From contig NZ_JAUSBA010000013.1 in assembly GCF_030652235.1 (NCBI RefSeq), positions 1-64,000 on the forward strand: 64,000 nt of DNA, in the 5' to 3' direction. Under the pieces are notes generated by a model. That model worked only from the letters and a program-made list of their open reading frames with translations, was not told the DNA's origin and did not search any database. This DNA comes from Cypionkella sp. GTDB lineage: Bacteria > Pseudomonadota > Alphaproteobacteria > Rhodobacterales > Rhodobacteraceae. Shown here piece by piece: positions 1-64,000 of this stretch. Every line of letters starts with the position of its first letter. The stretch's first letter is position 1. The translations under genes and the position numbers were made by a program.

Positions 1-62
1 CCGCCTTCAGCCTGACGCAGGATCGCGAGGATCTGCGCCTCAGTGTATCTGCTTGTCTTCAT
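1..62 (-). mobile_element. 5' end of an IS3-family transposase OrfA (cut by window edge)
   Basis: The minus strand starts an ORF with ATG at 62 whose product begins MKTSRYTEAQILAILRQAEG, the typical helix-turn-helix N-terminus of the small OrfA protein of IS3-family elements (IS407-like group). A GAGGAG ribosome binding site lies just upstream. The rest of the element is outside the window. Its near end probably lies around 128-138, where a C-rich stretch in the element's reading direction (CCCCCCCGAAAGTAAGGGG) resembles terminal inverted repeats of this group. The exact end and any target duplication cannot be fixed without the other side. Confidence 0.75.
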
Positions 63-102
63 TCGGAATCTCCTCGTTCATATTACCGAGAAAATTCTAC
101 TT

Positions 103-192
103 ATGCAGCCCCTTACTTTCGGGGGGGATTACCCGCCAACCGAGATCGAAATCCGCCCATTCAATGAAGACGCGGATTTCGCCGATATGTAG
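103..192 (+). pseudogene. Possible 3' remnant of a gene interrupted by the insertion sequence
   Basis: Beyond the presumed IS end, one plus-strand frame reads PTEIEIRPFNEDADFADM followed by TAG at 190-192. This looks like protein-coding sequence and faces the carnitine operon tail to tail. The frame runs back into the IS end, where it meets an ATG at 103, so it may be the surviving C-terminus of a disrupted host gene. The piece is too short to assign a family, and it could be chance. Confidence 0.3.
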
Positions 193-195
193 GGG

Positions 196-990
196 TTACT
201 TGCCTTTCCACACCGGATCGCGCTTCTCAGCAAAGGCGCGCGCACCCTCCAACTGATCCTCGGATGAATAGAGCTTATCCACCGTCGGCAGCAGACGCTT
301 GGACACCCGGTTCAACGCGTCTTGGAAGCGCATATTCTCGGCCTCGCGCACCACTTCTTTGATCGCAGCATAGACCAGCGGCGGGCCAGATTCCAACAAT
401 CGCGCCAGATCCCAAGCCTTGGGCAGCAGGTCTACGGACGTGGTGATCTCTTTCACGATACCCCAGCGCAAAGCCTCCTCGGCATCGAACCAGCGTCCGG
501 TCAAAAGCAGGTCCATCGCCACATGATAAGGGATGCGCTTGGGCAGTTTGATGCTGGCGGCATCGGCCACCGTGCCAGACCGGATTTCCGGCAAGGCGAA
601 GGTTGCGTTCGCCGAACACAGGATCAGATCGGCGCTCAAAGCCAGTTCCAGCCCGCCACCGCAGCAAATCCCGTTTACCGCCGCAATCACCGGCTTGTTC
701 AGGTTCGGCAATTCCTGCAAGCCGCCAAAGCCGCCGACGCCGTAATCGCCATCCACCGCATCGCCATCCGCCGCCGCCTTCAAATCCCAACCTGGGCAGA
801 AGAATTTCTCCCCCGCCGCGCGCAGAATACACACCCTTAGCGAGTCATCGTCGCGGAAATCCCGAAACACCTGCCCCATCACCCGGCTGGTTTTCAGGCT
901 GATCGCATTGGCTTTCGGGCTGTCGAGCGTGACCTCCAGTATAGCCCCCTCGCGGCGGGTTTTGATCGGGCCTTCGGTTCGCATTTCCAT
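196..990 (-). CDS. caiD: Carnitinyl-CoA dehydratase / enoyl-CoA hydratase family (CaiD-like)
   Basis: This 264-residue crotonase-fold protein probably hydrates or dehydrates a carnitinyl-CoA/crotonobetainyl-CoA-type substrate in the cytoplasm. The oxyanion-hole regions are visible around residues 60-72 (EKFFCPGWDLK) and 99-116 (NKPVIAAVNGICCGGGLELAL). The ALPE segment with E135 and the following LPKRIPYHVAMDLLLTGR stretch also fit CaiD. It is the last gene of the minus-strand carnitine operon and starts one base after the stop of the acyl-CoA ligase gene (TGAGATG), so translation is probably coupled. Other enoyl-CoA hydratases look similar. The CaiD call leans on the match around the oxyanion hole and on the neighbours. 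Confidence 0.8.
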   Translation of the reverse strand: MEMRTEGPIKTRREGAILEVTLDSPKANAISLKTSRVMGQVFRDFRDDDSLRVCILRAAGEKFFCPGWDLKAAADGDAVDGDYGVGGFGGLQELPNLNKPVIAAVNGICCGGGLELALSADLILCSANATFALPEIRSGTVADAASIKLPKRIPYHVAMDLLLTGRWFDAEEALRWGIVKEITTSVDLLPKAWDLARLLESGPPLVYAAIKEVVREAENMRFQDALNRVSKRLLPTVDKLYSSEDQLEGARAFAEKRDPVWKGK

Positions 991-991
991 C

Positions 992-2980
992 TCAAGCCAT
1001 CCTTACCAATGCATCCACCGCAACCGCCCCTTCGGGCCGCACGAGGATCGGGTTAATTTCAATTTCCTCAAGGCTGGCATCGGTCAGCATCAGATCGCCC
1101 AAGGCGACGGCAATCTTGGCAACCGCCTGCATGTCGGCGCGCGCCCGCCCCCGATACCCATCCAGCAGCGGCCACAACCGCAACCCCCGCATCGCCTGCA
1201 ACACTTGCGCTTCCGTCACTGGCAAGATCATCGTCACGGTATCGGCCAGCACTTCCGCCGTCACCCCGCCCATCCCCAGCGTCAGACTCACGCCATAAAT
1301 CGGATCGCGCCGCAGCCCAAGCAGGATTTCCGCCACCGCCCCGGTGACCATTTCTTCCACCAGGTAGCCCACAGCCCCCGGCATCTCGGCCTGCCCTTGC
1401 AGCGAGGCAAGCCCCAACCGCACCGCGCCAGCTTCGGTCTTGTGCGCGAACCCGAGGCCCTTCAGCGCGTAGGGCGGGGTTAACCCCGCCGCCCCCGCGG
1501 CCACTTCGGCAAAAGTCCCGCTGACGGCGCGCGGCACCGCAACACCCGCCTGTGCCAGCAACGCCTTACCCTCGGCCTCAGACAACATCCGGCTGTCGCG
1601 CGGTACCATTGCTACCGCAGGCCGCCACCCCGAAACCCCCGGTGCCACCTGCGCCGCTTTCACCGCAGCCAAAGCCGTCTCCAACCCCATCAAGGTCACA
1701 ACCCCCTGATCCATCAGCGCAATCGCTTGGCGCTCATCAAAATTCTCCGGCATCGAGGCGACGGGCAAAGCAATCTTGCCGCTGGTTTTCTGCGCCGAAA
1801 CGATCGCGTCCAACGCAGGTTGATACCCAGCCGGATCGCATCGATCATTCCTCGGCGGGTCAATGATGTAAAGCCCCGCGTCGTAAGCCTCTAGCATCGC
1901 GGTGAACACTTCGGTGGTCTTCGGCCCATCGCCCCAAATGAAGGTGTGGTAATCCAGCGGGTTAGAGATCGTCGGGATCGCCCCCAACACTTCAAACAGC
2001 CGATCATGCGTCGCCTGAGGCACTGGCGGGAAATCAATGCCATAAGGTGCCGCCAAATCCGCCACCAACCCGGCCTCACCGCCCGAACACGACAGCGAGC
2101 ATATCCGCGGCCCAATCTGCGGCCCATGGACATGGAAAATCTTCAACGTCTCGATCAGTTCTGAAGGCGTGTTGACCTCCGCCACCCCGATCTGGCGCAA
2201 AAACGCCGAAGACGCCGCCCCACCCCCCGCCAATGATGCGGTATGCGACGCCGCCGCCGTCCGGCTCAGCTCGGTCTTGCCGGATTTGATGCAGACCACG
2301 CCCTTGCCCATCGCCCGCGCGCGTTCCGCCAACGCCGCGAAAGCAACCGCGTCGTCGATGCCCTCAATATACATCCCCAAGGCAGTGACGCGCGGATCGT
2401 CCAGCAAAGCCCCCGCCAGATCGGCCAAGCCCACCACCGCCGCATTGCCCAGACAGGCAACATAAGCCACCGGAAGCGCCCTCTTCTGCATCCCCAGGTT
2501 GATCACGATGTTCGAGGATTGGCTGACCAAAGCCACGCCTTTCGCCACCGGAATCCCGCCATGCTGATCCGGCCACAGCAGCGCACCATCAAGATAATTG
2601 ATCACCCCATAGCAATTCGGCCCAAGGATTGGCATATCGCCCGCCGCTGCAATCAACCGCGCCTGCAACTCCGGCTCGCCCGCTTCGGTCCAACCCGAGG
2701 CAAAGCAAATCGCCCCACCCGCGCCCATCGCCGCCAGTTCCGCCACAACCTCAATGGTCGCGAACCGGTTCACCCCGATAAACGTGGCATCCGGCGCTTG
2801 CGGCAGATCGGCAAGGCTGGCGTAGGCGCGCAAGCCGCCAATCTCGGCCTTGGTCGGATGTACTGGCCAAATCTCGCCCGCAAAGCCCATCTTGCGGCAT
2901 TGCTCGATCACATTCAGCGCCCAACCCGCGCCCAGCACGGCAATGCTGCGCGGTCGCAGCAGGCGGTCAAGATTGGCCAT
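992..2980 (-). CDS. ADP-forming acyl-CoA ligase (acetate-CoA ligase family), candidate carnitine/betaine CoA activator
   Basis: This 662-residue protein has the fused architecture of NDP-forming acyl-CoA synthetases: an N-terminal CoA-binding Rossmann domain (about 1-130), succinyl-CoA-ligase-like domains with GPNCYGVINY and SHTASLAGG (the latter near the phosphohistidine region), and a C-terminal ATP-grasp domain ending with LEEIEINPILV. Such enzymes make acyl-CoA from acid, CoA and ATP. No CaiB-type CoA-transferase or CaiC-type AMP-forming ligase is seen in the operon, so this is the most likely activator for carnitine-type substrates; that role is inferred. It lies 3 bases after the SelT-like gene and 1 base before caiD. 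Confidence 0.8.
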   Translation of the reverse strand: MANLDRLLRPRSIAVLGAGWALNVIEQCRKMGFAGEIWPVHPTKAEIGGLRAYASLADLPQAPDATFIGVNRFATIEVVAELAAMGAGGAICFASGWTEAGEPELQARLIAAAGDMPILGPNCYGVINYLDGALLWPDQHGGIPVAKGVALVSQSSNIVINLGMQKRALPVAYVACLGNAAVVGLADLAGALLDDPRVTALGMYIEGIDDAVAFAALAERARAMGKGVVCIKSGKTELSRTAAASHTASLAGGGAASSAFLRQIGVAEVNTPSELIETLKIFHVHGPQIGPRICSLSCSGGEAGLVADLAAPYGIDFPPVPQATHDRLFEVLGAIPTISNPLDYHTFIWGDGPKTTEVFTAMLEAYDAGLYIIDPPRNDRCDPAGYQPALDAIVSAQKTSGKIALPVASMPENFDERQAIALMDQGVVTLMGLETALAAVKAAQVAPGVSGWRPAVAMVPRDSRMLSEAEGKALLAQAGVAVPRAVSGTFAEVAAGAAGLTPPYALKGLGFAHKTEAGAVRLGLASLQGQAEMPGAVGYLVEEMVTGAVAEILLGLRRDPIYGVSLTLGMGGVTAEVLADTVTMILPVTEAQVLQAMRGLRLWPLLDGYRGRARADMQAVAKIAVALGDLMLTDASLEEIEINPILVRPEGAVAVDALVRMA

Positions 2981-2983
2981 TCA

Positions 2984-3286
2984 CTATCCTTCGGTCTTAC
3001 CTGCGCGGTCGATATGGCCCAGATCCCGCTCTGGCCACACCCGATCCCGCACCATTTGTTTCAGCACTTTCACATCAGGAAAGCCGCCCTTTTCCTTGCG
3101 ATCCCAGATCACTTCGCCGTCCAACGTGATCTGAAACAGCCCACCCGTCGCCGGGATCAGCGAGACCGAGGCGATGTCCTGCCCAAACGTCGACAGCAAT
3201 TCCTGCGCCATCCAAGCCGTGCGCAACAGCCAGTTGCATTGCGTGCAATAGCTCAGGGAGATCACCGGGCGCTTGATTTCGCTCAT
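2984..3286 (-). CDS. SelT/SelW/SelH-family Rdx protein with CxxC
   Basis: This 100-residue thioredoxin-like Rdx protein carries C14-T-Q-C17 in the sequence SYCTQCNWLLRTAWMAQELL. In SelW relatives the second position is often selenocysteine; here both are cysteine. A later segment, PATGGLFQITLDGEVIWDRKEKGGFPDVKVLKQMVRD, fits the family's C-terminal half. Its function is not established; a thiol redox role is likely. It sits between the acyl-CoA dehydrogenase and the acyl-CoA ligase, within 15 and 3 bases, so it is co-transcribed with carnitine catabolism. Confidence 0.8.
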   Translation of the reverse strand: MSEIKRPVISLSYCTQCNWLLRTAWMAQELLSTFGQDIASVSLIPATGGLFQITLDGEVIWDRKEKGGFPDVKVLKQMVRDRVWPERDLGHIDRAGKTEG

Positions 3287-3301
3287 AGTTTTGGCCTCTC
3301 G

Positions 3302-4465
3302 CTAGGCGCCATGCGGCCGCAGCAATTCACGGCTGATGATATGACGCTGGATTTCCGACGTGCCTTCCCAGATACGCTCCACCCGCGCATCACGCCAGAT
3401 GCGCTCCAGCGGCAGCTCGTCCATCAAGCCCATACCGCCGTGAATCTGTATCGCCTCATCGGCAATCATCGCCAGCACTTCGCTGGCTTTCAGCTTCGCC
3501 ATCGACATATCGGCTTCGGTCACGGTGCCCTGATCATATTTCCACGCCGCCTCGCGCGTCAGCAATTCCGCCGCTTTCAACTCCATCGACATATCGGCCA
3601 GCTTGAAGCTTATGCCTTGGAATTTGCCAATCTGCTGGCCAAATTGCTTGCGCTCTGCCGCATAAGAAATCGCATGGCCCAAAGCGCGCTCGGCCCGGCC
3701 CAGGCAGGTCGAAGCCACTTGCAGCCTGGTTGCGCCCAGCCATTTGCCCGCCACTTCAAAGCCTTTATGCACTTCGCCCAAAATCTGGCTGGCAGGCAAA
3801 CGGCAGTCATCAAACTCAAGAATCATGTTGTTGTAGCCGCGGTGCGACACGTTGCGATAGCCCTCGCGCACGGTGAATCCCGGCGTGCCTTTGTCGACCA
3901 GAAACGCCGTGATCAGCTTTTTCTTGCCGCGCGGGGTATCTTCCTCGCCCGTCGCCACCCAGACAATCGCGAAATCGGCGACGTCAGCATGGCTGATGAA
4001 ATGCTTGGTGCCGTTCAGCACATAATCGCTGCCATCGGCCTTCGCGAACGCCTTCATCGAGCGCAAATCCGAGCCCGAGCCGGGTTCCGTCATCGCCTGA
4101 CAGTCGTGCTTTTCGGCGCGGATGCAGGGGAACAGATATTTCTCACGCTGCTCGGGCGTGCATGCCAGAAGGATGTTGGACGGCCGCGCCACGCAGTTCC
4201 AGTGCAAAGCATAGTTCGCCTTGCCAAGTTCCTTTTCGTAAAGCAACCACGTCAGCGTATCCAGCCCCGCGCCGCCGACATCCTCGGGCATGTTCGCCGC
4301 ATAAAGCCCGGCCTCAACGGCCTTTTTCGAGATTTCCTTCATCAGATCATGCCGCAGCACGCCAGTGCGCTCGACCTCTGCCTCATGCGGGAACAACTCG
4401 TTCTCCACAAAAGCGCGGGTGGTCTCGATGATCATCTGTTGTTCTTCAGACAGGCCGAAATTCAT
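3302..4465 (-). CDS. Acyl-CoA dehydrogenase, CaiA-like
   Basis: This 387-residue flavoprotein has normal family length. Visible marks are the substrate/FAD segment MTEPGSGSDLRSMKAFA, the FISHADVADFAIVW stretch, and the C-terminal IHGGMGLMDELPLERIWRDARVERIWEGTSEIQR block, in which the glutamate of WEGTSE is the usual catalytic base. It probably oxidises, or in the CaiA sense reduces, a betainyl/crotonobetainyl-type acyl-CoA. Direction and exact substrate cannot be read from sequence. It starts 9 bases after the short-chain dehydrogenase stop. Confidence 0.8.
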   Translation of the reverse strand: MNFGLSEEQQMIIETTRAFVENELFPHEAEVERTGVLRHDLMKEISKKAVEAGLYAANMPEDVGGAGLDTLTWLLYEKELGKANYALHWNCVARPSNILLACTPEQREKYLFPCIRAEKHDCQAMTEPGSGSDLRSMKAFAKADGSDYVLNGTKHFISHADVADFAIVWVATGEEDTPRGKKKLITAFLVDKGTPGFTVREGYRNVSHRGYNNMILEFDDCRLPASQILGEVHKGFEVAGKWLGATRLQVASTCLGRAERALGHAISYAAERKQFGQQIGKFQGISFKLADMSMELKAAELLTREAAWKYDQGTVTEADMSMAKLKASEVLAMIADEAIQIHGGMGLMDELPLERIWRDARVERIWEGTSEIQRHIISRELLRPHGA

Positions 4466-4474
4466 TTCTTTTCC

Positions 4475-5227
4475 TTACGGATCAACGTTGTAGGTCATGC
4501 CATCGACGGCCAGGGCCTGGCCCGAAATCATGCGCGCGCCGTCAGAGGCCAAATAAAGCGCCATCGCCGCCACATCTTCGGGGTCGGTCAGCCGTTTCAG
4601 CGCGGTGCCAGAAGCATAGCCTTGCCGCACTGCATCGGGCGTCATGCCCTTGGCCACCGCCTCGGCCTCAATCACCCGATCAATGCGCGGGCCGTTGACC
4701 GAACCGGGGCAGATCGCATTGGCGCGGATGCCATGCGGCCCAAGTTCCATGGCGACTGTTTTCATCAGGCCAATCACGCCCCATTTAGCCGCCACGTAGG
4801 GCGCGCGGAACGGGTTGCCATAAAGCCCAGCGGTGGACGACATGAAGATCATCACACCCTTGCCCGCCGGTTTCATCAGCCGCGCCGCATGTTTTGCCGC
4901 CAGCATCGCGCCATCAAGATTGACGGCCAGACACTGATGCCACGCCGCCAAATCCATATCTTCAATCGCCGCCGTCGGCCCCTTGATGCCAGCATTGGCG
5001 CAGAGCACATCCAGCCCGCCCCAATCCGCCGCGATCTGGGTAAACAACGCCTGCATACCCGGCTCAAGACTGGCATCGCAGACCGAGCCGCGAATCCCCG
5101 GCGGCAATGCCGCCACCATCGCCACATCCACATCCGTCACCCAGACGCGATAGCCCGCCCCGGCAAAGGCTTTCGCCATCACCAGACCAATGCCATTCGC
5201 GCCAGCCGTGATCAGAACGGTTTTCAT
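4475..5227 (-). CDS. Short-chain dehydrogenase/reductase (SDR), 3-hydroxyacyl or 3-hydroxybutyrate dehydrogenase-like
   Basis: This 250-residue classical SDR has an N-terminal NAD(P)-binding glycine motif (TAGANGIG), CANAG at the end of strand 4, and catalytic S (FMSSTAG) and YVAAK. The start was placed at the ATG at 5227, which overlaps the stop of the upstream carnitine dehydrogenase by ATGA; the longer in-frame extension lies inside that gene. One plausible job is handling acetoacetate released by the BKACE enzyme, but that is inference. The substrate is unknown. Confidence 0.75.
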   Translation of the reverse strand: MKTVLITAGANGIGLVMAKAFAGAGYRVWVTDVDVAMVAALPPGIRGSVCDASLEPGMQALFTQIAADWGGLDVLCANAGIKGPTAAIEDMDLAAWHQCLAVNLDGAMLAAKHAARLMKPAGKGVMIFMSSTAGLYGNPFRAPYVAAKWGVIGLMKTVAMELGPHGIRANAICPGSVNGPRIDRVIEAEAVAKGMTPDAVRQGYASGTALKRLTDPEDVAAMALYLASDGARMISGQALAVDGMTYNVDP

Positions 5228-6690
5228 TTCTTCTGCCCCACAGCCCGGCCCGCACCTTCCGGCAGCGGCAACCCGGCTTGCGCGTCTGCAATCGACTTCA
5301 GCTTGGCCCAAACCTGCGGCCCAGCAGGCGCCGATTTACCCGAAGCCATATTTACATGCAGGCACAACTGCTCAATCGTGGCGACGCATTCTTCACCCTT
5401 CAGGATCCGCACGAAGCTGCGGAACCGCTTCTCATCCGCGCTGATGAGCTGCAATGTCCCGGTCAGCTTATCGCCCAGCTTCGCCTCACCCAGATGCCGG
5501 ATGTGGGTTTCCGCCGAATAGAACGAATTGCCCGCCGCTACATAGTCCATCCCGGCCCCGATCAGCCGCAGGAAGGCATCGACGGTTTCCGAATTGGCAA
5601 AATAATAGCGGCTTTCGGTCATATGGCCGTTGTAGTCGATCCAGCCCGGCAGCACCTGCATCTGCGCCATGACCAGCGGAGCATCCTTCGGCGCGCTGTC
5701 CACTTCGGCATGGAAGGCCACCGCGCGGGCTTCGTCATGCTCGCGCAGAACCTTGCCCGCGCCCCAATTGCGATCCTTCAACGCGCGCAGGAAACCGATC
5801 AGGTTGCTGTCGCGAATACGCTCCAACTCGCGGATGGTGTGATGCCCAGATTGCGCATCCGACTGGCCTGCGATTAGATCGACCAGCTCGTCGTTGAACT
5901 CTGGCACGTCGGTCAGCTTGGTCCAAGGGGCGGTCAGATATGGCCCAAACTGCGCCATGAAATGCTTCATGCCCGCCTCGCCACCCGCGACGCGATAGGT
6001 TTCAAACAGCCCCATCTGGCCCCAGCGCAGACCAAAGCCCATGCGGATCGACTCGTCAATTTCTTCCGTGGTCGCCACGCCGTCCTTCACCAGCCACAAC
6101 GCCTCGCGCCACACCGCTTCCAGGAAACGGTCGGCGATGTGGGCGTCGATTTCCTTTTTGATATGCAGCGGGAACATGCCGATCTCTTTCAGGATCAGCT
6201 TGGCTTTCTCAATCACCGCCGGATCAGATTTCGGCGACGGCACCACTTCGGCCAGCGGGAGAAGGTAGACCGGGTTGAACGGATGGGCGACAAAAATGGT
6301 GCCCGGATTGGCGGCATTTTCCTGCAACTCGGACGGTTTGAAGCCAGAGGTCGAAGACCCGATCGGCGTACCCAATTCTGCCGATTGTTGGATCTGTGCA
6401 AAGACCCGATGCTTCAAATCCAGCCGTTCCGACACCGATTCCTGAATGTAATGCGCGCCTTCGACGGCTTCGGTGATGGTCTGCGCGAAGGACAACACCC
6501 CCTCCTTCGGCATCGGAATATCACTCAGCGCAGGCAGCGACGCCCGCGCATTCGCCATCACTTCGCTGATCTTGCGCTCTGCCTGCGGATCGGGATCGAA
6601 CACCGACACATTCCAGCCGTTGAGCAAAAACCGAGCCGCCCACCCGCCGCCAATAACCCCACCACCAATGATCGCTGCTTTTTTCGTCAT
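5224..6690 (-). CDS. lcdH: L-carnitine 3-dehydrogenase fused to a thioesterase
   Basis: This 488-residue fusion oxidises L-carnitine to 3-dehydrocarnitine with NAD+. Residues 1 to about 320 are a 3-hydroxyacyl-CoA-dehydrogenase-fold carnitine dehydrogenase (dinucleotide motif GGGVIGGGWA, then FVAHPFNPVYLLPLAEVV and GFGLRWGQMGLFETYRVAGG). Residues from about 340 form a hot-dog thioesterase domain (VLPGWIDYNGHMTESRYYF), matching the betainyl-CoA thioesterase that is a separate gene in some bacteria. The ATG at 6690 was preferred over one at 6714 because GGGAAGATGCTAAG precedes it at a usable distance. It overlaps the downstream SDR by ATGA. Confidence 0.88.
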   Translation of the reverse strand: MTKKAAIIGGGVIGGGWAARFLLNGWNVSVFDPDPQAERKISEVMANARASLPALSDIPMPKEGVLSFAQTITEAVEGAHYIQESVSERLDLKHRVFAQIQQSAELGTPIGSSTSGFKPSELQENAANPGTIFVAHPFNPVYLLPLAEVVPSPKSDPAVIEKAKLILKEIGMFPLHIKKEIDAHIADRFLEAVWREALWLVKDGVATTEEIDESIRMGFGLRWGQMGLFETYRVAGGEAGMKHFMAQFGPYLTAPWTKLTDVPEFNDELVDLIAGQSDAQSGHHTIRELERIRDSNLIGFLRALKDRNWGAGKVLREHDEARAVAFHAEVDSAPKDAPLVMAQMQVLPGWIDYNGHMTESRYYFANSETVDAFLRLIGAGMDYVAAGNSFYSAETHIRHLGEAKLGDKLTGTLQLISADEKRFRSFVRILKGEECVATIEQLCLHVNMASGKSAPAGPQVWAKLKSIADAQAGLPLPEGAGRAVGQKK

Positions 6691-6720
6691 CTTAGCATCT
6701 TCCCCAATTCTCAAATTTGA

Positions 6721-7152
6721 TCACTCAACCATGCCGGGAGTTTCGTTGCCTTGTTCGTCCAGATAGGGTTGCCACAACTTTGAGTCCCGGCAGGTGCGGG
6801 TTTTGGCATCGCAAGTTCCCTCACAATCCGTGGACTTAGTGCAGTGCTTCCCATCGTCCGCATTTGGAAAAACGCACAAAGGGGGATCATTCATAGCAAA
6901 TACTGAACTCTGCAAATACCCGCCGTCAGCTTCGCAACTTGCTGCATCCTTCGGAGTATCTTTGGTCGTCCGAAAATTGCACACGTCAGGCCCGCCGTCT
7001 TTCGAAGGAACATGATCTTCGCATCTCGCGTCGGTCAAGGGTTGCCCCTTCGGAGTCACCCAATGCACAATCGGAACGCAAGCAGCCAACACCGCCACTG
7101 CGACGCCAGCGCCAACCATCCACAGTTTAACCTTGGACCCGACCACCCTCAT
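6721..7152 (-). CDS. Cysteine-rich probable lipoprotein of unknown function
   Basis: This 143-residue protein has an N-terminal hydrophobic stretch (VGAGVAVAVLAAC) ending in a lipobox-like LAAC at C25. The mature part has eight further cysteines, including the spacing C-x5-C-x3-C-x6-C near residues 104-121 (HCTKSTDCEGTC), which suggests disulfides and an extracytoplasmic location. The family was not recognised. Its ATG overlaps the BKACE stop (ATGA), so it is translated within the carnitine operon. A role in substrate binding or envelope anchoring is only a guess. Confidence 0.7.
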   Translation of the reverse strand: MRVVGSKVKLWMVGAGVAVAVLAACVPIVHWVTPKGQPLTDARCEDHVPSKDGGPDVCNFRTTKDTPKDAASCEADGGYLQSSVFAMNDPPLCVFPNADDGKHCTKSTDCEGTCDAKTRTCRDSKLWQPYLDEQGNETPGMVE

Positions 7153-8063
7153 TTCGCCAACGGCGCGCGCTTCTCCAGCTTCAGCTTCGCCCGCACTTCC
7201 GCAGGCGTAATCACCCGAGCCCCAAGGTTCGAGATGATCGTCACCGCCCGCTCCACCAGTTGCGCATTGTTCGCCAGCACGCCCTTATCCAGCCACAGGT
7301 TATCCTCCAACCCGACCCGCACATTGCCGCCTGCCAGAACCGAGGCCGCGACATAGGGCATCTGATTGCGGCCAATCGCAAAGGCGCTCCAATGCCAATC
7401 GGCGGGGACGTTGTTGACCATGGCAAGGAAGGTGTTCAGATCGTCCGGCGCGCCCCACGGCACGCCCATGCACAACTGCACCAAGGTCGGCGCCGGGATC
7501 ACGCCTTCGCGCGCAAGCTCTTTCGCCAGCCACAGATGCCCGGTGTCAAACGCCTCAATCTCAATCCGCACGCCCGCCGCCGTCATCCGCTTGGCCATAT
7601 CCCGCAACATGCCGGGGGTGTTGACCATCACATAATCGGCCTCATTGAAGTTCATCGTGCCACAGTCGAGCGTGCAAATCTCGGGCCGACATTCCACCAC
7701 ATGCGCCACCCGCGCGGTGGCACCCACCATATCCGAATGGCCCGCCATCTGGTTCATCTTCTCGGTTCCATCAAACAGCAGGTCGCCGCCCATACCGGCC
7801 GTCAGGTTCAGCACCACATCGGTGCCGGAATCGCGAATCCGCTCGGTCACTTCGCGGTAAAGCGTCAAATCGCGGCTCGGCTTGCCCGTCTCAGGATCAC
7901 GCACATGGCAATGCACCACCGCCGCCCCAGCCTTCGCCGCATCAATCGCCGATTTCGCAATCTGCTCAGGGCTGCGCGGCACATGCGGGCTGCGGTCCTG
8001 CGTGCCGCCCGATCCGGTGATGGCAGCGGTGATGAAAACTTCGCGGTTCATGGCCAAGGGCAT
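7149..8063 (-). CDS. BKACE-family 3-dehydrocarnitine cleavage enzyme
   Basis: This 304-residue beta-keto acid cleavage enzyme (DUF849) is expected to condense 3-dehydrocarnitine with acetyl-CoA to give betainyl-CoA and acetoacetate. The zinc-binding HCHVRDP motif near residue 47-53 and RVGLEDNL near the C-terminus are both present. The ATG at 8063 has GGAGG seven bases upstream. It is the first gene of the operon, followed by the cysteine-rich lipoprotein and the carnitine dehydrogenase, and faces the divergent CdhR-type regulator across 73 bases. The substrate assignment rests on this context. Confidence 0.85.
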   Translation of the reverse strand: MPLAMNREVFITAAITGSGGTQDRSPHVPRSPEQIAKSAIDAAKAGAAVVHCHVRDPETGKPSRDLTLYREVTERIRDSGTDVVLNLTAGMGGDLLFDGTEKMNQMAGHSDMVGATARVAHVVECRPEICTLDCGTMNFNEADYVMVNTPGMLRDMAKRMTAAGVRIEIEAFDTGHLWLAKELAREGVIPAPTLVQLCMGVPWGAPDDLNTFLAMVNNVPADWHWSAFAIGRNQMPYVAASVLAGGNVRVGLEDNLWLDKGVLANNAQLVERAVTIISNLGARVITPAEVRAKLKLEKRAPLAK

Positions 8064-8136
8064 GGGAATCCTCCAATTCGATTGCCCACACCATAACCAG
8101 CTTGCAACGCCACGCTTGACGATTTACGCAATAAAT
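8064..8136. promoter_or_regulatory. Divergent promoter region of carnitine operon and its regulator
   Basis: These 73 bases separate two oppositely transcribed genes and must hold both promoters and probably the regulator's operator. The stretch near 8117-8141 is AT-rich (TTGACGATTTACGCAATAAATATG). No convincing paired -35/-10 boxes or perfect inverted repeat were found. Confidence 0.5.
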
Positions 8137-9111
8137 ATGACAAAACCCGCAAAAATCAACACATCCATCTTCGCCCCCCGCGCCGAACCGCTTACCTTGG
8201 CGCTGCTGGTGCTGCCGCAATCCTCCATCCTCGAAGTCGCCTCCACCCTAGACCCGCTCCGCTCTGCCAACCGCCACCTCGGCCATGACGCCTACCGGTG
8301 GCGCGTCGTCTCCCCCGATGGCCGCCCAGTTCCGCTGACCTGCGGCATTGAACTGCCGTCCAACGGCCCGCTGACCGCCGCGGAAGGCGCCAACGCCCTC
8401 ATCGTCATCGCCGGATTCCAACAATCCCACTCCGCCACCCAACCGCTGATCCGCGACATCGCGCGCGCCGCCCCCCGTTTCGCAGCCATCGGCGGCATCG
8501 ACGCAGGCGCTTGGGTTCTGGCCCGCGCGGGCCTTCTGAACGGCTTTAAGGCCACCGTGCATTGGGAAGACCTTGAGGATTTCGCCGCCACCCATCCTCA
8601 AATCGACGTCGCCCCCGACCGCTTTGTGATCGACCGCAACCGCTTCACCGCAGGCGGCGCGGCACCTGCCTGCGATCTGATGCTGCACCTGATCCGCGCC
8701 CGCCACGGCCCCGCTTTGGCGCTGCAAGTCGCGGCCTCTTTCATCACCACGGCCCGCGACGGCCACGAACCGCAAATGACGCACGCAAAGCCCGACCCGC
8801 GCCTAGACCCGCGCGTCAGCGCCGCCATCGCCCGCATGGAAGCCACCCTCGACGCCCCCGAAACCACAGCACAAACTGCAACCGCCATCGGCCTGTCGCC
8901 GCGCCGCCTCGAGCAAATCTTCCAGGTCAGCCTGGGCCTGCCGCCCGCGACCTACGCCCTCACCCTGCGCCTCGCGGCCGCACGCCGCATGATAACCGAC
9001 ACCCGCCACCCCTTGGCCGAAGTCGCCCTGCGCTGCGGCTTTTCCTCGGCCTCAGCCCTGTCACGCAGCTTTCGAACCAAATTCGGCCAAGCCCCAAGCC
9101 AGCTGCGATAA
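8137..9111 (+). CDS. cdhR: GlxA-type AraC-family regulator, CdhR-like
   Basis: This 324-residue regulator has an N-terminal DJ-1/PfpI glutamine-amidotransferase-like domain (about 15-195; GGIDAGAWVLARAGLL and ATVHWEDLEDFAATHP are typical of the CdhR group) and a C-terminal AraC helix-turn-helix domain (about 215-320; LAEVALRCGFSSASALSRSFRTKFG). In pseudomonads CdhR activates carnitine dehydrogenase genes, and the divergent position here supports the same role. The chosen ATG at 8137 lacks a clear Shine-Dalgarno sequence, so a leaderless mRNA or a start at the TTG at 8116 is possible. Confidence 0.82.
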   Translation: MTKPAKINTSIFAPRAEPLTLALLVLPQSSILEVASTLDPLRSANRHLGHDAYRWRVVSPDGRPVPLTCGIELPSNGPLTAAEGANALIVIAGFQQSHSATQPLIRDIARAAPRFAAIGGIDAGAWVLARAGLLNGFKATVHWEDLEDFAATHPQIDVAPDRFVIDRNRFTAGGAAPACDLMLHLIRARHGPALALQVAASFITTARDGHEPQMTHAKPDPRLDPRVSAAIARMEATLDAPETTAQTATAIGLSPRRLEQIFQVSLGLPPATYALTLRLAAARRMITDTRHPLAEVALRCGFSSASALSRSFRTKFGQAPSQLR

Positions 9112-9237
9112 CCCGCGCCCGCCACAATGGCCGGATGCGCGCCACGAGGGTATTGTGAAGCCAATGCGAAAGCCGTTCCATTCACATCGGCCCAAATGTC
9201 CTCAGGGTGAGGCCGCAGGCCGAGGGGCGGAAAGCCC

Positions 9238-11250
9238 CTAGACAACCTCAACCAAACCACGCCCCTTCAGCAAAGGCTCCACTCCCGGCATCCGGCCGCG
9301 GAATTTGGTATACAAAACATCCGGTTCCTCCGAACCGCCCGCCGAAAGGATGAATTTCTCCAACCGCGCCGCCGTGGCCGGATCAAACGCATCCCCCGCC
9401 TCCTCAAAGGCCGCAAACGCATCGGCGTCCATCACCTCTGACCACATGTAGCTGTAATAGCCGCTGGAATAGCCGTCGCCCGAGAACACGTGCGCGAAAT
9501 GCGGCGTCGCGTGCCGCATCCGAATGGCACGCGGCATGCCCAAAGCCTCCAACACCTCCGCCTGTTTCTGCATCGGATCGGCGGGCGGTGCCCCCTCGTG
9601 GAACGCCAGATCTACCATGGCCGAGGATATAAACTCCACCGTCGAGAACCCCTGATCGTAAGTCCCCGCATCCAACAACCGCTTGATCAGATCGGCAGGC
9701 ATCGCCGCACCAGTCTGCCAATGCCGCGCGTGCTTTTCCAGCACCTCCGGCACTTCCATCCAATGCTCATAAAGCTGGCTCGGCAGCTCGACAAAATCGC
9801 GCGCCACCGACGTGCCGCTGATGAAACCATAGGTCACATTCGACAGCATCTGGTGCAACGCATGGCCGAACTCATGGAACAACGTCCGCGCATCGTCATA
9901 AGACAACAAAGCCGGATCACCCTTGGCAAAGTTGCAGACATTCACCACCACGGGCCGCTGATCTCCGCCCAATTTGCGCTGCGACCGCATCGCCGAACAC
10001 CAAGCCCCCGAGCGTTTTGATCCGCGCGCAAAGTAATCGCCGATGAACACCGCGACATGTGTGCCGCCGCGCGTGACCTCCCAAGCCCTTGCATCAGCAT
10101 GATAAAGCGGAATGTCCAAGGCGCGGAACTCTAGCCCGAACAATCGATTGGCACAATCGAAGCAGGCGTTGAGGATTGCCTCCAGCCCCAGATAAGGCTT
10201 CAACACCGCCTCATCCAAATCATGCTCCGCCGCACGCCGCTTCTCTGAATAATACCGCCAATCCCACGGCTCCAGCGGCCCCGCGATGCCATCCGCATGC
10301 AGCCGCACCTCCAAAATCGCGGCATCCTCCAAAGCCTTGACCTTCGCAGGTTGCCAAACCCGCATCAGCAAATCCCGCACCGCAGCAGGAGTCTTCGCCA
10401 TCTCCGGCTCCAGCTTGTAATCGGCAAAACTAGCATAACCCAGCAAAACTGCCCGCTCTGCCCGCAACGCCAAAATCTCTGCCGCCACGCCGCGATTGTC
10501 CGTAGCCCCGCCATTCGCCCCGCGCAAACCCCAAGCCTCATAAGCCTTTTGCCGCAGCCCACGCCGAGGAGAAAACTGCAAAAACGGCACGATCAAAGAC
10601 CGCGACAGCGTCACCACTGGCCCAGCCGCGCCTTTTTCAATCCCCGCCGCCCGCGCCGAGGCCGCCACGAACTCTGGCAACCCCTCCAGATCGGCCTCGG
10701 TCAATTCCATGAACCAGCCACGCTCATCCGCCAACAGGTTCTGGCTGAACTGCGTGCCCAAAACCGCCAACCGAGACTTCACTGCCGTCAACCGCTCAGC
10801 CTCCGCGCCCGCCAGCAAAGCCCCAGACCGCACAAACATCTGGTGATACAATGTCAAAACCCGCAGCTGCTCCACCGAAAGCCCCAACGCATCGCGCCGC
10901 TGAAACAGATCCTCCACCCGGCCAAACAGTGCGGTATTGTTGGTCACTTCCGAGGCAAAAGCCGACATCTTCGGCGCCAGATCCATCTGCAATGCCTCGC
11001 GCGCCTCCGTCGAATCCGCCCCCGCAAGATTGTAAAACACCCCGCCCACCCGGTCCAAAGCCCCCTCTGCCAGCTCCATCGCCTCGATGGTATTGGCAAA
11101 CGTAACCTCAGCCTGCTCGGCAATCGCCGCGATATTCGCCCGCGCCTCGACCAAAGCAGCGTCAAAGGCCGGGGCAAAATCCGCGTCCGAAATCGCCGCA
11201 AATGGCGGTAGCCCAAATTCTCCGTCCCAAGCGCCCAGTAAAACATTCAT
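9238..11250 (-). CDS. M3-family oligopeptidase (PrlC/Dcp type)
   Basis: This 670-residue cytoplasmic zinc metallopeptidase degrades short peptides. The HEFGH zinc motif lies in TLFHEFGHALHQMLS, with the downstream FVELPSQLYEHW segment supplying the third ligand region. Length fits oligopeptidase A and Dcp. The ATG at 11250 follows AAAGGAG at good spacing; the longer reading frame to 11286 was rejected. It stands alone on the minus strand, and distinguishing prlC from dcp would need a tree. Confidence 0.88.
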   Translation of the reverse strand: MNVLLGAWDGEFGLPPFAAISDADFAPAFDAALVEARANIAAIAEQAEVTFANTIEAMELAEGALDRVGGVFYNLAGADSTEAREALQMDLAPKMSAFASEVTNNTALFGRVEDLFQRRDALGLSVEQLRVLTLYHQMFVRSGALLAGAEAERLTAVKSRLAVLGTQFSQNLLADERGWFMELTEADLEGLPEFVAASARAAGIEKGAAGPVVTLSRSLIVPFLQFSPRRGLRQKAYEAWGLRGANGGATDNRGVAAEILALRAERAVLLGYASFADYKLEPEMAKTPAAVRDLLMRVWQPAKVKALEDAAILEVRLHADGIAGPLEPWDWRYYSEKRRAAEHDLDEAVLKPYLGLEAILNACFDCANRLFGLEFRALDIPLYHADARAWEVTRGGTHVAVFIGDYFARGSKRSGAWCSAMRSQRKLGGDQRPVVVNVCNFAKGDPALLSYDDARTLFHEFGHALHQMLSNVTYGFISGTSVARDFVELPSQLYEHWMEVPEVLEKHARHWQTGAAMPADLIKRLLDAGTYDQGFSTVEFISSAMVDLAFHEGAPPADPMQKQAEVLEALGMPRAIRMRHATPHFAHVFSGDGYSSGYYSYMWSEVMDADAFAAFEEAGDAFDPATAARLEKFILSAGGSEEPDVLYTKFRGRMPGVEPLLKGRGLVEVV

Positions 11251-11309
11251 CGTAAATCTCCTTTGCGCCAAAGCTAGGCACCGCACCTTATAAGGTCCAC
11301 CCTCCGAGT

Positions 11310-11353
11310 TGCTCTTTTTGAAATACTCCGCGCAGAGCGTCCGCCAGAGGCGT
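11310..11353. repeat. Dispersed intergenic repeat, copy 1
   Basis: GCTCTTTTTGAAATACTCC at 11311-11329, followed by a degraded CCGCCGGAGGC-like tail, matches the copy at 33458-33486 and more loosely those at 16396, 27734 and 47241. It lies between the M3 peptidase and the ABC permease gene. Confidence 0.6.
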
Positions 11354-11456
11354 CAAACGCAACAGCTCAATCCCAATCCAACCTGCGCACAAGGCGCCCA
11401 CCGCGCGTAAGCGCTCAAGCGACTTGCGCGGCACGCGCGCAATCAGATCACGCCAC

Positions 11457-12248
11457 CTACCGCTGATCGCGCGCCTTCAACCGCGCCTCAATCCGGCGCA
11501 ACACCAAAGACAACCCCACCGTCATCGTCAGATACAGAAGCGCCACCAGATTATAGGTCTCAAAATACCGGAAATTCCCCGCCGCCGTCACCTTGCCCAG
11601 TTGCGTGATATCCGCCACCCCCAATACCGACACCAAAGAGCTGTCTTTCACCATCGCCACAAAATCATTGCCCAAAGGCGGCAGGATCATCCGAAACGCC
11701 TGCGGAAACACCACATGGCGAAACCGCTGCCAGCCCGACAGGCCCAGCGCCTGCGCCGCCTCGATCTGTCCTTTGTCCACTGCCTGCAACCCAGCCCGGA
11801 ACACTTCCGCCAAGAATGCCGAATAGGCCAAGGTCAGCGCGATAATCGCCCGCCACAGTAGCGGAAAATCCCGCGTCTTCACCGGCTCCAGCCCCAAATG
11901 CGCCGTCAGCCAGTTCCAGCCATAAATTGCCGCCGGAGCCGCCACAAAGGCCACATACAAAAGCAGCACCATGATCGGCACCCCGCGCACGACCTCGATG
12001 TAAAACCGCGCCACTTGTCGGATCGCGCGAAATCGCGACAGCCCCGCCATCGCCAACAAAAGCCCCAAAACGCAGGCCATCGCATAGGCCACCACGGTCA
12101 CAAAAGTCGTCAGCCAAATCCCCTTGGCCAGCAACCGCATCGCCGAGGAGTAAACCTCACTCGCCCAAACCTGATAAAACAGCAGCGCCCCGATGCCGCC
12201 AAGCGCCACCAGCCACCACGGAAAATCCTGATCTTTCAAAGCCTTCAT
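11457..12248 (-). CDS. Polar amino-acid ABC transporter permease (HisM/ArtM type)
   Basis: This 263-residue inner-membrane permease has an N-terminal membrane segment (WWLVALGGIGALLFYQVW) and the usual core helices. The EAA loop (EAAQALGLSGWQRFRHVVFPQAFRMILPPLGND) contacts the ATPase. It lies 36 bases downstream of the binding-protein gene, so the two form an import unit. No ATP-binding subunit gene is present nearby. Confidence 0.88.
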   Translation of the reverse strand: MKALKDQDFPWWLVALGGIGALLFYQVWASEVYSSAMRLLAKGIWLTTFVTVVAYAMACVLGLLLAMAGLSRFRAIRQVARFYIEVVRGVPIMVLLLYVAFVAAPAAIYGWNWLTAHLGLEPVKTRDFPLLWRAIIALTLAYSAFLAEVFRAGLQAVDKGQIEAAQALGLSGWQRFRHVVFPQAFRMILPPLGNDFVAMVKDSSLVSVLGVADITQLGKVTAAGNFRYFETYNLVALLYLTMTVGLSLVLRRIEARLKARDQR

Positions 12249-12284
12249 CCGAATGGCCCCGACGCTACATCGGGGCCGCTTCCA

Positions 12285-13064
12285 TCACTCCGCCTTGTAA
12301 TCCAAAAACCACTTCTTGTTCAGCGCCTCAAACGTGCCATCCGCCTTCAACGCCGCAATCCCGGCATTGATCGGCGCTTCCCAGTCTGAATCTTTCGGAA
12401 AAATAAAGCCGAAATCTTCCGACCCCAGCGGTGTACCCACCAGCTTCAGCCCGCCGTTAGAGGCATCGACATAGCCCTTGCCCGCCGTCATATCGCTGAG
12501 AACCGTATCAACATCGCCCGATTTCAACGCCTCAACACTGGCGCCAAAGGTCTCAAACAGCTTGATCCGCGGGTTCGCCTCATTGCCATCCAGCACCGAA
12601 TACACCGCCGTGTAGAACGGCGTTGTCCCCGCCTGCGCGCCGACCAGCAGATCGGCATTGGTGGCAAATGTCGGCGCATCGGTGAACCGCGCCTCATCGC
12701 CGCGCACCAACATCATGCTTTCCGACCGCATGTAAGGCTCCGAGAAATCGACCTTCTCTTTGCGATCCTCCTTAATGGTGATGCCGGTCATGCCCATGTC
12801 GAACTGCCCCTCCGACACCGCCGGAATCATCGCCTCCCAAGAGATATTGGCGTATTTCACCGTGAAATTCAGCCGCTTGGCAAGTTCCGCCACTGCGTCA
12901 TATTCCCAACCCACCGCCGCGCCCGATTTGTCGACAAACTGCAACGGCGGATAAGCATTCTCGGTCACTATGGTGATCTCTTTGCCGCCCAGATCGGGCA
13001 AATCGCCCGCAAAAGCTGCAGAAAAGCTCAAAGCAAGGCCCGCAAGGGCAGCAGCAATCTTCAT
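12285..13064 (-). CDS. Polar amino-acid ABC transporter substrate-binding protein
   Basis: This 259-residue periplasmic protein has a signal peptide (MKIAAALAGLALSFSAAFAG) and the family 3 solute-binding fold: ITVTEN-like start ITIVTENAYPPLQFVD, then GYEYD-like GWEYDAVAELAKRL and FDMGMTGITIKEDRKEKVDFSEPY. The ATG at 13064 was chosen because it starts the signal peptide and follows GGGAG; the frame stays open upstream to 13328 but has no secretion signal there. The ligand is probably an amino acid, not identifiable from sequence. Confidence 0.9.
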   Translation of the reverse strand: MKIAAALAGLALSFSAAFAGDLPDLGGKEITIVTENAYPPLQFVDKSGAAVGWEYDAVAELAKRLNFTVKYANISWEAMIPAVSEGQFDMGMTGITIKEDRKEKVDFSEPYMRSESMMLVRGDEARFTDAPTFATNADLLVGAQAGTTPFYTAVYSVLDGNEANPRIKLFETFGASVEALKSGDVDTVLSDMTAGKGYVDASNGGLKLVGTPLGSEDFGFIFPKDSDWEAPINAGIAALKADGTFEALNKKWFLDYKAE

Positions 13065-13511
13065 ATGTGAACTCCCTGTCACAGAGTGGATGGGGGAGTA
13101 TGGCCGCGATTGGGGGGCGGGGGCAAGGGGGCCATAGCGCGCAAATATCGCACGATATAGGCTCCGAATGACGCGTTTCTCATCCAAGGTAAGCCCAAGC
13201 AGGGCCCGGTGCAGCAGACAGCAATCAGGCCTAGCCGTCCCGCCAGGCCGGAACATCACGCAAGCCCAAAAGCTCCGGATCAATCCAGTTATTGCAACTG
13301 CTAAATAGATTGCGTCCATCGCCTTCATGTCTACCGCGCGCCCAAGGATACTTGTCGTCCCACATATTTAGAATGAAGGCGTGAACAAATCATAAACAAA
13401 ATCACACGCCCTGCGCACAACTGCACACCCCGCACCCAAATCCCCGCCACATCCGCCCATTGCACCAACCCTCCCTTGGCGTCATCTTTCCTATAACCAC
13501 AACAGGCCCAG
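13065..13511. other. 447-base gene-poor stretch with one candidate small ORF
   Basis: The stretch between the binding-protein gene and the decayed dioxygenase gene is less GC-rich than its surroundings in the part from about 13260 to 13420. It must contain the promoter of the transport genes. Apart from the candidate small ORF listed separately, no gene, repeat or terminator was recognised. Confidence 0.6.
13231..13365 (-). CDS. Candidate 44-residue small protein
   Basis: An ATG at 13365 opens a 44-codon frame ending at TAG (13231). The product begins MWDDKYPWARGRHEGDGRN and is rich in W, D and R. Its codons are much less GC-biased at third positions than those of the neighbours, and no ribosome binding site is obvious. 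It may be a real small or transferred gene, or chance. No family was recognised. Confidence 0.25.
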   Translation of the reverse strand: MWDDKYPWARGRHEGDGRNLFSSCNNWIDPELLGLRDVPAWRDG

Positions 13512-14306
13512 ATGCCCAAACTTCCCACTCATTTCATCTCCCACGGTGGCGGCCCTTGGCCTTGGTTGCCAAACATGCGCCAGATGCTCGCCAGCTTGGA
13601 AACCGCACTCGCCCGGATGCCCTAAAAAATCGACACCGCCCCGCAAGCCATCCTGATGATGTCCGGCCATTGGCAGTGAGACGATTTCGCCGTGATGTCC
13701 GTAGTCCACCCCGGAATGCTTCATGATTACGGCGGCTTCCCGCCCGAGACCTATAAAATCACCTACCCCGCCCCCGGCGCACCAGACCTCGCCCAGCGCA
13801 CCGCCGATCTGATCAAATCCGCAGGCTTGCCGACACACCTAGACCCCAAACGCGGCTTCGATCACGGCACCTTCGCGCCCGCTTATGTGATGTATCCCAA
13901 CGCCGAACTTCCAATCTTCCAAATCTCGCTGCAACACAGCTACGACCCCGCAGCACATTTCGCCCTCGGTCGCGCCATAGCCCCGCTGCGTTATGAAGGC
14001 GTGCTGATCGTAGGCTCGCGTCTCAGCTATCACAACCTGCGGCTGTTCGGCCCCGGCGCCAAAGCTCCGTCCGCAGCGTTTGACGCATGGCTGTCCGCCA
14101 CCATGGCGCTGCCCGGCGACCAACGCAGCAATACCCTGCTGGACTGGGACAAAGCCCCCTCCGCCCGCATCTGCCACCCAAAAGAAGACCATCTCGTACC
14201 GCTGTTCGCCGCTTTAGGTGCCGCCGAATTTGAGCCCGCCACCCTGACCTATCACGACAAAAACATCTTCGGCGGCGTCACCGCCTCCAGCTACCGGATC
14301 GGTTAG
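13512..14306 (+). pseudogene. 4,5-DOPA-type extradiol dioxygenase (LigB superfamily), broken by two stops
   Basis: One continuous frame from ATG 13512 to TAG 14306 would encode about 264 residues of a DODA-type non-haem iron dioxygenase (YgiD-like): PTHFISHGGGPWPW near the start, MSGHWQ, GFDHGTFAPAYVMYP and the C-terminal YHDKNIFGGVTASSYRI. The frame contains TAA at 13623-13625 and TGA at 13677-13679, with homology continuing in the same frame on both sides. The stops argue for a pseudogene rather than a late start, because metal-ligand histidines lie upstream of them. Confidence 0.8.
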
Positions 14307-14320
14307 ATCAAAGGGCGCGC

Positions 14321-14681
14321 TTAAGGCGCGCCGCCGCCCACCAGCCATTGCGCCAAGATCACCAGCGGCCCAACTGCCAGCATCGACCAGACGCGCCGCG
14401 TTGCCCAGCTTTTTGAACGCCGAATTCGAATAGGCCATCACGATGAAGGGTCCGATCGCAAGCAGCAGCGGCCCGACCATGCCATGCGCCAGCATCTCCC
14501 CGACAAACACCGCATGAAGGATCAGCCCCAGTACCAGTAAGCCAAAGGCCACGCCCATCTTATCCTCGGGCGAATGGCTGATCTCCGCCGCCTGGGTCCA
14601 GATCTTGTAAAATATCTTCGGCGAGGACCAAAGCCAGCCCAGCACAAATGCCGCCACCGCATCAAGGCAGATGCCCAGCAA
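14321..14681 (-). pseudogene. DUF1761-like membrane protein, frameshifted
   Basis: A frame from a TTG at 14681 (preceded by GGGGGAAC) encodes MLGICLDAVAAFVLGWLW and further membrane helices, resembling DUF1761 proteins. Near 14385-14395 the likely C-terminus (VWSMLAVGPLVILAQWLVGG, then a stop at 14321-14323) is found in the next frame over, consistent with a one-base gain or equivalent loss. The uncorrected frame instead runs into the opposing dioxygenase pseudogene with low-quality sequence. It could also be a sequencing error. Function is unknown. Confidence 0.6.
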
Positions 14682-14856
14682 GTTCCCCCTGAAAACCCTC
14701 CTGCTTTCGGGCCAGAGTGGCGCAAGGTTTCAACCTCACCAAGTAAGGATTCTCACAAAAAAGTTTACAAATCAGCAAAATCCACAGCGTCAGTCCGGAA
14801 AAAGCATCAGGTCACACCGCAAAATTTCGGCTGCCAAATCTGTTAATACAGCATAT

Positions 14857-15888
14857 TCAATGATTTACCCCACAGACGGCGCAATCCGCCCGTGGTTTTA
14901 GCCCAATCACCCGAGTCTCACCATAAAGCGCATCATGGATAAACAACCGCCCCCGCAACGGCTCGCCGGCTCCGGTGATCAGCTTCACCGCCTCCATCGC
15001 CATCATGCTGCCAATCACCCCCGGCAAAGGGGCCGCCACCCCAGCCTCGGCACAAGTTGGCACCGTGCCCGGCGCTGGCCGCACCGGGAAAACGCATTCA
15101 TAACAAGGGCTCCCCTTCGCCGGATCATAGACCGAAAGCTGCCCCTCCCATTGCGTGATCGCCGCCGCCACCAACGGCTTTCCCGCCGCCACACACAACC
15201 GATTGACCAAATACCGCGTGTCGAAATTGTCCGAGCCATCCAGCACCAGATCATATTCCGCGATCAACCCGCCCGAGGCCTCATCCAGCCGCCGCATGTA
15301 AGGCTTCACCACAATATACGGGTTCAGCGCCTTCATCGCGATTTCCGCTGAACGCACCTTATCCATGCCAATACGTTGAACACTATGAATAATCTGGCGC
15401 TGCAAATTGCTGGGATCAACCGTGTCGTCGTCAATCACCCCAATTTCGCCCACTCCCGCCGCAGCGAGATAGAGCAGAGCCGGAGCGCCAAGCCCCCCCG
15501 CCCCTACCACCAAAACCTTCGCATCCTTAAGCTTTCGCTGCCCCGGCCCGCCAATCTCGCGCAGCAGAATATGCCGGGCATAGCGCTCCACCTCGCCGCT
15601 GGAAAACGCTGCGGGCGAGATCACCGGCGCCGCCAATTCCACCCTATTTTTCAACCCTTGCAGTAGAACCCAGTATCCCAGTACCGCGCTGAAACCCAAG
15701 GCCACCGCGGCCCAAACCCGAGCATCGCCGCCGGTCGTCTCGCGCAACGGATGCCCCGCAGGCAGCAGCAAATTCACCAAAATCGTCGCCAGCCACAAAG
15801 CCGCAATCGCACCCCAACGCAGCCGCTTTGGGGTGCCCAAAACTCCGCCCAAAACCCAAAGTGCGAAAGCGAGTGCGACAACCAACAT
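14857..15888 (-). CDS. moeB: Molybdopterin-synthase adenylyltransferase MoeB/ThiF type, membrane-anchored
   Basis: This 343-residue E1-like enzyme adenylates the C-terminal glycine of MoaD or a ThiS-like sulfur carrier. The ATP-binding VVGAGGLGAPALLYLAAAGVG, IDDDTVDPSNLQRQ and GSDNFDTRYLVN motifs are clear, with two zinc-type CxxC pairs (CYEC and CAVC). Residues 1 to about 85 form hydrophobic segments absent from E. coli MoeB, suggesting a membrane-bound form. Its ATG overlaps the dut stop by one base (TGATG), so it follows dut in an operon. Confidence 0.85.
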   Translation of the reverse strand: MLVVALAFALWVLGGVLGTPKRLRWGAIAALWLATILVNLLLPAGHPLRETTGGDARVWAAVALGFSAVLGYWVLLQGLKNRVELAAPVISPAAFSSGEVERYARHILLREIGGPGQRKLKDAKVLVVGAGGLGAPALLYLAAAGVGEIGVIDDDTVDPSNLQRQIIHSVQRIGMDKVRSAEIAMKALNPYIVVKPYMRRLDEASGGLIAEYDLVLDGSDNFDTRYLVNRLCVAAGKPLVAAAITQWEGQLSVYDPAKGSPCYECVFPVRPAPGTVPTCAEAGVAAPLPGVIGSMMAMEAVKLITGAGEPLRGRLFIHDALYGETRVIGLKPRADCAVCGVNH

Positions 15889-16388
15889 CAGTCTTTTCCA
15901 CCCGAACGCGGGGCAGCCCCCCCAAAACCCGTCGAGCCAAAGCCACCCGCGCCCCGCACAGTTTCATCTAATATATCAATCACTTGAAATCGCGCCCGCA
16001 CCACAGGTGCCACCACACATTGCGCAATCCGGTCACCATGCCGCACCACATAAGGCTTCGCGCCTAAATTGATCAAAGCCACCCCCAACGGGCCACGGTA
16101 ATCGCTATCAATCGTTCCGGGCGTGTTCGGCAAAGTGATGCCAAATTTCACCGCCAACCCAGATCGAGGCCGGATCTGCATCTCATATCCCACTGAAATT
16201 GCGACACGAATCCCCGTAGGCACGATCACCCGCGCCAGCGGCTCAATCACAATTCCGCCCGCCCGATCCGCCTCGGGGAAATTGGCGCAAACATCCGCCC
16301 CCGCCGCCCCAGCGGTCTGGTAGGCAGGCAACGCGACTGCCCGATCCGCCCACTCCTCCCACATCACCTGTACAAGCGTCATGGTCAT
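15888..16388 (-). CDS. dut: dUTP diphosphatase
   Basis: This 166-residue trimeric dUTPase converts dUTP to dUMP and diphosphate. The five motifs are visible in order: [43 protein letters not shown], and the C-terminal [13 protein letters not shown] that closes over the active site. Length is normal. It precedes moeB with a one-base overlap and follows coaBC across 97 bases that contain a repeat and a long palindrome. Confidence 0.95.
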
Positions 16389-16395
16389 CCTCTCT

Positions 16396-16418
16396 GCTCA
16401 AATATCCCCGCCGGAGGC
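16396..16418. repeat. Dispersed intergenic repeat, copy 2
   Basis: GCTCAAATATCCCCGCCGGA plus GGC is the cleanest version of the short intergenic repeat also found at 11311, 27734, 33458 and 47241. It lies just upstream of dut. Confidence 0.65.
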
Positions 16419-16460
16419 AGCCAACTTATAACCCAACGCAACCCGACAGACCTTATCCCA

Positions 16461-16482
16461 CGGAATTTTCCGGAAAATTCCG
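16461..16482. repeat. 22-base perfect palindrome after coaBC
   Basis: The half-site CGGAATTTTCC is followed directly by its exact reverse complement, ending 3 bases before the coaBC stop codon in genome coordinates. It lies between coaBC and dut. A perfect palindrome with no spacer is a protein-binding-site shape, though it could also act as a hairpin at the end of coaBC mRNA. Confidence 0.7.
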
Positions 16483-16485
16483 GCG

Positions 16486-17682
16486 TTACCGCAACAAAAC
16501 CGCCGCAATCCGCTCTGCCAAAGCCCGCGCCACCGCATCTTTGCCCATACGCGGCCAAACTTCGGCCCCTGCGTCAGTGATCAACGTCACCGCATTCTCG
16601 CTGCCCCCCATGATCCCGGTGCAGGGCGAGACATCGTTCGCCACGATCCAATCGCAGCCCTTGCGCAGCCGTTTCGCCGCCGCATATTCCGCGACCCGGT
16701 CAGTCTCAGCCGCAAACCCCACCACCAACTTTGGCCGCTGCGTCCCCTTGGAAACACGCACCAAAATATCCGCGTTCTCGGCAAACTCCAGCGCCGGGGC
16801 CCGTCCCATCCCGTCCTTCTTCAGCTTCGATCCGCTGGCATTGGTCACCCGCCAATCCGCCACCGCCGCCGCCATCACCGCTGCATCGGCGGGCAAAGCC
16901 GCCTCTACCGCCGCCAGCATCTGGGCCGCCGTTTCCACCCGCACCACCGCCACGCCCTGCGGCGCTGGCACCACCGCAGGCCCGGTCACAAACGTCACGC
17001 GCGCGCCCAGATCTCGCAGTGCCACCGCAAGCGCCGTGCCCTGAGCGCCCGAGGACCGATTGGCAATATAGCGCACCGGATCAATCGGTTCGTGCGTCGG
17101 TCCTGAGGTCACCAGCACATGCTTGCCAGCCAAAGGCCCGTCAGACAGCGCGCCAGAAATCGCCGCCATAATCTCTTCGGGTTCCGCCATGCGCCCCGGC
17201 CCGAACTCGCCGCAGGCCATTTCGCCCGCGTTCGGCCCAACGAACAGAACGCCATCCGCCCGCGCCTGCGCCACGTTCCGATGAGTCGCCGGATGCCGCC
17301 ACATCCGGACATTCATCGCAGGGGCCACCAGGACGCGGGTATCAGTCGCTAATAACAGCGTCGAAGCCAGATCATCCGCCCGTCCTTGCGCCAATTTCGC
17401 CAACAGATCTGCCGTTCCCGGTGCCACGACGATCAGATCCGCCACCCGCGACAGTTGAATATGCCCCATCTCGGACTCTTCGGTCAGATCGAATAGGGCC
17501 TGATAAACCTTCTCACCGGCCAGCGCACTCACCGACAACGGCGTAACAAACTCCGCCCCTGCCCGCGTCAAAACCGGAGTCACCGAAGCTCCCGCCCGCT
17601 TCAAAAGCCGTACCAAGGTCAAAGACTTGTAGGCCGCAATGCCGCCGCCAATGATCAGCAAAATCCGCTTGTTCGCCAGCAT
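16486..17682 (-). CDS. coaBC: Bifunctional phosphopantothenoylcysteine decarboxylase / phosphopantothenate-cysteine ligase
   Basis: This 398-residue enzyme makes 4'-phosphopantetheine in coenzyme A synthesis. The N-terminal flavodoxin-like CoaC half has GGGIAAYK, the PAMNVRMW substrate motif and ACGEFGPGRMAE with the active-site cysteine. The CoaB half begins around residue 185 with VTSGPTHEPIDPVRYIANRSSG and includes the AAVADWRV segment. Length is normal. It is first in the coaBC-dut-moeB run. Confidence 0.95.
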   Translation of the reverse strand: MLANKRILLIIGGGIAAYKSLTLVRLLKRAGASVTPVLTRAGAEFVTPLSVSALAGEKVYQALFDLTEESEMGHIQLSRVADLIVVAPGTADLLAKLAQGRADDLASTLLLATDTRVLVAPAMNVRMWRHPATHRNVAQARADGVLFVGPNAGEMACGEFGPGRMAEPEEIMAAISGALSDGPLAGKHVLVTSGPTHEPIDPVRYIANRSSGAQGTALAVALRDLGARVTFVTGPAVVPAPQGVAVVRVETAAQMLAAVEAALPADAAVMAAAVADWRVTNASGSKLKKDGMGRAPALEFAENADILVRVSKGTQRPKLVVGFAAETDRVAEYAAAKRLRKGCDWIVANDVSPCTGIMGGSENAVTLITDAGAEVWPRMGKDAVARALAERIAAVLLR

Positions 17683-17756
17683 CGCCCACTCCCTTGGCCC
17701 CCCATAGATGTAGGCGGCACCGGGACCAAACTCAACGCCCTAAAGCGGCACAGGTT

Positions 17757-18632
17757 TCAAAGCAAAGCCAGCACTTCCGGCGATTGCGCTTCCAAAGACC
17801 GCCGCAGCTTCACGTAAGCTGCCGCCTCTAGCTGCCGGATGCGTTCTTTGGACAGGCCCAATTCCACCCCCAAAGATTCCAATGTCCTCGGCTCATCCCG
17901 CAGCCGCCGCTCCGCCACGATATGACGCTCTCGCGCCGTCAAGCCACCCATCGCCGCCACTAACCAACCGCGCAACCGCTCAGTATCATGCGAAAACTCC
18001 ACCCGTTCGGACGCCTGCACACTCTCGTCTTCCAGAGTATCGATCCACTCTCGCCCGTCTTCATCCGCCGCCTGCGTCGCGTTCAGCGATGCGTCAGAGC
18101 CCGCAAGCCGCCCCTCCATCATCTCCACTTCCGCCACCCGCACACCAATTTCATGCGCAACTTTCTCGCGCAACTGGTGTTGGTCCAGCACCAGACCCTC
18201 CGCGGCAGCCTCGCGCTCCAACTTGGCCTGCACCCGTTTCATGTTGAAAAACAGTGATTTTTGCGCCGAGGTGCTGCCGGTTCGAACCATCGACCAATTC
18301 CGCATCACATAATCCTGTATGCTGGCTTTGATCCACCACACCGCATAAGTCGAAAATCGTACGCCACGGTCCGGGTCAAACTTTTCCGCCGCCTTCATCA
18401 GCCCCAGCGAAGCTTCCTGAATTAGATCATTCATCGGCGCACCATAGCGGCGAAACTTCGAGGCCATCGAAATCGCCAACCGCATATATGCCGTGATCAA
18501 CCTATGCAGCGCCGCCTCATCGCGCTGATCGCGCCACGCATAGGCCAGCCGCAACTCGGTTTCTGCATCCAACAACTCCGCCGCGCGCGCTTGCCGCGAC
18601 AAAACCTGCTGATAGGGTGCGTCAAGTGTCAT
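17757..18632 (-). CDS. rpoH: RNA polymerase sigma-32-type factor (RpoH family)
   Basis: This 291-residue sigma factor directs heat-shock or oxidative-stress transcription. Region 2 (DLIQEASLGLMKAAEKFDPDRGVRFSTYAVWWIKASIQDYVMRNWSMVR) is intact, the RpoH box reads QKSLFFNMKR, and region 4 ends in ESLGVELGLSKERIRQLEAAA. The ATG at 18632 follows GGGGGATC, so the upstream in-frame ATG at 18674 was not used. Rhodobacteraceae often carry two RpoH proteins; which one this is cannot be said here. Confidence 0.9.
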   Translation of the reverse strand: MTLDAPYQQVLSRQARAAELLDAETELRLAYAWRDQRDEAALHRLITAYMRLAISMASKFRRYGAPMNDLIQEASLGLMKAAEKFDPDRGVRFSTYAVWWIKASIQDYVMRNWSMVRTGSTSAQKSLFFNMKRVQAKLEREAAAEGLVLDQHQLREKVAHEIGVRVAEVEMMEGRLAGSDASLNATQAADEDGREWIDTLEDESVQASERVEFSHDTERLRGWLVAAMGGLTARERHIVAERRLRDEPRTLESLGVELGLSKERIRQLEAAAYVKLRRSLEAQSPEVLALL

Positions 18633-18743
18633 CTGATCCCCCGATCGTCTCGGTGCCCTGCTTTTGCGGTTCACATTAATGATACGCAGGCCACGCCACT
18701 TTGGATGCCAGCAGAACGCTCGATTTGTGATTTATCTTTCTTT

Positions 18744-18762
18744 CCATCAGTTCCCGTGATGG
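18744..18762. promoter_or_regulatory. Inverted repeat in the rpoH-GST divergent promoter region
   Basis: CCATCA and TGATGG flank a seven-base spacer in the region between the oppositely transcribed rpoH and glutathione transferase genes. It could be an operator for either gene; no known regulator motif was recognised. Confidence 0.35.
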
Positions 18763-18840
18763 ACCCACGCACAAATCACCGCTTTCCATCGCGCCCGCGC
18801 ATCGCCTAGCCTGCGCCCAACCCAAACCTCGGAGCCTGCA

Positions 18841-19710
18841 ATGACCTATGACCTCGTGATCGGCGACCGCGCCTATTCCAGTTGGAGCCTGCGCGGCTGG
18901 CTGCTGTTCGATGCCTTCAACATCCCCGTCAAACTGTACACCGCCCGCCTCTATAGCGATGAACTTCCCAATCTTCTCAAAGACTTCTACCCCGCCAAGA
19001 CCGCCCCCACCATGCGCACGCCCGACGGCGTGGTTGTGCCCGAAACCATCGCCATTGCCGAAGAACTCGCTTCCCGCCACCCCGAAGCGGGCCTTTGGCC
19101 CAGCGACCCAAAACACCGCGCCATTGCCCGCGTTCTCGCCGCCGAAATGCACGCGGGCTTTGCCGCCCTGCGCAGCCATTGCCCGATGAACCTGCGCGTC
19201 AGCTATACCGATTGCGCGCGCCCGCCCAATGTTCTGGCCGATCTTGCGCGCCTTGAAACCATCTGGGCATGGGCACAAAATGAAACCGGATCAACCACTT
19301 GGCTCTGCGGCGAATACTCTGCCGCCGACGCTTTCTTCGCCCCCGTCGCTGCCCGCATCGCCAGCTATAACCTGCCGCTTTCGGCGCAAGCCATGGCCTA
19401 CGTTCACGCCCATCTCGCCCATCCTTCCTTCCGCCGCTGGCGCGCAATGGGGATGATCGACGGCGCGGATCAGGATTTCTATCACCGCGACTACCCCCGC
19501 CGCCTGTGGCCCGGCCCGGTTCCCCTTGCCGCCCGCCCCTTCGAAGGTAGCGCTGCCGAGAACACCGCCTGCCCCTATTCTGGCAAGCCCATCAGTCATG
19601 TGCTTGAAATATCAGGCCGCCGCATCGGCTTTTGCAACGCTTTCTGCCGCGACAAAACCATGGCCGACCCCGAAGCATGGCCGAAATTCATGGCGATTTA
19701 TCAGTCCTGA
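18841..19710 (+). CDS. Glutathione S-transferase with C-terminal cysteine-rich tail
   Basis: This 289-residue protein has an N-terminal thioredoxin-like GST domain (YSSWSLRGWLLFDAFNIP, then VVPETIAIAEELA with the glutathione-binding ES/ET region) and a helical C-terminal domain. After about residue 235 there is an added tail, TACPYSGKPISHVLEISGRR followed by GFCNAFCRDK, whose three cysteines and histidine resemble TRASH/YHS-like metal-binding knuckles. The substrate is unknown. It is divergent from rpoH. Confidence 0.85.
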   Translation: MTYDLVIGDRAYSSWSLRGWLLFDAFNIPVKLYTARLYSDELPNLLKDFYPAKTAPTMRTPDGVVVPETIAIAEELASRHPEAGLWPSDPKHRAIARVLAAEMHAGFAALRSHCPMNLRVSYTDCARPPNVLADLARLETIWAWAQNETGSTTWLCGEYSAADAFFAPVAARIASYNLPLSAQAMAYVHAHLAHPSFRRWRAMGMIDGADQDFYHRDYPRRLWPGPVPLAARPFEGSAAENTACPYSGKPISHVLEISGRRIGFCNAFCRDKTMADPEAWPKFMAIYQS

Positions 19711-19778
19711 CGGCTGATCTTTACCATTCGTAAACCATTGCCCCCTAGCCGTTAACCAAAGCTAACGGGAGGGGTGCA

Positions 19779-21293
19779 ATGGTCGCGCGGGCCTATACAG
19801 TGGCCTTTGAAGGCGTTGAGGCTCGCATCGTTGAGGTGCAATGCGCCATAGCCCCCGGCATGCCGTATTTCGGCGTCGTAGGCTTGCCCGACAAGGCGGT
19901 GTCCGAAGCGAAAGAACGCGTCCGCGCCGCAATGGCCGCGATGTCGATCGCTTTGCCGTCCAAGCGCATCATGGTCAACCTATCGCCCGCCGATCTCCCG
20001 AAAGAGGGCTCGCATTTCGATCTGCCGATCGCTCTGGCGCTGCTGGCAGCCCTCGAAATCATCCCGAAAGACGCGGTGGAGGCCACCGTCGCCCTCGGCG
20101 AACTCTCCCTCGATGGCCGCCTGATCGCGGTGCTCGGCGCACTCCCCGCCGCCATCACCGCCGCCGAACAAGACTGTGTGCTGCTCTGCCCGAAAGCCTG
20201 CGGTGCCGAAGCCGCTTGGGTCGGCGCCACCCAAGTCCTTGCCGCCGCCACCCTCAACGATGTGGTGCGCCACTACACCGGACAAATCCCGATCACCCCA
20301 GCCGAAGCAGGCGAGGTTGCGCCGCAAGCCACCGGACGTGATTTCCGCGACGTGAAGGGGCAAGAACGCGCGAAACGGGCGTTGGAAATCGCCGCCTCTG
20401 GCCGTCACCACGCGCTGCTGGTCGGAACGCCAGGGTCCGGGAAATCCATGCTCGCCGCACGCCTGCCGGGTATACTGCCGCCGCTGTCGGCACAAGAAGC
20501 CCTTGAAACCTCGATGATTCATTCGCTAGCCGGGCTGCTCTCCGAAGGCGGCATCTCGCGCTCTCGTCCCTTCCGCGAACCGCATCACACCGCCTCAATG
20601 GCCGCCATCGTGGGGGGAGGCAAAGGCGCAAAACCCGGCGAAGTATCCCTAGCCCACAACGGCGTTTTGTTCATGGACGAATTTCCCGAATTCCCCCGCG
20701 CCGTGCTGGAAACCCTGCGCCAACCCATCGAGACCGGCGAGATCACGGTCGCGCGCGCCAACGCCCATATCCGCTATCCCTGCCGCTTCCTGCTGATCGC
20801 CGCCGCCAATCCCTGCAAATGCGGCTATATGTCCGATCCCGCCCGCGCCTGCGCCAAAGTGCCGATCTGCGGTGAGGATTATCTTGGCCGCATCTCTGGC
20901 CCGCTGATGGACCGTTTTGATCTGCGCGTCGAAGTCCCCCCGGTGGCCTATACCGACCTCGACCTGCCATCCTCTGGCGACAGCTCGGCAACGGTTGCCG
21001 CCCGCGTGCAAGCCGCCCGCGCTTTGCAAACCAAACGCTTCCAAGGCCATAAGAACACCCGCGTCAACGCCGATATGGAGGGTAGCCTTCTTGAACAAGT
21101 GGCCGCCCCCGATCCCGAAGGCCGTGCTTTGCTCGCCAAAGTCGCCGAACGCTTCGGCCTCTCCGCGCGCGGCTACCACCGTGTGCTGCGCGTCGCCCGC
21201 ACCATCGCCGACCTTGACGCCTCCCCTAGCGTCCGCCTGCCCCATATCGCCGAAGCTGTCAGCTACCGTTTGGCTGTGGGCGTGAAAAACTAG
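19779..21293 (+). CDS. comM: YifB/ComM-family Mg-chelatase-like AAA+ ATPase
   Basis: This 504-residue protein has an N-terminal Lon-protease-like S5 domain (GLPDKAVSEAKERVRAA, then NLSPADLPKEGSHFDLPIAL), a Walker A motif in VGTPGSGKSMLAARLPGILP, a VLFMDEFPEF Walker B, and a C-terminal helical lid with a CKCGYM zinc-type segment before it. ComM helicases help branch migration during natural transformation. Whether this strain is competent is not shown here. Confidence 0.9.
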   Translation: MVARAYTVAFEGVEARIVEVQCAIAPGMPYFGVVGLPDKAVSEAKERVRAAMAAMSIALPSKRIMVNLSPADLPKEGSHFDLPIALALLAALEIIPKDAVEATVALGELSLDGRLIAVLGALPAAITAAEQDCVLLCPKACGAEAAWVGATQVLAAATLNDVVRHYTGQIPITPAEAGEVAPQATGRDFRDVKGQERAKRALEIAASGRHHALLVGTPGSGKSMLAARLPGILPPLSAQEALETSMIHSLAGLLSEGGISRSRPFREPHHTASMAAIVGGGKGAKPGEVSLAHNGVLFMDEFPEFPRAVLETLRQPIETGEITVARANAHIRYPCRFLLIAAANPCKCGYMSDPARACAKVPICGEDYLGRISGPLMDRFDLRVEVPPVAYTDLDLPSSGDSSATVAARVQAARALQTKRFQGHKNTRVNADMEGSLLEQVAAPDPEGRALLAKVAERFGLSARGYHRVLRVARTIADLDASPSVRLPHIAEAVSYRLAVGVKN

Positions 21294-21301
21294 CCATCCG
21301 C

Positions 21302-22246
21302 CTACAACCCGCGTTTGGCCTCAATCACCTTCCAAATCCGCTCGGCAGTATTGGTGCCGTCAAACCGCTCCAACTCCTGTATCCCCGTCGGCGAGGTCAC
21401 ATTGATCTCGGTCAGATAATCGCCAATTACGTCGATGCCGACAAAAATCTGCCCGTGCTCACGCAAGACCGGCCCAATCGCCGCACAAATCTCCAGATCG
21501 CGCGCCGTTAGCCCGATCTTCTCCGGCCGCCCTCCCGCATGCATGTTTGACCGCGTCTCTCCGGCCTGCGGCACCCGATTGATCGCACCCACCGGCTCGC
21601 CATCGACCAAAATCACGCGCTTGTCGCCCTTGGACACATCCGGCAGGAACTTCTGCACAATCAGCGGCTCGCGGTTCATCCCCGTGAACATCTCATAAAG
21701 CGACGCCAAATTCCTATCATTCGGATCCAGCCGGAACACCCCAGCCCCGCCATTGCCATAAAGCGGCTTCAAAATGATATCGCCGTGCCGGGCCTTGAAC
21801 TCACGAATCGTCTGCAAGTCCCGCGCGATCGCAGTCGGTGGCGTCAACTCGGGGAACCGCAGAACCAGCAATTTCTCAGGGTAATTCCGCACCCAAAACG
21901 GATCATTCACCACCAAAGTCTTGGGGTGAATCATATCCAGCAGATGCGTCGTGGTGATGTAGCCCATGTCAAACGGCGGATCCTGCCGCAGCCAGACCAC
22001 ATCAAACTCCGAAAGATCAACCTCAGCCTCTGGCCCATAGCTGACATGATTGCCAAGCTCGCGCCGCAAGGTGATCGGAAAGCCGCGTGCCATCACCCGG
22101 CCTTCGACAAAGGATAACTTGTCAGGCGTATAGAAAAACAACGAATGTCCCCGCGCCTGCGCCTCTAGCGCGATGCGGAACGTGCTGTCACCGTTGATAT
22201 GGACCGACCCGATTGGGTCCATCTGTAGCGCGACTTTGAGGGGCAT
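21302..22246 (-). CDS. gshB: Glutathione synthetase
   Basis: This 314-residue ATP-grasp enzyme joins gamma-glutamylcysteine and glycine. Characteristic blocks are [56 protein letters not shown] and [19 protein letters not shown]. Length is normal. The gene converges with comM and is followed upstream on the same strand by yraN and rsmI, an order common in alphaproteobacteria. Confidence 0.95.
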
Positions 22247-22301
22247 GAGACTCTCCGGAAATCATTGCCCCTTTGATGCCGCAAGCCCGCCCGGGATGCA
22301 A

Positions 22302-22655
22302 TCAGGCGGTGTAGGCGTTTTCCAACACTTCGATCCGCCCCACCGCATCGACCAAAGCCACGTCAAATCGCACTTCCGTCATCTGCCCAGCCGGTTCACC
22401 CGCCAGAAATTCTGATGCCGCGCCATAAATCCGCGCCATCTGCCGTGCTGTCAGATGCTCTGCCGCCTGCGCATGGGTCTTGCTTTGCTTGACTTCAATG
22501 AAGATCACCTCAGCGCCATCGCGTGCAATCAGGTCAATCTCCCCGGCCGAGCCACGCCAGCGCCGCGCACACACGACACGCCCCGAACGGTCATAAAGCT
22601 GCGCCACCTGCTCTTCGGCGGCAAATCCTGCGTGATATGACCTTGCCCCGCTCAT
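22302..22655 (-). CDS. yraN: YraN family protein (UPF0102), endonuclease-like
   Basis: This 117-residue protein has the PD-(D/E)xK-like core GSAGEIDLIARDGAEVIFIEVKQSK. Its cellular role is unsettled; a nuclease-fold function is predicted from the motif. Its ATG overlaps the rsmI stop as ATGA, the usual pairing in proteobacteria, so the two are translated together. Confidence 0.9.
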   Translation of the reverse strand: MSGARSYHAGFAAEEQVAQLYDRSGRVVCARRWRGSAGEIDLIARDGAEVIFIEVKQSKTHAQAAEHLTARQMARIYGAASEFLAGEPAGQMTEVRFDVALVDAVGRIEVLENAYTA

Positions 22656-23524
22656 GCGCCTGCCCTTTTCAATGCCAGTTGATAAACATCCCGCCGCGCC
22701 AAACCATAAGCTTGCGCCACCGCCGCCGCCGCATCCTTCATCGTCATATGCGTCAAAGCCAAATCCAAAGCCTGCTCCACCGTTGCCGCATCTGCCGCCT
22801 GTTCCGGGGCGCGATCAATCAACACGACGATTTCGCCCTTCACAACACGCCCGTCAAACGCCGCAGCCAATTCGCCCAGCGTCCCGCGCGACACTTCCTC
22901 GAATCGCTTGGTCAGCTCCCGGCACACCACACTTTTACGACCAACTCCGAGACCCTGCACCAAATCATCTAATAATGCCTTAACGCGCTTTGGCGACTCA
23001 TAGAGAATCACCGTCGCCTGCACCTGTGCCAGCTCGCGAATGAACGTCTGCCGCGCCCCTTTGGCTGCTGGCGGAAAGCCTGCGAACAAAAACCGGTCCG
23101 ACGGCAGCCCCGACACCGTCAGCGCGCATAAAACCGCCGATGCCCCGGGCGCGGACAGCACGGGGTAGCCTTCCGCAATCGCGGCACGCGCCAACTGGAA
23201 ACCGGGGTCCGAAATCAGCGGCGTTCCGGCTTCCGAGGCATAGGCGACCGATTTACCTTCCGCTATCGCCCGCAGTAGGCGCGGCAAGGCGGCATCATTG
23301 TTGTGCTCGTGATAGGCGACCAACGGCCTATCCCCCAGGCTAACTCCATGAATTTCCATCAAATGCCGCAAAGTTCGGGTGTCTTCTGCCGCCAGAACAT
23401 CCGCCGAGGCCAGAATATCCAACGCCCGCAGCGTGATATCCCGCGCAGCACCAATCGGGGTTGCCAAAAAATACAAACCCGCCACAAGACGCTGTTTTTC
23501 CGGCGCCGCTCTGCTGATCGTCAC
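22652..23524 (-). CDS. rsmI: 16S rRNA (cytidine1402-2'-O)-methyltransferase
   Basis: This 290-residue SAM-dependent enzyme methylates C1402 of 16S rRNA. The N-terminal AGLYFLATPIGAARDITLRALDIL, AEDTRTLRHLMEIHG, YHEHN and SEAGTPLISDPGFQL motifs are typical. The start was placed at GTG 23524 because GGGAGG stands eight bases upstream. A longer reading frame to 23821 runs antisense through the neighbouring lipoprotein gene and was rejected. Confidence 0.92.
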   Translation of the reverse strand: MTISRAAPEKQRLVAGLYFLATPIGAARDITLRALDILASADVLAAEDTRTLRHLMEIHGVSLGDRPLVAYHEHNNDAALPRLLRAIAEGKSVAYASEAGTPLISDPGFQLARAAIAEGYPVLSAPGASAVLCALTVSGLPSDRFLFAGFPPAAKGARQTFIRELAQVQATVILYESPKRVKALLDDLVQGLGVGRKSVVCRELTKRFEEVSRGTLGELAAAFDGRVVKGEIVVLIDRAPEQAADAATVEQALDLALTHMTMKDAAAAVAQAYGLARRDVYQLALKRAGA

Positions 23525-23606
23525 CCGGTTAGCCTCCCTGATAAGTTTACTTCCCGCCCCGATGCGCTTAATCTGAACGACATTCCGCCAACGGTGAGGG
23601 AGTTCT

Positions 23607-24782
23607 ATGTTGTCCGTTTTGATGCGGGCCCGCAAGTCGCTGGGCCAAATAGTTATCGCCACTGCCGCACTGGTCTTGGCCGCTTGCGTGCCTGCTGTCG
23701 GTCCCACCGCAGGTGACAGCAACGCCTCGAGCAAGATCCAAGTCGCTTTGCTGGTGCCCGCAGGCTCGGGCCAAGCCAGCGATGAGTTGCTCGCACGCTC
23801 GCTGCAAAACGCTGCCCGCATGGCGATTTCCGATCTCGGCGGTGCCGCCCGTGTCGATCTGCGGGTCTACAACACCGCAGGTCAGCCCGCGACAGCCGCC
23901 GCGATGGCAACCCAAGCCGTCGCCGATGGCGCGCAGGTGATCCTTGGCCCGGTGTTCGCGCAAGAGGCCAATGCCGCAGGCGTCGCTGTGGCAGGCTCTG
24001 GCGTCAATGTGCTGGCGTTCTCGAACAACCCCGACATTGCCGGCAACAACGTCTTCTTGCTGGGTCCAACCTTTGGCAACACCGCCAGCCGTTTGGCATC
24101 CTATGCCGTGCGCCAAGGGAAATCGCAGATTATGATCGTGCATGATCGCAACACCGCAGGCGAATTGGGCCGTGCCGCCATCACGCAAGCCGTGGCGCAG
24201 GCTGGCGGCTGGGTGGTAGCTACTGGCAATTATGAATTCTCGCAAAATGGCGTAGTGGCAGCTGCCCCCGGCATCGCAGCAGCCGCAAAATCCGCAGGCG
24301 CGCAGGCGGTGTTCCTGACCGCTGATACCGCGGGCGCTTTACCCTTGGTCAGCCAGCTTTTGGCCGACAACGGGCTTTCCTCGGCAAGCGCGCAATTCAT
24401 CGGCCTCACCCGTTGGGATATCCCCACAGCCACCCTCGGTCTGCCCGGCGTGCAAGGCGGCTGGTTTGCGCTGCCCGATCCCGCACTTTATGAGCAGTAC
24501 CAAGCCCGCTACCAATCCACGTTCAGCGAGTCGCCGCATCCGATTTCCGGTCTCGCCTACGACGGTATTGCTGCCATCGGGGCGCTTATGAAAAAAGCTG
24601 GGTCTGGCCCGCTGTCGAAGGCAGCCCTGACCCAGGGTGCGGGCTTTGTCGGCGTCAACGGCATCTTCCGGCTGCGTTCCGACGGCACCAATGAGCGCGG
24701 TCTGGCCATTGCGCAAATCCAAGGTGGTCGCGCCGTGGTCATTGATCCCGCCCCGCGCAGCTTCGGCGGCTTTGGGTCTTAA
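23607..24782 (+). CDS. Penicillin-binding protein activator (LpoA/LppC-like lipoprotein)
   Basis: This 391-residue protein has a lipoprotein signal ending in LVLAAC (cysteine near residue 29) and a mature domain of the type 1 periplasmic-binding fold (KIQVALLVPAGSGQASDELLARSLQNAARMA, then VILGPVFAQEANAAGVAV). It resembles the LppC/LpoA C-terminal domain, which in E. coli stimulates PBP1A, but lacks the long N-terminal repeat domain. It is divergent from rsmI, the same arrangement seen in other proteobacteria, and 20 bases upstream of glnD. Confidence 0.85.
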   Translation: MLSVLMRARKSLGQIVIATAALVLAACVPAVGPTAGDSNASSKIQVALLVPAGSGQASDELLARSLQNAARMAISDLGGAARVDLRVYNTAGQPATAAAMATQAVADGAQVILGPVFAQEANAAGVAVAGSGVNVLAFSNNPDIAGNNVFLLGPTFGNTASRLASYAVRQGKSQIMIVHDRNTAGELGRAAITQAVAQAGGWVVATGNYEFSQNGVVAAAPGIAAAAKSAGAQAVFLTADTAGALPLVSQLLADNGLSSASAQFIGLTRWDIPTATLGLPGVQGGWFALPDPALYEQYQARYQSTFSESPHPISGLAYDGIAAIGALMKKAGSGPLSKAALTQGAGFVGVNGIFRLRSDGTNERGLAIAQIQGGRAVVIDPAPRSFGGFGS

Positions 24783-24802
24783 GGCAGAAACGAGAGTCCC
24801 GC

Positions 24803-27586
24803 ATGAAACGCGCCGTGGCCCCTGTGGCTGGCCCTGCTGCAGCGCCCGATCTGCTGATCCCCGCTGCCGACTTGATCGACGGTGGGGCCTTGCTGGCTGC
24901 GATCCACGCTGAACTCCCCGCCACGGATGCCCGCGCAGGCCGCGCCGTCGCCGTGCGCCATATGAGCCTCGCGAAGAACCGCGCCAATGCGGCCCTAGAG
25001 ACCGCCTTCCTGCTGAACCCGCTGAAAGCCCGCGCGCTTGTATCGGCCCAGTCTCACCTCACCGATGTGCTGGTCACCACCGCTTTGCTGATCGCCCGCG
25101 ATCATCTGCACCGCGCGCAATCGCCCACCACCGCCGAGCGTCTCACCGTGCTGGCCGTCGGCGGCTTTGGCCGTGCCGAGATGGCGCCGCATTCCGATGT
25201 AGACCTGTTGTTCCTCACGCCATGGAAAATCACCCCTTGGGCGGAATCCGTCATCGAATCCATGCTCTACATGCTGTGGGATTTGAAACTGAAAGTCGGC
25301 CATGCCAGCCGCACCGTCGCCGATTGCATCCGCTTGGGCCGCGAAGACATCACCATCCGCACCGCCCTGCTGGAGCACCGCTTCATCGCAGGCGACGCAT
25401 CCCTTGCGACAGAGCTGAACGAACGCCTGTGGTCTGATCTCTTCCGCAACTCCGGCCCCGAATTCATCGAAGCCAAACTCGCCGAACGGGCCGAGCGGCA
25501 CAAACGCCAAGGCGGTCAGCGCTACGTGCTGGAACCCAACGTCAAAGAAGCCAAGGGCGGCTTGCGCGATCTGCAAACGCTCTACTGGATCGGCAAGTAC
25601 CTGCTGCGGGTGTCCTCCTCCGCTGGTCTGGTCGGTGCGGGCCTGCTGTCGCGCGAAGAATATGACAAGTTTGAGCGCGCCGAGAATTTCCTCTGGGCCG
25701 CCCGCTGCCATCTGCACTACATCACCCACCGCGCCGTCGATCAGTTGACCTTTGACGCACAGGTCGATGTCGCCAAACGCATGGGCTATCACGACACCAC
25801 GGGCCGCCGCGCCGTGGAGTTGTTCATGCAAGATTACTTCCGCCACGCCACCCATGTCGGCGAGCTGACACGTATCTTCCTGACCGAACTTGAAGCCCGC
25901 CACGCCAAGCCAGAATCCAGCATTCTTGGCATGTTTAGCCGCAAAAAGGTCAAACCACCCTACAAACTGGTACAAAGCCGCATTGACGTGCTGGACCCTG
26001 CCGAATTCCTGTCAGACCCGCTCAACCTGCTGCGGGCGTTTGAAGAAGCTCTGCGCTCGCGTCACCTGTTGCACCCCAACATCATGCGGATCATCGCCGC
26101 CAACCTTGATCTGATCGACGACAGCATCCGCGATAATCCCGAAGCCCAGCGCATCTTTCTTGACCTCATGCTGAAACACGGCAACCCCGAGCGTGCCCTG
26201 CGCCGGATGAACGAGTTGGGTGTGCTCTCTGCCTTCATCCCCGAGTTTGAAAACATCGTCGCCATGATGCAGTTCAACGTCTACCACCACTACACGGTCG
26301 ACGAACACATCATCCAAACCATCTCTGTCCTCGCCCAGATCGAACGCGGCGAGTTGATCGAAGACCTGCCGCTGTCCTCCTCGATCCTGAAGGCGGGCAT
26401 CAACCGCCGGGTGATCTATGTCGCCTTGCTGCTGCACGACATCGGCAAAGGCCGCCCCGAAGACCATTCCATCATCGGCGCGCAAATCGCCCGCCGCATC
26501 GCGCCTCGTCTGGGTTTGGATCAAGAAGAAACCGAAACCGTCGAATGGCTGGTGCGCTATCACCTCTTGATGTCCGATATGGCGCAAAAGCGTGACATCG
26601 GCGATCCGCGCACCGTGCGCGATTTCGCCAAAGCGGTGAAAACCCGCAAACGCCTTGATCTGCTGACTGTGCTCACCGTCTGCGATATTCGCGGCGTCGG
26701 TCCCACCACATGGAACAACTGGAAAGCCATGCTGCTGCGCCAGCTCTACAGCATCACCGCCGAAGCCCTCGAAGGTGGCTTGGAAACCATCAACCGCGAC
26801 AAACGCGAAGATGAGGCGAAAGCCGCACTACGCCTGCGCCTGAAAGACTGGACCGAAGCGCAGATCAAAGTCGAGCAAGCCCGCCACTACACCCCCTATT
26901 GGCAGGGCCTCTCCACCGACACCCAAGAGGTTTTCGCCCGCCTGCTGCGCGGCCTGGGTGACCATGAAATTCGTATTGATTTGCATCCCGAACCCGCCCG
27001 CGACGCCACCCGCGCCTGCTTTGCCCTCGGCGACCACCCTGGCATTTTCTCCCGCCTCGCCGGAGCCTTGGCGCTGGTCGGTGCCAATGTCGTCGATGCC
27101 CGCACCTATACCTCAAAAGACGGCTACGCGACGCCAGTGTTCTGGATACAAGACGCCGACGGCAAACCCTATGACGTCGAACGGCTGCCCCGCCTGCGCG
27201 GCATGATTGAGAAAACCCTGAAAGGCGAAGTGCTGCCGCGCGAAGCCCTCGCTGGCCGCGATAAGGTGAAAAAACGTGAGCGCGAGTTCCGCTTCCCGAC
27301 CCATATCACCTTCGATAACGAAGGCTCGGAAATCTACACCATCATCGAAGTCGACACCCGTGACCGCCCCGGCCTGCTGTATGATCTGACCCGCACGCTC
27401 GCTGCCAACAATATCTATATCGCCAGCGCAGTGATCGCGACCTATGGCGCGCAAGTGGTCGATGCATTCTATGTCAAAGACATGTTCGGCCTGAAACTGC
27501 ACACCAAAAGCAAACAAGAAGCCCTAGACCGCAAACTGCGCCAAGCCATCGCCGAGGGCGTAGAGCGCGCCCAAAACTCGGGCTAA
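24803..27586 (+). CDS. glnD: [Protein-PII] uridylyltransferase / uridylyl-removing enzyme
   Basis: This 927-residue nitrogen sensor adds UMP to PII proteins when nitrogen is short and removes it when glutamine is high. The nucleotidyltransferase motif GGFGRAEMAPHSDVDLLFL, the HD-domain LLHDIGKGRPEDHS, and two C-terminal ACT domains (around 730-800 and 840-915; the second begins near TIIEVDTRDRPGLLYDLTR) are all present. Length is full. A hairpin with a T-run follows the stop. Confidence 0.96.
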   Translation: MKRAVAPVAGPAAAPDLLIPAADLIDGGALLAAIHAELPATDARAGRAVAVRHMSLAKNRANAALETAFLLNPLKARALVSAQSHLTDVLVTTALLIARDHLHRAQSPTTAERLTVLAVGGFGRAEMAPHSDVDLLFLTPWKITPWAESVIESMLYMLWDLKLKVGHASRTVADCIRLGREDITIRTALLEHRFIAGDASLATELNERLWSDLFRNSGPEFIEAKLAERAERHKRQGGQRYVLEPNVKEAKGGLRDLQTLYWIGKYLLRVSSSAGLVGAGLLSREEYDKFERAENFLWAARCHLHYITHRAVDQLTFDAQVDVAKRMGYHDTTGRRAVELFMQDYFRHATHVGELTRIFLTELEARHAKPESSILGMFSRKKVKPPYKLVQSRIDVLDPAEFLSDPLNLLRAFEEALRSRHLLHPNIMRIIAANLDLIDDSIRDNPEAQRIFLDLMLKHGNPERALRRMNELGVLSAFIPEFENIVAMMQFNVYHHYTVDEHIIQTISVLAQIERGELIEDLPLSSSILKAGINRRVIYVALLLHDIGKGRPEDHSIIGAQIARRIAPRLGLDQEETETVEWLVRYHLLMSDMAQKRDIGDPRTVRDFAKAVKTRKRLDLLTVLTVCDIRGVGPTTWNNWKAMLLRQLYSITAEALEGGLETINRDKREDEAKAALRLRLKDWTEAQIKVEQARHYTPYWQGLSTDTQEVFARLLRGLGDHEIRIDLHPEPARDATRACFALGDHPGIFSRLAGALALVGANVVDARTYTSKDGYATPVFWIQDADGKPYDVERLPRLRGMIEKTLKGEVLPREALAGRDKVKKREREFRFPTHITFDNEGSEIYTIIEVDTRDRPGLLYDLTRTLAANNIYIASAVIATYGAQVVDAFYVKDMFGLKLHTKSKQEALDRKLRQAIAEGVERAQNSG

Positions 27587-27605
27587 CGCCGGCCCCAAAT
27601 TCCAA

Positions 27606-27686
27606 GCCGCCCCGGACTTGATCCGGGGGCCCAAGTCATGACCCGCAACGCAAAAAGCCCCGGATCAAGTCTGGGGCGGCGTTTTT
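27606..27686 (+). terminator. REP-like long inverted repeat with T-run after glnD
   Basis: Arms at 27606-27629 and 27657-27680 share the core GCCCCGGACTTGATCCGGGG, itself nearly palindromic, in opposite orientation with a 27-base spacer. GTTTTT follows the right arm. The core is a type of repeat commonly seen between genes in alphaproteobacteria. It could terminate glnD transcription and may be a mobile or REP-type element. Confidence 0.65.
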
Positions 27687-27733
27687 ATGCACAAGCCCAG
27701 CTTAACGGCTAAATGAACCCGGCTCATCCTCTG

Positions 27734-27754
27734 CGCTCAAATATCCCACGAGGG
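27734..27754. repeat. Dispersed intergenic repeat, copy 3
   Basis: GCTCAAATATCCCACGAGGG resembles the copy at 16396 in its first twelve bases and then diverges. It lies between convergent glnD and dps. Confidence 0.45.
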
Positions 27755-27922
27755 TTTGCCATTGATTCCAGAAACCAATGGCATGGGGTTTGGCACAAAT
27801 TCGCGTGGGGGTGTGAAACTCCGAAACACCGCCAGTATCACGCGCTCAAACGCCATCCTGCATCAGGGGGACTGGCACCGGGGCGACTGGGAGTGCGTAA
27901 CCCCCAGCCTTTCCGCAGGCGC

Positions 27923-28417
27923 TCACTTCGCCGTCGCCCGCAGCATCCAAGCCGCCTGCTCGTGGAACGCTGATCGCCGCGCCGCGAGATCCGCGGTGAC
28001 CGGATCGTTGTTATCCTCGGCCAGCTTGAGCAACGCATGGAACCAAACCGCCACAGCCGCGTGATCCTTCGCCAGATCTTCGACCATCTCCAGCGTCGAG
28101 GGCAAAGTCGGCAAATCCTTGATCACCGACAGCTCCATCACCTCGGCCAGTGAATGCGGGGTCACCTGCCCCAAAGCCCGAATACGCTCGGTCAGATCAT
28201 CGACGGCTGGAAACATCTCGTTGTATTGCTCATCCGTCAGATGATGCAGCAAGTAAAACATCGGCCCCTCGACGTTCCAGTGATAGACATGGCTCTTAAA
28301 AATCAACCGAAAGGTGTCCGCCACAGCCTGCGTCAAACCTGCAGCAAGCGCCGATGCATCCTTTACCGCAGTTTGAATCGGCTTGGCCTTGGGAACAATG
28401 TTGAATCGCTCGGTCAT
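27923..28417 (-). CDS. dps: Dps-family DNA-binding ferritin-like protein
   Basis: This 164-residue protein has the Dps ferroxidase signature (KSHVYHWNVEGPMFYLLHHLTDEQYNEMFPAVDDLTERIRALG), which supplies H, D and E ligands shared between subunits. Dps dodecamers store iron and protect DNA under starvation and peroxide stress. The basic N-terminus (VPKAKPIQTAVKDA) may bind DNA. It is a single gene converging on glnD. Confidence 0.92.
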   Translation of the reverse strand: MTERFNIVPKAKPIQTAVKDASALAAGLTQAVADTFRLIFKSHVYHWNVEGPMFYLLHHLTDEQYNEMFPAVDDLTERIRALGQVTPHSLAEVMELSVIKDLPTLPSTLEMVEDLAKDHAAVAVWFHALLKLAEDNNDPVTADLAARRSAFHEQAAWMLRATAK

Positions 28418-28725
28418 TTGGCGTCCTCACCGGATTGGTTGCCCAAGCTTTACGCCATCGAAATTTTAACGCGCTAACACGCGCAATGGTTTCCCTGCTT
28501 TCTGCGTCGCGTCTCCTCAGGGTGCGTGATTTCACGCATCTGATACTCGCACAGCCAAATCCCTAATAACCCCTTAACGCCCCCACCCTAACCCGTTGAA
28601 ATCCCCACCCCACCCCGCGGTCCACGTGTGGACACATCTGCGTGCCAGCCCCCAGTTCCCAAAATTTCCCATTTCACCCCACCGCCATTCCCCTGTAAGC
28701 CTTGCCCTAAACCAAAGGGCCGCCC
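28418..28725. promoter_or_regulatory. 308-base divergent region between dps and murJ
   Basis: It holds the promoters of dps (leftward) and murJ (rightward). A near-palindromic GTCCACGTGTGGACAC sits at 28620-28635, and the same motif recurs after uvrC at 43262-43277. An AC/CA-rich, C-heavy tract spans roughly 28568-28615. No gene was seen. Confidence 0.5.
28620..28635. repeat. GTCCACG(T)GTGGAC palindromic motif, copy A
   Basis: GTCCAC and GTGGAC arms surround a two-base centre GT, followed by AC. The matching copy B at 43262 differs only in the centre. It lies about 90 bases upstream of the murJ start. Confidence 0.6.
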
Positions 28726-30264
28726 ATGAAACCGATCAGCCTGCTGCGCTCCATCCTCACCGTTGGCAGCTGGACTCTGCTGTCCCGAGGCGCCGGTTTC
28801 GCCCGCGACATGATGATGGCCGCTTATCTGGGTGCCGGCCCGATAGCCGACGCCTTCAATGTCGCATTTTCCCTGCCCAACATGTTCCGCCGCTTCTTCG
28901 CCGAGGGGGCCTTCAACATGGCCTTCGTGCCAATGTTCGCCAAAAAGCTGGAGGGCGGCGAGGATGCCAACGGCTTCGCCCGCGACGCCTTCAACGGCCT
29001 TGCCGCGATCCTGATCCTCTTTTCCATCCTCGGCACCTTCGCGATGCCGTGGCTCGTCTGGGCAATGGCCAGCGGTTTTGCCCAAGACCAACGCTTCGAT
29101 CTCGCCGTGCTCTACGGCCAGATCGGCTTCAACTACATCCTGTTCATCAGCCTCGTCGCCCTGCTCTCGGGCGTACTGAACGCCTACGGCCACTTCACCG
29201 AAGCAGGCTTCGTCCCGGTCCTGATGAACCTGATCTTCATCGCCATGATGTTCCTCGCCGCCAAATTCGGCTGGGATATGGGCCTGACCCTTGCTTGGGC
29301 CGTGCCGATCACCGGCGTCGCCCAACTGGCCTTCACTTGGTATTCGGCGGCAAAACTCGGCCTCAGCTTCGCGCCGCGCTGGCCCAAGATCACCCCTGAA
29401 CTTAAACGCCTCGCCATCATCGCAGGCCCTGCGATCCTGTCAGGCGGCGTCGTCCAGATCAACATGCTGGTCGGCCGCCAAGTCGCCTCGTACACCGAGG
29501 GCGCGGTCAGTTGGCTGGTTTACGCCGACCGCCTCTACCAACTCCCGCTCGGAGTCGTCGCCATCGCCATCGGTACCGTATTGCTGCCCGACCTCAGCCG
29601 CCGCCTCCGCGCGGGCGACGCAGCCGGGGGCCGAGAAAGCTTCAACCGCGGCACCGAACTCGCCCTCGCCCTCACCTTGCCCTGCGCGGTGGCGCTGATG
29701 GTGATCGCCCTGCCGCTGACCGCCGCCCTCTACCAACGCGGCGCCTTCACCGCCGACGACACCGCTGCCACAGCCCTTGTGCTGGCGATCTACGGCGCAG
29801 GCCTGCCCGCCTTCGTGCTGCACAAAGTCTACCAGCCGCTCTATTACGCCCGCGAAGACAGCCGCAGCCCGTTCCGCTTCGCCATCGTCTCGATGATCAT
29901 CAACGCCGCCATCGCGGTCGGCCTGATGCCCTACATCGGCTTCGCCGCCGCCGCCCTCGCCACCACCCTTGCAGGCTGGATGATGGCCGCTCAACTCTGG
30001 TTCGGCACCAAACGCATGGGCGACGCCGCCCGTTTTGACACCCGCTTTCGCAGCCGCGCGCCGCGCATCATCATCGCCGCCATCGTGATGGGATTCGCGC
30101 TCTACGGCACACAGGTTGCCCTTGGCGAGATGCTGGCCAGCCACGGCTGGCGCTATGCCGGTCTCGCTTTGCTGATCACCACTGGTGTCTTAAGCTACTC
30201 CGCCGCAGGCACCGCCATAGGCGCTTTCAAACTCTCTGACTTCCGCAACCTGCGCCGCCGTTAG
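28726..30264 (+). CDS. murJ: Lipid II flippase MurJ (MviN)
   Basis: This 512-residue polytopic membrane protein moves lipid II across the inner membrane for peptidoglycan synthesis. The N-terminal SLLRSILTVGSWTLLSRGAGFARDMMMAAYLGAGPIADAFNVAF with its conserved arginines, RRFFAEGAFNMAFVP, and about 14 predicted helices fit the MOP-superfamily MurJ. Length is normal. It overlaps the convergent rhomboid-like gene by four bases. Confidence 0.95.
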   Translation: MKPISLLRSILTVGSWTLLSRGAGFARDMMMAAYLGAGPIADAFNVAFSLPNMFRRFFAEGAFNMAFVPMFAKKLEGGEDANGFARDAFNGLAAILILFSILGTFAMPWLVWAMASGFAQDQRFDLAVLYGQIGFNYILFISLVALLSGVLNAYGHFTEAGFVPVLMNLIFIAMMFLAAKFGWDMGLTLAWAVPITGVAQLAFTWYSAAKLGLSFAPRWPKITPELKRLAIIAGPAILSGGVVQINMLVGRQVASYTEGAVSWLVYADRLYQLPLGVVAIAIGTVLLPDLSRRLRAGDAAGGRESFNRGTELALALTLPCAVALMVIALPLTAALYQRGAFTADDTAATALVLAIYGAGLPAFVLHKVYQPLYYAREDSRSPFRFAIVSMIINAAIAVGLMPYIGFAAAALATTLAGWMMAAQLWFGTKRMGDAARFDTRFRSRAPRIIIAAIVMGFALYGTQVALGEMLASHGWRYAGLALLITTGVLSYSAAGTAIGAFKLSDFRNLRRR

Positions 30265-30995
30265 CGGTTCCTGATCCGCTCCCGCACCCGCGCAAACCCA
30301 CCGGGACTGACCACAAACGACAGCAAAAACCCCGCCGCAAAGCCGGGCAAATCCGCGACCCAAGACCAATCATGCCCGACCTGCCCCATGCTCGGCATCA
30401 CCATCGGCAACAAAGTGAAAAACGCACCATAAACCGCCTGAAACACCATCAGTGCCCCGATCAGACTGAACGCGCGCAACTGATTCACCCCAGTCCCCGC
30501 CATCTTCACCCAGATCAGAAACGAGAACGCCCCGATCAGCCCGTAAACCCCTGGAAACGCCCCATAAAGCGGCTGGTTCGGCACCACAAACCCATAAGCC
30601 AACGCCCCCAAAGCGCCCGAGCCCAGAAACACCAAAGCCACCGCCCAGCCCTTGAACACTTCCCCCACGAACTTGCCCAAAGCCATCGTCATTGCGATGC
30701 CGAACAAAGCTTGCGTCGCCGATCCATGCACAAAGACAAAGCTGAAAAACCGCCTGATCAACGGCATATCGACCGCCCCCGCTGCCAAATTCTGCCGCCA
30801 AAACTCTGGAAACACCCCATAATCCTGAATGGCCGCAATCCGCCACCCGACCGCCTGCGGCCCACCCGTCACCCCGGCATCTGCAAGTGAAAACAGGATC
30901 TCCAAAGCAATCATCGGCAGCGCCAACAGCCACACCACCCCCGGCAGTGGATTGATCGGTGTAATCTGGTCGGCTCTTAAATCGTCCTGCATCAT
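30261..30995 (-). CDS. Rhomboid-fold membrane protein, probably catalytically dead
   Basis: This 244-residue six- or seven-helix protein belongs to the rhomboid superfamily: [44 protein letters not shown] and [15 protein letters not shown] align with the family core. In active rhomboids these last two segments read GxSG and AHxxG. Here the serine position appears to be phenylalanine and the histidine position aspartate, so proteolysis is unlikely. A role in binding or quality control of membrane proteins, as for other inactive rhomboids, is inferred. Confidence 0.8.
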
Positions 30996-31124
30996 ACCTT
31001 GTCCCGGATCATTCTAGCGGGGCAGCCGCGATTGACGCCCCCTGCGCGCAGCGTTAAGCCCAAAGCGCAGCTTTTTCTAGCCCGCAGCCTTTATTGGCTG
31101 CGCCAATTCAAGATGGAGTATCCC

Positions 31125-32168
31125 ATGTCCGAGCCGGTCCAAACGCCTCAGACTTTCCCCACCCGTATCTTCTCGGGCATCCAGCCCTCCGGCGGCTTGA
31201 CCCTTGGCAATTACCTCGGAGCCCTGAAACGCTTTGTGCAAAAGCAGGATGAAGGCATCGAGACGATCTATTGCCTCGTTGACATGCACGCGATCACCAC
31301 CTGGCAAGACCCGGCGAAACTGCGCCAACAAACCCGCGAAGCCGCCGCTGGCTTCATCGCCGCGGGCATTGATCCGACCCGTTCGATTCTGTTCAACCAA
31401 TCCCAAGTGACGGCCCACGTCGAACTCGGCTGGATCTTCAACTGCGTCGCCCGCATGGGCTGGATGAGCCGGATGACCCAGTTCAAGGACAAGGCGGGCA
31501 AGAACTCCGAAAACGTCTCGCTCGGCCTCTACGCCTACCCCGCCCTGATGGCCGCCGATATTCTGGCCTATAAAGCCACGCATGTGCCGGTGGGAGAGGA
31601 TCAAAAACAGCATATCGAGCTGACCCGCGACATCGCGCTGAAATTCAACAACGACTACAAAGTGAACTTCTTCCCCATCACCGAGCCAGTCATCGAAGGG
31701 GCTGCCACCCGTGTGATGTCCCTGCGCGATGGCACGAAGAAAATGTCGAAATCCGACCCCTCGGATCAATCCCGCATCAACCTGACCGACGACGCCGACA
31801 CCATCGCCAAGAAGTTCCGCAAAGCCAAAACCGATGCCGAACCCTTGCCCAGCGATCTCGAAGGCCTGTCCGGCAGGCCAGACGCCCGTAACCTGATCAA
31901 CGTCTACGCTGCACTCGCCGACATGACGCCAGAAGCCGTGATCACCGAATACGCAGGCGCACAATTTGGCACCTTCAAGCCCGCCTTGGCCGATCTTGCG
32001 GTGGCGAAACTTTCGCCGATCACCATCAAGATGAGCCAACTGATGCAAGACCCCGCCGAGATCGACCGTATCCTCGGCGAAGGTGCCGCCCGCGCCGATG
32101 CCATCGCGCGGCCCATCGTCGATCAAGTCTACGACATTATCGGCATGATCCGCTCGCGCCCGTTCTGA
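31125..32168 (+). CDS. trpS: Tryptophanyl-tRNA synthetase
   Basis: This 347-residue class I synthetase charges tRNA-Trp. The HIGH-equivalent motif is in [19 protein letters not shown] and the KMSKS motif is in [12 protein letters not shown]. The [17 protein letters not shown] segment binds the adenylate. The ATG at 31125 was chosen because GGAG lies seven bases upstream. A strong hairpin follows the stop. Confidence 0.96.
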
Positions 32169-32174
32169 AACCAT

Positions 32175-32201
32175 GCCAGCCTGCCGAAACGGTAGGCTGG
32201 C
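32175..32201 (+). terminator. Strong hairpin after trpS without a T-run
   Basis: GCCAGCCTGCC pairs with GGTAGGCTGGC around a GAAAC loop, giving a stem of about 12 pairs with one G-U. No run of T follows, and a ribosome binding site and small ORF begin about 20 bases later, so it may be an attenuator, processing site or mRNA stabiliser rather than a classical terminator. Confidence 0.55.
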
Positions 32202-32222
32202 ACCCGCGCGACGGAGGACAAC

Positions 32223-32282
32223 ATGACAACCCCGAAACGCAAACCCAATGCGCCCTGCCGCCATGCGGCCCGACAATTCTGA
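32223..32282 (+). CDS. Candidate 19-residue leader peptide with strong ribosome binding site
   Basis: ATG 32223 follows GGAGGACAAC, the best Shine-Dalgarno sequence in this neighbourhood, and opens a 19-codon frame (MTTPKRKPNAPCRHAARQF) ending in TGA. It ends 10 bases before the start of the next membrane-protein gene. It could be a translational leader or a decayed start of a former gene; no stretch of repeated regulatory codons is seen. Confidence 0.3.
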   Translation: MTTPKRKPNAPCRHAARQF

Positions 32283-32292
32283 TGGGGCCGCA

Positions 32293-33372
32293 ATGATCTG
32301 GAGGCGTATCACCCGCCTGATCCTGCTGGTCATTCTGGCAGGCTCGCTGGCCGGAACCACCCTCACCGCCGCCCGCATCGCCTCTGATCCGCTGCTCGCC
32401 CCGTTTGTTGAGGCCAGCAAAGACCAGATCGCAGCCACCACCGAGCGGATGCTGACCAGTGCTGCCACACCAGAAACCCTCAGCGCCCATATCGCCAACC
32501 GCTTGGCTGAACAACCGCGCAACTGGCTGGCTCTCGATGCATTGGTGGACCTCGCCTACGAGCGTAAAATCGCCATCCCCTCGGCCCTAAACGCCGCCGT
32601 GCAAACCGCCCGCGAGGATGACCACAGCTACTACGCCACCGTCACCTCCTGCGCCGCTTGTGCCTACGATCCCGCGCAATGCAGCCTTAGCGAAGTGATG
32701 ATCTGCCAAGCCCCCATCGCCCTCACCCCCATCGGCGACATCGCAGGCATCACCCGCGCGGGCGTCGCCTATGCGTCGGGCAGCGAAGTCGACCAAATCG
32801 ACCTCGCCCTCTCGGTGGTAGGCCTAGGGGCCACCGCCGCCATCCTCGCCTCCAGCGGCACATCAGGCGTTGTGAAGGCTGGCGCAAGCCTCGCCAAACT
32901 CGCCCGCAAAATGGGCCGCCTGTCGCCGCACCTAGTCGAAATGGCCTTGGAAGCCGCCCGTACCGGGGTAAACTGGGCCAGCCTCCCCGCCGTGCGCAGT
33001 CTCGATGACCTGACCGCCGCAATCCGAAGTGAAGCCTTCCTGCCGCTGACCAACACCCTCACCGACCTCAGCCGCCTGAACACCGCAACCGATGCCACCA
33101 CCGCCCTGCACCTGCTGCCGATGGTCGATGATGCAGCCAACGCCCGCCGCCTCGCCAATGCCGCCGATGCGCTTGGCCCCAAACTCGTCGGACGCGCCGA
33201 AGTCCTCGGCAAAGCCCGCCTGTTTCGCGCCACCTTAAGATTTTCCGAAACCGCATGGGCGCTGGGCGCGGGCCTCGTGGGCCTCATGCTCTCCACCGCC
33301 ACCCTGATCAGCGGCATGATCCAACACGCCCTGCTCAAACGCCTGCGCCGCAGCATTAAACGCAGCGCCTGA
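32293..33372 (+). CDS. Membrane protein of unknown function
   Basis: This 359-residue protein was not recognised. It has an N-terminal membrane segment (LILLVILAGSLAGTTLTAA), a small cysteine group in the middle (CAACAYDPAQCSLSEVMICQ), glycine-alanine-rich hydrophobic helices around residues 185-205, and a C-terminal membrane segment (ALGAGLVGLMLSTATLISGMI) followed by a basic tail (KRLRRSIKRS). The topology suggests a large periplasmic domain between two anchors. The ATG at 32293 was chosen; its ribosome binding site is weak, and an ATG fifteen codons earlier is possible. Confidence 0.7.
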   Translation: MIWRRITRLILLVILAGSLAGTTLTAARIASDPLLAPFVEASKDQIAATTERMLTSAATPETLSAHIANRLAEQPRNWLALDALVDLAYERKIAIPSALNAAVQTAREDDHSYYATVTSCAACAYDPAQCSLSEVMICQAPIALTPIGDIAGITRAGVAYASGSEVDQIDLALSVVGLGATAAILASSGTSGVVKAGASLAKLARKMGRLSPHLVEMALEAARTGVNWASLPAVRSLDDLTAAIRSEAFLPLTNTLTDLSRLNTATDATTALHLLPMVDDAANARRLANAADALGPKLVGRAEVLGKARLFRATLRFSETAWALGAGLVGLMLSTATLISGMIQHALLKRLRRSIKRSA

Positions 33373-33457
33373 CTCGAACCTAAGAAGCTTCCGGCGACCC
33401 ACGATGCCAAAGCATTGCGGGCCGGATGTTTAAGCACAAAGGATGGCCCAAGCATTT

Positions 33458-33486
33458 GCTCTTTTTGAAATACTCCCGCCGGAGGC
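33458..33486. repeat. Dispersed intergenic repeat, copy 4
   Basis: GCTCTTTTTGAAATACTCCC followed by GCCGGAGGC matches copy 1 over its left part and copy 2 over its right part, so it shows the full element. It lies between convergent genes. Confidence 0.65.
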
Positions 33487-33582
33487 ATCCCACACCTGCG
33501 CCAAACCAAACGCCAATTCGCAAAACCAAACGCCGATGCAGGTCCGAATTTCGTCTTTCTGTGAAATCCGTCTTCGCCAAGA

Positions 33583-34146
33583 TCACTCCGCCATCATCGC
33601 CTTCAACACCGCCTGCGCCTCGTCAGAATCCCACTCCGCATCGCCAATCAACCGCGCCACTTCCTCGCCTTCAGGATTAACGATCAACGTCACCGGCAGC
33701 CCCAGCACCGCCATCTGATGCGCCAGCGCCGATTTCGGATCGCGCAACACGGGCAGCGAAGTCACCCCGGCCTCGGCATAAAACTTCACGATCTGCCCCA
33801 CATCATTGCGCCCGGTCGCCACAGGCACCACCGCAATCTTGGGCATCGCATCCGCCAGCCGTTGCAGCGCGGGCATCTCTTTGCGACAAGGCGCGCACCA
33901 GGTTGCCCAGAAGTTCAGCACCACCCATTTGCCCTTGTACTGAGCCAGCGACGTCTCAAGCCCCGCACCATCCAGCAACACCGCCTCGGGCAAAGCCACA
34001 GGCGCGACCAGTGCCAGTTTTTTCATATCGCCCGTCAGCAGCCCCTCCAGGCTGCCTGCATTTGCGCCCCCCGCATTTGCGCCCCCCGCATTTGCACCGA
34101 CAGCAAAGGCCGTATACAGAGCCACCAACAGCATCTTGCGCATCAT
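33583..34146 (-). CDS. TlpA-family thiol-disulfide reductase
   Basis: This 187-residue secreted thioredoxin-like protein has a signal peptide ([20 protein letters not shown]) and the redox motif [15 protein letters not shown], with cis-proline region [12 protein letters not shown]. It probably reduces disulfides in the periplasm, for instance in cytochrome c maturation. Just after the signal peptide a GGANA unit is repeated, encoded by a 15-base DNA repeat. It starts 15 bases from the divergent argH. Confidence 0.88.
34058..34099. repeat. 15-base tandem repeat inside the TlpA signal region
   Basis: The unit GCATTTGCGCCCCCC occurs about 2.8 times from 34058. It encodes the repeated GGANA after the signal peptide of the TlpA-like protein and lies within 110 bases of the divergent argH start. 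Copy number may vary between strains. Confidence 0.75.
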
Positions 34147-34161
34147 GTCGAAGGCCCTTCC

Positions 34162-35562
34162 ATGACCAATTCCCCAACCACAGCCGCCAACCAAATGTGG
34201 GGCGGCCGCTTTGCCTCTGGCCCCGACGCGATCATGACCGCGATCAACGCCTCAATCGGCTTTGACCAACGGCTTTACGCGCAAGACATTGCAGGCTCTC
34301 GCGCCCATGCCGCCATGCTGGCCGCCACGGGTATCCTGACTTCTAGTGATGCCGAGGCCATCGGGGAAGGCCTGCTCACGGTGTTGTCAGAAATTGAGGC
34401 CGGGAATTTCACCTTTTCCACCGCCCTCGAAGACATCCACATGAACGTCGAATCCCGCCTGAAAGACCTGATCGGTGCCCCCGCAGGCCGCCTTCACACC
34501 GCCCGATCGCGCAACGATCAAGTCGCCGTCGATTTCCGCCTTTGGGTGCGCGATCAATGCGACGCCGCCATCCAAGGCTTAAATGCCCTGATGAAAGCCT
34601 TCCTTGCCCAAGCCGAAGCAGGCGCCGATTGGGTGATGCCAGGCTTCACCCATCTGCAAACCGCCCAGCCCGTCACTTGGGGCCACCATATGCTCGCCTA
34701 TGTCGAGATGCTGGCCCGCGACAAATCCCGCTTTGAAGACGCCCGCAAACGCATGAACGAATGCCCCTTGGGGGCCGCCGCCCTCGCCGGAACCTCGTTC
34801 CCCATCGACCGCCATATGACCGCCAAAGCCCTTGGCTTTGACCGCCCAACCGCGAACTCCCTCGACTCGGTCTCCGACCGCGACTTCGCGCTCGAATTCC
34901 TAAGCGCCTCCAGCATCTGCGCCATGCACCTGTCGCGCTTCGCCGAAGAACTGGTGATCTGGTCCTCCGCCCAATTTCGTTTCGTCAAGCTGTCGGACAA
35001 ATGGACCACCGGCTCCTCCATCATGCCGCAAAAGAAAAACCCCGACGCCGCCGAACTTCTGCGCGCCAAACTCGGCCGAATCTTGGGCGCAACCGTCGCC
35101 CTGTTCACCATCATGAAGGGTCTGGCGCTGACCTATTCGAAAGACATGCAGGAAGACAAAGAGCAGGTGTTCGACGCCGCCGATACCCTGATGCTGGCGC
35201 TGGCCGCGATGACCGGTATGGTTGGCGACATGACCGCCAACCGCGATGTGCTGGCCACCTCCGCAGCCAGCGGCTTCTCGACTGCCACCGACCTCGCCGA
35301 TTGGCTGGTGCGCGCCCTGAACCTGCCGTTCCGCGAGGCGCATCACATCACCGGAACCCTCGTGGCGCTGGCGGAATCGAAAGCCTGCGATCTCGCCGAT
35401 CTGTCCATCACCGAAATGAAAGCGGTGCATGACGGCATCACCCAAGAAGTCTATTCCGTTCTGGGCGTTGAGAATTCTGTCCGCAGCCGGATGTCCTACG
35501 GCGGAACCTCGCCCATCCGTGTGGCCGAGCAAGTCGCCCGCTGGAAAACGCAACTGGCCTAA
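34162..35562 (+). CDS. argH: Argininosuccinate lyase
   Basis: This 466-residue enzyme cleaves argininosuccinate to arginine and fumarate. The fumarase-superfamily signature [22 protein letters not shown] is present, with the usual N-terminal [13 protein letters not shown] and the [11 protein letters not shown] loop. The ATG at 34162 follows GAAGG. Its leader is only 15 bases from the divergent tlpA start, so the promoter must lie inside the tlpA coding region. Confidence 0.96.
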
Positions 35563-35593
35563 GGCACCCTGCCGGAAGCCACGGAAACCCCAA

Positions 35594-35758
35594 ATGCGCC
35601 TGCTGCCCATCTTACTGCTATATGCCGCCCTACTGCTGACCGCCTGCACCGACCCGCACGTGGGCGCAGGGATAGGCATCGGCCCGCACGGCGCAACCAT
35701 CCGCCCGGTGATTTCCGGCGCAATCCCCGGCGGTGGCCGCATCAGCTATTCGCCTTAA
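35594..35758 (+). CDS. Small probable lipoprotein, 54 residues
   Basis: The product begins MRLLPILLLYAALLLTACTD, a lipoprotein signal ending in LTAC at residue 18. The short mature part is glycine-rich (VGAGIGIGPHGATIRPVISG). It lies 31 bases after argH and just before a second tiny lipoprotein. No function is known. Confidence 0.6.
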   Translation: MRLLPILLLYAALLLTACTDPHVGAGIGIGPHGATIRPVISGAIPGGGRISYSP

Positions 35759-35767
35759 GGACCGAAC

Positions 35768-35902
35768 ATGAAACGCCTTCCCCTGATCGCCCTGCTTGTC
35801 CTCACCGCCTGCGGAGCCGATGGCCCCCCCACTGCCCCGAAAACCGGCATAACCCTGTCCGGCGATGCCCGCGTTGGCATCTCATCGGGCGAAACCCCGT
35901 AA
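35768..35902 (+). CDS. lptM: LptM-like small lipoprotein, 44 residues
   Basis: The product begins MKRLPLIALLVLTACGADGP, with a lipobox at LTAC and a CGxxGP-P motif just after the lipidated cysteine. E. coli LptM (YifL) has the same size class, the same CGxKGP-like motif and the same position before lysA; it helps LptD assembly for lipopolysaccharide export. Here the gene is 85 bases before lysA. The match is short, so the assignment is tentative. Confidence 0.6.
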   Translation: MKRLPLIALLVLTACGADGPPTAPKTGITLSGDARVGISSGETP

Positions 35903-35987
35903 TCACCGCAAAGCCAAGGCTGCGCCGAATTGCGCAGGCTTCGGCTTCTGCTATACCCAAGCGACTGATTTCATAAGGGGCCGCCGC

Positions 35988-37253
35988 ATGGACCATTTCC
36001 TGTATCGTGACGGCATCCTTCATGCCGAAGATGTGGCCGTGGCCGATATTGCCGCCCAAGTTGGCACGCCGTTCTACGTCTATTCCAGCGCCACCCTGAC
36101 CCGCCACTACACCCTGTTCACCGAGGCGCTTTCGCCGCTGCCCCATCTTGTCTGCTTTGCGATCAAATCACTGTCGAACATTGCCGTCCTTAAACTGCTG
36201 GGCGACCTTGGCGCAGGCATGGATGTGGTGTCGGGCGGCGAATACCGTCGTGCGCAAGCCGCTGGCGTACCCGGCAACCGCATCGTGTTCTCTGGCGTCG
36301 GCAAAACCCGCGAGGAAATGCGCCTCGCGTTGGAAAATGGCATCCGCCAATTCAACGTCGAATCCGAACCCGAACTGCGCGCGCTCTCCGAAGTCGCCTC
36401 CAGCATGGGCACCACCGCCCCGATCACCATCCGCGTCAACCCAGACGTCGACGCCCGCACGCATGAGAAGATCGCCACCGGCAAGAAAGACAACAAATTC
36501 GGCATCCCGATCAGCCGTGCCAGCGAAGTCTACGCCGAGGCTGCCAAACTTCCCGGCTTGGCTGTCATCGGCATCGACGTGCATATCGGCTCGCAACTCA
36601 CCGAACTTGAACCCTTTGAACAAGCCTACAAAAAGATAGCCGACCTGACCCTGCGCCTGCGCTATGAAGGCCATATCATCTCCCGTCTCGACCTCGGCGG
36701 CGGCCTCGGCATCCCGTATGAGCGGTCCAACACCGCCCCGCCGCTGCCGCAGGAATATGGCGCATTGATCAAACGCACCGTTGGCCATCTCGGCTGCGAG
36801 ATTGAGATCGAACCCGGCCGGCTGATTTCCGGCAACTCAGGCTTGCTCGTCTCCAAAGTCATCTACGTCAAAAACGGCGAGATCAGCGATTTCTTGATCG
36901 TCGATGCCGCGATGAACGACCTTGTGCGCCCCTCGATGTATGGCGCGCATCACGATATCATTCCGGTGCAAGAGGCCAAAGCCGCCACCGTAGCCCAAAG
37001 CTATGACGTGGTCGGCCCGGTCTGCGAGACGGGTGATACCTTCGCCAAAGCCCGCCCGCTGGCGCCGTTGAAGGAAGATGACCTGATCGCTTTCCGCTCG
37101 GCAGGCGCTTATGGCGCGGTGATGGCGTCAGAATACAACACCCGGCCCCTTATCCCCGAAGTGATGGTGAAAGATGATCAATTTGCCGTCATTCGCGCCC
37201 GCCCTAGCTATGAAGAGATATTGAACCGCGATACCATTCCCCTGTGGCTTTGA
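35988..37253 (+). CDS. lysA: Diaminopimelate decarboxylase
   Basis: This 421-residue PLP enzyme makes lysine from meso-diaminopimelate. The PLP lysine is in FAIKSLSNIAVLKLLGDLGAG, the glycine-rich phosphate loop in DLGGGLGIPY, and the dimer-interface CETGD motif in GPVCETGDTFAKAR. Length is normal. The ATG at 35988 was chosen at the usual family start. Confidence 0.96.
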   Translation: MDHFLYRDGILHAEDVAVADIAAQVGTPFYVYSSATLTRHYTLFTEALSPLPHLVCFAIKSLSNIAVLKLLGDLGAGMDVVSGGEYRRAQAAGVPGNRIVFSGVGKTREEMRLALENGIRQFNVESEPELRALSEVASSMGTTAPITIRVNPDVDARTHEKIATGKKDNKFGIPISRASEVYAEAAKLPGLAVIGIDVHIGSQLTELEPFEQAYKKIADLTLRLRYEGHIISRLDLGGGLGIPYERSNTAPPLPQEYGALIKRTVGHLGCEIEIEPGRLISGNSGLLVSKVIYVKNGEISDFLIVDAAMNDLVRPSMYGAHHDIIPVQEAKAATVAQSYDVVGPVCETGDTFAKARPLAPLKEDDLIAFRSAGAYGAVMASEYNTRPLIPEVMVKDDQFAVIRARPSYEEILNRDTIPLWL

Positions 37254-37267
37254 AACTGTAGAGGCCG

Positions 37268-39715
37268 ATGACAGAAAATACCGAAGCGCAGGCATTAAAA
37301 CGCATTGAGACCCCGCTGCGGATCACGCTTGCGGGGCTTTGGGCTGAACGCATCACCCGCGCCTTCTGGCCGTTTTGGACCGTTGCCATCACCAGCCTCG
37401 CCGCCACTGCGTTCGGGTTGCAAGACCTGCTACCGATTGAGGCCGCGTGGTTCGGCATGGTCACGGCCACCCTCGGCCTGATCTGGGGGGTGGTCCACGG
37501 CATCCGCGCGTTCCGGCGCCCGACCCGGATTGAGGCACTGATCCGGCTGGACAGCAAACTCCCCGGCCAACCCATCGCGGCTTTGCGCGACACCCAAGCC
37601 ATCGGCATCAGCGATGAGGCATCAAAGGCCGTCTGGGCCGCCCACCGCGCCCGGATGGCCACGCGTGCTTCTGGCGCGAAACCGGTGCAGCCCGACCTGC
37701 AACTCTCCTCCCGCGACCCGTTCGCTTTGCGCTACGTCGCCCTCACCGCACTGGTGATGGCCCTGCTGTTCGGCTCAATCTGGCGCGTCACATCCGTTGC
37801 AGGTCTCACCCCCGGCGGCACCGCCAACGCCGCCGCTGGCCCGGCATGGGAAGGCTGGGCGCAGCCCCCCAGCTATACCGGCAAACCCGCGCTCTATCTC
37901 AACGACCAGACCGCCGACGCCCTCACCCTGCCCACCGGCACCCGCCTGCAAATCCGCCTCTATGGTGAACCCGGCGCGCTGATCGTATCCGAAACCGTCT
38001 CGGGCCGCACCGATGCGCCCCCGGCCAGCCAACCCACACAAGATTTCACCGTCACCACCTCCGGCACACTCGCCATTGAAGGCGCTGCGGGCCGCGAATG
38101 GAAAATCATCGCCACCCCCGACAACGCCCCCACCGTCACCCCCGCGGCAGGAATCAGCCGCGACGGCGAGGGCCGATTCAAGCAGAAGTTCACCGCGACA
38201 GACGATTACGGCGTCACCAAAGGCGAAGTCACCATCGCCCTAGACCTCGCCGCCGTCACCCGCACCTACGGGTTGAAAACCGACCCCGAAGCGATTCCAC
38301 CCGTCACGCTCGACCTGCCGCTGCCGTTCAAAGGCAGCCGCGCTGACATCAAAACCACCCTCGTCGATGATCTCTCGGAATCCGTGCTGTCGAATCTGCC
38401 CGTCACCATCACCTACGGCGTCACCGACGCCGCAGGCAACACCGGCACCGCAGATCCGATCCACCTGATCCTCCCCGGCAAACGCTTCTTCGATCCCCTC
38501 GCCGACGCCCTGATCGAGATGCGCCGCGATATCCTGTGGTCGCGCAGCAACGCCCCGACCTCGCTGGAAATCCTGAAAGCCGTCAGCAACCAGCCGGGCG
38601 ACATTTTCCCCGATGACAAATCCTACAATCGGCTGAAAGCCGTGATCAAACGTCTGGACGGTGAGGCGAAAACCCTCACCCCCAAAGCCCGCGACGAAAT
38701 CACCAAAGAGCTTTGGGAAATCTCGCTGATGATCGAAGACGGCAAGCTGAACAACGCCAAAGACCGCATGCAGCGCGCACAAGAACGCCTCGCCGAAGCC
38801 ATCCGCAAGGGTGCCAGCCCCGAAGAAATCCAAAAACTGATGGATGAAATGCGCGACGCTTTGGACGAATATATGGCTGAAGAAGCCAAGAAAAATCCAG
38901 CCGACCCCAATGACGAAACCTCGCCGCAGCAAAAAGGCCCGAGCATCACCCAAGACCAGATCGACCAGATGCTGGACAAGCTGCAAAAGCTGATGGAAGA
39001 AGGCAAAACTGCCGAAGCCGCCGAATTGATGAAGCAGTTGCAAGATCTTATGAATAACATGAAGGTGCAGCCAGGCGACGGTACTGGTGGCAAAGGCAGC
39101 CCCGGCAAGCAGGCGATGAATGACCTCGGCAACACCTTGCGTGGCCAGCAAAGCCTGTCAGACGACAGCTTCCGCGATTTGCAAGGCGGCCAGGAAGGCA
39201 CGGGTCAAGACGGAAAATCCCTGTCGCAACGCCAGCAAGAGCTGCGCGACAAACTGAAACAACTGCGCGACGGCGGCAATCTTCCCGGCCAAGGTGGCGA
39301 CAAGAACGCAGAAGGCAAGCAGAACCTCGACGAGGCAGGCCGCGCCATGGAAGAAGCCGAGCGCGCGCTGAAAGACGGCGACCTGCCCGGCGCGTTGGAC
39401 AAGCAAGCCGAAGCAATCGATAAAATGCGCGAAGGCCTGCGCGATTTCGGCGATGCTTTGGCTGATCAAGACCGCAAGCAAGGCGCATCCCCCGATGGCA
39501 CGCAAAAGACCGAAGACCCGCAATCGGGCGGCCCGCGCGATCCCTTGGGCCGCGAAAACGGCCTGCACATCGGTTCCGATGGCAACTTGGCCGAGAACAA
39601 AGACATCTACAAACGCGCACAAGAATTGCTCGACCAGATTCGCAAACGCTCGGCAGATCAGTCCCGCAGCGATCAGGAACGCAGTTACCTCAACCGCTTG
39701 CTTGATCTGTTCTAA
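37268..39715 (+). CDS. TIGR02302-family large membrane-anchored protein
   Basis: This 815-residue protein matches the TIGR02302 family found after lysA in alphaproteobacteria; function is unknown. Two N-terminal membrane segments (around 33-75) and another near 155-175 are followed by a periplasmic middle domain. The C-terminal third is long, charged and rich in Q, E, K and D with coiled-coil character (roughly 480-800), including KLMDEMRDALDEYMAEEAKK. It starts 14 bases after lysA. Confidence 0.85.
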   Translation: MTENTEAQALKRIETPLRITLAGLWAERITRAFWPFWTVAITSLAATAFGLQDLLPIEAAWFGMVTATLGLIWGVVHGIRAFRRPTRIEALIRLDSKLPGQPIAALRDTQAIGISDEASKAVWAAHRARMATRASGAKPVQPDLQLSSRDPFALRYVALTALVMALLFGSIWRVTSVAGLTPGGTANAAAGPAWEGWAQPPSYTGKPALYLNDQTADALTLPTGTRLQIRLYGEPGALIVSETVSGRTDAPPASQPTQDFTVTTSGTLAIEGAAGREWKIIATPDNAPTVTPAAGISRDGEGRFKQKFTATDDYGVTKGEVTIALDLAAVTRTYGLKTDPEAIPPVTLDLPLPFKGSRADIKTTLVDDLSESVLSNLPVTITYGVTDAAGNTGTADPIHLILPGKRFFDPLADALIEMRRDILWSRSNAPTSLEILKAVSNQPGDIFPDDKSYNRLKAVIKRLDGEAKTLTPKARDEITKELWEISLMIEDGKLNNAKDRMQRAQERLAEAIRKGASPEEIQKLMDEMRDALDEYMAEEAKKNPADPNDETSPQQKGPSITQDQIDQMLDKLQKLMEEGKTAEAAELMKQLQDLMNNMKVQPGDGTGGKGSPGKQAMNDLGNTLRGQQSLSDDSFRDLQGGQEGTGQDGKSLSQRQQELRDKLKQLRDGGNLPGQGGDKNAEGKQNLDEAGRAMEEAERALKDGDLPGALDKQAEAIDKMREGLRDFGDALADQDRKQGASPDGTQKTEDPQSGGPRDPLGRENGLHIGSDGNLAENKDIYKRAQELLDQIRKRSADQSRSDQERSYLNRLLDLF

Positions 39716-39887
39716 CCTGATTCTTTTTTCGCCCCCCTTGTTTTCCCGTTGAAATTGGCGCATGTAGGCAGAGCGAAACGCTATCTATCGAACATCTGTC
39801 TCCTCTCTAGGCCTCAGTTCTCGATTGCTACGACTGAGCCACGTCATCGCATTCCGCGGATGGCACACCAAAACTAGGAGACACACG
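39716..39887 (+). promoter_or_regulatory. Leader region of the cold shock gene
   Basis: About 170 bases separate the previous stop from the cold shock start, a length fitting the long structured leaders of csp genes. A CGATTGCTACGACTGAGCC stretch and the GGAG ribosome binding site at 39877-39880 are visible. The thermosensing structure cannot be shown by eye. Confidence 0.4.
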
Positions 39888-40094
39888 ATGGCCAATGGCA
39901 CCGTGAAATGGTTTAACGCAACCAAAGGCTTCGGCTTTATCGCACCAGCAAACGGCAACAAAGACGTGTTCGTGCACATTTCCGCAATGGAACGTGCTGG
40001 CATCCGTCAGTTGAACGACGGTCAAGCAGTGACCTTCGACATCGAAGCTGGCCGTGATGGCCGCGAGTCGGCGATCAATCTCGCTCTGGCGTAA
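39888..40094 (+). CDS. Cold shock protein (CspA family)
   Basis: This 68-residue single-stranded nucleic-acid chaperone has RNP1 (KGFGFIAP) and RNP2 (DVFVHIS) motifs in an OB fold. GGAG lies eight bases upstream of the ATG. It stands alone and is followed by two hairpins. Confidence 0.95.
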
Positions 40095-40101
40095 GCCATT
40101 T

Positions 40102-40166
40102 CGGGCGGTTCACTCCGCCCGTCACATCAGATTTGAAACGGGGGTTGCGCAAGCTGCCCCCGTTTC
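40102..40166 (+). terminator. Two hairpins after the cold shock gene
   Basis: CGGGCGG/CCGCCCG at 40102-40121 and GAAACGGGGG/CCCCCGTTTC at 40135-40166 can both fold. The second has a long stem but is followed by GCATTG rather than a T-run. One or both probably end the csp transcript. Confidence 0.6.
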
Positions 40167-40258
40167 GCATTGTCGGATACCGCCGTCAGACAAGCCCATA
40201 GACGCAAAGCATTTTCGCTGATCTAACTCCGGACACCAACAACAATAACAGGTGCCCA

Positions 40259-40937
40259 ATGCCGAAATTCCCTGCCCAGCCCCTATGTCTCGCGCGCGCT
40301 GGATGCCGTGCTGATCCCGGTCAATGCCGACACCATTGCCGCCTTCGGACTTGCCGCGACTGATAAAGGCGTGCTGGTGCTGTCCACCCAGCCCGGTGGC
40401 ACCGCCGACACAGCTGGCATCGAACCCGGCGACGTGATTTCCAGCGTCCACGGCAAACCCGTCAAGGACCCGATCTCGCTGGATGAAATCGTCTATTACT
40501 GGATCAGCCAAAACGCCTTTGACTTCATCTTCGACGGCTGGCGCGCAGGCAGCGCCCACAGCAGCAACGCCACCGTCACCATGGTCGCGTGGGCCGAAGT
40601 GATTGAAATCACCACCATTGCCAGCTGGACCGCCTATTCCTACGAAAGCTTCAGCTATTCGGAATTCTACTTGGAATATTCCGAAGAAATGACGACCTCT
40701 TACGAAGAATCTGAAACCAGCATCGAGACCAGCGTCACCTCGGAAGAATTTACCACCGAAATGACCACGGAAGACGAAGCCGCGCAGGTTGACGAAGCAG
40801 CTCCAGATGAGGCCGCCCCAGACGACCAACCCGCCGATGACGAACAGACCGACGCGCCTGCGGATGAAGAACCGCAGGCCGAAGAACCCGACACTGGCGG
40901 TGACGATTCGGGCGGTGATGAACCCATCGAGGAATAA
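40259..40937 (+). CDS. PDZ-domain protein with acidic low-complexity tail; probable frameshift at start
   Basis: From GTG 40308 the frame gives 209 residues. Residues 1-60 look like a PDZ domain (GVLVLSTQPGGTADTAGIEPGDVISSVHGKPV). A stretch rich in Y, S, E and T follows (SYESFSYSEFYLEYSEE), then an acidic D/E/A/P/Q tail. The in-frame sequence before GTG already looks coding (PYVSRALDAV), and a better start, ATG 40259 with AGG upstream, is one frame off; removing one C from CCCC at 40281-40284 would join them. A Rho-independent terminator follows the stop. Function is unknown. Confidence 0.6.
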
Positions 40938-40953
40938 CCCTCAGACGCGCAGC

Positions 40954-40982
40954 AAAAGGCCCCGCAAACTGCGGGGCCTTTT
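40954..40982 (+). terminator. Rho-independent terminator after the PDZ gene
   Basis: AAAAGGCCCCGC and GCGGGGCCTTTT form an eight- to twelve-pair stem around AAACT, with T residues at its end. Confidence 0.85.
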
Positions 40983-41077
40983 ACACTCACGCAAATCAAA
41001 TTTTCGCATTCATTGGGCGGACTGCCCGATGGGAGGGCCGGAGGGTGTGAAACCCTCCGGGGCCAGCCAAGCAAACC

Positions 41078-41668
41078 TTAGGCAGCCAGTGCGTCCACTT
41101 CTGCTTCGCCCTTGGCAATCGCGGCTTCCGGCCCGTAAGCCATCGCATCAGCCGCTGCAAACTGCACATCGGTGATGCCGAAGAAGCCCAGCATGTGCCG
41201 GACATAACCCGAAGCGAAATCAATCTCCGAGCCAAACTTGGTGCCATCCGAGGTGAACGCCACAATCGCGCGCTTGCCGGTCAGCAGGCCAATCGGGCCT
41301 GTTTCGGTGTAGTTAAAGGTCTCGCCTTTGCGGGCCAACTGATCAATCCACGACTTCAACTGCGCCGGGACGCCAAAGTTATACACCGGCAAAGCGATGA
41401 CCAGCAGGTCAGCAGCTTTGACTTCGGCCAGCAGCGCGTCGGCATAGGCTGCGGTCACTTTTTGGTCGTCATTGCGGGCGTCCGCCGGGGTGAACACAGC
41501 CCCCAGCCAAGCGCCGTCAATGGCGGTGACGCCAGCCGACAGATCGCGGGTGACAACGTTTGCGCCCGGATTGGCAGCCAGGACACGCTCCATGATCCGG
41601 TCGGTCAAACGGCGCGACACTGCGCCAGCAGGTTTGATCGAGGATTCGACGCGCAGGATATTGGTCAT
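41078..41668 (-). CDS. azoR: FMN-dependent NADH-azoreductase (AzoR/AcpD family)
   Basis: This 196-residue flavodoxin-fold quinone/azo reductase has the N-terminal phosphate loop RVESSIKPAGAVSRRL, the FMN-contacting PVYNFGVPAQLKSWIDQ, and the ARKGETFNYTETGPIGLLTGKRAIV block. The ATG at 41668 starts the family's first strand; an upstream in-frame codon at 41713 was rejected. It lies next to another flavin reductase gene but in a separate transcript. Confidence 0.92.
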   Translation of the reverse strand: MTNILRVESSIKPAGAVSRRLTDRIMERVLAANPGANVVTRDLSAGVTAIDGAWLGAVFTPADARNDDQKVTAAYADALLAEVKAADLLVIALPVYNFGVPAQLKSWIDQLARKGETFNYTETGPIGLLTGKRAIVAFTSDGTKFGSEIDFASGYVRHMLGFFGITDVQFAAADAMAYGPEAAIAKGEAEVDALAA

Positions 41669-41966
41669 TTTCGGGGTCCAATTCAGGATGATGAGGAATT
41701 CTATGACACCCAAATGCGCCTTTTCCTATCTCTGCGCAATTAGAGGAATCGCACCTCATCTGCGCATCTGTGCACAGAAATACAGGACGCGGGGCAGGTC
41801 CCCAATACGCCGATTCTGCCGCCAATCGTTAATATTTCCTGAAAGTCATCGCGTAAGCCTTTGATCTTAAACGCTATGCAAATGGTCCCGAGTTGGGACC
41901 GCAAGTGCAGCCAAAGCAAAAGGGCCGCGCAACCCGCGCGGCCCTTCCCCAGACTCAAATCAAAGA
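41669..41966. promoter_or_regulatory. 298-base region upstream of azoR
   Basis: It carries the azoR promoter and, at its far end, the terminator of the old yellow enzyme gene. AT-rich stretches near 41700-41760 could hold the promoter. No gene was recognised. Confidence 0.45.
41920..41946 (-). terminator. Rho-independent terminator of the old yellow enzyme gene
   Basis: AAGGGCCGCGC and GCGCGGCCCTT form the stem. On the minus strand it is followed by TTGCTTTGG with a short T-run. Confidence 0.8.
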
Positions 41967-43049
41967 TCACCCCAAAGCTGGATAATCCGTGTAGCCCTTT
42001 TCCCCCGGCGTGTAGAACGTCGCAAAGTCCGGCGCGTTCAACTCTGCCCCTGCCTTGTACCGCGCCACCAGATCCGGGTTGGCAAGGTATGGCCGGCCAA
42101 ACCCGACCAGATCTGCCGCACCGCTGTCCACAGCCGCCTGCCCGGAGGCCGCATCGAGACTACCACCGAGAATAAACGTCCGGGGCCAAGCCGCCCGCAA
42201 CTTGGCGCGGAACTCTGCCGGGATCGCCGGATTGCCCATCGCAGCATGATCAACCAGATGCACATAGACCAGCCCGATCTGAGCCAAACGCGCCATCAAC
42301 GCCAGATAGGTCTCATCCACCGCAGCATAAGCCGCCATCCCCGAAGCCGTGCCATAGGGCGAGATCCGGATGCCAACCTTATCGCCGCCAATCGCCGCCA
42401 CGACCTCTTGCGCAACCTCGGTCACGAAACGCAACCGCTTCTCAACCGATCCACCCCAAGCATCTGTCCGCTTGTTGGTATCGGGCGAGATGAACTGCTC
42501 CAGCAAGTACCCATTCGCCGCGTGCAACTCAACGCCATCGAATCCCGCAGCAATGGCATTTTTCGCCGCCGTCACGAACTCAGCCTTGGCCTGCTGGATG
42601 TCGGCCTCGGTCATTTCCTGCGGCACCGGATGATCCTGCATCCCATCGGCGTCGGTATACATCTGACCGGCCAAAGCCAGCGCCGAAGGCGCCACAATCT
42701 TCGAACCGGCAGGCATATTGCCCGGATGGCTGACCCGCCCGGTGTGCATGATCTGCGCGAAAATCACCGCGCCCTTGGCATGAGCCGCCGCCGTCACCGG
42801 CTTCCAAGCCGCCACCTGCGCATCGCTCCACAGCCCCGGCGTGCGGGCATAGCCGCGGCCGTTCGGGCTGGGGGCGATGCCTTCGGTCACGATCAGGCCA
42901 GCCGTACCGCGCTGGCTGTAATACACCACCATGATTGGCGTCGGCACCGCGTCAACATCGGCACGGCAGCGGGTCATCGGGTTCATCACCATCCGGTTTT
43001 GCAGGTGATACGGGCCCATTTGGGTCTGGTCAAAAATCGAAGCAGCCAT
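41967..43049 (-). CDS. Old yellow enzyme family alkene reductase (NemA-like)
   Basis: This 360-residue FMN enzyme reduces activated C=C bonds such as N-ethylmaleimide, nitrate esters or enones. The N-terminal NRMVMNPMTRCRAD, the HTGRVSHPG loop, and GFDGVELHAANGYLLEQFISPDTNKRTDAWGGSVEKR containing the HxxN active-site pair are typical. Length is normal. Its own promoter is in the region before uvrC. Confidence 0.93.
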   Translation of the reverse strand: MAASIFDQTQMGPYHLQNRMVMNPMTRCRADVDAVPTPIMVVYYSQRGTAGLIVTEGIAPSPNGRGYARTPGLWSDAQVAAWKPVTAAAHAKGAVIFAQIMHTGRVSHPGNMPAGSKIVAPSALALAGQMYTDADGMQDHPVPQEMTEADIQQAKAEFVTAAKNAIAAGFDGVELHAANGYLLEQFISPDTNKRTDAWGGSVEKRLRFVTEVAQEVVAAIGGDKVGIRISPYGTASGMAAYAAVDETYLALMARLAQIGLVYVHLVDHAAMGNPAIPAEFRAKLRAAWPRTFILGGSLDAASGQAAVDSGAADLVGFGRPYLANPDLVARYKAGAELNAPDFATFYTPGEKGYTDYPALG

Positions 43050-43261
43050 CGTTTCGCGTCCTTTGACAAAAAATCTGAACTAAATAGTTTAGCCACTTTC
43101 CCCGCAGAAGCCATGCTTGTTTGCGCCCTGGCACCTGTGCAAAAATGCATGCCTGCTCCCCTTGAAACCGGGCGACGCGATAATGGGCTGCACCTGTGAA
43201 ACCCTTAAGATTTCCTGATCAGAAAATGTCATGCCCCTGATAAACATATCAATAAAAATCT

Positions 43262-43277
43262 GTCCACGCGTGGACAC
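43262..43277. repeat. GTCCACG(C)GTGGAC palindromic motif, copy B
   Basis: A perfect 14-base palindrome, GTCCACGCGTGGAC, followed by AC. Its last base is the last base of the uvrC stop codon. On the minus strand it is followed by GATTTTTATT, so it may also help end uvrC transcription. Confidence 0.65.
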
Positions 43278-45133
43278 TACCCTCGCGTGCTGAAAAAATC
43301 ACTGATCGCCTTCGCCATTGCTTCAGATACCCCCGGCACCGCCATCAGATCAGACAGCCCCGCCCGCGACACCGCCTTAGCCGAACCAAAATGCGCCAGT
43401 AGCGCCCGTTTCCGAACAGCCCCCACCCCCGGAATATCATCCAGCGGCGTGATCGACACCTGCTTGGCCCGCTTCGCCCGATGTGCTCCATTTGCCCAGC
43501 GGTGTGCCTCGTCCCGCAGCCTTTGAATGAAATACAGCACAGGATCGTTGCGCTGCAACGCCATCACCGGCTGGCCCGTGCGGTAAAACTCCTCTTTCCC
43601 CGCATCGCGATCTATTCCCTTCGCCACCCCCACCATCGCGAGATCATCGACGCCCAGTTCCGCCAAAATCCCCGCAACGGCCGAGACTTGCCCCGCCCCG
43701 CCGTCAATCAACAGCAGATCCGGCCAAGACCCCGAACTGCGCTCCGGGTCTTCCTTCAGCAACCGCTCAAACCGCCGCGTCATCACCTCGCGCATCATCC
43801 CGAAATCGTCCGAATTCTTGCCCGCCGCCGACTTAATGTTGAACTTGCGATACTGCGATTTCAGAAAACCTTCCGCCCCCGCCACGATCATGCCCCCGAC
43901 AGCATCCGAGCCCTGAATATGGGCGTTGTCATACACTTCGATCCGCGTCGGCGGGCCGTCGAGATCAAACGCCTCAGCCAGTCCCGCCAGCAGCTTGTTC
44001 TGGGTCGAGCTTTCAGACATTTTCCGCGCCAGACTTTCCCGCGCATTGCGAACGGCGTTTTCGACGAGCTCGGCCTTCTCCCCCCGCTGCGGCACAGCCA
44101 GTTCCACCTTCCGACCCGCCCGTTCCGTCAACAGATCAACCACCAGATCCTCATTATCTACCGGATGAGAAAGCAAGATCAGCCGAGGCGGCTCTTTGTC
44201 GTCATAGAATTGCGCCACGAAGGCCTCCAGAATCTCGGCCTCCTCCGCCCCTGCGCCTGTGCGCGGGTAGAAATCACGATTGCCCCAGGATTGATTGGCG
44301 CGGATGAAGAACACTTGCACGCAGGCCTGCCCGCCTTCGAGATGCAGGGCGATCACGTCCGCCTCAGCCACTCCCGCCGGGTTGATCCCTTGCGATTGCT
44401 GCACCTGAGTCAGCGCCTTGATCCTGTCGCGCAACGCCGCCGCGCGCTCAAACTCCATCGCGTCCGAAGCGATGTTCATCTCGGCGGCTAGATTGCTTTG
44501 CACGGTGGTGGTCTTGCCCTGCAAAAACCGTTCGGCATCCGCCACTAAGGTCGCGTAACCCGGCCCATCAATCCGGCCAGTGCAGGGGGCAGAGCAGCGC
44601 TTGATCTGATATTGCAGACAAGGCCGGGTGCGGCTGTCAAACATCGAATCCGAGCAGTTGCGCAGCAGGAACACCTTTTGCAGCTGATTAAGGGTGCGAT
44701 TAACCGCCCCCGCCGATGCAAATGGCCCGAAATAACTGCCCTTCTCGGATCGCTTGCCGCGATGCTTTTTCAACTGCGGAAAGGGGTGCTCCGTGCTGAT
44801 CAGAATGTTCGGAAACGATTTGTCGTCGCGCAACAGCACATTGTAGCGTGGTTTCAACTGCTTGATCAGGTTCTGCTCTAGCAGCAGCGCCTCGGTTTCC
44901 GTCCGCGTCGTCAGGAACATCATGCTGACGGTTTCCGAGATCATCCGCGCAATACGCCCGGAATGGCCCGAGGGGCGGGCATAGTTTGATACCCGCGCCC
45001 GCAGATTTCGCGCCTTGCCGACGTAAAGCACCTCGGACGCCGCGTTCAACATCCTGTAAACGCCGGGGCTGCCATCTAGCGTTTTCAGGTAATCCTGAAT
45101 TAGATCATGTCCTGTCAGGCTTACATCGTTCAT
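43277..45133 (-). CDS. uvrC: Excinuclease ABC subunit C
   Basis: This 618-residue nucleotide-excision repair nuclease makes both incisions around a lesion. The N-terminal GIY-YIG domain ([28 protein letters not shown]), a UVR motif in the middle, the RNase-H-like C-terminal nuclease ([29 protein letters not shown]) and a terminal helix-hairpin-helix pair ([17 protein letters not shown]) are present. ATG 45133 was chosen; a GTG four codons earlier at 45145 is an alternative, since neither has an ideal ribosome binding site. Confidence 0.95.
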
Positions 45134-45443
45134 GCAGAAACACACCTTCGAGATTTGTCGATTCTCTGTTGTAGCTGCAATGATAACCCCGCCGCGACAA
45201 GAGAAAAGCTATCCCCGCTTTCTGTGGATAACATTGCGGAGAAGTTTTCAGAACCGCCAAATTTCCCTTGTTTTTGGCCCCATTTGCCTTATTGCCTATT
45301 TTTTAGGCGAAATAATAAGTCATTGATAACAATAGAAAGATTTCTCAACATCTGGCAAATCCCTGATAAGTCAGGACATTTTGTAACGCATCCGTGAAGA
45401 AAATACGAAAAGTGGACAACTTTCACGAGAGGCAAAATTTCGC
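45134..45443. other. 310-base AT-rich intergenic region upstream of uvrC
   Basis: This is among the most AT-rich parts of the window. It has TGTGGATAA at 45223-45231, a perfect DnaA-box sequence on the minus strand, and a GCCTATTTTTTAGGC hairpin at about 45293-45307. It must contain the uvrC promoter. No gene was seen, and one box alone does not make an origin. Confidence 0.55.
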
Positions 45444-46220
45444 CTAGTCGAAATCCATCACATCGGGGGTTTTCCAACCCAAATGCTGACCACCATCGAC
45501 AGAGATCATTTGCCCCGTCACAGCGGGGGAATCGAGAAAAAACCCGAGCGCTGCAGTGATATCGGCAGGATTAGACCCGCGTTTCAGGATTGTGGCGCCG
45601 CGTTGGGTGATAAAGCTTTCGTCGCTTTGGCGCGCACCTTGCAACGTCGGCCCCGGCCCAATGCCATTCACCCTCACCCGCGGGGCGAGCCCTTGCGCAG
45701 TGGTGCGGGTCATCGCCCAGAGGCCCATTTTCGCCAGCGTATAGGATAGAAATTCAGGTGTCAGTTTATGCACACGCTGGTCGATCATGTTCAGCACCAA
45801 ACCACCGGCAATCGGTTCGCCGTGGTCGTCCAGCTTCGGCGCGGGCACCTGTGCGGCAAACGCCTGTGTCAGCACGAAAGGCGCACGAAGGTTGCTTTCC
45901 ATGTGGCGATCCCAGCTTTTGCGGGTCACCGTGGCGACGGTGTCATATTCAAAGATCGAGGCGTTGTTGATCAGCACTGTCAACGGCCCACCAAGCCCCT
46001 GCACCGCCATCGGCACCAGCTTTTCCACTTGGGTTTCAATCAGCAGATCGGCGCGCAGGGCAACGGCTTTGCGGCCCAGAGCGGCGATCTCTTTCACCAC
46101 CGCCTCGGCCTCTTTGCGGGAACTGGCGTAATGCACCGCCACATCGTAGCCACGCTTGGCCAGATACAGCGCCATCTCGCGGCCCAGCCGCTTGCCCGCT
46201 CCCGTCACCAATGCCCTCAT
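45444..46220 (-). CDS. FolM/pteridine-reductase-like SDR
   Basis: This 258-residue SDR has TGAGKRLG for nucleotide binding, NNAS, and YTLAK as the catalytic Y-x3-K. At the usual serine position it has NMIDQRVHK, with aspartate, as in pteridine reductase PTR1 and FolM. It probably reduces dihydropteridines. The ATG at 46220 follows AGGGTGG and overlaps the stop of the zinc-ribbon gene (ATGA). Confidence 0.78.
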   Translation of the reverse strand: MRALVTGAGKRLGREMALYLAKRGYDVAVHYASSRKEAEAVVKEIAALGRKAVALRADLLIETQVEKLVPMAVQGLGGPLTVLINNASIFEYDTVATVTRKSWDRHMESNLRAPFVLTQAFAAQVPAPKLDDHGEPIAGGLVLNMIDQRVHKLTPEFLSYTLAKMGLWAMTRTTAQGLAPRVRVNGIGPGPTLQGARQSDESFITQRGATILKRGSNPADITAALGFFLDSPAVTGQMISVDGGQHLGWKTPDVMDFD

Positions 46221-46408
46221 CGTCCACCCTTTTTGCAATCGCAGCCTTTGGATCCAATCACATAGCGCCCGCAGCGTTTGCAGGTAGCTGGATTGGCCAA
46301 TCCAAGGCGTTTTTTCACTGATCCGCCGATACGGCCGGGGAATAATGCATTGCCGACCATGCCTATGGCCAGCATCACCAGCAGAAAAACGAGGACGGCT
46401 TTGATCAT
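46217..46408 (-). CDS. Small membrane protein with C-terminal zinc ribbon
   Basis: This 63-residue protein has an N-terminal membrane helix (AVLVFLLVMLAIGMVGNALF) and a cysteine group CKRCGRYVIGSKGCDC that should bind one zinc. Its ATG at 46408 lies just after the S49 peptidase stop, and its stop overlaps the FolM-like start. Function is unknown. Confidence 0.7.
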   Translation of the reverse strand: MIKAVLVFLLVMLAIGMVGNALFPGRIGGSVKKRLGLANPATCKRCGRYVIGSKGCDCKKGGR

Positions 46409-46409
46409 G

Positions 46410-47198
46410 TTACAACCCGTAGCGCGCCCAAATCGCGCGATCTTCAACCGAAGCCAGCGCATCTTCGGCCATATTCAGGCCAAATCGGCTGAGCAATCCG
46501 CGCTTTTGCCCCAGCGGCACCAGCTTGACCTTGTCGCCATAAAGCGATTTCAGTTTCGGCACCAGATGCGCCACGCCATCGGTTAGACCCAGATCAACCG
46601 AGCGCTGGCCCACCCAGATATCAGCGTTGAACAGATCAGCATCGGCCAAGCGGTTGCCGCGCCGGGCTTTGACATGGGCAATGAAGGCATCGTGGATCGG
46701 GGCTTGCAGGGCTTTTAGGCGTTCGATGTCTTCCGGCTTTTGCGGCAGGAACGGGTCGGCGAGGCTTTTCTGTTTGCCCATGGCGACCACCCGACGCTCC
46801 ACGCCCTGTTTAGCCATCAGTTCAGGGAAGCCAAAACTGGCGAAAATCACTCCGATGGAACCCACGATGGAACTGGGATCAACCCAGATCTGATCCGCAG
46901 CACAGGCCAGCCAATAGCCGCCCGATGCTGCAACATCCTCGACAAAGGCGTGAACGGGCACAGATTTCTCGTCCGCCAACCGCCGCACCCGCGCCGCGAT
47001 CAGGCTCGACTGCACTGGCGAGCCGCCCGGAGAATTCACCACCAGCGCCACCGCTGCAGGCTTCATCTTGAACGCCTTTTCGATGATCGCAGCCAGCCCT
47101 GCATCGTTCAGCGCATTGCGGCCAGAGCCAATCGTACCCGCCAGCCGGATCACCGGCACCACGGGGGATTTCTTTACAAAGGGGATAAATTTCATCAT
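46410..47198 (-). CDS. S49-family signal peptide peptidase-like protein (SppA/SohB type)
   Basis: This 262-residue Clp/crotonase-fold protease carries the likely Ser-Lys dyad S92 (VAASGGYWLACAADQIW) and K144 (MGKQKSLADPF), plus the VVNSPGGSPVQS substrate groove. No clear signal anchor is present at the N-terminus, unlike classical SppA. It is first in a three-gene minus-strand run with the zinc-ribbon protein and the FolM-like reductase. Confidence 0.88.
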   Translation of the reverse strand: MMKFIPFVKKSPVVPVIRLAGTIGSGRNALNDAGLAAIIEKAFKMKPAAVALVVNSPGGSPVQSSLIAARVRRLADEKSVPVHAFVEDVAASGGYWLACAADQIWVDPSSIVGSIGVIFASFGFPELMAKQGVERRVVAMGKQKSLADPFLPQKPEDIERLKALQAPIHDAFIAHVKARRGNRLADADLFNADIWVGQRSVDLGLTDGVAHLVPKLKSLYGDKVKLVPLGQKRGLLSRFGLNMAEDALASVEDRAIWARYGL

Positions 47199-47240
47199 GC
47201 CACAAAGCTAAGGCTTCACACCCGCAAGCACAACTCTTGC

Positions 47241-47276
47241 AGCTTCATCTTGGCCCAAATACTATCTGCGGAGGGC
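47241..47276. repeat. Dispersed intergenic repeat, copy 5 (longer, diverged)
   Basis: CTTCATCTTGGCCCAAATACTATCTGCGGAGGGC keeps the AAATA-TC and GGAGG parts of the repeat and extends to the left with CTTCATCTTGGCC. It lies between the divergent S49 and LysR genes. Confidence 0.5.
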
Positions 47277-47325
47277 TCGCTTCACATCCCTTGCGCATCA
47301 AACCATTCCCCGCCAACCTGCACCC

Positions 47326-48216
47326 ATGATCGACAAGCTGGAAATGTTCATTGCCCTCGCCAACGAGCGCCATTTTGGTCGCGCGGCTGAAGTGTGCAGG
47401 GTGACGCAACCCAGCCTATCCTCAGCCATCCGCCAGCTCGAGGACCAGTTGGGCGTGCAACTGGTGTTTCGCGGGTCACGCTTTCAGGGTCTGACCCCGG
47501 AAGGCCAGCGCGTGCTGGATTGGGCGCGGCGCATTGTCGGCGATATGCGAGCGCTGAGGGATGAAATGCGCTCGGTGCATTCCGGCCTGTCGGGCAATCT
47601 GCGCATCGGGGTGATCCCCACCGCCCTACCAATGGTGGCTGATCTGACCGCCCCGTTTACCGCCCGCCATCCGAACATGCGCGTCACTCTGCTGTCGCGC
47701 ACCTCGGTGGAAATTCTGGCGGGCATTGAGAGTCTGGAACTGGACGCCGGCCTGACATATCTCGACAATGAACCCTTGGGGCGGGTGGCGCAGACCCCGC
47801 TTTATACCGAATTCTACCGCTATCTCTGTGCGCCCAACTCACCATTGGCGGATCGGGCGCAAGTGACGTGGAGCGAGATGGTTCACGAACCGCTGTGCTT
47901 GCTTACCGCCGATATGCAGAACCGCCGCATCGTCAACCAGCATCTGGCTGAAGTGGGGGTGCGTGTTGCGCCGACGGTCGAGTCGAACTCTAGTATCGCT
48001 TTGGTGGCGCATGTCAAATCAGGTCTGTGGGCCTCGGTGGTGCCGATGAAGCTGGCCGAGATGTTCACCGGGCAAGGGCTGCGCGCGATCCCGATTGTCG
48101 AACCCGAAGCCGAGCATCTGGTCGGATTGATCACCGCCAAGCGCGATCCGCAAACCCCTGTTCTGCAGGCGCTTATGGATGAAGCGGCAAAGCTGGCGGT
48201 ACGCCTGCGTCGATAG
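47326..48216 (+). CDS. LysR-type regulator of formate dehydrogenase genes
   Basis: This 296-residue LTTR has an N-terminal winged helix (RVTQPSLSSAIRQLEDQLGVQLVFRGSR) and a periplasmic-binding-like effector domain (SGNLRIGVIPTALPMVADLTAPF). It lies 86 bases upstream of fdsG in the same direction; in related bacteria an FdsR-type regulator controls the fds operon, so that is the likely target. Repeats in the gap could be its operator. Confidence 0.85.
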   Translation: MIDKLEMFIALANERHFGRAAEVCRVTQPSLSSAIRQLEDQLGVQLVFRGSRFQGLTPEGQRVLDWARRIVGDMRALRDEMRSVHSGLSGNLRIGVIPTALPMVADLTAPFTARHPNMRVTLLSRTSVEILAGIESLELDAGLTYLDNEPLGRVAQTPLYTEFYRYLCAPNSPLADRAQVTWSEMVHEPLCLLTADMQNRRIVNQHLAEVGVRVAPTVESNSSIALVAHVKSGLWASVVPMKLAEMFTGQGLRAIPIVEPEAEHLVGLITAKRDPQTPVLQALMDEAAKLAVRLRR

Positions 48217-48229
48217 GCATTGCCTATCG
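48211..48229 (+). promoter_or_regulatory. Perfect inverted repeat over the LysR stop
   Basis: CGATAGGCA, one T, then TGCCTATCG. It contains the regulator's stop codon. It can fold with a five-base loop or act as a binding site. Confidence 0.55.
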
Positions 48230-48233
48230 AACA

Positions 48234-48264
48234 ACGGTATATCAATATTGATTTCCATATCAAT
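48234..48264 (+). promoter_or_regulatory. Candidate LysR operator before fdsG
   Basis: The perfect palindrome ATCAATATTGAT (48241-48252) is followed at 48257 by a second ATATCAAT, giving repeated T-N11-A-type half-sites in an otherwise GC-rich region, 38 bases before the fdsG start. This fits a LysR binding and promoter region but is not proven. Confidence 0.5.
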
Positions 48265-48302
48265 CGGCGTATCACAGACGCAAGCTACCAAAGGGCCGCC
48301 AT

Positions 48303-48770
48303 ATGCTTGATTCCGTCGACGTCACCGCTCGGGTTGGAGAAATCCTTAGCGCCCACAAAGGCATGGAGGGATCGCTGCTGCCGATCTTGCACGCCATTCA
48401 GGCTGACTTTGGCTATGTGCCGCAGGTGGCTTTGCCGATTATTGCGCAAGACCTGAACCTGTCGAAGGCCGAAGTGCATGGCGTGATGAGCTTTTATCAC
48501 GATTTCCGCGAACATCCTGCGGGCGATCATGTGCTGAAACTCTGCCGTGCGGAATCCTGTCAGTCGATGGGGGCGGATCGGGTGGCGGCTCATGCGCAAA
48601 AGGCGTTGGGGATTGAGTGGCATGAGACTTCCAAGGATGGCCGCGTAACCTTAGAACCGATTTTCTGCCTTGGCCTCTGCGCTTGTGGCCCCGCCGCAAT
48701 GATCAATGGCAAGTTGGTGGGCCGGGTCGATGAAGCCCGGATTGATGCGATCATCGGGGGTTTGAAATGA
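48303..48770 (+). CDS. fdsG: NAD-dependent formate dehydrogenase gamma subunit
   Basis: This 155-residue NuoE-like protein binds one [2Fe-2S] cluster through C81, C86, C122 and C126 (LCRAESCQSMG and FCLGLCACGP). It passes electrons between the alpha subunit and the diaphorase FdsB. It is first in fdsGBA-fdhD-fdsD; its stop overlaps the fdsB ATG as ATGA. Confidence 0.93.
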   Translation: MLDSVDVTARVGEILSAHKGMEGSLLPILHAIQADFGYVPQVALPIIAQDLNLSKAEVHGVMSFYHDFREHPAGDHVLKLCRAESCQSMGADRVAAHAQKALGIEWHETSKDGRVTLEPIFCLGLCACGPAAMINGKLVGRVDEARIDAIIGGLK

Positions 48771-50293
48771 AGATTTACCTGCCGCTGGACAGCGCCGCCG
48801 TCGCCCTTGGCGCTGACGAAATTGCTGATTCGCTGATGTTTCAAGCCAAAGCGCGTGGGATCAGCCTGACGCTGGTGCGCAATGGATCGCGTGGGATGGT
48901 CTGGCTGGAACCGATGGCCGAAGTGGTCACCGATGCGGGTCGGATGGCCTTTGGCCCGCTGACGCTCGCAGATGTGCCTGGGCTGTTTGATGATCTGGCC
49001 GTGCATCCGAAGGCCCTTGGATTGACCGAAGATCTGCCGTGGCTGAAAGCGCAAACCCGGCTGACCTTCGCCCGCGTTGGCGTGATCGACCCGCTGTCGC
49101 TGGACGACTATAAAGCGCATGGCGGGCTGGCTGGCCTGACCCTTGCGCTTGGTATGGACAAAGCTGGGATCGTTGCCGAAGTGACCAATTCGGGCCTGCG
49201 CGGTCGGGGTGGCGCGGGCTTTCCGACCGGGATCAAGTGGAAGACAGTTTCGGAAGCGCAAGCAGACCGCAAATACATCGTTTGCAATGCCGATGAGGGC
49301 GATTCTGCCACATTCGCCGACCGGATGTTGATGGAAGGCGACCCCTTCACGCTGATCGAGGGCATGATCATTGCGGGTCTTGCGACTGGGGCCACCAAGG
49401 GATTTGTGTATATCCGTTCGGAATACCCGATTGCGGTTGATGTAATGCAGAAAGCGGTGAAAATCGCGACTGCCGCTGGGCTACTTGGCGCGTCGGTTTT
49501 AGGCTCGGGTCCTGCGTTTGAAATCGAAATTCGTGTCGGTGCTGGGGCCTATGTTTGTGGCGAGGAAACCTCTCTGCTGAACAGCCTTGAAGGCAAGCGC
49601 GGTGTGGTGCGCGCCAAGCCGCCGCTGCCCGCTTTGCAGGGCTTCATGGCGAAGCCAACGGTGGTGAACAACGTGATTTCGCTGGCCTCGGTGCCGGTAA
49701 TTTTCGAAAAAGGTGCGGAGTTTTACAAGAACTTCGGCCTTGGTAGGTCGCGCGGTACCATCCCGTTGCAGATCGCCGGAAACGTCAAACACGGCGGACT
49801 TTACGAGATCGCTTTCGGCCTGACCCTTGGTGAAATCGTTGATAAAATCGCCGGGGGCAGCGCCTCAGGCCGCCCGGTGAAAGCGGTGCAGGTCGGCGGC
49901 CCCTTGGGTGCATACTTCCCCCGTGCTTTGTTCGATACACCCTTTGGTTATGAAGAATTCGCGGGCAAAGACGGCCTGATCGGCCATGCCGGTTTGACGG
50001 TGTTTGACGATAGCGCCGATATGCTGAAACAAGCCCGTTTTGCGATGGAATTCTGCGCCATCGAGTCCTGTGGCAAATGCACCCCCTGCCGGATCGGCGC
50101 TGTGCGTGGTGTTGAAACAGTAGACCGAATTGCAAAGGGCGACGCCTCGGCGATCCCGCTTTTGACCGATTTGTGCAACACCATGAAGTCCGGTTCACTT
50201 TGCGCATTGGGTGGCTTCACGCCCTACCCGGTGATGTCCGCCCTGACCCACTTTCCCGATGATTTCGCCCCAATGAAGGAAGCCGCCGAATGA
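48767..50293 (+). CDS. fdsB: NAD-dependent formate dehydrogenase beta (diaphorase) subunit
   Basis: This 508-residue NuoF-like flavoprotein reduces NAD+. It has the NAD/FMN glycine motif (NSGLRGRGGAGFPTGIKW), GAGAYVCGEETSLLNSLEGKRG, and the [4Fe-4S] motif ESCGKCTPCRIG near residue 440. The N-terminal 120 residues are a thioredoxin-like extension typical of FdsB/HoxF. It overlaps fdsA by ATGA. Confidence 0.94.
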   Translation: MKIYLPLDSAAVALGADEIADSLMFQAKARGISLTLVRNGSRGMVWLEPMAEVVTDAGRMAFGPLTLADVPGLFDDLAVHPKALGLTEDLPWLKAQTRLTFARVGVIDPLSLDDYKAHGGLAGLTLALGMDKAGIVAEVTNSGLRGRGGAGFPTGIKWKTVSEAQADRKYIVCNADEGDSATFADRMLMEGDPFTLIEGMIIAGLATGATKGFVYIRSEYPIAVDVMQKAVKIATAAGLLGASVLGSGPAFEIEIRVGAGAYVCGEETSLLNSLEGKRGVVRAKPPLPALQGFMAKPTVVNNVISLASVPVIFEKGAEFYKNFGLGRSRGTIPLQIAGNVKHGGLYEIAFGLTLGEIVDKIAGGSASGRPVKAVQVGGPLGAYFPRALFDTPFGYEEFAGKDGLIGHAGLTVFDDSADMLKQARFAMEFCAIESCGKCTPCRIGAVRGVETVDRIAKGDASAIPLLTDLCNTMKSGSLCALGGFTPYPVMSALTHFPDDFAPMKEAAE

Positions 50294-53181
50294 AAGACTT
50301 CATCATCCCGGATCGCGATTTCGGCACCCCCGCTGCCAAAAGCAAACAAATGGTCACATTGACCATAGACGGCTTTGACATCACTGTGCCGGAAGGCACC
50401 AGCATCATGCGCGCCGCCGCAGAAATCGGTATTTCAGTGCCGAAACTCTGCGCAACAGACAGTATCGACGCCTTCGGGTCCTGCCGTTTGTGCCTCGTGG
50501 AAATCGAAGGCCGCAATGGCACTCCGGCATCCTGCACCACCCCTGTTGCACCGGGCCTAAAAGTCCACACCCAGAACGCCAAGCTGAAGCAGTTGCGCCG
50601 TGGCGTGATGGAGCTTTACATCTCCGACCACCCTTTAGATTGCCTGACCTGCAGCGCCAATGGCGATTGCGAGTTGCAGGATATGGCCGGAGCAGTCGGC
50701 CTGCGCGATGTGCGATATGAAGCGATTGACACCCATTTCAAAGCCAAAGACACCTCCGGCATCGCCAACCCAAACTACATCCCGCGCGATGATTCGAACC
50801 CGTATTTCAGCTATGATCCGCAGAAATGTATCGTGTGTTCCAGGTGCGTTAGGGCCTGCGAAGAAGTTCAAGGCACTTTCGCTTTGACCATCGAAGGCCG
50901 AGGTTTTGATAGCCGAGTGTCGTTTGGCGCGAAAACTGACACTGCTTTGTCGTCTGATTGCGTCTCGTGTGGCGCTTGCGTGCAAGCCTGCCCAACCGCG
51001 ACTTTGCAAGAAAAGTCGATCATCGAGATTGGCACACCAGAACGCTCCGTCATCACCACGTGCGCTTATTGCGGCGTCGGGTGTTCTTTCAAAGCTGAGA
51101 TGCGCGGCGATGAATTGGTCCGTATGGTGCCCTACAAGCACGGCAAGGCCAACCGCGGTCATTCCTGCGTTAAGGGCCGCTTTGCTTATGGCTACGCCAG
51201 CCACAAAGACCGCATCCTGAACCCGATGATCCGCGATTCTATCAATGATCCATGGCAGGAAGTGTCGTGGGACGAGGCGATGGATTTCACCGCGAACCGG
51301 ATGAAGGGCATTATCGAGCGTCACGGTCGCCACTCGGTCGGCGTGATCACCTCGTCGCGCTGCACCAATGAAGAAGCCTATCTGGTGCAGAAACTGACCC
51401 GAGCCGTGTTTATGAACAACAATACGGATACCTGCGCGCGGGTATGTCATTCGCCCACTGGCTACGGTCTCGGGCAAACCTTGGGCACCTCGGCCGGCAC
51501 GCAAGACTTTGATTCTGTTGAAGAAACAGATGTTGTGATGGTCATCGGCGCCAACCCAGTCGCGGCCCACCCAGTCTTCGCCAGCCGCTTGAAAAAGCGT
51601 CTGCGCAAGGGTGCAAAGCTGATCGTGATTGACCCGCGCCGCACAGAGATGGTGAAATCGCCCCATGTGAAAGCCGAGCACCACCTCGCTTTGACCCCAG
51701 GCACCAACGTTGCCATCGTCACTGCTTTGGCGCATGTCATCGTAACCGAAGGGCTGTTCGACGCGCAGTTTATCCAAGACCGCTGCGATTGGGATGAGTT
51801 CCAAGACTACGCTGAATTCGTCAGTCAGCCACAAAACTCACCTGAATCGGTGGCTTTGCTGACTGGCGTTCCCGCTGCCGAAGTGCGTGCTGCGGCGCGG
51901 CTGTTTGCCAAGGGCGGCAATGGCTCGATCTATTACGGCTTGGGCGTGACCGAACACAGCCAAGGCTCGACCACCGTGATCGGCATCGCCAACCTTGCGA
52001 TGATGACCGGCAACATTGGCCGTCCGGGTGTGGGTGTGAACCCGCTGCGCGGGCAGAATAACGTGCAAGGTTCGTGCGACATGGGGTCTTTCCCGCATGA
52101 ATTGCCCGGCTACCGCCATGTCAAAGGCGACGGCGTGCGCGATATTTTCGAACGGGCTTGGGGCGTCAAAATTGACGACGAACCGGGGCTGCGCATCCCG
52201 AACATGCTGGATGCTGCGGTTGAGGGCACTTTCAAGGGCCTCTATTGTCAAGGCGAAGACATCCTGCAATCCGACCCCGACACCAAACACGTCGCAGCGG
52301 GCCTTGCCGCGATGGAATGTGTGATCGTGCATGACTTGTTCCTGAATGAAACCGCCAATTACGCTCACGTCTTCCTGCCCGGCTCCACCTTTCTTGAGAA
52401 GGACGGCACCTTCACCAACGCCGAGCGCCGCATCAACCGCGTGCGCAAAGTGATGGCCCCGCGCAATGGTTATGCCGATTGGGAGATCACCCAGATGCTC
52501 GCCAATGCGATGTTGAAAGATACGGCTGGGGCCAAATGGACCTATACGCATCCCACGCAAATCATGGACGAAATCGCCATGACCACGCCGTCTTTCGCAG
52601 GCGTGAACTATGAAAAGCTGGAAGTTTTGGGCTCAATCCAATGGCCCTGCAACGATGCCGCCCCCGAAGGCACACCGTTGATGCATGTTGAAGCTTTTGT
52701 GCGCGGCAAGGGCAAGTTCATCAACACCGAGTATGTCGCGACCGATGAGAAAACCGGCCCGCGGTTCCCTCTGCTTCTGACCACGGGGCGGATTCTGTCG
52801 CAGTATAATGTCGGTGCGCAGACACGCCGCACCGAGAACGTCGCTTGGCATGCCGAGGATGTGCTGGAAATCCACCCGCATGACGCCGAAGTGCGCGGCG
52901 TCAAGGATGGAGACTTCGTTCGTCTGGCGTCTCGCTCGGGTGACACAACCCTGCGCGCGACAATTACCGACAAGGTTAATCCGGGCGTGGTTTACACCAC
53001 CTTCCACCACCCCGACACCCAAGCCAACGTGATCACCACCGACTTCTCGGATTGGGCCACAAACTGTCCGGAATACAAGGTCACCGCTGTGCAAGTCTCA
53101 CCCAGCAATGGCCCGTCGGAATGGCAAGAGGAATACAACGCTCAAGCCGCGATGTCGCGGCGCATCGCAGCGGCAGAGTGA
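50290..53181 (+). CDS. fdsA: NAD-dependent formate dehydrogenase alpha (molybdenum) subunit
   Basis: This 963-residue catalytic subunit oxidises formate to CO2. The N-terminus has a [2Fe-2S] ferredoxin domain (C54, C65, C68, C82), a NuoG-like H-C3 motif (DHPLDCLTCSANGDC), two [4Fe-4S] motifs (CIVCSRCVRAC, CVSCGACVQAC), and a further one at CAYCGVGC. The molybdenum ligand is C386 in ARVCHSPTG, a cysteine where some enzymes have selenocysteine, with H387 beside it. Its TGA overlaps the fdhD ATG. Confidence 0.96.
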   Translation: MKDFIIPDRDFGTPAAKSKQMVTLTIDGFDITVPEGTSIMRAAAEIGISVPKLCATDSIDAFGSCRLCLVEIEGRNGTPASCTTPVAPGLKVHTQNAKLKQLRRGVMELYISDHPLDCLTCSANGDCELQDMAGAVGLRDVRYEAIDTHFKAKDTSGIANPNYIPRDDSNPYFSYDPQKCIVCSRCVRACEEVQGTFALTIEGRGFDSRVSFGAKTDTALSSDCVSCGACVQACPTATLQEKSIIEIGTPERSVITTCAYCGVGCSFKAEMRGDELVRMVPYKHGKANRGHSCVKGRFAYGYASHKDRILNPMIRDSINDPWQEVSWDEAMDFTANRMKGIIERHGRHSVGVITSSRCTNEEAYLVQKLTRAVFMNNNTDTCARVCHSPTGYGLGQTLGTSAGTQDFDSVEETDVVMVIGANPVAAHPVFASRLKKRLRKGAKLIVIDPRRTEMVKSPHVKAEHHLALTPGTNVAIVTALAHVIVTEGLFDAQFIQDRCDWDEFQDYAEFVSQPQNSPESVALLTGVPAAEVRAAARLFAKGGNGSIYYGLGVTEHSQGSTTVIGIANLAMMTGNIGRPGVGVNPLRGQNNVQGSCDMGSFPHELPGYRHVKGDGVRDIFERAWGVKIDDEPGLRIPNMLDAAVEGTFKGLYCQGEDILQSDPDTKHVAAGLAAMECVIVHDLFLNETANYAHVFLPGSTFLEKDGTFTNAERRINRVRKVMAPRNGYADWEITQMLANAMLKDTAGAKWTYTHPTQIMDEIAMTTPSFAGVNYEKLEVLGSIQWPCNDAAPEGTPLMHVEAFVRGKGKFINTEYVATDEKTGPRFPLLLTTGRILSQYNVGAQTRRTENVAWHAEDVLEIHPHDAEVRGVKDGDFVRLASRSGDTTLRATITDKVNPGVVYTTFHHPDTQANVITTDFSDWATNCPEYKVTAVQVSPSNGPSEWQEEYNAQAAMSRRIAAAE

Positions 53182-53987
53182 TGCAAACCCACCGCACCTT
53201 GCCGCGCCTGACCTTTGGGTCGGGCGCGGATTTTGGGTCGGCATCGGCCCGAGAATTGCCCGAGGAAGTCGCGGTAGCCTTGTCGTTTAACGGCTCAACC
53301 CAAGCCGTAATGATGGCCTCACCTGCCGATCTGGAAGATTTTGCCTACGGCTTTGCGCTGACCGAAGGTATTGCCAAGCCTGAAGAAATTCAAAGCGTTG
53401 AGGTGGAAGAAACCCCGCTTGGCCTAGATGTGCAAATCTGGCTGGAACCAAAGGCCGAAGCCCGCCTGACCAAACGCCGCCGCACCATGGCGGGCCCGGT
53501 CGGCTGTGGTCTTTGCGGAATCGACAGTCTGGAAGAAGCCACGCGGGTGATGCAGCCTGTGCCTGCCTCCAATTTCCGCATGGCCCCGTCCGAAATCATG
53601 GCCGCCGTCGCTTCGCTTCCCGCCGCCCAACCGCTGCACGATCTCACCCGCGCGGTTCACGCCGCTGGCTATTTCAGTAGCAAACTGCTGGCCGCGCGCG
53701 AAGATGTTGGCCGCCACAACGCGCTGGACAAACTCTGCGGCCATTTGATCCGCACCGCGCATCCGACCGGAGCCATCGTGCTGACCAGCCGCGTTTCCAT
53801 TGACATGGTGCAGAAGGTAGCCGCCCTCGGCGCGCCGATCCTGATCGCCGTGTCCGCACCAACTGCCCATGCCGTCCGCCTTGCTGACCTCGCGGGCATC
53901 ACCCTGATCGCCCTCGCCCGCCCTGATCGGTTTGAGGCTTATACCCACACCGACCGCATTTCGCAGGAGACCGCCCATGTCGCTTAA
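53181..53987 (+). CDS. fdhD: Formate dehydrogenase accessory sulfurtransferase FdhD
   Basis: This 268-residue protein delivers sulfur to the molybdenum cofactor of formate dehydrogenase. The CGLCG motif (GPVGCGLCGIDSLEEA) holds the persulfide cysteines, and AREDVGRHNALDKLCGHL is the other family signature. ATG 53181 overlaps the fdsA stop by one base (TGATG). It lies inside the fds operon, so the maturation factor is made with its target. Confidence 0.95.
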   Translation: MQTHRTLPRLTFGSGADFGSASARELPEEVAVALSFNGSTQAVMMASPADLEDFAYGFALTEGIAKPEEIQSVEVEETPLGLDVQIWLEPKAEARLTKRRRTMAGPVGCGLCGIDSLEEATRVMQPVPASNFRMAPSEIMAAVASLPAAQPLHDLTRAVHAAGYFSSKLLAAREDVGRHNALDKLCGHLIRTAHPTGAIVLTSRVSIDMVQKVAALGAPILIAVSAPTAHAVRLADLAGITLIALARPDRFEAYTHTDRISQETAHVA

Positions 53988-54225
53988 CGACACCCACGCA
54001 GGCCCGCACGCCAAGCTGATCTATATGGCGAACCAGATCGCCAAGTTCATGGAATCGAAACCGCATAATGAGGGCCTGACTCTACTTGCGTCGCATATCA
54101 ATGACTTCTGGGAACCGCGGATGCGCCGCCATCTGTTTGAAGTGCTTGACGCAGGCGGCGCTGGCCTGCGACCGCTGGTAGTCGAGGCGTCAGCGGCGAT
54201 CAAACGCCCAGTTATCGCGGCTTAG
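53977..54225 (+). CDS. fdsD: NAD-dependent formate dehydrogenase delta subunit
   Basis: This 82-residue protein matches FdsD: KLIYMANQIAKFMESKPHNEGLTLLASHINDFWEPRMR. It is needed for assembly or stability of the complex in related bacteria. It overlaps the 3' end of fdhD by 11 bases. Confidence 0.9.
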   Translation: MSLNDTHAGPHAKLIYMANQIAKFMESKPHNEGLTLLASHINDFWEPRMRRHLFEVLDAGGAGLRPLVVEASAAIKRPVIAA

Positions 54226-54375
54226 CCCGACCGCAAGAGAAAAAGATACTTCTGGATCACGGCATAAAACGAGTGCTTGAGCAACTATGCTGTTTATCCT
54301 AGGCTTAACGTATGTCGATCCGTGACTCACCGGGTCGGCCATTTTGATCGGATTTTATTGTATCGGAGACGTTTC

Positions 54376-55107
54376 ATGGGAAATGTCATTGTGCGATCGG
54401 GCTCGTCTGGGCAATCCGTCCGGGACTTGCAAATGGCGCTGAACAACCGCCTGAATCCTTCACCAAATCTGATCATCAACGGCCTTTTCACCCCGCAAAC
54501 CGAACGCGCCCTGCTGGCGTTTCAACGCTGCAACTGGCTAGAGATGGACGGCATTGCCGGGCCCTGCACGCTGGAAGCGCTGTATGGAACCGAGTCCGCT
54601 CCGATCATCCTGCACAACGTGCCCTATCTCAGCCAACCGACGCCAACGACCTGTTGGGCAGCGGCGACGGCGATGTTGACGGGGCTGTCGATCCAAGCCA
54701 TCCGCATGACCACGCCGCAACGTTTGCTGACCGCCAATGGTTCGCTGATCAACGAATGTGAGCATGGCCAGAGGCTTGAAGTGCATCAGACGTTCGCGCA
54801 ACTGCATCGGCTGCGCTATCAACCGCCGCAAAGCTGGCCCGTCGCGGCGCTGATCGGGGTGTTGCGGAGTGGCCCGATCATGCTGGAATTGCTGCATAAT
54901 CCCCGTTCTTTTCAACGCGGCAGCAGCTCGTCAGGGCATTATGTGGTGATCGTCGGGGCGCGTGGTTCGCACAGCTCCGACGCCACCACCACCACGCTGC
55001 GGATTTATGATCCCGATGACAGCGACGGTGAGGGGCTTTATTCGGCGGTCTACGCCTCCATGCTGCGCCGCGCTCCACTGGCGACGTTTGGGATGTTTAC
55101 CCAGTAG
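54376..55107 (+). CDS. Papain-like cysteine peptidase with peptidoglycan-binding domain
   Basis: This 243-residue protein has an N-terminal peptidoglycan-binding fold (VRDLQMALNNRLNPSPN, then INGLFTPQTERALLAFQR) and a C39/C70-like peptidase domain with QPTPTTCWAAATAML as the cysteine motif, SSSGHYVVIVGA as histidine and YDPDDSDG as the acidic residue. No signal peptide was seen. The ATG at 54376 follows GGAGAC. It could act on peptidoglycan-linked or secreted substrates; an effector role is possible. It converges with the phosphopantetheinyl transferase gene and overlaps it by 11 bases. Confidence 0.75.
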   Translation: MGNVIVRSGSSGQSVRDLQMALNNRLNPSPNLIINGLFTPQTERALLAFQRCNWLEMDGIAGPCTLEALYGTESAPIILHNVPYLSQPTPTTCWAAATAMLTGLSIQAIRMTTPQRLLTANGSLINECEHGQRLEVHQTFAQLHRLRYQPPQSWPVAALIGVLRSGPIMLELLHNPRSFQRGSSSSGHYVVIVGARGSHSSDATTTTLRIYDPDDSDGEGLYSAVYASMLRRAPLATFGMFTQ

Positions 55108-55744
55108 GCACAGCGCAAAATACTGCGAAGAAGTGGGCGTTTTCTACGCAGCACCCTTGGATTTGAAAGCCTTTTTCAATCGATGAGATGGCTTTGCAGA
55201 ATTCCGCGGTGCAACTTTGATCTTGCCAGATAATTCGTAAAGTTTGGAAATCGAAAATCTGCTGCGTGATCGGGTATTGCGCCTTATACGCGGCCTCTTT
55301 CGCGACAAAAATCCGCAGCGCCTGCAAGCCTTGCTGCGGCGCCGACAGGTCATTGATTTGTTTGAATTCCTCTGGCCGAAGCACAGTCGACCACAGTTCT
55401 GCGGGCAGCGGCTGCAAGGGTTCTATATCCAAACCCAGCCCCCGATACTCGCGCGTCCGTCCCATCACGGCGAGACATGCCCCCGCGCAATGGCTGATGC
55501 TGCCTGTTGCAGCTTCTGGCCAGATCGGGGCACGATCCTGACCCATCGGAATAGCGACAGGTGCAAAGCCCAGACCTTGCAAAGCCTGCCGCGCGGCACT
55601 GCGCCCGGTGGCAAATTCTGCCAATCGCGCGGGTACGGCGCTCGGCAAATCTTCTCTCGGCCAAAGTGTAAGTGGCGCGGCGGGTTCGCCCAGCGTAACG
55701 CCGCGTGGCAAAATCGCGCGCAGTCGTGCCGCGATGTCAGGCAT
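55097..55744 (-). CDS. 4'-phosphopantetheinyl transferase (Sfp/EntD type)
   Basis: This 215-residue enzyme moves phosphopantetheine from CoA to carrier-protein serines. GSISHCAGACLAV, GLGLDIEP with its metal-binding acidic residues, and FVAKEAAYKAQYP are the three family motifs, in the EntD-like order. Its ATG overlaps the NRPS stop by eight bases, so it probably activates the ACP and PCP of this operon. Confidence 0.9.
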   Translation of the reverse strand: MPDIAARLRAILPRGVTLGEPAAPLTLWPREDLPSAVPARLAEFATGRSAARQALQGLGFAPVAIPMGQDRAPIWPEAATGSISHCAGACLAVMGRTREYRGLGLDIEPLQPLPAELWSTVLRPEEFKQINDLSAPQQGLQALRIFVAKEAAYKAQYPITQQIFDFQTLRIIWQDQSCTAEFCKAISSIEKGFQIQGCCVENAHFFAVFCAVPTG

Positions 55745-58700
55745 TCACCTGCCCACGCATCGCGCGCCGTCGCGCCATCGCATCGGCGCGCGCATCGCCA
55801 CGGTCGGACACCACCGCAGGGACCGCTTTCGGGCGATCATCCAAATGCGCCGCCAAAGCCGACAAAACCGGGAAACGGAAGATATCGGTGATCGACAGCT
55901 TCGCTGCGCCAAGGCTATCCCGGATCTCGCGATGGACTTGCACCGCCAGCAGGGAATGCCCTCCCAAGGCGAAGAAATTGTCCTGCGAGCCGACTTTCGC
56001 CACCCCCAAAACCCGCGCCCAGATGGCCGCGATCTGCGATTCAATATCCGAGCTGGGCGCAACAAAGCTTGGCGTTTCAAGCGCCTTGGCGCTTGGGGCC
56101 GGCAGGGCCTTGCGATCTACCTTACGGTTCGGCGTTAGCGGAAAGGCATTAAGGCTGACAAAATGCGCGGGCATCATGTGCTCAGGCAAAAGCCCCGCCA
56201 ATTCGGCCCGCAGTGCGACCTCGGTCGCCGCGCCAACAATATAAGCCACCAGCCGCAAGTCACCCGGCGTATCTTCGCGCGCCATCACCACGGCTTGCCG
56301 CACCCCCGGCTGCGCTTCCAGCACAGATTCAATCTCGCCCAGCTCAATCCGGTAGCCGCGCAGTTTGACTTGATGATCGGTGCGACCTAGGAAATCGATC
56401 TTACCATCCACCCGCCACCGCACCAGATCGCCCGTACGATACATCCGCGCGCCCCAAGCGCAGGCACGATCAGTTGAAACAAAACAATCGTTCATAAACC
56501 GCTCTGCTGTCAGATCAGGGCGCTGCCAATAGCCGCGCGTCACACCATCGCCACCGATCCACAACTCTCCTGCCACACCGGGGGCAACCGGATTCATCAC
56601 CGCATCCAGCACATAAATCTGTTGGTTTGCCAACGGCTTGCCGATATTGCACACCCCATCAACCTCGCTGACTTCCTCCACCGAAGACCAGATGGTTGTC
56701 TCGGTCGGTCCATACATGTTCAACACCCGTGCCGACGTCGCACGGCGCAAATCAGCAACCAGCGCGCCCGGCAAAGCCTCGCCGCCCAGCATCACGGTCT
56801 TCACCCCCGCCAAAGCCATGCGCGACTCATCATTCATCACGATCATTCGTGCCATCGACGGTGTACATTGCAGATGCGTCACCTTATGCCGCAATATCTG
56901 CGCCGCGATCGAGAAATCATCCTCGGCCACGCCACCGCCCGCATTGGCGCGCTTAACCACTTCGGCCAGCGGATATAGCCCCTCCATGACTTTCTCGGGT
57001 GCTACGCCATAGTCGATCAGGCAGGCCACTTCGCCCACGCCAATCCGCTTCAACTGCTCCACCCGTGCCAGTGCGTCGTTGACTGTGCCGAACAGGCCCG
57101 AGTCCTCAAAATAGCGCTGGAAAGCGAAATCGAGGATCGCCTCGGTCTCCTCGTCGCTCAGCGATTGCAGATCAATCTGCATCGGATTTGAGACGCCCTG
57201 CGGCTTTTTGAATGCCGGGAAAGCCCACGCATATTGCTTGATCAGCGCCGCAGCCGAGCGCAGATAATCCTTCATCGGCCCGCGCGACACTTCCCGCGCA
57301 TGATCACGGTCGCGCGCGATATAGCTGTGCAGCATCAGAGTCACGGTATGGTTGGCCGGATCATGCCCGACCTCACGAAGCGCCTGATGATAAAGCTTAA
57401 TCTTACCAGCCACTTCCTCAATCGACTGACCCAGAAGATGCGTGAGTACATTCGCACCAATCGCCCCGGCTTCGCGCCAAGTTTCGGGATTGCCCGCCGT
57501 TGTCACCCATAGCGGCAGTTCTTTCGATACCGGGCGCGGCTGGCTGATCAGTTCAAACGTGCCGCCATCTGCGGTCGGAAACCCAACCTTTTCACCCCGC
57601 CACAGCCTGCGTACCTGATCCGCAGCGGCAAACATCGCCGCCTTGTTGTTCGGCGGCGTATTCTCGGGCCGCAGCACGAAATCATCCGGGTGCCAGCCCG
57701 AAGCCACCGCCACCCCGGCGCGGCCGTTCGTCAGATTGTCGATCACCGCCCATTCCTCGGCAATCCGCGCCGGATGGTGCAGGGGCATCACGCAAGACCC
57801 TGCACGCACGCCAATGTTTTTCGTCACCGCCGCCACCGCCGCCCCGGTAACCGAAGGGTTCGGATAGGGGCCGCCAAAGGCGTGAAAATGCCGCTCTGGC
57901 GTCCAGACTGCGCAAAAGCCGTGTGTATCGGCGAACTTGGCACCTTCCAGCAGCAACTCGTATTTCTTCGGACCGGCACCGTCATCATTGCCCCAGTAGT
58001 ACAGCGAGAAATCCATCTTCTGCGCCGATGCAATCGCCCCACCCGACACCAGGCTGCGGTTTTCATCGCTGGTCAGCACCACTTTGAAGCCCCGCGCCAG
58101 TGTCCAGAACAGCTCCAGCACCGAAATGTCAAAGGACAGCGAGGTCACGGCCAGCCACACCCCGGCCTCTGGGCCAATGCGCTGATCCATCCCGGTGAAG
58201 AAATTGGCCACATTGCGGTGTTCCACCATAACACCCTTCGGTCGCCCGGTAGATCCAGAAGTATAGATCATATAGGCCAGATCAGCCGAGGTGACACCAG
58301 ATATAGGGTTGGCATCGCTGGCTTGACTGGTGCGCGCGTCGGTATCCAAACACAGCACTTGCGCTGCATGCTCGGGCAAACCCGCCGCAATGTCACTTTG
58401 CGTCACGATCACCGGGCAGGCGGAATCCTCAATATACAAGGCAATCCGATCCGCCGGATAGGTCGGGTCCATCGGCACATAAGCCCCGCCCGCCTTGTGG
58501 ACCGCCAGAGCACCAACCAGCAGATCAAGGCTGCGATGCGTGCACAGGCCCACCAGTGTGCCCGGCACCACGCCCATGCCGATCAGCACATGCGCAACCC
58601 GATTGGCGCGGGCATTCAGCGCGGCATAGGTCAGGTTTTGATCGTTGCAGACCAAAGCAACAGCGTCAGGACTGCGCAGCACTTGGCTCTCAAAGGCTTG

Positions 58701-60227
58701 ATGCACGCAAAGGCTTGAATCATATGGTGCTTTCGTCTGATTCCAGCCGTGCAGCACCTGCTCACGCTCAGCATCCGTCAGGTTTGAGATGCTGGAAAGT
58801 GGCGCATCAGGCGCAGCCTTTGCCAAGGCCGCGACCAGATGGGCGATGCGTGCGCCGTAGGCCTGCGCCTCGGCCAAGGACAGGCGCGTGGCGTCGAAAT
58901 ACAGAGCAGTGGGCGTCAGCGTAACTGTGGTTCCTGTGATCGGGCCAGCCTCTGCCACGCCAACTTGCGGACATTGCAGGCCAGCAAGCGCCGTGTCACG
59001 TGTCATCAGATCCAGCGCGAAGCCCGGCTTCGGTGCCAAATCCAAACTCTGCCGCGCGTGCGTGACGCTGCCCACAGCCGCAACCCGCAAAGGTCGCCAA
59101 CCCGAGGTATAGCCCACCAGCTCCTGCGCCTCCTGCGCCAGATCGACCACAGCCGCGCCAGAGGCCAGTCCAGCAGCCAGTGCAAGGTCGGCAAGCGCGC
59201 CCGAAAGCGGCAGCGTTTGCCAGTCAGCAGCCGCCATACTCGCATGACCAAGTGCGGCAGGTTGCATTGATTTCAAAGCCTTGCGCAAGGCAGGTTCCGC
59301 CACAGCCAAGCCTTTCCCCAATTCGGTCAGCCCCTCGGCCCCAACCAGAAGCGCCGTATCCGTCACTGTTGCAGGCGAAACCGCCAGCCCCTTTTCCTGA
59401 CAGGTCAACCGCTGCAACCGCACCGCACCTGAACCGCAAGCCACCACCAATCCCGCTTCATCGGCGCGCAAAACCTGCCCCGGAACGCCCGAAGCTTCGG
59501 CAATCTCCGCAGCGCCTACGTTCAAAACACCCGCCCCAAAGGCAATTTTCGCCGTGGTCAGCGGGTTCCAATAGCGGCCATGATCCAAGGCCCGCACCAA
59601 GCGCACCACCGCCTCGGCGGGTTGCGAGAAATCAATCCGCCCCATCGCCGCCGGACGCTTATGGCGCAAATACAGCCGACGCTGGCTTAAGTCCTGCGGC
59701 TGACGCTGCAACACGCCACTTTCCAACTGCGCCAAAACGCTGGGAAAACTTTCCATCGCTGCTTCAAAACAGCGGGTGTTCAAGGTCAGCGCAGTGTCCT
59801 GTGGGGCGATCTCAAAGCCGCGGCTTTCCAGCACATCGCCTTCATCGACGCCGCTCTCAATCAGATGCCACGAAATGCCATGTTGAGTCTCACCATTCAG
59901 AATCGCCCAGACCGGAGCATTCAACCCCGCATACTGCGGCAAAGGCCCGTCGTGAAAGTTCACCGCCCCCCGCGCCAGTGCCAAAACCTCTGGCCCAATC
60001 ACCGATAGGTTGGCCACCGAAAGCAGCCAATCGACGCGCGTGCCCAACCGCACCGCCAGATCACGTCCATAGGCCTCTACCCGCAAACCCCGCCCCAGCG
60101 CCCATTGCCGCACATCCGCGTTGCGCGTCACCACCGCCGCAAGCCGGTGACCCCGCGCCAACAGCATCTCGCCGCACTGGCGGGTCAGGGTTTCATTGCC
60201 GATCAGATAGGTGGAAAACTGGGTCAT
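55737..60227 (-). CDS. NRPS: formyltransferase, condensation-like remnant, adenylation domain split by luciferase-like monooxygenase, PCP
   Basis: This 1496-residue protein has, in order: a formyltransferase (about 1-205; N90, H92 and D128 in the catalytic positions) with its C-terminal barrel (to about 285); a weak condensation-like stretch (about 295-495) without HHxxxDG; an adenylation domain (about 500-728, then 1100-1385; YMIYTSGSTGRPKG, YGPTETT, YRTGDLVRW) interrupted between motifs A4 and A5 by an FMN-type luciferase-like monooxygenase (about 730-1098) of the MupA/Atu3671 kind; and a PCP with S1425 in LGGHSLLAV. The selectivity residues read D-I-L-Q-M-G-M-I-W-K, close to the published glycine code. 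It starts 10 bases after the glycosyltransferase gene. Confidence 0.88.
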   Translation of the reverse strand: MTQFSTYLIGNETLTRQCGEMLLARGHRLAAVVTRNADVRQWALGRGLRVEAYGRDLAVRLGTRVDWLLSVANLSVIGPEVLALARGAVNFHDGPLPQYAGLNAPVWAILNGETQHGISWHLIESGVDEGDVLESRGFEIAPQDTALTLNTRCFEAAMESFPSVLAQLESGVLQRQPQDLSQRRLYLRHKRPAAMGRIDFSQPAEAVVRLVRALDHGRYWNPLTTAKIAFGAGVLNVGAAEIAEASGVPGQVLRADEAGLVVACGSGAVRLQRLTCQEKGLAVSPATVTDTALLVGAEGLTELGKGLAVAEPALRKALKSMQPAALGHASMAAADWQTLPLSGALADLALAAGLASGAAVVDLAQEAQELVGYTSGWRPLRVAAVGSVTHARQSLDLAPKPGFALDLMTRDTALAGLQCPQVGVAEAGPITGTTVTLTPTALYFDATRLSLAEAQAYGARIAHLVAALAKAAPDAPLSSISNLTDAEREQVLHGWNQTKAPYDSSLCVHQAFESQVLRSPDAVALVCNDQNLTYAALNARANRVAHVLIGMGVVPGTLVGLCTHRSLDLLVGALAVHKAGGAYVPMDPTYPADRIALYIEDSACPVIVTQSDIAAGLPEHAAQVLCLDTDARTSQASDANPISGVTSADLAYMIYTSGSTGRPKGVMVEHRNVANFFTGMDQRIGPEAGVWLAVTSLSFDISVLELFWTLARGFKVVLTSDENRSLVSGGAIASAQKMDFSLYYWGNDDGAGPKKYELLLEGAKFADTHGFCAVWTPERHFHAFGGPYPNPSVTGAAVAAVTKNIGVRAGSCVMPLHHPARIAEEWAVIDNLTNGRAGVAVASGWHPDDFVLRPENTPPNNKAAMFAAADQVRRLWRGEKVGFPTADGGTFELISQPRPVSKELPLWVTTAGNPETWREAGAIGANVLTHLLGQSIEEVAGKIKLYHQALREVGHDPANHTVTLMLHSYIARDRDHAREVSRGPMKDYLRSAAALIKQYAWAFPAFKKPQGVSNPMQIDLQSLSDEETEAILDFAFQRYFEDSGLFGTVNDALARVEQLKRIGVGEVACLIDYGVAPEKVMEGLYPLAEVVKRANAGGGVAEDDFSIAAQILRHKVTHLQCTPSMARMIVMNDESRMALAGVKTVMLGGEALPGALVADLRRATSARVLNMYGPTETTIWSSVEEVSEVDGVCNIGKPLANQQIYVLDAVMNPVAPGVAGELWIGGDGVTRGYWQRPDLTAERFMNDCFVSTDRACAWGARMYRTGDLVRWRVDGKIDFLGRTDHQVKLRGYRIELGEIESVLEAQPGVRQAVVMAREDTPGDLRLVAYIVGAATEVALRAELAGLLPEHMMPAHFVSLNAFPLTPNRKVDRKALPAPSAKALETPSFVAPSSDIESQIAAIWARVLGVAKVGSQDNFFALGGHSLLAVQVHREIRDSLGAAKLSITDIFRFPVLSALAAHLDDRPKAVPAVVSDRGDARADAMARRRAMRGQVNA

Positions 60228-60237
60228 CTTGGCGTCC

Positions 60238-61251
60238 TTAGCCCTCGGTCGTGCGGGGCGATTTGGCTAAAGCGGCAGGTTTGCCGAAAACGGGGCTGAC
60301 CGCCGTACACAAAGCGTGCAGGGTCAGGTCTGTCAGATACAGCGGCGGATCGCCGCGGTCTTTGCGCTGGATCAGCAGCCGCGCACGCCACAAGACGCCG
60401 CCCGAAAGCAGCGCCAGTGTGGCCGCGAAAGCATAGCCAGCACCATGGTTTTTCACGAAATAATACAGGCGGCTGTCCAGCCAGAACCCCGGTATGCGCT
60501 GCCATTCCTGCATCCCTGTCGAGGCTGATCCGATATGCATCACCCGGCTTTCCACCACATAATCCGTCGGCCAACCCGCCAAAGCCGCCCTGCGACATAG
60601 ATCGGTTTCCTCAAAATACAAGAAAAACCGCTCGTCAAACAAACCGATCTGATCCAGCACCGCCATCCGCATCATCAGGCTTGCCCCTGCCAACCAATCC
60701 ACCCGACAGGTGGCTTGCGGGATCGGTTGCGCCACAATCCAGCGGTTCAACATCCGGCTGACCGGGCCGAACCTGATCTGCGACTCAAACTCTGAGGCAA
60801 TCGAGGGAAAGCGAAACGCCGTACGATGCGGTGCGACATCGTCGCCATAAATGAAGCTGCCCGCGAACCCCGTTGCAGGATGGGTCTGCAGATGCATTAG
60901 CAGCGCCCGGATCGCATCACTGTCGGGAAAGGCATCAGAATTCAGGATATAGACAAATTCCGGCGCAGAACCGTCCGGCATGCCTGCGCGGATGCCAAAA
61001 TTATTGCCCGCGCCAAAGCCGCCATTATGACCCGATTGCAGCACCCGCACCGCCTGCGCACCCTTGTCCCAGCCGCACTTTCGCACCTCAGCAGTCATTG
61101 TTTCAAACGATCCATCTCCGGAATCGTTGTCAACAATAACCAGCGCGCCTGCGATGCCGTCCAATGCCATCAGCGCCGATTCCGCCGCCCGCAGTGTCAT
61201 CTCGGCCGAGCGCCAGTTCAGCAAAACCGTCAACAACCCCGCCATGCTCAT
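60238..61251 (-). CDS. Family 2 glycosyltransferase
   Basis: This 337-residue GT-A enzyme has VIVDNDSGDGSFE, GGFGAGNNFGIR, the metal-binding NSDA segment in FVYILNSDAFPDSD and ETDLCRRAALAGWP, typical of rhamnosyl-type GT2 proteins. A hydrophobic C-terminal segment (AGYAFAATLALLSGGVLW) suggests membrane association. Its start overlaps the PKS stop (ATGA), so it probably decorates the operon's product. The sugar cannot be predicted. Confidence 0.88.
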   Translation of the reverse strand: MSMAGLLTVLLNWRSAEMTLRAAESALMALDGIAGALVIVDNDSGDGSFETMTAEVRKCGWDKGAQAVRVLQSGHNGGFGAGNNFGIRAGMPDGSAPEFVYILNSDAFPDSDAIRALLMHLQTHPATGFAGSFIYGDDVAPHRTAFRFPSIASEFESQIRFGPVSRMLNRWIVAQPIPQATCRVDWLAGASLMMRMAVLDQIGLFDERFFLYFEETDLCRRAALAGWPTDYVVESRVMHIGSASTGMQEWQRIPGFWLDSRLYYFVKNHGAGYAFAATLALLSGGVLWRARLLIQRKDRGDPPLYLTDLTLHALCTAVSPVFGKPAALAKSPRTTEG

Positions 61252-64000
61252 TCCGCCGCAGCGGCGAGGGGGACGATATTCGACGCGGTCTTCTCGGCGT
61301 CGGCAATCACCGCCCGCAGCTTTGCCGCCAGCACCCGCACGTTTGGCTCCAGCACCATGCTGTCGTGATCACCGGGCACCTCAACCGTCAATAGTGCGGA
61401 TGAAAATCTGGTCAAATCGTTATCATTAAAAACATATTCCTTGGCTTTCGACACCCAGTTGCCAGCCGTCACCGCCCAGTGCTTGTCCAAAGGCGGGCGG
61501 AACAAGACCGTCGCTCCGCCCCGCTCTGACATTTGATACTGCGGCAACGCCGCGCGGAAGGCCGCCTCAATCGCCGCATTATGAAATTGCGCATCGCTTT
61601 GCTCGGTCGCCTGAGAGTGGCGCTTTTGCAACTCCCAAGCCCAACGTTTGCGCGCCCATTCAGCCAGATAGCCGGGGCCTTTTGCGCGCAATTCTGCCAG
61701 TTTGATCAGGGCCTTGTCGGTGCGCGATAAGCTGGGTCGTAAGGGCAATGGCGTATCCAGCAACACCAGCAAAGACACGACCTCCCCCGCCGCTTCCAAC
61801 TGTCGCGCCATCTCCCACGCGATCAGACCCCCGCCCGAAAACCCGCCCAGCATGTAAGGGCCAACGGGCTGCGCCTGACGCAACTCGGCAATGTAATCGG
61901 CAGCCGCTTCCGGCAATGTCGTATGCGGCGCAGCATCGCCATAAAGCCCGCGCGCCTGTAGGCCGTAGAAGGGGCGATCACCGCCCAATAGCTGCGCCAA
62001 ATGCCGCAGATTCAATACGTTACCGAACATCCCCGCGACAAGGAAGAATGGTTGCTTTGCGCCACCCTCACCCTGATGCATCGGCACCAGATGTATAAAC
62101 CGCCGCGCAGGGGCCGCCAGTTTTGCAGGCGCATCCCCCCCCACATCGCCAATCTGCGCCACGATCAGCGCCGCACAGCGCGCAATCGTCGGTGCCTCAA
62201 ACAGCACCGAGATCGGGAAATCCACCCGATAGGCTTTTTTCACCATCGCAAACAACCGCACCGCGATCAGACTGTGGCCGCCAAGGTCGAAGAAACTGTC
62301 CTCGACCCCCACTTGGGCGACGCCCAGCAACTCCTGCCAGAACCCGACCAGCGTGCGTTCAACATCATTGCGCGGCTCGACGTAGGCCGTGTCCAGATCG
62401 GGCCGCTCAAACGCCTTGCCCTCGGATTTTACCGCCTCCGCCTCGGCCGTCTGGCGAATCAGCGCAGGCAGATCGAGGCTGGAGACGATGATCTGGCTGC
62501 CGCCCAAAGCCACGGCGCGGCCAAACGCCTCGGCACCCTCGCCGGGTTTGATGCCCAAACTGAACGCGTGCAGCAGGCGTTCCTCGGCAGGGGAGACCGG
62601 TTTTGCCACCACATCATCATAGCTCAATTCACGCGGATCGGGGGCGGCAAAGCTCAGCCCTCCCTCCAGCTTGTGAATGTTAAAGCCTTCAATTTCAACG
62701 CAAACTTCGCCCTCTGGCGTCGCAAGCGTCACGTCAAAACTTGCGGTCGGCGCGCCCGCGCGGTTGTCTGCTGCATTGCGCACCCAAGACACAATCTCGG
62801 CCGGAAGTGGGCGCAGAACGCGAATTTTGCTGTAAGATACCGGCACCCAAAGGTGATCCGGCTGGTAGCCCGCAATCAGCCCCATCGCCCAACCGGTCGC
62901 CAAATCCATCAGCGCCGGATGCAGCAGCCACGGCCCCGCTTCTGCCGCAAATTCCGCAGGCAAAGCCAGCCGCGCCAGCCCTTCACTGCCGCCAATCGCA
63001 CGCGAGCGCAGGACCCGCCAGCGGGGCCCAAACGCCAGATGTTCCTCTTGCGGGCTGCGCAGGCCGACGCCAACCTCGGCCGCAGGCAACCGCCCGGCTA
63101 TCGCCAAAACGTCAATCTTGGCAGGAGTCGCTGCCAGCGGAATCGCCCGCGCCTGCGCGTGCAACTGCCAGCCCAACCGCCCTTTCACCGTCACACCCGA
63201 GCATAACTCAAACCCATAGCCCTCATCCGTGCGCGACAACGTGGCGCGCACCTGCCGCGCCTCACCCTTGGCCACATCCAAAGACCGGAAGAAGTACAGA
63301 TCGCGCAGCTCAAAGCCGCCCATCTCACCCTGCGCGCGCAAAGCCTCGGCGGCGATTTCAATCGTACCGGTGCCGGGCATCAGCGCCTGCCCCAACTTGG
63401 TACGATGACCATCCAACACCCAGCGATCCAAGCCATAAGCGGCTGTAAACAGACGATTTCCATGGCCGTCTAAGCTTGCTTCATCCAGCATCGGCGCGGA
63501 AATCGGCAGGCGCGGGGCTGGCCGCGCGCCAGTACGATCCACCAATGCCTCTGCCGCCATGCCAACGCCAGTCCAGATGCCCCAGTTCAGCGCCACGACC
63601 TTGGTTTTGCCACCGCTGCGCGATTTCGAATAAGCGTTCAGGAATTCATTCGCCGCCACATAATCAATCTGCCCGGCTGGCCCGGTCACGGTCGACGTCG
63701 AGGCAAACAGCACCAGCAAGTCGAGCGATCCATCCGGGAACAACCGATCCAGCACCAGCGTGCCATGCAGTTTCGGCGCGAACACTTCCTCAACCTGCGC
63801 CGGCGTCTTCAGCATCAATGGCCCATCATCGACCACCCCCGCCGCATGGATCACCGCGCGGATTGGGCCAAAGCGTTTCACCCCGGCATCTACCGCCGCG
63901 CGCATATCCTCCATGTTGCAGACATCCGCAGGGGCAACGAGAACTTCGCCCCCCAGGGCCTCCAGCCGTTGCAAGGCCAAAATCCGCCGCGCAATCGGGC
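61248..64000 (-). CDS. Polyketide synthase, C-terminal part (KR, DH, ACP, TE), cut by window edge
   Basis: The open frame continues past the right edge, so the first visible codon is not a start. Counting from 63980, a ketoreductase (FASTSTVTG and YVAANEFLNAY, Y107) is followed by a double hot-dog dehydratase (about 180-440; H191 in DGHRT, D359 in HPALMDLATG), then a return to ketoreductase-type sequence (about 465-515), an ACP (S570 in LGGHSLIAV) and a thioesterase (S715 in GGFSGGG, H872 in GDHDSM). A KS and AT should lie upstream. The thioesterase marks this as the release module. Confidence 0.88.
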   Translation of the reverse strand, partial: PIARRILALQRLEALGGEVLVAPADVCNMEDMRAAVDAGVKRFGPIRAVIHAAGVVDDGPLMLKTPAQVEEVFAPKLHGTLVLDRLFPDGSLDLLVLFASTSTVTGPAGQIDYVAANEFLNAYSKSRSGGKTKVVALNWGIWTGVGMAAEALVDRTGARPAPRLPISAPMLDEASLDGHGNRLFTAAYGLDRWVLDGHRTKLGQALMPGTGTIEIAAEALRAQGEMGGFELRDLYFFRSLDVAKGEARQVRATLSRTDEGYGFELCSGVTVKGRLGWQLHAQARAIPLAATPAKIDVLAIAGRLPAAEVGVGLRSPQEEHLAFGPRWRVLRSRAIGGSEGLARLALPAEFAAEAGPWLLHPALMDLATGWAMGLIAGYQPDHLWVPVSYSKIRVLRPLPAEIVSWVRNAADNRAGAPTASFDVTLATPEGEVCVEIEGFNIHKLEGGLSFAAPDPRELSYDDVVAKPVSPAEERLLHAFSLGIKPGEGAEAFGRAVALGGSQIIVSSLDLPALIRQTAEAEAVKSEGKAFERPDLDTAYVEPRNDVERTLVGFWQELLGVAQVGVEDSFFDLGGHSLIAVRLFAMVKKAYRVDFPISVLFEAPTIARCAALIVAQIGDVGGDAPAKLAAPARRFIHLVPMHQGEGGAKQPFFLVAGMFGNVLNLRHLAQLLGGDRPFYGLQARGLYGDAAPHTTLPEAAADYIAELRQAQPVGPYMLGGFSGGGLIAWEMARQLEAAGEVVSLLVLLDTPLPLRPSLSRTDKALIKLAELRAKGPGYLAEWARKRWAWELQKRHSQATEQSDAQFHNAAIEAAFRAALPQYQMSERGGATVLFRPPLDKHWAVTAGNWVSKAKEYVFNDNDLTRFSSALLTVEVPGDHDSMVLEPNVRVLAAKLRAVIADAEKTASNIVPLAAAAE

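Follow-up and report, generated by a model that had tools for sequence, protein, structure and literature searches.

The 1496-residue nonribosomal peptide synthetase (NRPS) encoded at 55737-60227 on the minus strand carries a formyltransferase, an adenylation domain with a luciferase-like monooxygenase (LLM) inserted in it and a carrier protein, and it is paired with a type I polyketide synthase (PKS) inside an exopolysaccharide locus. The cassette suggests a peptide-polyketide assembly line serving a polysaccharide. Its parts are of known kinds, and it is their combination and setting that look new.

The window, by which we mean the whole stretch of 64,000 nucleotides analysed, covers contig positions 1-64000 in a 4.8-Mb genome. 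The NRPS reading frame starts with ATG and opens with an Fmt/ArnA-like formyltransferase domain of N and C subdomains (residues 1-285; 59373..60227, this and all further coordinate ranges being on the minus strand), for which Pfam, the AlphaFold model, Foldseek and conserved residues agree; Pfam placed Formyl_trans_N at 64-165 and Formyl_trans_C at 194-279. The adenylation domain, recognised by Pfam, NCBIfam and its motifs, is in two parts, the first ending just past motif A4 (residues 512-735; 58023..58694) and the second running from before A5 to A10 (residues 1099-1377; 56097..56933); AMP-binding was split in two stretches (best 512-724), with AMP-binding_C at 1298-1369. Between the two parts lies the LLM insert (residues 737-1092; 56952..58019), matched by Bac_luciferase at 748-1064, and behind them comes the peptidyl carrier protein (PCP; residues 1398-1462; 55842..56036), which coincides with PP-binding and contains the conserved Ser1425. 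The preliminary description had named a formyltransferase, an adenylation domain and a PCP in one protein, together with a monooxygenase; Pfam recovered the first three, and both the formyltransferase and the monooxygenase were found by Pfam and NCBIfam. A basic tail ends the protein (55740..55835). One tail pattern fits 69 of 88 aligned rows, and of the 19 misses two are tail-less and several, judged by eye, have a variant; that the tail might be a docking motif is a guess.

Two AlphaFold models were made, for residues 1-510 (mean pLDDT 94.7) and residues 500-1475 (mean pLDDT 84.0). Foldseek matched the first best to Met-tRNA formyltransferase and ArnA, with formyltransferase-fold proteins throughout the 50 matches listed, and for the second it gave NRPS structures, with DhbF (5u89) as the best, and the oxygenase PuwE (6ket). 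The preliminary description had reported no HHxxxDG motif, and Pfam indeed finds no condensation domain in the NRPS, yet a C-terminal condensation lobe remains at residues 292-505 (58713..59354), modelled with high confidence and matched by HHalign to a profile of six condensation domains (probability 95, E 3e-8; formyltransferase-part control 1.7). Because the Foldseek matches of the formyltransferase-linker model were of formyltransferase fold only among those listed, it is HHalign that identifies this vestigial lobe. The NRPS looks like a condensation-adenylation-PCP protein in which the front half of the condensation domain would have been replaced by a formyltransferase. With its formyltransferase fused to adenylation and carrier domains and no working condensation domain upstream, it has the domain make-up of a formylating NRPS initiation module.

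The insert scored 477 bits, against a cut-off of 244, with TIGR04020, the NCBIfam model of the MupA/Atu3671 LLM family, over residues 740-1090. It is preceded by A4 (FDISVLELF, from 699) and followed by A5 (NMYGPTE, about 1170), and with these core motifs kept on either side the adenylation domain is an interrupted one. Measured against the LLM-free ortholog of locus L091, 364 extra residues separate A4 from a THLQCTPS motif, in agreement with the length of about 370 residues between A4 and A5 first proposed. PuwE (6ket) matched the insert with E 3e-101, and Foldseek gave 45% identity and a TMt of 0.91. No flavin reductase is encoded within the unit formed by the PKS, glycosyltransferase, NRPS and phosphopantetheinyl transferase genes. 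Elsewhere, a flavin reductase gene adjoins a Streptomyces gene with an adenylation-LLM core, an arrangement that fits a two-component enzyme.

Residue conservation was examined in an 81-row alignment consisting of the window protein and the best 80 of 498 relatives' loci. Formyltransferase residues N90, H92 and D128, an N-H-D triad that we take to be catalytic, and carrier residue S1425 are each kept in 80 of these 81 rows with a gap in the remaining one, which is far beyond chance. The substrate pocket of the adenylation domain, in a register set by the motifs and not by alignment to a solved adenylation domain, is DILQMGMIWK. The canonical glycine specificity code is DILQLGLIWK, to which the pocket as read in this register comes close. 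Position 299 alone varies freely across the 81 rows (M 63, L 11, F 6, Y 1), the other deviations being one X at 322, one V at 330 and one gap at 517. A second alignment of 19 rows keeps D-I-L-Q, G, W and K in 18, the Streptomyces exception being DMVQLGMVWK. By the published code, this near-invariant pocket reads as one for glycine activation, which would accord with the starter module for a small amino acid initially envisaged; the formyltransferase with its catalytic residues and the MupA-family monooxygenase of that proposal were likewise recovered.

The NRPS gene belongs to a head-to-tail series of PKS, GT2 glycosyltransferase, NRPS and 4'-phosphopantetheinyl transferase (PPTase) genes, which are separated by a gap of 10 bases or overlap by 4 and 8. 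The start of the PPTase gene (55097..55744; Pfam and NCBIfam) overlaps the NRPS stop, the GT2 gene (60238..61251; Pfam) stands between the NRPS and the PKS, and the PKS gene (Pfam) has its 3' part in the window (61248..64000) and continues to about contig position 67661. The PKS comprises 2137 residues from a TTG start, with an alternative ATG ten codons on, in the order KS-AT-KR-DH-ACP-TE. Past it lie genes for a second GT2, a 472-residue protein, an acyltransferase-3, a WecG/CpsF transferase, another GT2, a tyrosine-kinase-like ATPase (BYK) and Wzz. Neither Pfam nor NCBIfam matched the 472-residue protein, and our label for it, Wzy-like, is a guess. The locus around the four genes is an exopolysaccharide locus, with WecG/CpsF, GT2s, Wzz and BYK on the same contig and flippase, export and sugar-transferase genes in relatives; none of these last three was found on the own contig, whose end lies shortly beyond Wzz.

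This setting recurs. Within the locus set used for cassette counts, the best 80 of 498 relatives, tblastn matched the PKS and the GT2 in 79 of 80 loci each and the PPTase in 69, and 75 of the 78 loci matching PKS, GT2 and NRPS have them in that order on one strand. Polysaccharide queries (WecG, Wzy-like, BYK, Wzz) matched 67 of the 80 loci, 51 of them with at least two queries; the matches of six of the 67, five being Hydrogenophaga, rest on less than 35% identity. Loci of at least 20 kb had polysaccharide matches in 64 of 68 cases. As a control, the same queries gave no match in 48 kb of the window or in six other loci of the own genome. From the four long loci lacking such matches, Pfam was applied to ten selected proteins and NCBIfam to six, one of which was not among the ten. 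A GT4 was found in L030, a GDP-mannose dehydratase in L071 and a flippase-like protein with a GT61 and a GT4 in L080, and L015 yielded no more than one GT4 amid unrelated metabolic genes. The PKS residues for KS, AT, KR (Ser, Tyr), DH, ACP and TE are conserved except for single outliers in the rows that have letters, with gaps in up to 9 of the 80 rows. Pairwise identities of the four genes, most fragments included, correlate moderately (Spearman 0.38-0.61), and we therefore do not claim strict co-inheritance.

The preliminary description considered the combination uncommon in Rhodobacteraceae, a view that the sampling overturned. Matches at E <= 1e-100 were found in 106 of 295 sampled genomes of the family, two of them (G085 and G097) without the LLM and some others partial or split, and 189 gave no match; the cassette is common to about a third of the sampled family genera. 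The starter module, formyltransferase and LLM of the original interpretation stood and the rarity did not; it had overlooked the condensation-domain remnant, the partnership with a PKS and the location among exopolysaccharide genes. Across the phylum, 48 of 398 sampled genomes match at 1e-80; by eye, 16 of the 48 span the adenylation-LLM stretch (query about 2-965, one to 833), and the remainder fall mainly in the second half of the adenylation domain. Shinella, Aminobacter and Hydrogenophaga carry the NRPS too. A FastTree phylogeny of 88 rows, from which the fragments L026 and L085 as well as L094 were left out, has eight Hydrogenophaga rows inside the Rhodobacterales rows (the fork that links them with their neighbours has support 89 and is drawn open), a placement that is consistent with block transfer. 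By tblastn, L094 has the cassette together with BYK, Wzz and WecG matches. In a plasmid collection, the NRPS is matched over at least 80% of its length at a single place in 15 records, seven of which were inspected. The gene carrying the formyltransferase lies amid flippase, export, sugar-transferase or glycosyltransferase genes in six of seven annotated plasmid views (Aminobacter, Paracoccus marcusii, two Ruegeria, Shinella and Parasedimentitalea); a Neorhizobium record, which has no annotation, is outside this count. Neighbours in L111 include a flippase-family protein, a GT2 and a sugar transferase, and those in L112 an export protein and a Wzz protein. In the Rhizobiales arrangement PKS and NRPS are divergent and the GT2 is not between them.

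We regard it as an even call whether the NRPS is a loading module for N-formylated, oxidised glycine that feeds the PKS, with the resulting short chain used on the exopolysaccharide. In this scheme, the adenylation domain would load glycine onto the PCP, the formyltransferase would cap the glycyl amine with formyl-tetrahydrofolate as donor, and the FMN-dependent LLM would oxidise the glycine on its carrier, with the alpha carbon as the likeliest site, to a hemiaminal that the formyl cap would stabilise. The N-formyl-(probably alpha-hydroxy)glycyl-PCP so formed may then be accepted by the KS of the neighbouring PKS and extended by what we predict to be one malonyl-type unit, after which the KR would reduce, the DH dehydrate and the TE release a short N-formylamino-enoyl chain. 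We infer the formylation and alpha-hydroxylation of glycyl-PCP, the single PKS round and the release of the chain from related LLMs and from the flavin reductase next to the Streptomyces gene. Given an external reductase, MupA was shown in vitro to hydroxylate a beta-keto thioester bound to an ACP (PMC10952193). For the puwainaphycin oxygenase, hydroxylation of the acyl chain of its own pathway has been proposed (PMC4219810), and the palmerolide LLM is a proposed alpha-hydroxylase (PMC8739492). The presence of the four-gene unit within exopolysaccharide loci makes a sugar or repeat unit of the polymer the probable acceptor of the chain, and the TE, the GT2 protein and the acyltransferase-3 are candidates for the transfer. 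More specifically, and tentatively, the oxidised, N-formylglycine-derived enoyl group could be a covalent decoration of the exopolysaccharide, placed by the TE or the acyltransferase of the locus. Weighing against the scheme are the Rhizobiales arrangement, the lack of a flavin reductase gene in the four-gene unit, the beta-keto and not aminoacyl substrate of characterised MupA, the 189 family genomes that gave no match, L015, and the variant loci L091, L092, L093, L108 and L119 taken up below.

The direction of the line can be judged from variant loci. The NRPS has neither a complete condensation domain nor a TE, and the PKS has a front KS and, in the exopolysaccharide version, a terminal TE. 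In L093, L107, L108 and L119 the starter stands directly before the PKS on the same strand: by Pfam, L093 reads formyltransferase-adenylation-LLM-PCP followed by KS-AT-KR-DH-ACP-C-A as far as the locus reaches, and L119, on an Aliiroseovarius plasmid, reads the same starter followed by KS-AT-KR-DH-ACP-C-A-PCP-TE; L108 has starter, PKS and then A-PCP (by tblastn only), and L107 has the starter and a PKS that keeps its TE residues. These colinear loci support the predicted starter-to-PKS order. Three of them (L093, L108 and L119) also lend weight to a reading that we consider possible although rather unlikely, namely that the product is a small secreted or membrane-bound metabolite (a signal, chelator or antibiotic), which the GT2 might glycosylate, with the exopolysaccharide genes as mere neighbours. 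Fusion of starter and PKS module to a further C-A in L093 and L119, with no evident polysaccharide genes, is an ordinary natural-product layout, L108 is similar by tblastn, and the PKS has a TE. L093 and L108 gave no match to the polysaccharide queries and the L119 starter, the seventh annotated plasmid view, adjoins nitrous-oxide reductase genes; hence no strict tie holds between the starter as such and exopolysaccharide. Against a free metabolite, the TE-ended cassette lies amid polysaccharide genes in most of the loci examined from Rhodobacterales, Shinella, Aminobacter and Hydrogenophaga.

Losses are informative as well. L091 keeps the formyltransferase motif, lacks the LLM and DH and has lost KR residues, and no polysaccharide query matches within its 19 kb; this joint loss, in one case, hints that the oxidation and the reductive loop may act on one chain. 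L092, which has BYK and Wzz matches adjoining, lost its LLM and no longer shows the formyltransferase motif, the carrier serine or the KS cysteine, and it is probably a decaying cassette. From the losses in L091 and L092 it follows that the product is not fixed or not essential. A glycine-type adenylation-LLM core without a detected formyltransferase was found in L109 and L110 (both with a condensation domain) and in L120 (N-terminus without a Pfam match), and, since L091 keeps its formyltransferase motif without the LLM, the two steps are separable. A Deinococcus plasmid carries, before a PKS and beside capsule genes, a glycine-type adenylation-LLM-PCP in which Pfam found no formyltransferase.

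Two other fates of the glycyl unit seem improbable. The LLM might act on the amine and not on the alpha carbon; the result, N-formyl-N-hydroxyglycine, would be a retro-hydroxamate starter able to bind metal. Hydroxamate siderophores offer familiar cases of a formyl cap beside an N-oxidation, and sequence does not fix the order of the steps; the related LLMs, however, are described as alpha-carbon hydroxylases, by in vitro work for MupA (PMC10952193) and by proposal for PuwE (PMC4219810). We are just as doubtful of an MtaG-like course in which alpha-hydroxyglycine collapses and the LLM cleaves the C-N bond, yielding a glyoxylyl thioester or a released formamide. The cores of L109, L110 and L120 would suit it, as would the amide-forming MtaG/MelG modules, but a dedicated formyltransferase would serve no purpose on a nitrogen that is then removed, and its residues are kept as described in the 81-row alignment of the best 80 of 498 relatives. 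A siderophore reading was rejected, no siderophore gene having been noticed among the genes named on the own contig and in the six annotated plasmid views.

Should the preferred reading, a loading module and PKS serving the exopolysaccharide, be true, assembly lines that are usually read as makers of secreted small molecules would have a further role, in a large group of bacteria, in modifying surface polysaccharides. Plasmid genes whose records say only "MupA/Atu3671 family FMN-dependent luciferase-like monooxygenase" would gain a function, as might some orphan T1PKS/NRPS genes of genome papers. The enzyme itself would be compact and testable, with glycine activation, capping and oxidation predicted in one chain.

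Several elements have been described before. In the accessible text of the sources, formyltransferase domains of NRPS initiation modules and monooxygenases nested in adenylation domains are covered (PMC8949500), an Entotheonella cluster has a predicted formyltransferase loading module (PMC12858407), and Roseobacter genome papers list PKS and NRPS genes without an exopolysaccharide reading (PMC4062626, PMC8383342, PMC11225332); by gene number, PKS Inhi_1972 and NRPS Inhi_1974 of Phaeobacter inhibens may be the same cassette (PMC4062626). Althiomycin was rejected as a formyltransferase/LLM glycine starter, the available text naming an AurF-like N-oxygenase and containing neither "monooxygenase" nor "formyl" (PMC3445576). 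The open-licence literature searched, in its accessible portions, yielded no description of a formyltransferase-adenylation-LLM module, of a PKS-NRPS within an exopolysaccharide locus or of a product of the cassette.

Among known systems, LgrA of linear gramicidin has the same formyltransferase-adenylation-PCP starter, and no PDB entries match the NRPS as a whole better than its own. It is not known to have an LLM, unlike the 1496-residue protein, and it aligns by the formyltransferase core only, whereas the NRPS adds an Fmt/ArnA C subdomain; about 60 residues lie between its matched formyltransferase and adenylation parts, which leaves no room for a condensation lobe. OzmO-type formyl-glycine loaders also have a formyltransferase-adenylation(Gly)-PCP order feeding a PKS, but are not known to contain an LLM and lead to oxazole natural products. 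The MtaG/MelG type shares a flavin monooxygenase within a glycine adenylation domain and differs in belonging to late modules that form a terminal amide and are not known to carry a formyltransferase. PuwE, the closest solved LLM, is a separate domain between PKS and NRPS modules, with an acyl chain as proposed substrate (PMC4219810). MupA and the palmerolide LLM are associated with alpha-hydroxylation of carrier-bound chains, demonstrated for MupA and proposed for palmerolide (PMC10952193, PMC8739492), and are free-standing or PKS-embedded, whereas the LLM here lies inside an adenylation domain; the characterised substrate of MupA is a beta-keto thioester, and the one proposed here is aminoacyl.

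At its PPTase end, the cassette meets a forward-strand gene (54277-55107), recognized as an ORF and through Pfam as encoding a peptidoglycan-binding protein with a papain/C39-like peptidase, which is convergent with the PPTase gene and overlaps its end. When the loci of the best 80 of 498 relatives were searched by tblastn, this query found a match in 4. The cassette is also adjoined by a formate dehydrogenase-like operon (48303-53987, forward strand), named by eye from the window ORFs. FdhA and FdhD queries each matched 16 of the same 80 loci; the matched loci belong, by eye, mostly to nearer relatives of the window.

The cassette is present in two loci with odd taxon labels, L043, whose contig title reads Exiguobacterium profundum (Bacillota), and L015, titled Curvibacter. 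Because both cassettes nest among Paracoccaceae rows in the 88-row tree, these are probably mislabelled or misbinned assemblies.

Close to the Hydrogenophaga cassette of L028 lies an additional 2003-aa protein (16604-22612), in which Pfam detected AMP-binding in two stretches, together with a C domain, a TE and a pair of carriers. ORFs of comparable size were observed near the cassettes of L030 (16001-21925) and L080 (17946-24011).

In the Streptomyces locus L118, an A-LLM NRPS gene (10576-16370) is adjoined by a flavin reductase gene, with LysW/LysX genes in the vicinity. Locus L109 encodes a single C-A-PCP protein (8542-14118) whose A domain contains first an LLM and, further along, a methyltransferase; this A domain looks doubly interrupted.
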